IMG/VR virus record: IMGVR_UViG_3300032229_000108
Location: 1 to 30,408 of that record
Source of the DNA: a virus
Reading direction: 5' to 3' (one strand)
DNA: 30,408 nt
Under the pieces are notes generated by a model. The model did not search any database. It had not been told where the DNA came from and was given only the letters and a program-made list of their open reading frames with translations. Positions 1 through 30,408 of the stretch are shown here, piece by piece (position 1 is the stretch's first letter; the number at the start of each line of letters is the position of its first letter). The position numbers and the translations under genes were made by a program.

Positions 1-4599: not shown

Positions 4600-4848
4600 T
4601 TATTTTTTTGCTAATTTACGGCTTTTATTTTCAAGTACCGCAACCGTATCGTTTTTTATAATAGGTACTAAAGGCTTATCCTGAATAGGCTTTCTATTGT
4701 AGTATTCGTTTTTATCTAAACAATTATACAAACGGGCTTTAACGTCTTGTACTTCAAAATGTGTGTAAGCAAGCCATAACGCTAAAACTCCGATAGCGCC
4801 TTGTTTTTTTATCACTTCAATAAATTGTGTAACTGGTATCATTTTCAT
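4600..4848 (-). CDS. Putative holin (single transmembrane segment)
   Basis: 82 residues. A hydrophobic segment QGAIGVLALWLAYTHF lies at residues 16-31, followed by a charged helix (EVQDVKARLYNCLDKNEYY) and a basic tail ending KSRKLAKK. The pattern GA-x-GVL-x-x-WL followed by a charged helix resembles BhlA/UviB-like holins. It is directly upstream of the endolysin in a compact cassette. ATGs at codons 1 and 3 both fit, which would allow two start forms. The call as holin is from topology and context. Confidence 0.6.
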   Translation of the reverse strand: MKMIPVTQFIEVIKKQGAIGVLALWLAYTHFEVQDVKARLYNCLDKNEYYNRKPIQDKPLVPIIKNDTVAVLENKSRKLAKK

Positions 4849-4850
4849 AA

Positions 4851-5072
4851 TTAATTTTCAAATGGTGGTGGGGTTGGTTTTGGTAAATATTCTATTAATG
4901 GCAAATCACGAACCCAAGTAAAATTCGGGTTTATGTTTTGTTCTATTTCTTCAGTTGATATTATCCAATTATCTTCTATATCTTGTATTGGATTAAAGTA
5001 CGAATCTAAATCATATAATTGTCCGATTAATTCGTCTTTTTGTATTTCTGTTAAAAGTCCTACTTGTATCAT
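4851..5072 (-). CDS. Hypothetical protein, 73 residues, between tail and lysis genes
   Basis: An acidic, proline-ending protein with a NWIISTEEIEQNINPNF stretch in the middle and WVRDLPLIEYLPKPTPPP at the end. Similar short proteins ending in a proline-rich tail are frequent between tail fibre and lysis genes of Bacteroidota phages. Its start overlaps the end of the tail protein (5069-5072, ATGA), so it may be a tail-appendage accessory. Function is unknown. Confidence 0.65.
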   Translation of the reverse strand: MIQVGLLTEIQKDELIGQLYDLDSYFNPIQDIEDNWIISTEEIEQNINPNFTWVRDLPLIEYLPKPTPPPFEN

Positions 5073-5974
5073 ACGTTTCTTGATAAGGCTGTTTGAAATG
5101 CTTGAATTGCAGTATTTAAATTACTATTTTCAGTTGATGAAAATCCGTTGCTTATAAATATTAAACCAATTTGCTTGTTTGAATAACCTTGTGCCGTACC
5201 AAAATTATTAACCGCACTTACATAAAAATTAAAATTAGAAAAGCCAGTTTGCTGTGATGTTCCACTTAAAACATTAATCCCATTTTTATATAAAATCTGA
5301 CTTGTACTATTATTTGTTCCACCAGAATAAAAACCTTGCGAATTTGTTTCAATGTTATTTGTTGAATAAGCATCACAAATTGATATATATCTTTTTCCAT
5401 TTGAATAACGTGTAATTAAACCAGTAAATTTAGTACCAATTCCATAATCATCAGCATTACCAATTTCATAAGCAAGCCCCACATTAGAATTTGTTCTAAC
5501 ATAAGCTCCTATAAAAAAATTATTTTGCAAACTTGATTGGCTTACTGGATTAAATTTACTATCTGCAAAGGCGTTTGTTCCATTAGGTAAAGCGCCAGTA
5601 CTTGAATGTGTCCAACCACCGTTAAAAACTAATCTAAATGCAGCGTCTAAATCGCGCGGGTCTTTTAAGTTAAATTTATGCGTTGAAGCCGTACCACCTA
5701 CAAAAGGATATAAAGCTTTTATTTTAGTCCAAAGCGAATAACCTTTTAAATCAACAACTAAAGTATTAATAGCGGCTTGTTGTGTGGCATCAGTAATACC
5801 CGCTGCCGTAAAAAACGCTTCAGCGTCAGGATCAGTTGAACTACCTACAATATCCGTTGCACCCGCCCAACTATCGGCGTGAATGTCACCCCAGCCAATT
5901 GCATTATTTGCACCTTGTCCCCAGCCTATTGTGTTATTTGCCGCACCGTCGCCCCAACCGTTTGTATTTGCCAT
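5069..5974 (-). CDS. Tail appendage/receptor-binding protein with GWG repeats
   Basis: 301 residues. The N-terminus carries three near-repeats with the core GWG (NGWGDGAANN, IGWGQGANN, IGWGDIHA), then an alpha-helical linker (DPDAEAFFTAAGITDATQQA) and a beta-rich domain rich in Asn, Ser, Gly and Tyr typical of tail fibre or LamG-like receptor-binding folds. The position after the adaptor and before lysis fits a host-recognition protein. It follows the 147-residue protein with 10 bases between. Whether it is on tail or head is not shown by sequence. Confidence 0.65.
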   Translation of the reverse strand: MANTNGWGDGAANNTIGWGQGANNAIGWGDIHADSWAGATDIVGSSTDPDAEAFFTAAGITDATQQAAINTLVVDLKGYSLWTKIKALYPFVGGTASTHKFNLKDPRDLDAAFRLVFNGGWTHSSTGALPNGTNAFADSKFNPVSQSSLQNNFFIGAYVRTNSNVGLAYEIGNADDYGIGTKFTGLITRYSNGKRYISICDAYSTNNIETNSQGFYSGGTNNSTSQILYKNGINVLSGTSQQTGFSNFNFYVSAVNNFGTAQGYSNKQIGLIFISNGFSSTENSNLNTAIQAFQTALSRNV

Positions 5975-5984
5975 TCGTCTTTGT

Positions 5985-6428
5985 TTATGTTGTTATATCT
6001 CCGAATAAAACCCATTCGTCAGTACCTACCTTTATTAACGTTGCAACCGAATATTGTCCCGTTGTTTTATTTTTACCACCCGTTGAATGTAAGGTAACTC
6101 CAGCAGTTCCAGCAATAGTCGTTTGTCCCGCACCATGTTGATATATAATCATTTCCGTACCTATCGGAAACGCATGGCTTGAATTTAACGGAATACGTAA
6201 ATCATTTGCCGTACCGCGATCCGTTTTTATAATTTTATTAGCATCCGATAAAACCAAGTTGGTTAACGAAGCCGTATAAGTAACCATTGTTTTGTTGAAT
6301 ACTTGCGCACCCGTTACGTACTTACTTGAAAACGTACCACCTCCATCGTCTTGTGCAATTGCAAAACGATCGGTAGCAACTATATTACTTGCCTTTGCCG
6401 TTAATTGACTTATCTTTACGTTTGCCAT
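5985..6428 (-). CDS. Small virion appendage protein, beta-structured
   Basis: 147 residues. Begins MANVKISQLTAKASNIVATD, a start common in tail fibre/appendage proteins of Bacteroidota phages, and ends with a beta fold containing IPLNSSHAFPIGTEMIIYQH and VGTDEWVLFGDI. The C-terminal half shares a design with the decoration protein at 11056-11478 (pattern LP or IPL...G...I...A...W-V-FG). Probably part of the tail tip or a capsid fibre. Exact role unknown. Confidence 0.65.
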   Translation of the reverse strand: MANVKISQLTAKASNIVATDRFAIAQDDGGGTFSSKYVTGAQVFNKTMVTYTASLTNLVLSDANKIIKTDRGTANDLRIPLNSSHAFPIGTEMIIYQHGAGQTTIAGTAGVTLHSTGGKNKTTGQYSVATLIKVGTDEWVLFGDITT

Positions 6429-6492
6429 TTTGCTTACTTAAATAGGTTAATAATTTCTTTATGTTTTCGTCTTTTGGTTTGTAGTTCTTCAT
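6385..6492 (-). CDS. Possible 35-residue basic micro-protein coupled to the adaptor gene
   Basis: The ATG overlaps the stop of the adaptor gene as ATGA and the frame (MKNYKPKDENIKKLLTYLSK...) is lysine-rich and helical. It fills the 60-base gap after the adaptor gene and overlaps the start of the next gene by 44 nt. The position and the pattern support it; the length and overlap argue for caution. Confidence 0.35.
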   Translation of the reverse strand: MKNYKPKDENIKKLLTYLSKQNGKRKDKSINGKGK

Positions 6493-7223
6493 AAATACCA
6501 GCCAGTATAATTGTTATTTGTATCCGGATACATATCTCCGTTTGAATTACTATTGTATTCCGGGAACAAGTCGTTGTTAAATGCTATATAATCAATGAAT
6601 CTTTCAGTGTAGTGTTGTGCAATAGAACGCTCTTTTTCTATTAAGAAATCAATTTCTACCTTTTCTACGTTCGTAGCGTTTTCCGAATTGTGTTTATACA
6701 CCCCTTTATTCGCTATCGTGAAAGCCGCAAATGGCAAAAATTCAACCATTGCCCAGTGTATAAGCATCGGTTTAATATACGTAACTAAAAGATTATTATA
6801 GTTAGTTGGTATTGTGTAAATTGAACTTATTGTAACCGCTCCATTTGTGCCGCCCGTTACCGTTGCCGTACTTCCTACCGTGTAACCAGTACCCGCCGTG
6901 TTAATTGTAGCTGCCGTAATTAAACCACCAGCCGCCGTAATATTCAACTTTAAGCCCGTTCCCGTTGTGCTTGTTGTATTTATAGCAGTTCCCGTAGTAT
7001 ATCCCGTTCCTTGATTACTAATTGTAATGGCTGTCGGTATTCCCGAATAGGCTAAAATAATTTCGGCTTTTAGTTTTTCTAACAAATCAGTACCCAAGTA
7101 ATTTTGTATGTGAATGTCTTGCGAAATTTTGATGTACTGTAGGAAATTGTCCGTGTCTACGTTGCCATTCATTGCAGTGAATTTTACAACGTCTTGTCGT
7201 GTTATGAGTAGTGCTTCTGCCAT
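6489..7223 (-). CDS. Head-tail adaptor-like protein with inserted Gly/Thr-rich domain
   Basis: 244 residues. The N-terminal part (MAEALLITRQDVVKFTAMNG, then FLQYIKISQDIHIQNYLG) and the C-terminal part (LLVTYIKPMLIHWAMVEFLP, FLIEKERSIAQHYTERFIDY) together look like the helical connector found next to the portal in Bacteroidota phages. Between them lies an insertion of about 78 residues with the repeated motif GTGYT(T/V)G and TATVTGG, beta-rich and unlike the rest. The insertion probably forms a surface domain. The gene follows the portal by one base, which supports a neck role. Confidence 0.7.
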   Translation of the reverse strand: MAEALLITRQDVVKFTAMNGNVDTDNFLQYIKISQDIHIQNYLGTDLLEKLKAEIILAYSGIPTAITISNQGTGYTTGTAINTTSTTGTGLKLNITAAGGLITAATINTAGTGYTVGSTATVTGGTNGAVTISSIYTIPTNYNNLLVTYIKPMLIHWAMVEFLPFAAFTIANKGVYKHNSENATNVEKVEIDFLIEKERSIAQHYTERFIDYIAFNNDLFPEYNSNSNGDMYPDTNNNYTGWYL

Positions 7224-7224
7224 T

Positions 7225-9006
7225 TTATATTACGTCTGAAGGTAAATTTTTATTTCGCGGGCTAAACCCTTTTAAAGGTAAATTATTAGGGTATATTGAA
7301 ACTTCGTAAGGGTTCGTTACTTTATATCCTTTAATTTCTGCTGCTCTTGTTCCTATTTCAGAATAACCTTTTTCAATAGCGTTTAAATCTAACATAAAAG
7401 TTACCCTTGAAAATTTGTGGTGACACCGTGGACCGCCTTTAAAACGAAATATATCGTACGTATTTGCACCGCCTTCGCCAAAACCAGGATTAACCGCCCT
7501 TCTACTCATTGCATCAATATCTTCTTTTCTAAACAACCTATTTTCTTTTGACATCATTGCTTTACAAAAGTCACGGTCGGGTGCTTTATTTCCCGTGTAT
7601 TTATAACGAACTTTAAAGTATTTTAAATCTCCTACTTTTTTGTCTTGTGCGCTCTTTTTATCGGGTTGCGGGTTACCAGTTTGAACAAGGTTAATTAAGC
7701 GGCTTAAAAGCGTTGTTTTAGGCTCTAAATCTAATTCAGCTTTAATTAATTGCGAATCTAATTCTTCTTCATTTTCTGAAGCCTCTCGTTCGTCTACCAT
7801 TACCCAGCCTTCGCCTAATTGGTTCGCATCAACTTCGTTTAATATTTCTTCTAATTCCGTGTTTATTTTGCTTAATTCCGTTCCCGTTTCTTCAGCTACT
7901 TGTTCTTCGTTTTGTGCGTTTTCTAAATCAACGAATTCTAACGGTTGTAAAGTTTTAAAGAATAACTTTAACGTAATTCCGTTATAAGCTAAAATTTTAT
8001 TAAAAGCTTCTATAATTTGGTCTTGAATAGGCTTAATAACCATGTTGTCAAACAAAATAGAAGCGTTTTTTAATTCATCAGCATTTGAACTAAAACCATT
8101 TGCAGAACCTAAACCGAAAAGAAGTGGCGAAGTAACGTTATGCGCTAACATAATTTTCTTAACGCATTCCTCACTTAAGTAAGTGTAATGTTCAGGCGCA
8201 TCGTTTAACGGTAAATCGTCTACCGTTGTTTTACTTTCTTGGTTGTTATTAAAAGCTACAATAACTTTTTGTCCTCTCGAACCAGTTAATTGGCTTAATA
8301 CCTTGCTTTTAATTATACTTTGTTGTTCTTCAGTTGGTACGCCATTATTGAAGTTTACTACTTTCGTACCTGAAAAACCGTTTTGAACTTCGTTAATTAA
8401 ATAATCAGCTATTTCTTCTTCTAACTTTGCATACGGTAAACCACCTTGGTAATCAGGTAAAGCGTAGTATTTCATTCCAACCGCATACGGCTTCGAATAA
8501 AGTATTTCTATTTGTTCGTTTGAATAACCGAAAGCTGGTATTCTTTTAGGGGCGTATTTCTTAACGTCCATCCAATTATCCGAATAATAATATCCTTCTA
8601 TTTCTCCGTCTTTATTGCACTTTTCAGCACGTAATAAATTCACGGGTATATGATAAGCCTTTAAAATTCTTTTGTGATCTTGTGAATAATGTATTTGCAT
8701 TGCAAATTGACCGAACATTTTACGGTCTAAAACAATTTTACGAATACAATCAGCATGAAATAAAGCCATCATTTGAGCGTACTCATTTGGCTTTTTACTT
8801 GCGTCTAAGGCACTTAATCCACGACCGTAAATTAAACGACTTACATTGTTTATAACGCTTGAATTGGTTGTCGAATTAACGTACCTATCTATAATAAATT
8901 GAAAGTAGTTATTATCTACTCCGAACTCAACCCAAGCGTCGCGTTTTGACTCTTGAATTACGGGCGTTGTATAAGAACTTAATTCTAAAACGTGTATATT
9001 ATTCAT
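7225..9006 (-). CDS. Portal protein
   Basis: 593 residues. The body shows features of phage portals: VNNVSRLIYGRGLS-type entry region, a long helical stem, and PLLFGLGSANGFSSNADELK, a motif of the crown/clip part of HK97-like portals in Bacteroidota phages. A C-terminal extension of about 110 residues carries FCKAMM, NPGFGEGGANTYDIF and GGPRCHHKF; this Cys/His-rich tail recalls the C-terminal part of Mu gpF-like morphogenesis proteins and may be a fused function. The start overlaps the preceding gene by 8 nt. Position after capsid and tail tube is unusual for a portal. Confidence 0.85.
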   Translation of the reverse strand: MNNIHVLELSSYTTPVIQESKRDAWVEFGVDNNYFQFIIDRYVNSTTNSSVINNVSRLIYGRGLSALDASKKPNEYAQMMALFHADCIRKIVLDRKMFGQFAMQIHYSQDHKRILKAYHIPVNLLRAEKCNKDGEIEGYYYSDNWMDVKKYAPKRIPAFGYSNEQIEILYSKPYAVGMKYYALPDYQGGLPYAKLEEEIADYLINEVQNGFSGTKVVNFNNGVPTEEQQSIIKSKVLSQLTGSRGQKVIVAFNNNQESKTTVDDLPLNDAPEHYTYLSEECVKKIMLAHNVTSPLLFGLGSANGFSSNADELKNASILFDNMVIKPIQDQIIEAFNKILAYNGITLKLFFKTLQPLEFVDLENAQNEEQVAEETGTELSKINTELEEILNEVDANQLGEGWVMVDEREASENEEELDSQLIKAELDLEPKTTLLSRLINLVQTGNPQPDKKSAQDKKVGDLKYFKVRYKYTGNKAPDRDFCKAMMSKENRLFRKEDIDAMSRRAVNPGFGEGGANTYDIFRFKGGPRCHHKFSRVTFMLDLNAIEKGYSEIGTRAAEIKGYKVTNPYEVSIYPNNLPLKGFSPRNKNLPSDVI

Positions 9007-9331
9007 AAACTATAAATGTGTTTGAAGTACTATTCGCCGTATATTGTCCGTTATTTACGGAAAAGTTTACTATACTTTGATTAGTACAAAATATCCTATC
9101 CTTATAAACTACGACCGCACCGTTTACAATTACTAAATCGTAAAAGTGATTTTCTTCTAAATTAAAAGTAGCTTGCAACGTGTCGTAATATTCTCCATTC
9201 GTGTAAGTGTAACCCGTAATTTGTACCGTTTCATTCGTTTGATCGTCCGTAATTGCTACGTAATTAAAAGACGAACTACGTGGTATAAACACAATTGTTT
9301 GAGCGCTTGTCGAAGTAGTTAGAATAATCAT
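8999..9331 (-). CDS. Small structural protein upstream of portal, 110 residues
   Basis: A beta-rich protein (IIFV-type strands; HFYDLVIVNGAVVVYKDRIF near residues 62-81). The short motif YKDRIFCTNQ is seen in small virion proteins of Bacteroidota phages. Lying between the tail-tube candidate and the portal, it is probably a head or neck component. A strong terminator-like hairpin precedes it (9370-9395), so its expression may be lower than that of the capsid genes. Confidence 0.6.
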   Translation of the reverse strand: MIILTTSTSAQTIVFIPRSSSFNYVAITDDQTNETVQITGYTYTNGEYYDTLQATFNLEENHFYDLVIVNGAVVVYKDRIFCTNQSIVNFSVNNGQYTANSTSNTFIVYE

Positions 9332-9369
9332 ATATTATAAACGTCAAAAGTACGAATTTGTCCTTAAAC

Positions 9370-9395
9370 AAAAAACACCTACCGAAGTAAGTGTT
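9370..9395 (-). terminator. UUCG-capped terminator after the tail-tube candidate
   Basis: Read on the minus strand, AACACTTAC (9395-9387) pairs with GTAGGTGTT (9382-9374) over nine pairs (one U-G) around the very stable C(UUCG)G tetraloop, followed by six T. It sits in the late operon between the tail-tube candidate and the portal group, so it likely works as a partial terminator that sets product ratios. Confidence 0.85.
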
Positions 9396-9423
9396 CTTTG
9401 CGCAAGTATATAGAAGAAAAGAA

Positions 9424-9996
9424 TTAAGAAGTTATAATGCTTGCATCAGTGCCAGCGCCATCTTCAAATAGAATTTTTAAAGCCGCTTCAGTAGTAACGT
9501 TCAAGAAATTAGCAGGTGAAACCTCCATAGCTTCAAAAGTCAAATTATATCCGTTAAAGTCACCTAAAGCACTTCCTGAAGAAACAGTTCCTGCAGTAAC
9601 ATCAGCACCTTGCGTCAAGCCCATTAAAAAGAATTGGTCGGTCATTGTTCTTACAACAATTCTCGGACGTCCGTAAGCTAAAAGTTTAACGTTTTTATGC
9701 GTCGTAGCGTCTTGTCTTTTTAATTGAATAGTAAGTGTTTGTTGAAAAAATGTAGTACCGTTTTCTCTACTTGAATTAATTGTAGTTTCAAAGCTATTAG
9801 CACCTTTTAATTCGTATTTATACATAGGTAAAGCACCAACCCCAACTGGCGTCCAGTCGCTTATGTTGTCAGTACCAGCAACGTATGTAACCGCAGAAGG
9901 GTCTAAGTCATCGTAGTTTATAAAGTATATCGCTTTCAATCCTGAAACCGAATCTTTGCATTGTTCAATGCGTCCGTTTGCTATATCACAACTCAT
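9424..9996 (-). CDS. Probable major tail tube (or abundant structural) protein
   Basis: 190 residues, mostly beta. LPMYKYELKG, FFQQTLTIQLKRQD and GDFNGYNLTFEAMEVSPANF follow the pattern of tail tube proteins of Bacteroidota siphoviruses, ending with a polar C-terminus. It lies directly after the major capsid and is framed by two strong terminator hairpins, as expected for a highly expressed virion gene. A capsid-stabilising role is the alternative. Recognition is by pattern only. Confidence 0.55.
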   Translation of the reverse strand: MSCDIANGRIEQCKDSVSGLKAIYFINYDDLDPSAVTYVAGTDNISDWTPVGVGALPMYKYELKGANSFETTINSSRENGTTFFQQTLTIQLKRQDATTHKNVKLLAYGRPRIVVRTMTDQFFLMGLTQGADVTAGTVSSGSALGDFNGYNLTFEAMEVSPANFLNVTTEAALKILFEDGAGTDASIITS

Positions 9997-10019
9997 AATA
10001 TTAGTTTTTTATGTTTAAC

Positions 10020-10048
10020 AAAAAAGGCGGCGTTTATTGCACCGCCTT
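10020..10048 (-). terminator. Terminator after the major capsid gene
   Basis: Read on the minus strand, AAGGCGG (10048-10042) pairs with CCGCCTT (10030-10024) around an 11-nt loop, followed by a T run (10025-10020). It lies 18 bases after the capsid stop. Since the operon continues, read-through must occur; it probably reduces expression of downstream genes relative to the capsid. Confidence 0.85.
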
Positions 10049-10066
10049 ATTTTAGTTTATGTTATT

Positions 10067-11032
10067 TTAGTTAGCTGAATTTACAATTCCGTAAGTAACT
10101 AAATCCGAAGCAAAACCGTATTTCGCATCAGCAGTAAATCTCATTACTACACGTACATTTTGCGAACCGTCAATATCTCCCATGTCAATAACTTTAACTT
10201 CGTTCATGTCATTCATTAAACCAGTCGCAAAGAACAAGTTTGAAGTTTGAGAAAGTAAAGCAGTGTTTGAAGCAAGTCCGTTAGCTAAGAATATTTTAAC
10301 ACCGTCGAAATATAAGTCATTCAATACTTGGTTCGTTCCTTTGTTGTCGTAACCGTTAGCACCTACACCCGAAGCAGCGAAGCCACCTAAAGCACGTACA
10401 TACGCTCTATAAATGTTATTTGAAACATAAAGAGTTAAATCTTCTTTACCGTACAAAGCAGCTGGTAAAGCATCAACGATTGAACCTAATTGAGCAACAA
10501 CGTTTGTAGCGTCAACCGTAGTACCCGCAATTTCTTGAGCAGCTGGCAAAGAAGCATCAGTTGTCAATTGTGTCATGATACCCGCGAATTGTCCAGCAGT
10601 TGCGTTAACACCTCTCCAGATTGAAGTTTCCATTCCCGCAGCAACTTTTTCAGCAGCGTGTGCGATTAAGAAATCAGCGAATGATTTAGGCAAAACGTCG
10701 AATGCAGAATATCCCATTTGAATTGCATCCCAGTCTTGTCTAAAATCACTTTTACACAATTGTAAGTTAACTTGAAAAGATTCAGGTTGAAGAATTCTTT
10801 CAGTTAACGTTACTGTAGAAGTAGGATCGAAATCACAAGTTGCGTTTTTGATAATGTCATCAGTTGCAACTCTTTTAATTACTTGTTTGTATTTTACATT
10901 CGGGTATATTGTGATACCATTTTTCTCCAAGGTTGGAGCGCTTAATAAAGCAGCAGCAATATATTTTCCAGCGAACTCACCAGCATACGTAGTTGTAATG
11001 CTTTGAGTAGTTGATAGGTTAATTTTTTCCAT
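10067..11032 (-). CDS. Major capsid protein (HK97-like)
   Basis: 321 residues, typical of HK97-fold capsid proteins without a long N-terminal scaffold part. Features include an N-arm (MEKINLSTTQSITTTYAGEF), a helical middle (QDWDAIQMGYSAFDVLPKSF, then HAAEKVAAGMETSIWRGV), ALYGKEDLTLYVSNNIYRAY as a P-domain-like segment and a beta-rich C-terminus. It follows the scaffold and decoration genes and is followed by a strong terminator, consistent with abundant expression. The scaffold is a separate gene (11500-12084). Confidence 0.85.
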   Translation of the reverse strand: MEKINLSTTQSITTTYAGEFAGKYIAAALLSAPTLEKNGITIYPNVKYKQVIKRVATDDIIKNATCDFDPTSTVTLTERILQPESFQVNLQLCKSDFRQDWDAIQMGYSAFDVLPKSFADFLIAHAAEKVAAGMETSIWRGVNATAGQFAGIMTQLTTDASLPAAQEIAGTTVDATNVVAQLGSIVDALPAALYGKEDLTLYVSNNIYRAYVRALGGFAASGVGANGYDNKGTNQVLNDLYFDGVKIFLANGLASNTALLSQTSNLFFATGLMNDMNEVKVIDMGDIDGSQNVRVVMRFTADAKYGFASDLVTYGIVNSAN

Positions 11033-11055
11033 TTTTATTTAGTTTTTTATTTTAT

Positions 11056-11478
11056 TTATACTACGGTTAAAGTAATTGCACCAGCAGAAGTACCAAGTCC
11101 GAAAACATACCAGTTTGTTCCGTCACCAACTAATTGAACGAAATCTCCGATTGTGTCAGCAGAAGCAGAAAAAGTAATCGTGTTTTCATCAGCTCCAGGA
11201 ACGTTAACGCTATTTACGATTACACCACCTTGAATTTTGTTTGTAGCCGCTTTAATAGTCCAAGCAGTCGTTGCAAATAACGCACCTACTACGAACTTGT
11301 AAGATTGTCCAGCGCCATCAGCAACGGCTGGTAATGTAATTTGCGCTCCAGCAGCAGCGTTTAAGATAAATACTTTACCGCTATCTTCAGCAGTTAAAGT
11401 TGTTGCACCCGTCAATGTTTCTATTTGACCTACTTGTCGTAAAGAATCATTTGAGATACTTGTTAATGTTGTACTCAT
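11056..11478 (-). CDS. Capsid decoration/head fibre-like protein
   Basis: 140 residues, all beta, low in charge. ILNAAAGAQITLPAVADGAG and GDFVQLVGDGTNWYVFGLG form the conserved frame of decoration or fibre-like proteins in which beta strands alternate with Gly turns. It lies between scaffold and major capsid, the usual place for a capsid decoration protein. It shares its design with the 147-residue protein at 5985-6428, so the two may be related by duplication. Confidence 0.65.
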   Translation of the reverse strand: MSTTLTSISNDSLRQVGQIETLTGATTLTAEDSGKVFILNAAAGAQITLPAVADGAGQSYKFVVGALFATTAWTIKAATNKIQGGVIVNSVNVPGADENTITFSASADTIGDFVQLVGDGTNWYVFGLGTSAGAITLTVV

Positions 11479-11499
11479 TTTTTATTGTTTTTTAAATTA

Positions 11500-12084
11500 T
11501 TACTTATTTAGTTTGTTTAAAACTGAATCCATTATAGTACGCTGTCTTTTTGTAGCATACTTGAATATTTCAACTTTATTTTCATTTTCAGGGTTAAAAG
11601 AAATTGGTTTAACTTCTTCGTCTTTTGATAGTTCAACTTCTTTAACCTCGTTCAATTTGCTTAATTCAGCTTTTAGCGTTTCGTTCTCTTTTTTCAACGC
11701 TTCAATTTCAGAAAAGAAACTTTCTTTAATTGTGCTTTCAACTACTTTTTTAGGAGCGCTTTTAGCTGTTTCCATTTCTTGTTCTTTTTTCGCTTCTTCT
11801 TCGATAGGTTGTTCAACTTCTACCTCTTCTTCTTCTTCAACCTTTTCTTTAATTTCGGAAATAATTCCTTCTTCAACTACGATCAACATACGCCCGTCTT
11901 CCATTTCGTATTCTCCTACCGGCACGGGTATTTTTTGTTCGTCTTCCGTTACTACGAAAATTTCGTTACCAGCTTCAAACATATCAGCTTCAAGAACTGT
12001 TACGCCATCCATTAGTTTCATTTGTTCAAGTTTTACTTCCATTCCAAGTAAAGTTTTGATTTGGTTTATTAAGCTATTTTTCAT
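11500..12084 (-). CDS. Capsid scaffolding protein
   Basis: 194 residues. The N-terminus has a small beta region (MDGVTVLEADMFEAGNEIFV, then IPVPVGEYEMEDGRMLIVVE). The centre is an extended Glu/Lys-rich coiled coil (EEEEEVEVEQPIEEEAKKE; EALKKENETLKAELSKLNEV), and the C-terminus is basic (YATKRQRTIMDSVLNKLNK), as expected for the capsid-binding end of a scaffold. It lies between the protease and the capsid. Confidence 0.8.
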   Translation of the reverse strand: MKNSLINQIKTLLGMEVKLEQMKLMDGVTVLEADMFEAGNEIFVVTEDEQKIPVPVGEYEMEDGRMLIVVEEGIISEIKEKVEEEEEVEVEQPIEEEAKKEQEMETAKSAPKKVVESTIKESFFSEIEALKKENETLKAELSKLNEVKEVELSKDEEVKPISFNPENENKVEIFKYATKRQRTIMDSVLNKLNK

Positions 12085-12094
12085 TTTTATTTAT

Positions 12095-12493
12095 TTACGG
12101 TAATTTAATATCTTTAATATATTCGTATGTTTTGTAAGCTCTAAAATTATTGCCATATTGAGTATTAAACTCATCATACTCTTTTATATTAAACGGGTCT
12201 ATTCCTAATTCTTTTGCTTGTTGAGCAAACTTCTTAGCTAATGGTTCTTCTAACTTCTTAGTTTCTTCCCATAATTTATAAGCAATTTCTGATTTTTTTT
12301 TCAATGCTACAATTTCACCCGCAATTTTAGAACGTTCCTTTTCAATTGAATCGTAATCGGGACCAATTTTTTTTTTGTACAAATCGGTTATTTTTTTTAT
12401 TTCATCTAATAAACTTAAATGAATTTCGTGTGTAGCCAAATTTGTTGTTTCTTCTTTAAACAACTTTCCGAAAACTGTTTTTAGTGTATTCAT
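12095..12493 (-). CDS. Helical protein of unknown function, 132 residues
   Basis: A highly charged helical protein (SLLDEIKKITDLYKKKIG, IAGEIVALKKKSEIAYKLWE), with a C-terminal half containing KELGIDPFNIKEYDEFN. It lies between the Cys-rich protein and the scaffold and is therefore probably a head-assembly factor. No family is recognised. Confidence 0.65.
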   Translation of the reverse strand: MNTLKTVFGKLFKEETTNLATHEIHLSLLDEIKKITDLYKKKIGPDYDSIEKERSKIAGEIVALKKKSEIAYKLWEETKKLEEPLAKKFAQQAKELGIDPFNIKEYDEFNTQYGNNFRAYKTYEYIKDIKLP

Positions 12494-12530
12494 AACTTAT
12501 TAACTTTTAAAATTTTTACTTGTTCCTTTT

Positions 12531-12725
12531 TTAGCCGTTTTGCCGTACTATCGTGCGTACCCCGTTGTTATCTGTTACCGTTACATTTTGCGGCGTTACG
12601 CTGGCTGTTTTGCCTATTCCTTGCGCTTCTAAACTACCGTCGCAACAATCTTTGTGATATTTTCCGTCTTTACATAGGCACCCACGTTTACCACCACGGG
12701 GACTAACTTTACTTGCTGTTCTCAT
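12531..12725 (-). CDS. Small Cys-rich structural protein, 64 residues
   Basis: Carries GCLCKDGKYHKDCCDG (residues 15-30) followed by SLEAQGIG, a motif seen in short proteins of Bacteroidota phages between tail and head genes; the four Cys could bind a metal or form disulphides. The rest is Thr/Val-rich. Its start overlaps the end of the protease gene by 17 nt. Exact role unknown; a virion component is likely. Confidence 0.65.
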   Translation of the reverse strand: MRTASKVSPRGGKRGCLCKDGKYHKDCCDGSLEAQGIGKTASVTPQNVTVTDNNGVRTIVRQNG

Positions 12726-13308
12726 ATTTACTTATTAAGTCTTTTAATTTTTTTATTATTTCATCTTCGTTTTGTTGTAAACTCATTTCGTACTTGTCTA
12801 CAAAGTGACCTTCAATACTAAATCCTTTTACTTCGCCGTCTTTTACCTTTTGCCAAACATCATCGTTGTTTACTTTCATTGAAATCATCCAAGTTCCTTT
12901 AGGTAAATTAAAGTTGTATAATCGGCTTTTATCCGTCTTTTCGTCTTCAATTATCCAGCTTTCAACAACACTCATTCCGTCAAGCATTTTGCGTTCGTGT
13001 TCGTAGGTAGCGTTGTTTTGATTTGAGCGCATTAAAAATAATTCACTTGCTTTGCGTACCGTATCCTCACTAAAGTAAATATAGAACTCTTTGTCCTTGT
13101 TTCTACGGTAAATTTGTTTATTAGGCACTAAAGCCGCACCCATCAAAATACGTTTTTCCGCATCTACTTCTTTTAGTTCAACTTCATGCTTTTTTAACGC
13201 TATAAAGTTTTCCTCGATCGCGGGACTTTCAACAACGGATACCGCATTAATACCCGCTTCTAATTTTGTATCGTCTATTAGTAGTTCTATTATTTCAACT
13301 TTTGCCAT
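12709..13308 (-). CDS. Prohead protease (XkdF-like)
   Basis: 199 residues. The core matches XkdF-type phage serine proteases: LMGAALVPNKQIYRR (residues 55-69), a His at 104 in ATYEHERKM, and Ser164 and His168 in VKGFSIEGHF. His104, Ser164 and His168 fit the His-Ser-His catalytic pattern of herpesvirus-type assemblins. The C-terminus is helical (IIKKLKDLISKYENSK). It would mature the capsid and degrade the scaffold at 11500-12084. Confidence 0.85.
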   Translation of the reverse strand: MAKVEIIELLIDDTKLEAGINAVSVVESPAIEENFIALKKHEVELKEVDAEKRILMGAALVPNKQIYRRNKDKEFYIYFSEDTVRKASELFLMRSNQNNATYEHERKMLDGMSVVESWIIEDEKTDKSRLYNFNLPKGTWMISMKVNNDDVWQKVKDGEVKGFSIEGHFVDKYEMSLQQNEDEIIKKLKDLISKYENSK

Positions 13309-13319
13309 AATTAATAAAC

Positions 13320-15470
13320 TTATAAAGTTGCGTTTTGTACTCTATTCCTATCTAAAGCTTGTGCGCTTGTTACCTCTCCACTAACTACGTAGGCTTGTGT
13401 CGGCGTTTGTTGTAATTGCGCTAATTGGTTTATTCCGCTTGAACCTATTGTATTAAAATTCGCAGTCATAGGCGCGCCCGCTGGAGCGTTCGAACCACCA
13501 CCGCCACCGCCTGAAGAAGCACCACCCTCGAATTTTTGCGAAGCTATTTTTTTAACATTCAATAAACCAGCCGTAATTGCCGCAGCCATAGCAATATAAT
13601 TAAACGGGGGTGGTGAACTTGCTAAAGCCGTGTTTGCCGCTTTGTAAGTGTCAATAACCGCATTCGCTATATTAACCGCCTTTTGTATTTGAAACGCTTT
13701 CTTTTGTTGCTTTTCACTTTTGCCAGCAAATAATTCAGTAAGGTTTGAAATTGTTTGTAAAGTGTCTTGTGCGGCTTGAATACTATTGTCATGTAACTTT
13801 TTATTATTTGCCGCTATTTCAGCATCCGTTGCTTCTTGCGCTGCTACTTCAGCAGCGGCATATTTTCTATTTATAGCAGCGTAATCTTTATTAAATTTTT
13901 CAGTTAGTTCTTTTTGTAGTTCCGCATTCGTACCCGCTAATTCATATTCCTTATCGTATGCAATTTGTAAGTCTAAAAGTTCTTGTTCCTTTTGACTATT
14001 TTTTAATTTTTGTAAAGCGTACCATTGTTCGTCTTGTAGTTTGATTTGTTCGGCATTTTTTAAAGCTAAAGCATCGTATTCTATTTTGTCGTATTTATCG
14101 TTAATCGCTTTATCGTCTAAACGTTTACTTTCAATAGCTTGCGCAGTTAGTTTGTCGTAATCTTCTTGTTTAAGTTTACCCTCTTTAAAGTTTTTATCCG
14201 TTTCTTGTTGTTCGTATTTGTATTTAATTCTCAAAGCGTCTAATTCTTTAGCACGCCCTTCTTCCATCAAACGGTTTTTTTCTTCTTCCATTTGACGGGT
14301 AATGTCTATTTTTTCTTGTGCGTTTTCTCTTTCATTGTTTACAGAACTTTGACCCGATTTAATATCCATGTCACGAAGCTCCAATTTGCTTTGTGCTAAT
14401 TCGTTTTGCGACTTCTTTAATAAGCTATCAGCGGCTTTAATTTGTTTGTTTAATTCAGTTTCATCGGCTAAAATTCCAACCGAAGTAAATATATTTTTAA
14501 AGGTATTTTCAACGGTAGTGATAGCGCCTAAAGCAGTTTTTTTAACGTCTTCAGTATTAAACGTTATTAATTTACCTAATCCAATAGCATCAGCAATTGA
14601 ATTAACTTTATCAATAAATAAATCAATAGGCTTCGCGGCAAAGTCTAAAGCAATTGAAATTAAATATTTATATAATTCGTATTGAAGAAGTAAACCCTTT
14701 TCTTTCATTTTGCTAAACTTTAATTCAGCTTTTGCAGTTTCTTCAACGTTTTTTAAATTATCAATATTATCTTTTACAATTCTTTCTTGTAATTTGATTT
14801 TACCTTTTAATATTTCTTTATCGGATTTGCCTTGTAATTTTAAAACAAAGTTTTGATTTTCGTAATCTTCTAAAGTTTTGTTTGATATTTCTTGGTTTTT
14901 AGCAGTTAATTTATTTAATTCTTTTTGCTCCGAAGAAACACCGCTTACGGCTTCAGAAATTTCATCCCAGTATGCAACTACCGTACCCAAGGCAACTACG
15001 AACGCACCGATACCCGTAGCTATTAATTCGGTTTTAATTCCTTTTAATGCAACGCCCGCTTTTTTACCTAAAATAGCAAAAGCATCTCCAGCTTCCATGA
15101 CTCCATTTATACCTTGCGTTAAAGCCATTACGGATTGAACTCTTAATAAAGCTTCTTGAACTTTGTCACTTTCTACACCTATCAACGCAAGCCCGCCCTC
15201 GAACGCTTGTATACCGTTCATAACACCATTTATAGCACCTTCAGCAGCAGCGAATTTAGCATCAGGATTAAAACCTTTTATTAAGTCCTTACTGAATTCA
15301 ATTTGGTCTTTTAAATCAGCAGCCCCTTTAGCAGCCTTAACCGCTTGCTCCGAAGTTTCGCCGTATTGTTGTGAAAGCTTTTGTAATTCTTGTACGGCTT
15401 CCCGGTATTGTTGTTTTAATGACTTACTATTGTCTTGTATTTCTAATTCTATTGTCCGTTTTTCTGCCAT
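13320..15470 (-). CDS. Tail tape measure protein
   Basis: 716 residues, long helical and coiled-coil throughout, with a hydrophobic segment at about 149-168 (LIATGIGAFVVALGTVVAYW), a central charged region and a Gly-rich C-terminal part (ASSGGGGGGSNAP) after a second hydrophobic zone (PFNYIAMAAAITAGLLNVKK). Length, helices and position after the tail hub genes are those of a siphovirus tape measure. By the usual ratio of about 0.15 nm per residue the tail would be near 107 nm long. Confidence 0.85.
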   Translation of the reverse strand: MAEKRTIELEIQDNSKSLKQQYREAVQELQKLSQQYGETSEQAVKAAKGAADLKDQIEFSKDLIKGFNPDAKFAAAEGAINGVMNGIQAFEGGLALIGVESDKVQEALLRVQSVMALTQGINGVMEAGDAFAILGKKAGVALKGIKTELIATGIGAFVVALGTVVAYWDEISEAVSGVSSEQKELNKLTAKNQEISNKTLEDYENQNFVLKLQGKSDKEILKGKIKLQERIVKDNIDNLKNVEETAKAELKFSKMKEKGLLLQYELYKYLISIALDFAAKPIDLFIDKVNSIADAIGLGKLITFNTEDVKKTALGAITTVENTFKNIFTSVGILADETELNKQIKAADSLLKKSQNELAQSKLELRDMDIKSGQSSVNNERENAQEKIDITRQMEEEKNRLMEEGRAKELDALRIKYKYEQQETDKNFKEGKLKQEDYDKLTAQAIESKRLDDKAINDKYDKIEYDALALKNAEQIKLQDEQWYALQKLKNSQKEQELLDLQIAYDKEYELAGTNAELQKELTEKFNKDYAAINRKYAAAEVAAQEATDAEIAANNKKLHDNSIQAAQDTLQTISNLTELFAGKSEKQQKKAFQIQKAVNIANAVIDTYKAANTALASSPPPFNYIAMAAAITAGLLNVKKIASQKFEGGASSGGGGGGSNAPAGAPMTANFNTIGSSGINQLAQLQQTPTQAYVVSGEVTSAQALDRNRVQNATL

Positions 15471-15604
15471 TGTTTACGCTTTTTTTGATTATAAACTTTT
15501 TTAATATCGTCCGTTAATTCGTGTTTTCCTTTTGCCACGTCTACAATTTCACTTACTCCGAAAAAATTGTCCGATTTAAGTAGTTCTAAAATTAGTTGTA
15601 TCAT
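15449..15604 (-). CDS. Possible 51-residue protein between hub and tape measure
   Basis: The ATG overlaps the stop of the large tail protein as ATGA, and the frame (MIQLILELLKSDNFFGVSEI then VDVAKGKHELTDDIKKVYNQ) fills the otherwise empty 130-base gap, ending 22 nt inside the tape measure gene. It is helical and ends in a basic tail. The coupling and sensible composition make it likely real. No family is recognised. Confidence 0.55.
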   Translation of the reverse strand: MIQLILELLKSDNFFGVSEIVDVAKGKHELTDDIKKVYNQKKRKQWQKNGQ

Positions 15605-17946
15605 TCTTGTAATATTGTTATTTGATTTGCCACCTGTTGCCCGTTGCCTAAAGTGTACGTTACCGTTAAAATAATTACTTGCGTACTTGAATTTTCCGTT
15701 ATTAAGTTTTGAAATTCTTCAGTAATTAAGCTGTCCGAATTTTCGGCTAAAATGTTTTGCGGCGTGTTCGTGTTTTCAGGAATACAAACGGATATTGCTT
15801 GACTACTTGTTATTGTACTCGGCGTAATTGTAACACCGCCAAACGTTGTTGTAATTGTAGCACTTACCGCACCGTTTACAAACGTAATAGGAACGTCTAA
15901 ACATTGTGCGTCAAAACTTGGTACTAAAGGTCTACCGCTTGTAATTGGTCGAAAGTCTAAATACAAACTAAAGTCAACTTGTCCCGTACTTAGGTTGCTT
16001 TTCATTTCGTTTATTATATAGCGTTTATCTCTTATAATAAGACGATCATTTAATTTAAGGTTTGTAAGTAAAGAAACGGGTAAATTCGTTTTTACGTGAA
16101 CTAATCTATTCTTAAGGTTGAACAAGCTAAACAAATAAGCGCTATAATATTCAGCGAATAAACCCTGTTGAACTGTTTCTAAATGAATAACGGAATTATC
16201 AGCACCGAAATTTAAACTATATTTCGTGTTTTGGTATGTAAGGTCTTGACCGAATAAAGCAAATGAATCAATATTCAAATGCGTAGAACCAGTATAGAAT
16301 TTAATAGGATGCGCGCTCAAATCGTTACTTTCACCATACAAATAAAGTAATATAGGCTTTGGCGTATATGCGTTTAAACTTTCGTTTAGCGTATAACCGA
16401 ATATAGCATAGTCACCTGAAGAATGTATTGAACGTGAAAATAATAAATTCTCAAAGGGTACGTCAATAATATATTCGTCGCCATCGTAGCTATATTGGTA
16501 TTCAACATCCCCGTATTGCTGGCTATTTGCTTTAAAGTAATTACGGTTAACAAAACTTTCGGATTGTTGGTATTTGAAAGCTATTTTTTTATACAACTTA
16601 ATTCGTTCAATATCAATTGAATCTATATCCGTGTATTGTGTAATATCTACGATAGCGCCTTGTCCGTACCAATCTTCTAAAGGTAATATTTCAAAAGTGT
16701 TTACATCAGTAGCTACGCACGTACAATTAAACTCTTTTAACACGCCCGAAAAGAAGTCGCTAACTTTCATATCAGGCAAAGTAGAATTAACGCTTACATT
16801 ACCATTTACAACAACTTGATCAATACTTGCCGATTGTGCAAAATTAACCAAGGTCGAACCAACTAAAAACTTGTATTCGTAAAACAAAACTAAATCAAGT
16901 GTCATTGAAGCAGTCGTACGAATTTTAAAAGTTATATTCGTGTCGCATCCTACCGTGTCTTGAATAGTACACAAAGTAAAAAAGCCTACGCTGTCACGGG
17001 TCAAAGTTTGAAATAAATTACCGTCTTGATATACGTCTAAATAAACCGTACCTAAAGCACTTTTTGCACTTAAATACATTTGATAGCTGTGCGTTGCGGA
17101 AAACTGTCCAGCAGTATCTTCATTTACTATGTCTATTGAATCAGTAGTTACGTTTATTCCTCCCGTTATAGTTAAGTTACCAACCGTTGAAGTAATGGCG
17201 TTTATTGTTACGTTTTGCGCTTCACTTATCCAAGCGTATTCGTTCGTGTTTTTGGCGTATAAATATACTTCAGTAAATCGCGGGTCGGTTAAAAAGTTAC
17301 CCGTAAAAGTAACCCCGTAATCATTTGCAATTGCTTGAAATATTCTACTAACCCTTACTGCTGGAAATAATTCATCGTAGTGTATTGCTTTTGAATTAGT
17401 AGTTACGTCTTCAGTACCTTGTCTATATTCCCAAACTCGATTACTTGCAATCAAAGGATAACGAACCTCGTAATTACTTGCCGTATCAGTTATACGGTCG
17501 TAAATTTCATTTGCAGTAAACGCAAACTCTAAATTGCTTAAATCTAATAAGTTTAATTTATCTTCGCCGAATAAATCTTTTAGCGTTCGTATTTCACCGT
17601 AAAAAGTTATTTGATAGTTTTCAGGTAAGCCGTTTTTTATATTCGCCTTTTCAATTGACATTACTCCACGTCTAAAAGTAGTTAAGTCAATTTCTATTAA
17701 TGCGCTCCTACGAATATTGTAATCGAATAGCGTAGTAGAATCTAATGGGTCACCTATATCGGACTGGTAGAAATGTTTGAATATTTTATTATTAACAGTC
17801 GAAGCGGGGACGGTAAAGCTTTGCGAAAAGTCCGTAAATACTTTTGAAATATCGCTAATATTTTGAACGCTTGAAGTAACATTAATTTGTTCGTCTTCAA
17901 ATAATTCAACCTTTTGCCCTTCAATATAAAGTTGTACTTGCCTCAT
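15601..17946 (-). CDS. Tail hub/baseplate-type protein, 781 residues
   Basis: A large, mostly beta protein beginning MRQVQLYIEGQKVELFEDEQ, then SSVQNISDISKVFTDFSQSF, a start that recurs in long tail proteins of Bacteroidota siphoviruses. Many Ser/Thr-rich strands and a long C-terminal domain rich in Thr and Ile follow. It lies between the Dit-like protein and the tape measure, and so is a candidate baseplate hub or tail-associated protein. No peptidase or lysozyme motif is seen. Confidence 0.65.
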   Translation of the reverse strand: MRQVQLYIEGQKVELFEDEQINVTSSVQNISDISKVFTDFSQSFTVPASTVNNKIFKHFYQSDIGDPLDSTTLFDYNIRRSALIEIDLTTFRRGVMSIEKANIKNGLPENYQITFYGEIRTLKDLFGEDKLNLLDLSNLEFAFTANEIYDRITDTASNYEVRYPLIASNRVWEYRQGTEDVTTNSKAIHYDELFPAVRVSRIFQAIANDYGVTFTGNFLTDPRFTEVYLYAKNTNEYAWISEAQNVTINAITSTVGNLTITGGINVTTDSIDIVNEDTAGQFSATHSYQMYLSAKSALGTVYLDVYQDGNLFQTLTRDSVGFFTLCTIQDTVGCDTNITFKIRTTASMTLDLVLFYEYKFLVGSTLVNFAQSASIDQVVVNGNVSVNSTLPDMKVSDFFSGVLKEFNCTCVATDVNTFEILPLEDWYGQGAIVDITQYTDIDSIDIERIKLYKKIAFKYQQSESFVNRNYFKANSQQYGDVEYQYSYDGDEYIIDVPFENLLFSRSIHSSGDYAIFGYTLNESLNAYTPKPILLYLYGESNDLSAHPIKFYTGSTHLNIDSFALFGQDLTYQNTKYSLNFGADNSVIHLETVQQGLFAEYYSAYLFSLFNLKNRLVHVKTNLPVSLLTNLKLNDRLIIRDKRYIINEMKSNLSTGQVDFSLYLDFRPITSGRPLVPSFDAQCLDVPITFVNGAVSATITTTFGGVTITPSTITSSQAISVCIPENTNTPQNILAENSDSLITEEFQNLITENSSTQVIILTVTYTLGNGQQVANQITILQE

Positions 17947-19019
17947 ATTACGTTGTTTATTGCATTGAAAGCAAAGTCAAACTCTAAAGTGTAGTTAATC
18001 ATTTTTTGATTTATGTTTTTGAATAACTCGGTTTGCTTCGTGTTAATTTTAGCGGGTAAACTATTTAACAATATTCTTTCGCTTGTCATCAGCTGTTCAA
18101 GTAAATCGTTATAACTTTCAGTTACCCAGTCCGTATTTACTTTAATACTACGTTTTGCCGTTGTGTTAAACACCTTTCTTTGACCTTCTAAAGTATTGTA
18201 ATTCGGGAACGTGCTTTGCATCAAATTATATTCCGTGTTTTCAACGCTAAATATATCGTTACTTGCAGCGAAAAAATAAGTTCTTTGCCAGCATCCATAA
18301 CGGTTTACAAAGTCGCACAAAACGGGCGTATATCTACAAAGTTCAAACGGTTTGAAATAACCCGTCCAAACAGTAACATCACTACCTAAAATATTTATAA
18401 TTATTTCTAACTTATTTCCAGCAGAATAATAATTTTCATAAACCCTCGGTACGTCTAAAATTGAATTGTTTGTTAAGTTTTGCGTAAATGTTGCAGCCGT
18501 TACCAAGTTAGTATATTTCGCTTTGTACGTTGTCAAAGTTTTAACCATTATATGACCCGCCCTCCTACTTGAATTTGAACTTGGGCTTGTGCCATCGTAG
18601 TAATAGAAAAACGTTCCCTCGTCGTGTAATATGTCGTAGGTCGGTGTGTAATTATATCCTTGTTCATACCAACCAAAACCGTCATAAGCAACGTAAGAAT
18701 TTGTACTAAGTAGCGTGTAAACACCAGCGTCTAATTTGTATCTTTTTAGTTGAACGTTGCACCATTGCGTAGTTTGACTTGATGGAAAAGTATTATATAT
18801 TTCTTGTCTTGTATTCCAGCTGATATACTCACGAATATACGGGCTTATATTGTAATACGTCTTTACGTTGTTTGAAGCGGGTATTAATTTACTCAAAGTA
18901 TAAGTAGGGGTTGCGGGTGCGCTCCCCGTACCGTTCCAAATAAATACTTCTAATTTAGAACCGTCTTGTCCAGTTTCGGATATTTCTACTATATAAGGTG
19001 AACGTGCGAAAATACTCAT
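17943..19019 (-). CDS. Distal tail-like protein, 358 residues
   Basis: Begins MSIFARSPYIVEISETGQDG, followed by KLEVFIWNGTG and TLSKLIPASNN, then YYNISPYIREYI. This strand pattern is typical of a tail tip protein family of Bacteroidota phages. Many aromatic residues and two Cys pairs occur in the middle. It overlaps both neighbours by ATGA-type junctions, so it is coupled to the hub. The assignment as Dit is by position and pattern only. Confidence 0.6.
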   Translation of the reverse strand: MSIFARSPYIVEISETGQDGSKLEVFIWNGTGSAPATPTYTLSKLIPASNNVKTYYNISPYIREYISWNTRQEIYNTFPSSQTTQWCNVQLKRYKLDAGVYTLLSTNSYVAYDGFGWYEQGYNYTPTYDILHDEGTFFYYYDGTSPSSNSSRRAGHIMVKTLTTYKAKYTNLVTAATFTQNLTNNSILDVPRVYENYYSAGNKLEIIINILGSDVTVWTGYFKPFELCRYTPVLCDFVNRYGCWQRTYFFAASNDIFSVENTEYNLMQSTFPNYNTLEGQRKVFNTTAKRSIKVNTDWVTESYNDLLEQLMTSERILLNSLPAKINTKQTELFKNINQKMINYTLEFDFAFNAINNVI

Positions 19020-19531
19020 TTTTTAGTCTTTAAATTTTGGTCTAATATTTCGTTTAAAAGCTTTTCAGCGTCTAAACCATACTTATCTATTAACGTGTCG
19101 GGTAGTGTTTTGTAGGCGGCTTCAAATGGCTTAGTAAAAAATAGGCTTGGTCGTATTCCGTATTTAAATATACTTCGAGCTATTGCAAATTGCAATCCTT
19201 TTCTACTTTGAAATTGTCCCGTAACATTTCGTGGTGCTATTCCTCTTTTTACAATCCACTTATCCAACTTACTTGGTGGTGGCATTTTAGTAGTGTACGA
19301 ATAAGGCGTATCGAATTTACGCTCCGTTCCTGAAACCCCTTTATCCTGAAAGTTACCGTAAGGCTCCATCTCGAAATAAATACCTATTGAATTAGGCATC
19401 TCTTTAACTTCGCCTTTTATTGAATTGCTTAATTTACCACTTGAATTTTTACCCAACCTTTGTAAATTAGCTTTTGCTTCAGCTACTACTAAATCGCGAA
19501 ACTTTTCAAGAGCCTTTAATCTTTCACTCAT
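19016..19531 (-). CDS. Tail completion/HK97 gp10-like protein, 171 residues
   Basis: The start is set at the ATG at 19531, in a TAATG overlap with the preceding stop; a TTG two codons upstream is an alternative. The protein shows EKFRDLVVAEAKANLQRLG, then SGKLSNSIKGE and EPYGNFQDKGVSG, followed by the GLQFAIARSIFKYGIRP segment. That order fits tail-completion proteins of the HK97 gp10 kind. It lies between a second tail-completion-like gene and the Dit-like gene. Confidence 0.6.
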   Translation of the reverse strand: MSERLKALEKFRDLVVAEAKANLQRLGKNSSGKLSNSIKGEVKEMPNSIGIYFEMEPYGNFQDKGVSGTERKFDTPYSYTTKMPPPSKLDKWIVKRGIAPRNVTGQFQSRKGLQFAIARSIFKYGIRPSLFFTKPFEAAYKTLPDTLIDKYGLDAEKLLNEILDQNLKTKK

Positions 19532-19986
19532 TAACAAACAGTCATTTCATTAGGAACTAAAATATCAAAGGTCATAGTCCAACCAGCTAAATAATTCTCG
19601 AACCTTTCAGCAAATGCTTCTAATGTAGGGTTACCGTCTACTTGAAACGGTAGTGAAAATAAATCGCCTCTACGTAGTTGTTCGTATAACCTATTCAGGA
19701 CCGCTAACATTGTATTAAGTACGTAAATCTCATTATCATTACCGTCGAATACATTTGTATCTTCGTCTTTTGATTTGTTTACAATATCCATCGCCATAAT
19801 GCTTACGTTAAAACGAATTATATTGCTTTCAAAAGTTGCGTTGTTTACTATAATATGGCACAACGGGAAAATAGTTTGTTTAGCCAAGTCAACCGCAAAA
19901 ATATCGCCTTGCGTTACCGTGTTAATAAACGGATCGTTATCTAAATTGCTTTTAAGCGTGTCAAGTATCGTGTAATAATTAGCCAT
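19531..19986 (-). CDS. Tail terminator/completion-like protein, 151 residues
   Basis: Begins MANYYTILDTLKSNLDNDPF, with TVTQGDIFAVDLAKQTIFPL and a beta-rich centre, and ends LAGWTMTFDILVPNEMTVC. This is the usual outline of the tail terminator fold in Bacteroidota phages (helix, then strands ending in a DI-type motif). Its ATG overlaps the stop of the frameshifted tail chaperone as ATGGCTAA. Confidence 0.6.
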   Translation of the reverse strand: MANYYTILDTLKSNLDNDPFINTVTQGDIFAVDLAKQTIFPLCHIIVNNATFESNIIRFNVSIMAMDIVNKSKDEDTNVFDGNDNEIYVLNTMLAVLNRLYEQLRRGDLFSLPFQVDGNPTLEAFAERFENYLAGWTMTFDILVPNEMTVC

Positions 19987-20742
19987 TTTTTGTCATTCTT
20001 TTAATTTCCCTTTCTTCTATTTCTCGTTTTTGCTTTTCGTAGGTAAGCCATGTAAGACACTTTCGAACTCCCAGTCCGGTAACTTCATCAAATTTTGTAA
20101 GGTCGCCTTGAGCAATTGCATAGATTGAATTATACCACCCCCATCTTTTATTAAATTGCGCTCTTTCGCTGAAGTCATTAATTTCTTGTTCGTCTTCATC
20201 TGGTTCTCCAAATAAGTAAGCGTATGTTGAACTAAGTCGCTTCCTAAACTCGAAAAAAAAACCGTTGCACCCATGACAACATTTAACGGTGCGTATTTCA
20301 TCAGCTCCGAAAATTCATCCGTTCCCGTGTATTCGAATATCTCGTACCGCTCTTTGTGTTTCTTTGTGATAGGTCGATACATTACCGCCATCGCTTTGTG
20401 AAAAGTTTCTACGTTTGAAATATTACTTTCTAAATCAATGTACTCACCGAAACTCATGTCTTCTAAATTAGGAATAAACCCGAATTCAGTATCTTGAATT
20501 TTAAACGTAGCTTGAAATTTAGGCTTTGCTTTGAATATTTCGTTTAAATGTACGGTTAACTCTTTTACGTCACTCCATTTTACCTTAACTACGTCTTTCA
20601 TTTTTAAGCCGCAAAATATTTCGATAGTCTTTTGACCTATAAATTCTTCGTCGTTCGACTTTTCAACTACCCGCATAAATTCTTGGTAACTCTTTAACGG
20701 TATTTCACTTAATGAAGTAGGTATTACAATTTCTGTTTTCAT
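19979..20742 (-). CDS. Tail assembly chaperone, -1 frameshift product (254 residues)
   Basis: The first 163 codons are those of the gene at 20017-20742. At the run of nine T (20261-20253) a -1 slip after the second TTT continues in an open frame for 91 more codons, beginning FEFRKRL and including LFGEPDEDEQEIN, KRWGWYNSIYAIAQGDLTKF and CLTWLTYEKQKREIEE. This extension is well-formed protein, with the KWGWY-type and D(L/I)x(K/R)F motifs I associate with tail chaperone extensions in Bacteroidota phages. It stops at 19981-19979, overlapping the ATG of the next gene. This parallels the G/GT pair of phage lambda. A sequencing error in the T run is the main alternative. Confidence 0.7.
20017..20742 (-). 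CDS. Tail assembly chaperone, unshifted product (241 residues)
   Basis: Begins MKTEIVIPTSLSEIPLKSYQ and is alpha-helical, with the region GFIPNLEDMSFGEYIDLESN in the middle. The frame remains open to 20017 past the slip site. The portion after the slip site may be only a shadow of the -1 frame (GGG GGT GGT at RWGWY), or a real short form needed in excess as in lambda gpG. It lies between terminase and tail completion genes, and 91 bases downstream of the terminase gene's stop. Confidence 0.7.
   Translation of the reverse strand: MKTEIVIPTSLSEIPLKSYQEFMRVVEKSNDEEFIGQKTIEIFCGLKMKDVVKVKWSDVKELTVHLNEIFKAKPKFQATFKIQDTEFGFIPNLEDMSFGEYIDLESNISNVETFHKAMAVMYRPITKKHKERYEIFEYTGTDEFSELMKYAPLNVVMGATVFFSSLGSDLVQHTLTYLENQMKTNKKLMTSAKERNLIKDGGGIIQSMQLLKATLQNLMKLPDWEFESVLHGLPTKSKNEK
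20253..20261 (-). promoter_or_regulatory. Slippery sequence (T9) for -1 frameshifting
   Basis: In the sense strand the codons read GTT TTT TTT TCG over nine consecutive T. The heptamer T TTT TTT fits the X XXY YYZ rule for -1 slippage. Both frames stay open downstream for more than 230 nt. No obvious downstream stem or pseudoknot was worked out by eye. Confidence 0.65.
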
Positions 20743-20833
20743 TCTATATATTAACTTTTAATTCGTGTTTTTGTAGTTTGTAAAGATAATTCACACTATT
20801 TGCATACTTGAACAGGTGCGAAATATTATTTAT

Positions 20834-21991
20834 TTACCAAATGTGATATTTACCATAGTTAGAATTCATTCCTAACGTTTCCATCTCATGATAGCGCAGC
20901 GCGTCAATAGCGTGGTTGTTTGTGTCAATCGGTTTGTTTAGGCGTGTGCCTTGCTTATCCGTGTCCCAGCAATACGCTCGAAGCTCTTTAATTAGGTTTG
21001 TACTATTTGAAGTAACTAAATATTCATTACGTTGCATAACGTCTATTCCGTAATTTATTGAATCCTTGCCCTTTGTAACGCCTTTAATTGTTATTCCGTA
21101 GCGTTTTATTTCTTCAATGCTTTTAGGCTCGCTTGAATCAGCGTAAACGGGTACGTGTTTCGGTAGTGCGTTTGCAATATCACTGTTTAACATTCCCGTT
21201 TGATATTTCAGTTCGTTTATTATCCGTTGCCCGTTGTAATTGTATATTTCTATTATTGCGGATGGATCGTTGGTATAACCAAAGTCTAATCCAATACCGA
21301 TTAAATTCGCTTCTTTAGGTAGTATATCAATAGTTTTCCAATTACTGAATATAACGCCCTCAAGCATTCCTATTTCACCAAGTCCGTACACCCTCCACCA
21401 GTTGCTCCAGTATGCGCTTGTTTCGGCTTTTAAACGGTTCTTTTCTATTTGTTGTACAATACTATTATCAAGTGCTTCATTGTCTTTGTACGTGAGAATT
21501 AAGAAATCGCTGTCTTGTTCGTCTTTTAGTTCGGTATGTACCCAGAATTCATTAGCGGGGTTGAAGTCTAAATAGATAGCTTTCTTTGTACGTATTGCAA
21601 GTTCGTTATAACTTTCAAAGGTTACGTTATTACATTCGTTTATATATAGAACGTCACGCCTTGCACCCCGTAATTTAGAACTGTCATCAGCACTAAAAAA
21701 TTCTATATAACTACCGTTGGCAAATTCGTACCGCAGAAGCGACTTATTAAAGCGTTCGTCGAAATACCTACCCGTGTCTTTCATGATACGTAAGAAGTCC
21801 TTTAAAGCACCCCTACGTAAATGCGGTATTGTTTCAGCTACTACGCTTATTTCCGTTTTCGGGTACGTTGCAGCCTTTGTAATTAGAATCGGAAGTATTC
21901 CGTATGTCTTGCCCGCACTTGTGCCGCCCTGAATAATTTTAATTCGTTTTTTTAAAGCTTCTATTTTACGAATTGCTGTCGTTATTATCAC
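20834..21991 (-). CDS. Terminase large subunit
   Basis: 385 residues, the length of PBSX-type large terminases. The ATPase domain has Walker A GGTSAGKT (22-29), Walker B VLYINE (114-119) with the catalytic Glu119, and the nuclease domain has GLDFGYTNDP (Asp236), VYADSSEPK (Asp285) and NNHAIDALRY (Asp363), three acidic residues of the RNase H-like site. It packages DNA together with the small subunit, whose gene overlaps it by 26 nt. The start is a GTG at 21991; no ATG lies before the Walker A motif. Confidence 0.9.
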   Translation of the reverse strand: MIITTAIRKIEALKKRIKIIQGGTSAGKTYGILPILITKAATYPKTEISVVAETIPHLRRGALKDFLRIMKDTGRYFDERFNKSLLRYEFANGSYIEFFSADDSSKLRGARRDVLYINECNNVTFESYNELAIRTKKAIYLDFNPANEFWVHTELKDEQDSDFLILTYKDNEALDNSIVQQIEKNRLKAETSAYWSNWWRVYGLGEIGMLEGVIFSNWKTIDILPKEANLIGIGLDFGYTNDPSAIIEIYNYNGQRIINELKYQTGMLNSDIANALPKHVPVYADSSEPKSIEEIKRYGITIKGVTKGKDSINYGIDVMQRNEYLVTSNSTNLIKELRAYCWDTDKQGTRLNKPIDTNNHAIDALRYHEMETLGMNSNYGKYHIW

Positions 21992-22394
21992 TTAGTTTGA
22001 ATAAAGGTTGTTCGATATTCGTTTGTTCAACTTGCTCTTTTAAGTTGTTTAAACGTTGCGTAATGCTTGCGTTGTACTGTCCTACCATGCCGCCCGTAAT
22101 TTGATCTTCGCGTATTTCTTTGCGTATGCGTGAACAGATGGGGATATATTCCGTGTATCTTTTATCAATGTTCTTAAAATATTGTTCTACTTCGCCTACA
22201 TTATCCCAGCAAAATATTTCAAATCCTTCCATTGTTAAAGGTCTTTCAAGTGGCTCGGCTCTTTCTTCAAATTCTTTACCACCGAATACGCTTTTAATTC
22301 TCGGGTTCGCTTTTACGTCTTCTTTGTATTTTTTAAATAGTTCGTAAAGTTGTTCAGGACTATCTAAGTTTCTTGGTCTACCTACTTTTGCCAT
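21966..22394 (-). CDS. Terminase small subunit
   Basis: 142 residues. MAKVGRPRNLDSPEQLYELF, then PLTMEGFEIFCWDN, ICSRIRKEIREDQITGGMVG and YNASITQRLNNL match the layout of small terminases in Bacteroidota phages: a basic start, a helical centre and an acidic Asn/Ser-rich end. It recognises the packaging site. It overlaps the large subunit gene, and the 58-codon gene before it overlaps its start by 17 nt. Confidence 0.85.
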   Translation of the reverse strand: MAKVGRPRNLDSPEQLYELFKKYKEDVKANPRIKSVFGGKEFEERAEPLERPLTMEGFEIFCWDNVGEVEQYFKNIDKRYTEYIPICSRIRKEIREDQITGGMVGQYNASITQRLNNLKEQVEQTNIEQPLFKLSDNNDSNS

Positions 22395-22554
22395 TTTTTA
22401 ATTCGTCTTTTGTTAATTTTTCTTCGTAAGTTGTTGAACATACCGCTAAACGTTGGTCTATATCTTCATATTCAAAAGTCATTGTATCGTCTGTCATGCA
22501 TCTTTGAATGAAGTCTTTTTTGCTTTCGTCTTTTCGTGGTTTAGGAATTGGCAT
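22378..22554 (-). CDS. MPIPKP-type small protein next to terminase, 58 residues
   Basis: Begins MPIPKPRKDESKKDFIQRCM and contains DDTM and DQRLAVCS. This pattern (PIPKP, ES..DF..RCM, QR.AVC) is recurrent in phages, often as a short gene or as the N-terminal part of head proteins. The reading frame overlaps the end of the preceding gene and the start of the small terminase, which hides it in simple annotations. Function is unknown. Confidence 0.75.
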   Translation of the reverse strand: MPIPKPRKDESKKDFIQRCMTDDTMTFEYEDIDQRLAVCSTTYEEKLTKDELKNGKSR

Positions 22555-22939
22555 CTTCGTACGTGTTAAATAATATCTCTAATTTATGCATCATATCACG
22601 TAGACACGAACCGCACGAAGTTGGTTGCATATTTACTTTAAATACTCTATTGTAAATTTTTAATAGTTCCGTTTGTTCAGTAGGTTTCATTGACTCACGG
22701 TTTACAGTAAACCATTCTTGTAAATATTCGTGTTCGTCTTTTTGTAGGCATAACGGTTTACGGTACGGAAATAACTCGTTTAACTTTGCTTTGCGTTCGT
22801 CACAACCGCAATCTTCGCCTAATAACCATTTCGCCACCTTTGAAACTCCCGTGGCTTCTAAAACTTTTTCTACTGTATCCCCTAATCCTTCGCTTTTAGC
22901 CGCAAGTATTTCGGCTTTTGTTCGTCTTTTTCTTGTCAT
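22541..22939 (-). CDS. Hypothetical protein with CGC/CGSC motifs, 132 residues
   Basis: An N-terminal basic part (MTRKRRTKAEILAAK), a region GLGDTVEKVLEATGVSKVAK, then CGCDERKAKLNELFPYRKP and near the end SCGSCLRDMMHKLE. The paired Cys clusters may bind zinc or iron. Similar proteins (GLGD.IEK..ATG...DCGCD.RK) are found near terminase in Bacteroidota phages. Function is unknown. Confidence 0.7.
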   Translation of the reverse strand: MTRKRRTKAEILAAKSEGLGDTVEKVLEATGVSKVAKWLLGEDCGCDERKAKLNELFPYRKPLCLQKDEHEYLQEWFTVNRESMKPTEQTELLKIYNRVFKVNMQPTSCGSCLRDMMHKLEILFNTYEDANS

Positions 22940-22940
22940 G

Positions 22941-23159
22941 TTAATATAATTTATATTTTAAAAATTGTTCTTCAGTTCCTAAAAGTATTGTGTCATCTTC
23001 TAATACTTGTAATTGAATTACATCTATAAAATGATGCTTACTTGGATATTCAGTAAAATCTTTTGAAATCCAAAACTTAACGCCTAAATCAATTATTTGA
23101 CTTGTTGTAAATTTTGAAACGTCTAACATTTTATCTAATATTTTTTCGTCTAATTTCAT
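22941..23159 (-). CDS. Hypothetical protein, 72 residues
   Basis: A mixed alpha/beta small protein (MKLDEKILDKMLDVSKFTTS; FWISKDFTEYPSKHHFIDVI). No motif is recognised. The start overlaps the stop of the sigma-factor gene as ATGA, so it is coupled. It lies in the first part of the late operon. Confidence 0.65.
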   Translation of the reverse strand: MKLDEKILDKMLDVSKFTTSQIIDLGVKFWISKDFTEYPSKHHFIDVIQLQVLEDDTILLGTEEQFLKYKLY

Positions 23160-23692
23160 TTTATTAATTCGTAATCTTCATTAATTAAATCTTCGTAGTG
23201 TTCCCCTACATTTTCCTTTAAACGTATTTTACAAATCTTAATTGTTTTCCATACGCTTTTAAAACTTATTCCCGTTACTCCTTCAATTTGTCGTGTACTC
23301 ATTCCTGAAGTTCGGTAAAGGTCAAATAATAGTTGGTCGTACCAATGCCAGCTTTTTATTTCCGCTATCATTTTTATTTCAAAACGTTTCTTTGCTTCAA
23401 GTATTTCGGGTTGATATTCGTCTTTTAGTTGCATGGCTTCAGTTAAATTAACCTTTACTATCCTGGACTTACTTTTTTTATAGTCAAAAGCCATGTTACG
23501 TAATACAGTCCAAACAAAGTTCTTATTCAGTTTGCCGTTTATGTAGAACCGTTCGACTTTATCCAGCTTTGCCATCTTTAAATACATTTCCTGAACTATA
23601 TCCTCACAATAATAATCTTCGCCAAAAGTAGAAACAATCTTTACCCATTCGTTGTGATGCTTGCTTAATTCTATTAAAAATATATTACTCAA
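23156..23692 (-). CDS. Sigma factor-like RNA polymerase regulator
   Basis: 178 residues. Region 2-like segment: YYCEDIVQEMYLKMAKL (28-43), then NFVWTVLRNMAFDYKKSKSR (58-77), as in sigma-70/ECF region 2 including the DYKKSKSR basic end. Region 4-like segment: GMSTRQIEGVTGISFKSVWK (130-149), a helix-turn-helix, followed by IKICKIRLKE. The length is like ECF sigma factors. It is an early gene of the late operon and so is a good candidate for driving late transcription. Its own promoter specificity is unknown. Confidence 0.75.
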   Translation of the reverse strand: MSNIFLIELSKHHNEWVKIVSTFGEDYYCEDIVQEMYLKMAKLDKVERFYINGKLNKNFVWTVLRNMAFDYKKSKSRIVKVNLTEAMQLKDEYQPEILEAKKRFEIKMIAEIKSWHWYDQLLFDLYRTSGMSTRQIEGVTGISFKSVWKTIKICKIRLKENVGEHYEDLINEDYELIK

Positions 23693-23889
23693 AAAATTGA
23701 AATTGAATATTCAACAAGTAACAAAACTAATAATCCTACACAAACACGATGAATAGACCCTAATATTAATTCGTCTTTATATACCCAGTCTTCAAATTTA
23801 GGAACACTTTTCCAATATACCAAAACCAAAAAAGCCCTGTCCAAAATGAACAAGGCTATAAAAAACGGTAATAGTAGAATGTATTTCAC
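23689..23889 (-). CDS. Small membrane protein, 66 residues, GTG start
   Basis: Two hydrophobic spans: KYILLLPFFIALFILDRAFL at the N-terminus and VCVGLLVLLLVEYSISIF at the C-terminus, with a short polar loop. It is the first gene of the late operon. The start codon is GTG at 23889, only five to seven bases downstream of the -7 element TAACTTTG, so its mRNA may be leaderless. It is coupled to the sigma-factor gene by overlap. Function is unknown. Confidence 0.55.
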   Translation of the reverse strand: MKYILLLPFFIALFILDRAFLVLVYWKSVPKFEDWVYKDELILGSIHRVCVGLLVLLLVEYSISIF

Positions 23890-23893
23890 ATTA

Positions 23894-23924
23894 CAAAGTT
23901 AGTAAAAGTTATTAACATAATAAA
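23894..23924 (-). promoter_or_regulatory. Late promoter (-33/-7 type), weak -33 match
   Basis: The -7 element TAACTTTG lies at 23901-23894. Nineteen bases upstream, at the -33 position, stands TTTA (23924-23921) instead of TTTG. It directly follows the early-operon terminator and leads to the membrane protein and sigma gene. The -33 deviation may make it a weak or regulated promoter. Confidence 0.6.
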
Positions 23925-23946
23925 GGGAGCTGTTATGCTCCCCTTT
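23922..23946. terminator. Hairpin terminator between early and late operons
   Basis: AAAGGGAGC (23922-23930) and GCTCCCCTTT (23937-23946) form a stem with one bulged base and a six-base loop. Reading on the minus strand it follows the last early gene by a few bases and is followed by TTTATTATG. The run of T is weak. It overlaps the -33 region of the late promoter, so termination and initiation signals are interleaved. Confidence 0.65.
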
Positions 23947-23951
23947 GTAGA

Positions 23952-24119
23952 TCATTTCTTTTTACTTATCATTTCAAATGCTTCATTCCAAAACAATGAC
24001 TCTGGATTGTTGTTAACTGCTACTGTTATCAATATTCGTAGTGTATGCAGTTTATCACTTTGAGCATTACGTATCTCAGTTTGTAATGGTGATCCTTTGA
24101 ATGGTATCTCTTTTATCAT
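23952..24119 (-). CDS. Hypothetical protein, 55 residues
   Basis: MIKEIPFKGSPLQTEIRNAQ is followed by a hydrophobic/helical middle (HTLRILITVAVNNNPESLFW) and a lysine end. The ATG at 24119 overlaps the stop of the HTH gene as ATGA, and the frame runs to just before the terminator, so it is a real last gene of the early operon. It is too short for many gene finders. Function unknown. Confidence 0.65.
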   Translation of the reverse strand: MIKEIPFKGSPLQTEIRNAQSDKLHTLRILITVAVNNNPESLFWNEAFEMISKKK

Positions 24120-24340
24120 TTCATCAAGTATTTAAACACCTTATCATAGAACTTACCTGTCACCTCCTTACCATACATGAACCTGTACATTTGGAATTTA
24201 TCCACCCCAACATCCTCTGCCAAATGTACTATCTTGTATCTCCTGGATAGTTTATCTTTAAGCTCACCTCTCACTGAGTCAGTGAACGTCTCATCATCTT
24301 TGATGTAAACTATCTTAGAACGGGAGGTCATCATCATCAT
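24116..24340 (-). CDS. Small HTH-like protein with four tandem start codons
   Basis: 74 residues from the first ATG. The C-terminal half LSRRYKIVHLAEDVGVDKF then QMYRFMYGKEVTGKFYDKVF resembles a minimal helix-turn-helix repressor. Its start lies in four consecutive ATG codons (24340, 24337, 24334, 24331), read in another frame from the GAT GAT GAT GAC codons that encode the acidic tail of the SSB-like protein, so the two genes share 26 nt. The exact start among the four cannot be decided. A longer upstream reading (to 24466) runs through the SSB gene in another frame and is rejected. Confidence 0.65.
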   Translation of the reverse strand: MMMMTSRSKIVYIKDDETFTDSVRGELKDKLSRRYKIVHLAEDVGVDKFQMYRFMYGKEVTGKFYDKVFKYLMK

Positions 24341-24635
24341 TGTTTGTTGTTTGAGCCGGTTGCCCACCAATAACCTGCACCTTCCATGCATCAAGAGTAT
24401 TGTAATACCTCCCATTGAACTCCCTGCCTCTAACATTGTATGATACTTCCACTTGCTGACCTGCACCCAATGACTCTAAGACATCCATCTTATCATTGAC
24501 TGTCTGGAAGATTATATGCTGTGGATACTTGGAATCTGGTGTTGTTACTACAAACTCTCTCACTGAGAAATTATCACTGATTACCTTGATTGGGTTAATG
24601 AGCTTGATGGCTCCTTTGATTGTTGAATCTGACAT
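24315..24635 (-). CDS. SSB-like OB-fold protein (DUF3127 type)
   Basis: 106 residues. IIFQTVNDKMDVLESLGAGQ, then VEVSYNVRGREFNGRYYNTL and DAWKVQVIGG match the DUF3127 OB fold seen in Bacteroidota phages, thought to bind single-stranded DNA. The C-terminus ends NNDDDDLPF, the acidic tip that recruits partners in bacterial SSB. It sits with ERF and exonuclease genes, as expected for recombination-dependent replication. Confidence 0.8.
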   Translation of the reverse strand: MSDSTIKGAIKLINPIKVISDNFSVREFVVTTPDSKYPQHIIFQTVNDKMDVLESLGAGQQVEVSYNVRGREFNGRYYNTLDAWKVQVIGGQPAQTTNNDDDDLPF

Positions 24636-24639
24636 TGTT

Positions 24640-24846
24640 TTATTGTTTATCTGTGAACACTATTTCCGGTGTTGTTTTATCAATGATCTCATCTGCCACT
24701 ATGTTTGCATAAGCAACTGCAATCTCATGATCTGAGCTGTATATTTGATGTTCAGCATCCATACCGTTTCTAATTTGTTCCATTCTTACAGGATTTGTAA
24801 GGAATGCAGCCACTAACTGAGTGACTATTTGTGCTCTTAGTTCCAT
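24640..24846 (-). CDS. Small helical protein, 68 residues
   Basis: MELRAQIVTQLVAAFLTNPV then HEIAVAYANIVADEIIDKTT. This layout (short helix, gap, then EIAxxYANxxADEI) is shared in outline with its neighbour at 24857-25051 and with many short Bacteroidota phage proteins. It lies between exonuclease and SSB-like genes. Function is unknown. Confidence 0.65.
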   Translation of the reverse strand: MELRAQIVTQLVAAFLTNPVRMEQIRNGMDAEHQIYSSDHEIAVAYANIVADEIIDKTTPEIVFTDKQ

Positions 24847-24856
24847 TGTTTATATT

Positions 24857-25051
24857 TTATTTTAAATTGTTAGTATCTTTGTTAGTTTCAATATACATTC
24901 TTTGAGTCAGTGCAAGAGCATACTCATGAGCCATTGCGGCTGTTGTTTCATGAGGTGCAATATACTCCTCCTCATAACCATTGCCATTTGCTGACAATAA
25001 TGCATTGAATGCCATTAACATGGCCTGTTGGTAAAATTCTCTTTTGTTCAT
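24857..25051 (-). CDS. Small helical protein, 64 residues
   Basis: MNKREFYQQAMLMAFNALLS then HETTAAMAHEYALALTQRMY. Similar design to the 68-residue neighbour, suggesting an old duplication or the same family. Starts one base after the exonuclease stop. Function is unknown. Confidence 0.65.
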   Translation of the reverse strand: MNKREFYQQAMLMAFNALLSANGNGYEEEYIAPHETTAAMAHEYALALTQRMYIETNKDTNNLK

Positions 25052-25052
25052 T

Positions 25053-25676
25053 TTATTTATTATTTAGTTCGTTAACATATTGAGCATAATATTCAGAGCA
25101 TGCCCTTAATCTCTCTTTTATTTGTTCCTCAATGGCTAAGTCTCTCTCATATCTTAACACAGTCACCCTATGGTGAGCAGGTATGTGATTGACTTTATGA
25201 ATTGATTTGTTATCCCAATCAGTGAGCAGAGTATCATCTGTATCATACATGGTGTACACTAACTCAAATGATGGCCTATCATAGAGCCACATGTATGCTC
25301 TACCCTGCCACTCATAGTCTGAGTTCTCACCTTCTGATGGTGTTGCCGGGAAGGTTTCTAATGACCAGGAGCTCTTAATGTCAATGATTACCTCATCAAG
25401 TAAGATGTCACAACACCCTGACATTAGCTCATTAGTTACTCTGATTGTGTTCTTACTGTACTTTTTAGTGAACCTCACCTCATTGAGTAAGTCAATACCA
25501 TCCTGCTCCCAATCAGTTCCTTTGATCATTGGCTTAGTCTTAATGTCTGAGCTGTATCCAAAGAAGTCCTGTTTTGCTATTTTTCTAATCTCAGACTTAG
25601 CAGTCTCAGACAATAGCTCAGACTTACTCCTGGAGTTAGTCATGAGCTTACCTAATTGTGATGGTCTCCATTTCAT
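25053..25676 (-). CDS. YqaJ-type phage recombination exonuclease
   Basis: 207 residues, typical of lambda-exonuclease/YqaJ proteins. Key residues of the PD-(D/E)XK site: Glu57 in GTDWEQDG, Asp90 in SGCCDIL, Asp99-x-Lys101 in IIDIKSSW, and Gln124 in YEWQGRAYMW. It would resect double-stranded ends for the ERF protein, whose gene precedes it with an ATGA overlap. It is part of a recombination module. Confidence 0.85.
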   Translation of the reverse strand: MKWRPSQLGKLMTNSRSKSELLSETAKSEIRKIAKQDFFGYSSDIKTKPMIKGTDWEQDGIDLLNEVRFTKKYSKNTIRVTNELMSGCCDILLDEVIIDIKSSWSLETFPATPSEGENSDYEWQGRAYMWLYDRPSFELVYTMYDTDDTLLTDWDNKSIHKVNHIPAHHRVTVLRYERDLAIEEQIKERLRACSEYYAQYVNELNNK

Positions 25677-26251
25677 AGTTGTACCTCCTGTTCTTTGGTT
25701 AAATAGAACTTAGCTTTCAACTCCTCAACTGTGAACTCATTAGATGCTATCTTAGCAAGAGCAGCCTTGAAACGTGCATCTGATAATGATTCTTTTTTTG
25801 TCTCAGTTGGTGCTGGCTTACTTGCTGCCTCTGCATCGTCATCAATAGCCTGCAAAGATAAAGCACTTTGTAAAGTGTACCTGCGGTAGTAAGTTATGGC
25901 AGACCCCATGTCTTTTGGTTGCACAGTAACAGGTAATTTCATAGATGACTCAACCATAACACCCGAGTCAATATCAATAATCTGAGTGCAGACACTTTCA
26001 TTTTGAATAGGTTGTAATAATAATAAGCCATTCTCAAGTAGAATAGGCTCAACTGCCTCAATAATAGCATTGATATCTGCATAAACAAGATTCATTGTAC
26101 CATTCTTAGTTGGTATCTTAGCTGTTGAGTTCTTAGTAACCTTACCAATGGCCAACTTTGCCCGGTGTAGTTTTTGGTGTAGAGTCAAGGTGTTACCTAA
26201 CTCATTTAGCTCCTTGATTTTCTCGGTAGCTGTTTTGATTTCTTTTTCCAT
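25673..26251 (-). CDS. ERF-family single-strand annealing protein
   Basis: 192 residues from the ATG at 26251. The ERF core is visible: LHRAKLAIGKVTKNSTA, YADINAIIEAVEPILLENGL (57-76) and GSAITYYRRYTLQSAL (116-131) followed by the acidic IDDDAE. The start is chosen at 26251 because an upstream ATG lies within the promoter; the leader ends AAAAACAGT before this ATG. With the exonuclease and SSB-like protein it forms a recombination set. Confidence 0.85.
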   Translation of the reverse strand: MEKEIKTATEKIKELNELGNTLTLHQKLHRAKLAIGKVTKNSTAKIPTKNGTMNLVYADINAIIEAVEPILLENGLLLLQPIQNESVCTQIIDIDSGVMVESSMKLPVTVQPKDMGSAITYYRRYTLQSALSLQAIDDDAEAASKPAPTETKKESLSDARFKAALAKIASNEFTVEELKAKFYLTKEQEVQL

Positions 26252-26271
26252 ACTGTTTTTATTTATTGAGT

Positions 26272-26303
26272 CAAAGTTAATAAAAGATTGCATATATCAC
26301 AAA
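26272..26303 (-). promoter_or_regulatory. Promoter of the ERF/exonuclease sub-operon
   Basis: TTTG (26303-26300), 20 bp, then TAACTTTG (26279-26272) on the minus strand: an excellent match to the Bacteroidota -33/-7 form. The leader to the ATG at 26251 is very similar to the one at 3692-3718. Confidence 0.8.
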
Positions 26304-26318
26304 TTAAGTTATCAACAA

Positions 26319-26417
26319 TTAGTATTTTATTATGTTAATAACTAATGCTGTTACAGATATTACCAAACTGATTAGAGCCACAGTTAGGTTAATGTAAAAT
26401 AGTTTATTCTCATCCAT
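26319..26417 (-). CDS. 32-residue single-pass membrane micro-protein
   Basis: MDENKLFYINLTVALISLVI then SVTALVINIIKY: one hydrophobic span with a charged N-terminus. It overlaps the end of the HNH gene by 8 nt (ATGGATGA), stops just before the ERF promoter and fills an otherwise empty gap. Similar design to the frames at 1065-1148 and 3244-3333. Function is unknown. Confidence 0.55.
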   Translation of the reverse strand: MDENKLFYINLTVALISLVISVTALVINIIKY

Positions 26418-26997
26418 TGGCTGTGTCTTTAATAGTTAGCTCCTCACCTGTGAGTGCAATATGTTTCCAAATTTTATTTTGTGATATTAAAATTATTGTG
26501 GCTCTTGATACATTAAATGCTTTAGATAATTCAGATTTTGATAACCCTTTTTTTAAAAAGTATTTTATCGCATAAACAGAACTATCATTTAATTTAGAAT
26601 TTTTAATATCAGACCCTTTTGCTTTCAAACCAGTTTTTTTTGCGTGTTCATGATTATATTCATTAGAACACCACTCCAAATTTTCAACAACATTATTATG
26701 TTTGTTTCCATCTTTATGATTGACAACATCTAAACTGCTTTGTCTTTCTAAAAAAGTACTAGCCACGATTGAATGTACAGTTATGTTGTACATTTTTTTT
26801 TGCTTATATAATTGACAGAATTTATACCCAGTTCTTTTGTTTTCATGAACCTTTAAAAATTTACATTCAGTAGTTCTAAAATGTTCTTTTCCTGTTATAG
26901 CATGAACGTATCTAACTTTCCTACTATTAGTTTTAACTCTTCCATAATTAGAAACTTTGTAATCAGGGAAGTTTCTTATTGTTTTAAATATTTCCAT
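26410..26997 (-). CDS. HNH endonuclease with NUMOD4 and NUMOD1-like ends (homing-type)
   Basis: 195 residues from the ATG at 26997 (a TTG eight codons upstream is an alternative). NUMOD4-like start: MEIFKTIRNFPDYKVSNYG. HNH_3 core: TVHSIVAS, VNHKDGNKHNNVVENLEWC (92-110) with an intact His94. C-terminal NUMOD1/HTH: SKLNDSSVYAIKYFLKKG and LSKAFNVSRATIILISQNKI. The domain order matches free-standing homing endonucleases. A TATATTTG box (27009-27002) lies five bases upstream of the ATG and may act as its own promoter. Confidence 0.85.
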   Translation of the reverse strand: MEIFKTIRNFPDYKVSNYGRVKTNSRKVRYVHAITGKEHFRTTECKFLKVHENKRTGYKFCQLYKQKKMYNITVHSIVASTFLERQSSLDVVNHKDGNKHNNVVENLEWCSNEYNHEHAKKTGLKAKGSDIKNSKLNDSSVYAIKYFLKKGLSKSELSKAFNVSRATIILISQNKIWKHIALTGEELTIKDTANG

Positions 26998-27024
26998 AGT
27001 ACAAATATACAAAAAATTCAAAAC

Positions 27025-27348
27025 TTATGTATCATTTAACACTAATTCTTCTCCACAAAGACACCAGTACAGGTTTTGAAGTTCATGAACATAGTCAATA
27101 TCCTTATACCAATCACCATACTCATTTATGTAGAAATGACAATACATATTATCTTTAGTGTCAACATCATATCCACCCTTTTGATAGAGATCTTCAAATT
27201 CACTATATTCAAATCCAAATTTTTCTAACCAATTTTTGGTTAATGGTATTGGAGTGCATCCTAATAAGTGATAAAAATCACCGTCAAATTGTTTTACCTC
27301 ATCTTTCTCAATAAACCAATTACCTATTCTCAATTCATTTGCTTTCAT
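27025..27348 (-). CDS. Hypothetical protein of the MKANELRIGNW type, 107 residues
   Basis: MKANELRIGNWFIEKDEVKQ, then IPLTKNWLEKFGFEY, and YVHELQNLYWCLCGEELVLN at the end. This pattern (start, PIPLT.EWL.KFGF, YVH.LQNLYF.L.GEEL) is very widespread in Bacteroidota phages and prophages but its function is not known to me. No catalytic motif is seen. Gene-free DNA upstream (27349-27448) shows no clear promoter. Confidence 0.8.
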   Translation of the reverse strand: MKANELRIGNWFIEKDEVKQFDGDFYHLLGCTPIPLTKNWLEKFGFEYSEFEDLYQKGGYDVDTKDNMYCHFYINEYGDWYKDIDYVHELQNLYWCLCGEELVLNDT

Positions 27349-27448
27349 ATCTAATCTGTTTCATTATTAATACCCTTGACCGGGTGTTTATATTTCTTTT
27401 TTTTGTGCTTTAAATTCACAATGATGCGGGGAAATTTTAGTTTGATTC

Positions 27449-27925
27449 TCATAAACTTTTGATAAAATTATCATACCATACCACAAAACTATCAAAGTCT
27501 CTAACAATAATATACACACCGCCTGCATTCTCAATTGCTTGTTGATACTGTTTTTGTGCTTCACTTTGTTTATCCTTTTGTTTTATCTCAATCTTAACTG
27601 ACCGCCCTCTGATCGTTGCAGATATATCTGCAGTTCCTTTGGTTGACTGTCCAGGTGTCCATTTGCCCGGCAACTGTTTTGTGTGTGCCATGATGCCGGA
27701 ACCAACCTGTATCTTTGCTCCTTCCCTGTACTGACCCTGTGAGCTTATTCGTTCAGCTTGACCGCCATTGAACTGTATCCATGCAATGACACACTTTGTC
27801 AATGCATTGGCTGAGTTATCTGTCCAATCAGTCTTTGGTATGTATGCCTCCGGCATGTTAGGATACTTCTGTTTCAACTGCTCCATCATAAGAGCATTGA
27901 GTTTGTCTTTGTTACTTCGTTTCAT
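27449..27925 (-). CDS. VRR-NUC-like nuclease
   Basis: 158 residues. The PD-(D/E)XK core is complete: STKGTADISATIRG (G97-x-x-D100), VKIEIKQKD (Glu113-x-Lys115), QKQYQQAIENAGGVYIIVRD (Gln124, then a VRR-NUC-like end). This family includes Holliday junction and structure-specific nucleases. It lies next to the primase and is coupled to its upstream neighbour by an ATGA overlap, so a role in replication or recombination is likely. Confidence 0.8.
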   Translation of the reverse strand: MKRSNKDKLNALMMEQLKQKYPNMPEAYIPKTDWTDNSANALTKCVIAWIQFNGGQAERISSQGQYREGAKIQVGSGIMAHTKQLPGKWTPGQSTKGTADISATIRGRSVKIEIKQKDKQSEAQKQYQQAIENAGGVYIIVRDFDSFVVWYDNFIKSL

Positions 27926-28140
27926 GATTCCTGATAATTATTGATATTAAAATGAGAATAAAATAATAACTCAAGTGATGGACATACATTTGATAAAAAA
28001 TTTTCTTTGCCAATTACCAAAGTACATTCAATTAAAAATCTATTTTCAATCAATTTGTTTTCAATTTTCCAATAAAATTTCATTAGTTCAGAATGATTTA
28101 TTCCTAAATTTTCTGCAATTTGTTTTGATGTTTTATTCAT
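27922..28140 (-). CDS. Small HTH-like protein, 72 residues
   Basis: MNKTSKQIAENLGINHSELM starts with an apparent helix-turn-helix (KQIAENLGINHSELMKF), followed by a more hydrophobic part (ENFLSNVCPSLELLFYSHFN). It lies one base after the primase stop and overlaps the nuclease start as ATGA. It is probably a small DNA-binding protein; the evidence for an HTH is moderate. Confidence 0.6.
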   Translation of the reverse strand: MNKTSKQIAENLGINHSELMKFYWKIENKLIENRFLIECTLVIGKENFLSNVCPSLELLFYSHFNINNYQES

Positions 28141-28141
28141 A

Positions 28142-30408
28142 TTAAAATGGTGTTTCTGTTTTTACTTCAATGTTATCCCATACATCCGGTGTTGGTTTAT
28201 CATCAGATTTAATTTCGTAATATCTGATACCATTACTTGACACATTTTCAATCTCAATTTTCTTAAATTCAAAGTAAGATCTCAGCCATGAATTAAAATT
28301 TCTATTTGTCAGCCATTTTCTGAAATCCTCATAGTCATTAATAAATGTTTCAAACCATTGCTTATAGTTTATCTGTTGACCAGGAGTGAATTTTTTATCA
28401 TCCATCCAATCAATAAACTCCTTTGATGTTTGATTGATGAGTTTTCTAATCTTTAAATTCTTATGCTCATAAGATACAAGGCCATGCTCAAGATAATAAT
28501 GTAAACAGTTAATCATGAAATGGTCAAACCTTGCCCACTCATCCTGGTCCCAATCATCAAACAACATACAGTTAAACTCATCCAATGGTGATTTGTGAGC
28601 TCCAAAGTAACTTGATAACTCAACTTCAAACATCCTCCTTGTGAATGATCCTCCCTCTGCTCTGATTGTATAATTAGTAGATATCAATACTTTTGGTGAG
28701 TCTTTTACCGGTAACTTTACAGCATCTTTGCCCTTGTATTCTATTGTAATACCCTCTGTGATAATGCTAAATAACTTCTCAAAATCAAAATTCTTTTTAA
28801 CATCATCAAATGCTAACACCTGGCAGTCAGTTGATACTGTCTGATAAGGAAAGGATTTATTAAAATCAAATGTTTTTCCATCAATTGTGGATACTTTTTT
28901 CATTTGACTTATTGCATTTGTCAATAATCCTTTACCACTTCCCCCATTAGGATTATCAGATATTACCTCATCATTCAAAATTATTGCTTTGTTGTTAGCG
29001 TTTGTCTTATGTGAGTGCAGTAAATATCCTATGACTGACTTCATGCTGTTATATCTCTCTGTTTCTTCACCTGAAATCAACCAGATAAAAGTTCTGAACA
29101 TGCTCTCATGGTGATCTGCAGTCATGAAATCTCTATTGATAACTTGATCCTTCCAAATATAAAAGTCAAGCTCATCATAATCGTATATCTCATACTTATC
29201 CTTGTAAACTTTGACCGCATTATTTTGATAATATATCATAGCAAACTCCTTCTCATCCTTTAAAAAGTCAACATGTGCAGTGTCAATCATTGATAAGTAT
29301 GGTGTTGTAAAGAGTTTTGTTCTATTTGCACACAGGTTGAATACATCAATTTCATTTGCAGCCTCTAAATTTCTAATGACATGGTCCTTTATTTTGTATT
29401 CATTGACCTCCTCAAGGAAATTCTCTGCCTTAGAAATAAACACAAAAGTTTTATCATTACCAACAGGATAGTATTTGTAATAATTCAATGACTGTAAATA
29501 CAATTTCATTTTGAATGAGTTGATTTGTAGCTTGCCATCTGAACTGTACTCCCAAAACTCATTTATTTTTGTAGTTTCTTTGATGATGTTTATCTCATTG
29601 TTCAGCTTTTCAACATCAATATCAGAGAATTGCTGTTGTATATCCTTCTCTTTTTTGCCACTCATGACCATTACTATGAGTTTCTTTTTACGTGGCTTAT
29701 CCTCAAAGAATTTACTATTGAATTGAGCAGTGTGTTTATAAGCTGAGTTAACAATGTTTGTTATTTCAGAAATCGGAAAGCCATTCTCTGCATATCTTGA
29801 GCAGTAAGTCATGGCAGTTTGTTTGTTTACTCCAAAATCATTGAATGATGCTGCCAATTTAAAGACTGAATTGTTCCGGTTGTTTCTGTCATAATGTTTT
29901 TGAAACCAAATAACCAACTTATTTGCAATAACATCCTGGTCATTGATAGGAATATTTGTCACATCACCTATCTCAATGGGCTCAAGTTCTGTTATTTGTA
30001 TTTGAGGTGTGTATATTTCAGCATCAACGTTGACATATATCAATGGATCATAAGATTCAAAACAAGCTCTTGAAACATCTTTGCCGGATTGGTCCACATT
30101 AGGAAATTTCTCTTGAATTGTTTTGTAGATACTTTTGAACTCAGTATCATTGGCCACAGGTTGGATTCTGTAAAGTATTTTTACTCCATTGCGAGGTGAA
30201 ATCCATGCAGAAAAAACATATTTATCTGACTTGATATTCTTTTTGAACTCTTTTGCCTCATCCAATGTATTGAAATCATCAAAATCTAAAACCATCAAAC
30301 CGGATGATTTTTTTAATCCACTCTTTGACCTAGTAGTGAATACCCCATTGAAGCAAACAATAGGCAATTGAGCTTTTAAAAACTTCTGCTCATCCTCATC
30401 CTCTGTAA
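28142..30408 (-). CDS. Primase-helicase (VirE_N/BT4734-like + DUF5906-like), continues at 1-244
   Basis: This is the main body of the 795-residue protein whose first codons lie at 1-244 across the join. Numbering from the ATG at 244, a BT4734/VirE_N-like domain covers about 60-200: GLMVLDFDDF supplies a DxD pair, FSAWISPRNGVKILY follows, and SGKDVSRACFESYDP closes it; this order resembles primase-polymerase motifs I-III. The C-terminal helicase has Walker A NPNGGSGKGL (529-534 core), Walker B CQVLAFDDV (569-580) and VLISTNYTIRAEGGSFTRRM (sensor and arginine finger). It would unwind and prime phage DNA. It is the first gene of the early operon and next to the candidate origin. In the window the frame is cut only by linearisation. 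Confidence 0.85.
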   Translation of the reverse strand, partial: TEDEDEQKFLKAQLPIVCFNGVFTTRSKSGLKKSSGLMVLDFDDFNTLDEAKEFKKNIKSDKYVFSAWISPRNGVKILYRIQPVANDTEFKSIYKTIQEKFPNVDQSGKDVSRACFESYDPLIYVNVDAEIYTPQIQITELEPIEIGDVTNIPINDQDVIANKLVIWFQKHYDRNNRNNSVFKLAASFNDFGVNKQTAMTYCSRYAENGFPISEITNIVNSAYKHTAQFNSKFFEDKPRKKKLIVMVMSGKKEKDIQQQFSDIDVEKLNNEINIIKETTKINEFWEYSSDGKLQINSFKMKLYLQSLNYYKYYPVGNDKTFVFISKAENFLEEVNEYKIKDHVIRNLEAANEIDVFNLCANRTKLFTTPYLSMIDTAHVDFLKDEKEFAMIYYQNNAVKVYKDKYEIYDYDELDFYIWKDQVINRDFMTADHHESMFRTFIWLISGEETERYNSMKSVIGYLLHSHKTNANNKAIILNDEVISDNPNGGSGKGLLTNAISQMKKVSTIDGKTFDFNKSFPYQTVSTDCQVLAFDDVKKNFDFEKLFSIITEGITIEYKGKDAVKLPVKDSPKVLISTNYTIRAEGGSFTRRMFEVELSSYFGAHKSPLDEFNCMLFDDWDQDEWARFDHFMINCLHYYLEHGLVSYEHKNLKIRKLINQTSKEFIDWMDDKKFTPGQQINYKQWFETFINDYEDFRKWLTNRNFNSWLRSYFEFKKIEIENVSSNGIRYYEIKSDDKPTPDVWDNIEVKTETPF
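30286..30408. repeat. Terminal direct repeat, right copy (123 bp)
   Basis: Identical to bases 1-123; see that entry. The repeat lies inside the primase-helicase gene, which argues for a circular assembly rather than a dedicated end sequence. Confidence 0.95.

Follow-up and report, generated by a model that had tools for sequence, protein, structure and literature searches.

Tail assembly chaperones produced by frameshifting are well known in phages. In lambda, a -1 shift near the end of the N-terminal domain shared by gpG and gpGT yields, at lower abundance, a longer form that has an additional C-terminal domain, and in P2 (gpE and gpE+E') the -1 frameshift occurs near a T-rich site, GGTTTTTTG. 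In both phages, reading without the shift comes to a stop within a few codons of it. A downstream stimulatory RNA structure is frequent for ribosomal -1 frameshifting, although it is not obligatory. The gene described here likewise has a T-rich candidate slip site near the end of its N-terminal domain, followed by a C-terminal extension in the -1 frame. It lies in a viral DNA of 30,408 nucleotides (positions 1 to 30,408 of IMG/VR record IMGVR_UViG_3300032229_000108), hereafter the window. The first and last 123 bp of the window (1-123 and 30286-30408) are identical and a gene spans the ends (2-244 and 28142-30406, minus strand), so that the window is a circular or terminally redundant phage genome. 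The features on which the analysis relies are the following:

20253..20261, minus strand: T9 run, the candidate slip site (frame-0 context ACG GTT TTT TTT TCG)
20254..20260, minus strand: heptamer T_TTT_TTT, in frame, inside the T9 run
20017..20742, minus strand: frame-0 gene, 241 aa, made of the shared N-terminal domain (161 codons) and the unshifted tail
19979..20254, minus strand: -1 frame extension, 91 codons and TAA (coding codons 20254-19982)
20017..20253, minus strand: overlap read in two frames, dual-coded as judged by purifying selection in both
19531..19986, minus strand: next gene, 151 aa; its ATG overlaps the -1 stop, and it serves as a flank for control in the rate tests
13320..15470, minus strand: tape measure protein, four genes downstream of the switch (phrog_3336, E 1.2e-18)
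20834..21991, minus strand: large terminase gene, directly upstream of the switch gene; conserved neighbour

A reading of the sequence alone, without database searches, had pointed to the nine T's, read as GTT TTT TTT TCG at 20261-20253, and to a 91-codon -1 extension closed by a TAA over the next ATG; the window sequence agrees on both counts. Counted from the two Phe onward, the unshifted tail is 80 codons long. From 20314 the -1 frame meets no stop until the TAA at 19981-19979, which overlaps the ATG of the next gene (19986-19984) as ATGGCTAA. The extension consists of an acidic linker and then a domain, predicted to be helical, with the motif WGWYxSIY...GDxTKFDEVT...CLTYLTYEKQK. An independently started -1 ORF was considered and rejected for the window: ATG, GTG and TTG are absent from the -1 frame through extension codon 60, which rules out such a start in that part.

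From the comparisons below we consider it likely that the gene encodes a tail-assembly-chaperone-like protein in two forms, the choice being made by a slip at T9, with an ancestral -1 C-terminus and an overprinted, selected frame-0 tail. The two forms would share the 161-residue N-domain. We infer that both are made, in unequal amounts: most expression would give the frame-0, G-like form, with its tail of about 80 residues, and a minority, by slipping -1 at T9 or through an mRNA that has gained one U, would give the longer GT-like form with the helical C-terminal domain. The latter would represent the ancestral C-terminus, encoded in a single frame in other phages, mostly of Bacteroidota, and the frame-0 tail would have been overprinted on it and would by now be under selection as well. 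In analogy to lambda, the tape measure would be coated or stabilised by the abundant G form, and the rarer GT form would bring in the tail-tube subunits.

To collect relatives, IMG/VR was queried with the frame-0 protein, with the -1 extension, with a marine member and with alignments. The loci are mostly metagenomic viral contigs, a few contigs being represented by two or more loci; sites were counted as distinct once identical surroundings had been removed. In a first set, the in-frame T_TTT_TTT was invariant in all 305 loci covering the site, two further loci ending before it. A wider set of 383 loci gave 259 distinct sites in 31 lineages (<60% identity). The run was T9 at 244 of these sites and T10 at 15, in two codon phases; at none of the 259 was it shorter than nine, and the in-frame T_TTT_TTT was always included. 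The isolates Nonlabens P12024S and P12024L and a MAG contig (L310) carry it as well. Conservation of a -1 switch at T9, which the sequence-only reading had proposed, is supported, and the relatives that it called for exist: 81 of 82 records have the extension in the -1 frame, the exception being a plasmid record (L327) whose genes are broken and whose run is T8. In the wider family the in-frame heptamer is missing from just one of two such plasmid records. L327 and another (L328), with T8 or no run, were left out of the counts because their genes look broken, presumably through assembly errors. They are filed as Lysinibacillus (CP045836.1) and Escherichia fergusonii (NZ_CP040811.1) plasmids, with broken tail gene frames, and look like Bacteroidota-type phage genomes misfiled as plasmids.

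As to how the slip occurs, slippage of the ribosome and of RNA polymerase appear about equally likely as its main source, and both may contribute; every T9 holds the ribosomal heptamer, so the sequence fits both mechanisms. That RNA polymerase alone is responsible, by adding or dropping U's at the run, has very nearly an even chance. A U10 mRNA would then be the source of the -1 product, and from U8 or U11 mRNAs would come a third product, ending 4-5 codons later. All sites have 9 or 10 T, in all 31 lineages and in two codon phases, and transcriptional slippage is expected on A/T homopolymers of about 9 or more. Slippage is described at 9 T or A, and 9 T's are used productively in Thermus dnaX (PMC5009743), while for E. 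coli RNA polymerase slippage on T8 amounts to about 10% and is biased towards poly(T) (PMC6260861). The +1 frame, moreover, meets a stop within 4-5 codons in 373 of the 383 loci, but the LG/FR codons in the other two frames also account for this, and the presence of the ribosomal heptamer in every T9 also tells against a purely transcriptional switch. A purely ribosomal -1 frameshift, with tandem tRNA-Phe slipping on T_TTT_TTT in the way of lambda and P2, has a probability a little short of even. The X_XXY_YYZ heptamer that it needs is in frame at every site; the two extra T's would merely encode hydrophobic residues, since the outer T's of the run are second bases of V/L/I codons in frame 0 and of F/L codons in the -1 frame, and hydrophobic-Phe-Phe is found at the corresponding position in single-frame relatives too. 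Characterised tail chaperones also shift ribosomally, P2 near a T6G run. However, U_UUU_UUU is a weak or modest slip site in E. coli if compared to A_AAA_AAG (PMC5009743), no consistent downstream RNA structure was found in 17 sequences (folding z from -2.2 to +1.7), and the run is never shorter than nine T's, itself a substrate for slippage of bacterial RNA polymerase. We considered this lower limit as proof of transcriptional slippage and rejected it as such, because hydrophobic codons in two frames explain both outer T's. The broadest claim, in which RNA polymerase and not the ribosome operates the switch at T9, up to three isoforms arise (long frame-0, -1 fusion and short +1) and both long C-termini are held in the same DNA and selected across a large Bacteroidota-type phage group, is doubtful when taken as a whole. 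Elsewhere in the window, a small gene of the structural region (12095-12493, minus strand) has T9, T10 and T8 on the plus strand at 12293-12398, i.e. A-runs in its coding strand, and these are possible further slippage sites.

The gene is probably a tail assembly chaperone, an assignment for which we rely on weak homology and on analogy. Matches to phrog_166 were obtained for 19 of 70 family members (weak, the best at 3.2e-5) and also for P2 gpE (4e-7), the product of a gene with an annotated -1 frameshift that belongs to Pfam family Phage_TAC_7 (PF10109) and stands immediately before the P2 tape measure. The window's own protein matched neither phrog_166 nor any Phage_TAC Pfam family, and lambda G/T, HK97 gp13 and T4 gp26/gp51, taken as single sequences, gave no hhalign match to the family; homology to T4 gp26/gp51 was thus tested and dropped. 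A conserved -1 recoding site near the end of a shared N-domain, as expected of a chaperone, is present at the sequence level. Two other traits are typical, if not strictly defining in the case of the first: a position directly upstream of the tape measure, and a frame-0 product that ends shortly after the slip. Neither is seen here: wherever a relative includes both, the tape measure lies four genes from the switch, at a distance of 4.6-7.7 kb from the slip site, and the frame-0 product of the window runs on for 80 codons. The four-gene separation had been remarked on from the window alone, and it turns out to be a conserved property. The idea of a lambda G/GT-like chaperone accordingly stands as regards the layout and is probable as regards the identity, through the phrog_166 matches and the analogy. 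It is improbable, in our view, that the gene encodes instead a protein of tail or head-tail assembly that relies on frameshifting without being a tape-measure chaperone. Its place beside the large terminase, four genes from the tape measure, would suit such a protein, as would the existence of single-frame relatives with no recognised G-only form, but the link to phrog_166 and P2 gpE speaks against it, and no other chaperone candidate was seen between the switch gene and the tape measure in the window. The gene order is unusual more generally: in 5069-22394, the terminases, switch gene, tail genes and tape measure precede the protease, capsid and portal genes, and the terminase-to-protease stretch is conserved in relatives.

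Structure prediction adds the following. In the AlphaFold model of the frame-0 protein, pLDDT is 82-93 over the N-domain (69 in the first ten residues) and falls to 31 in the tail. The extension is modelled as helical with modest overall confidence, its acidic linker being low in confidence. Fold and profile searches of the PDB gave no match. Fold searches matched many uncharacterised phage proteins, the Nonlabens protein and a protein of Flavobacterium phage 6H, and the best named chaperone among the viral matches was weak (E 0.16).

Selection on the two ends was compared through substitution rates in independent close pairs, for which the upstream part of the gene served as the per-amino-acid calibration. 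Relative to expectation, changes silent in the -1 frame were reduced in the overlap to 0.30 (z = -14.7) for the window's clade, 0.39 (z = -13.4) for the marine clade and 0.46 (z = -15.6) for the remainder; the flanks, i.e. the upstream part of the gene and the next gene, stood at 0.97-1.17 in the same test. In the three clade sets, changes altering frame 0 and silent in the -1 frame numbered 117, 88 and 180 against neutral values of 425, 316 and 515 (0.28-0.35), and those silent in frame 0 and altering the -1 frame 52, 76 and 78 against 422, 346 and 541 (0.12-0.22). No depletion was seen among changes silent in both frames (13/6.6, 12/9.1 and 19/12.7), which argues against RNA structure as the cause of the silent-site depletion; such a cause is disfavoured by the inconsistent folding z-scores as well. 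Past the frame-0 stop (codon 57), -1-silent changes of the marine clade recover to 119/145, or 0.82. In the window's clade silent sites are partly depleted there too (0.32-0.55 in one test, 0.60 by category), possibly because of the start region of the next gene, and the marine clade is therefore the cleaner control. The frame-0 tail usually has 57-92 codons, also in lineages at 28-38% identity, and 206 of 209 unique extensions have no frame-0 stop in their first 57 codons, whereas random synonymous recoding of the -1 protein leaves 57 codons free of stops in only about 6% of trials each. The third frame contains 3-11 stops in each of the 209. Codon shuffling of the window sequence alone was weakly significant (P 0.05), so that the weight is placed on the family comparison. 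One relative (L102, L240), a single contig, has a frame-0 tail ending after 21 codons with an intact -1 extension, possibly an error or a natural loss.

Purifying selection being detected on the frame-0 tail and on the extension, these rates indicate that the overlap is dual-coding. The sequence-only reading had found the extension more like a conserved protein than the unshifted end. It was right about the extension; the unshifted end is, however, no less real, since constraint appears in each frame when synonymous sites are compared across relatives. Could the frame-0 tail nonetheless be a non-functional shadow of the -1 extension, with G effectively reduced to its N-domain? The conserved NGDGI motif of the tail is a shadow of KWGWY, the Nonlabens-like lineage has a short tail of 18-27 codons, and the structure model of the tail is of low confidence. 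Yet we hold this quite improbable: the deficit of changes that alter frame 0 alone, its relaxation beyond the frame-0 stop and the scarcity of frame-0 stops all speak for function, and over the first 15 codons, in the window's clade, constraint is even stronger on frame 0 than on the -1 frame (0.04 vs 0.22), the order being reversed farther on.

Concerning the origin of the two ends, a profile built from the fused (-1) protein can be aligned with single-frame phage proteins over columns 6-233 (E 3.6e-13, score 94), and against the same proteins the N-domain scores 65 alone and 66 with the frame-0 tail. These proteins come from phages mostly of Bacteroidota, including Duneviridae: Flavobacterium phages 2A (ANB40923, phrog_25418) and laban6-1, Cellulophaga Ingeline_1, Bacteroides BT-TP2, Polaribacter Leef_1 and a Microcystis phage (homologues occur in more than one Microcystis phage). 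Searched separately, as had been suggested, the extension matches their C-terminus by itself (E 2e-4), and profile alignment found no homology between the frame-0 tail and that C-terminus. The -1-shifted protein is therefore probably the ancestral full-length form, and the frame-0 end would be the one overprinted on it. The single-frame homologues thus resemble the present gene over the N-domain and the C-terminal domain, but consist of one uninterrupted frame, in which no alternative end was found. In Flavobacterium phage 6H (L312, 10068-10927), a short diverged stretch with a net +2 nt relative to 2A breaks the single-frame homologue. Homopolymers are error-prone and some relatives elsewhere do have the gene in a single frame, but the possibility that the gene really has one frame, and that an error of sequencing or assembly within the T run has broken it, can be dismissed with near certainty, as hundreds of independently assembled contigs and the isolates P12024S/L share the identical out-of-frame arrangement.

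Among described genomes, the Nonlabens phages P12024S and P12024L (Inhavirus) have the same gene, T9 and -1 extension as the window, annotated as two hypothetical genes (P12024S_38-39 and P12024L_40-41), with the difference that their frame-0 tail has just 27 codons. The family is thus a widespread 'hypothetical' one that annotation splits or truncates, for which the present analysis offers leads to function and a link to single-frame relatives in isolates. We found no earlier mention of the overlap among open-licence papers. T4 gp26 and gp51 are alike by analogy, both matching phrog_150 and gp51 additionally phrog_634 over its C-terminal part, but they are two separate genes without frameshift, and no homology to the family was detected; in the T4 record (L309, 3803-5229) they form a G/GT-like pair from two genes. 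The dnaX gene of Thermus thermophilus (PMC5009743) likewise uses a run of nine T to give alternative frames, in a different gene and host; there slippage is described, whereas here the candidate slip site is known from its sequence. The locus is a clear case for testing how much RNA polymerase and the ribosome each contribute to a phage switch. P2 gpE is close in that its N-domain matches phrog_166, as do N-domains of family members, but its site is T6 rather than T9, its tape measure follows directly and E ends about 20 nt past the annotated shift site, as opposed to the long frame-0 tail seen here. With lambda gpG/gpGT, to which no sequence homology was detected, the layout is shared, but the lambda gene directly precedes the tape measure, from which four genes separate the present one, and the G/T overlap is 19 nt in the lambda record as compared to 237 nt in the window. 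What sets this locus apart from both is that nearly the whole extension appears to be read and selected in the other frame as well, so that about 240 nt would encode two protein ends.
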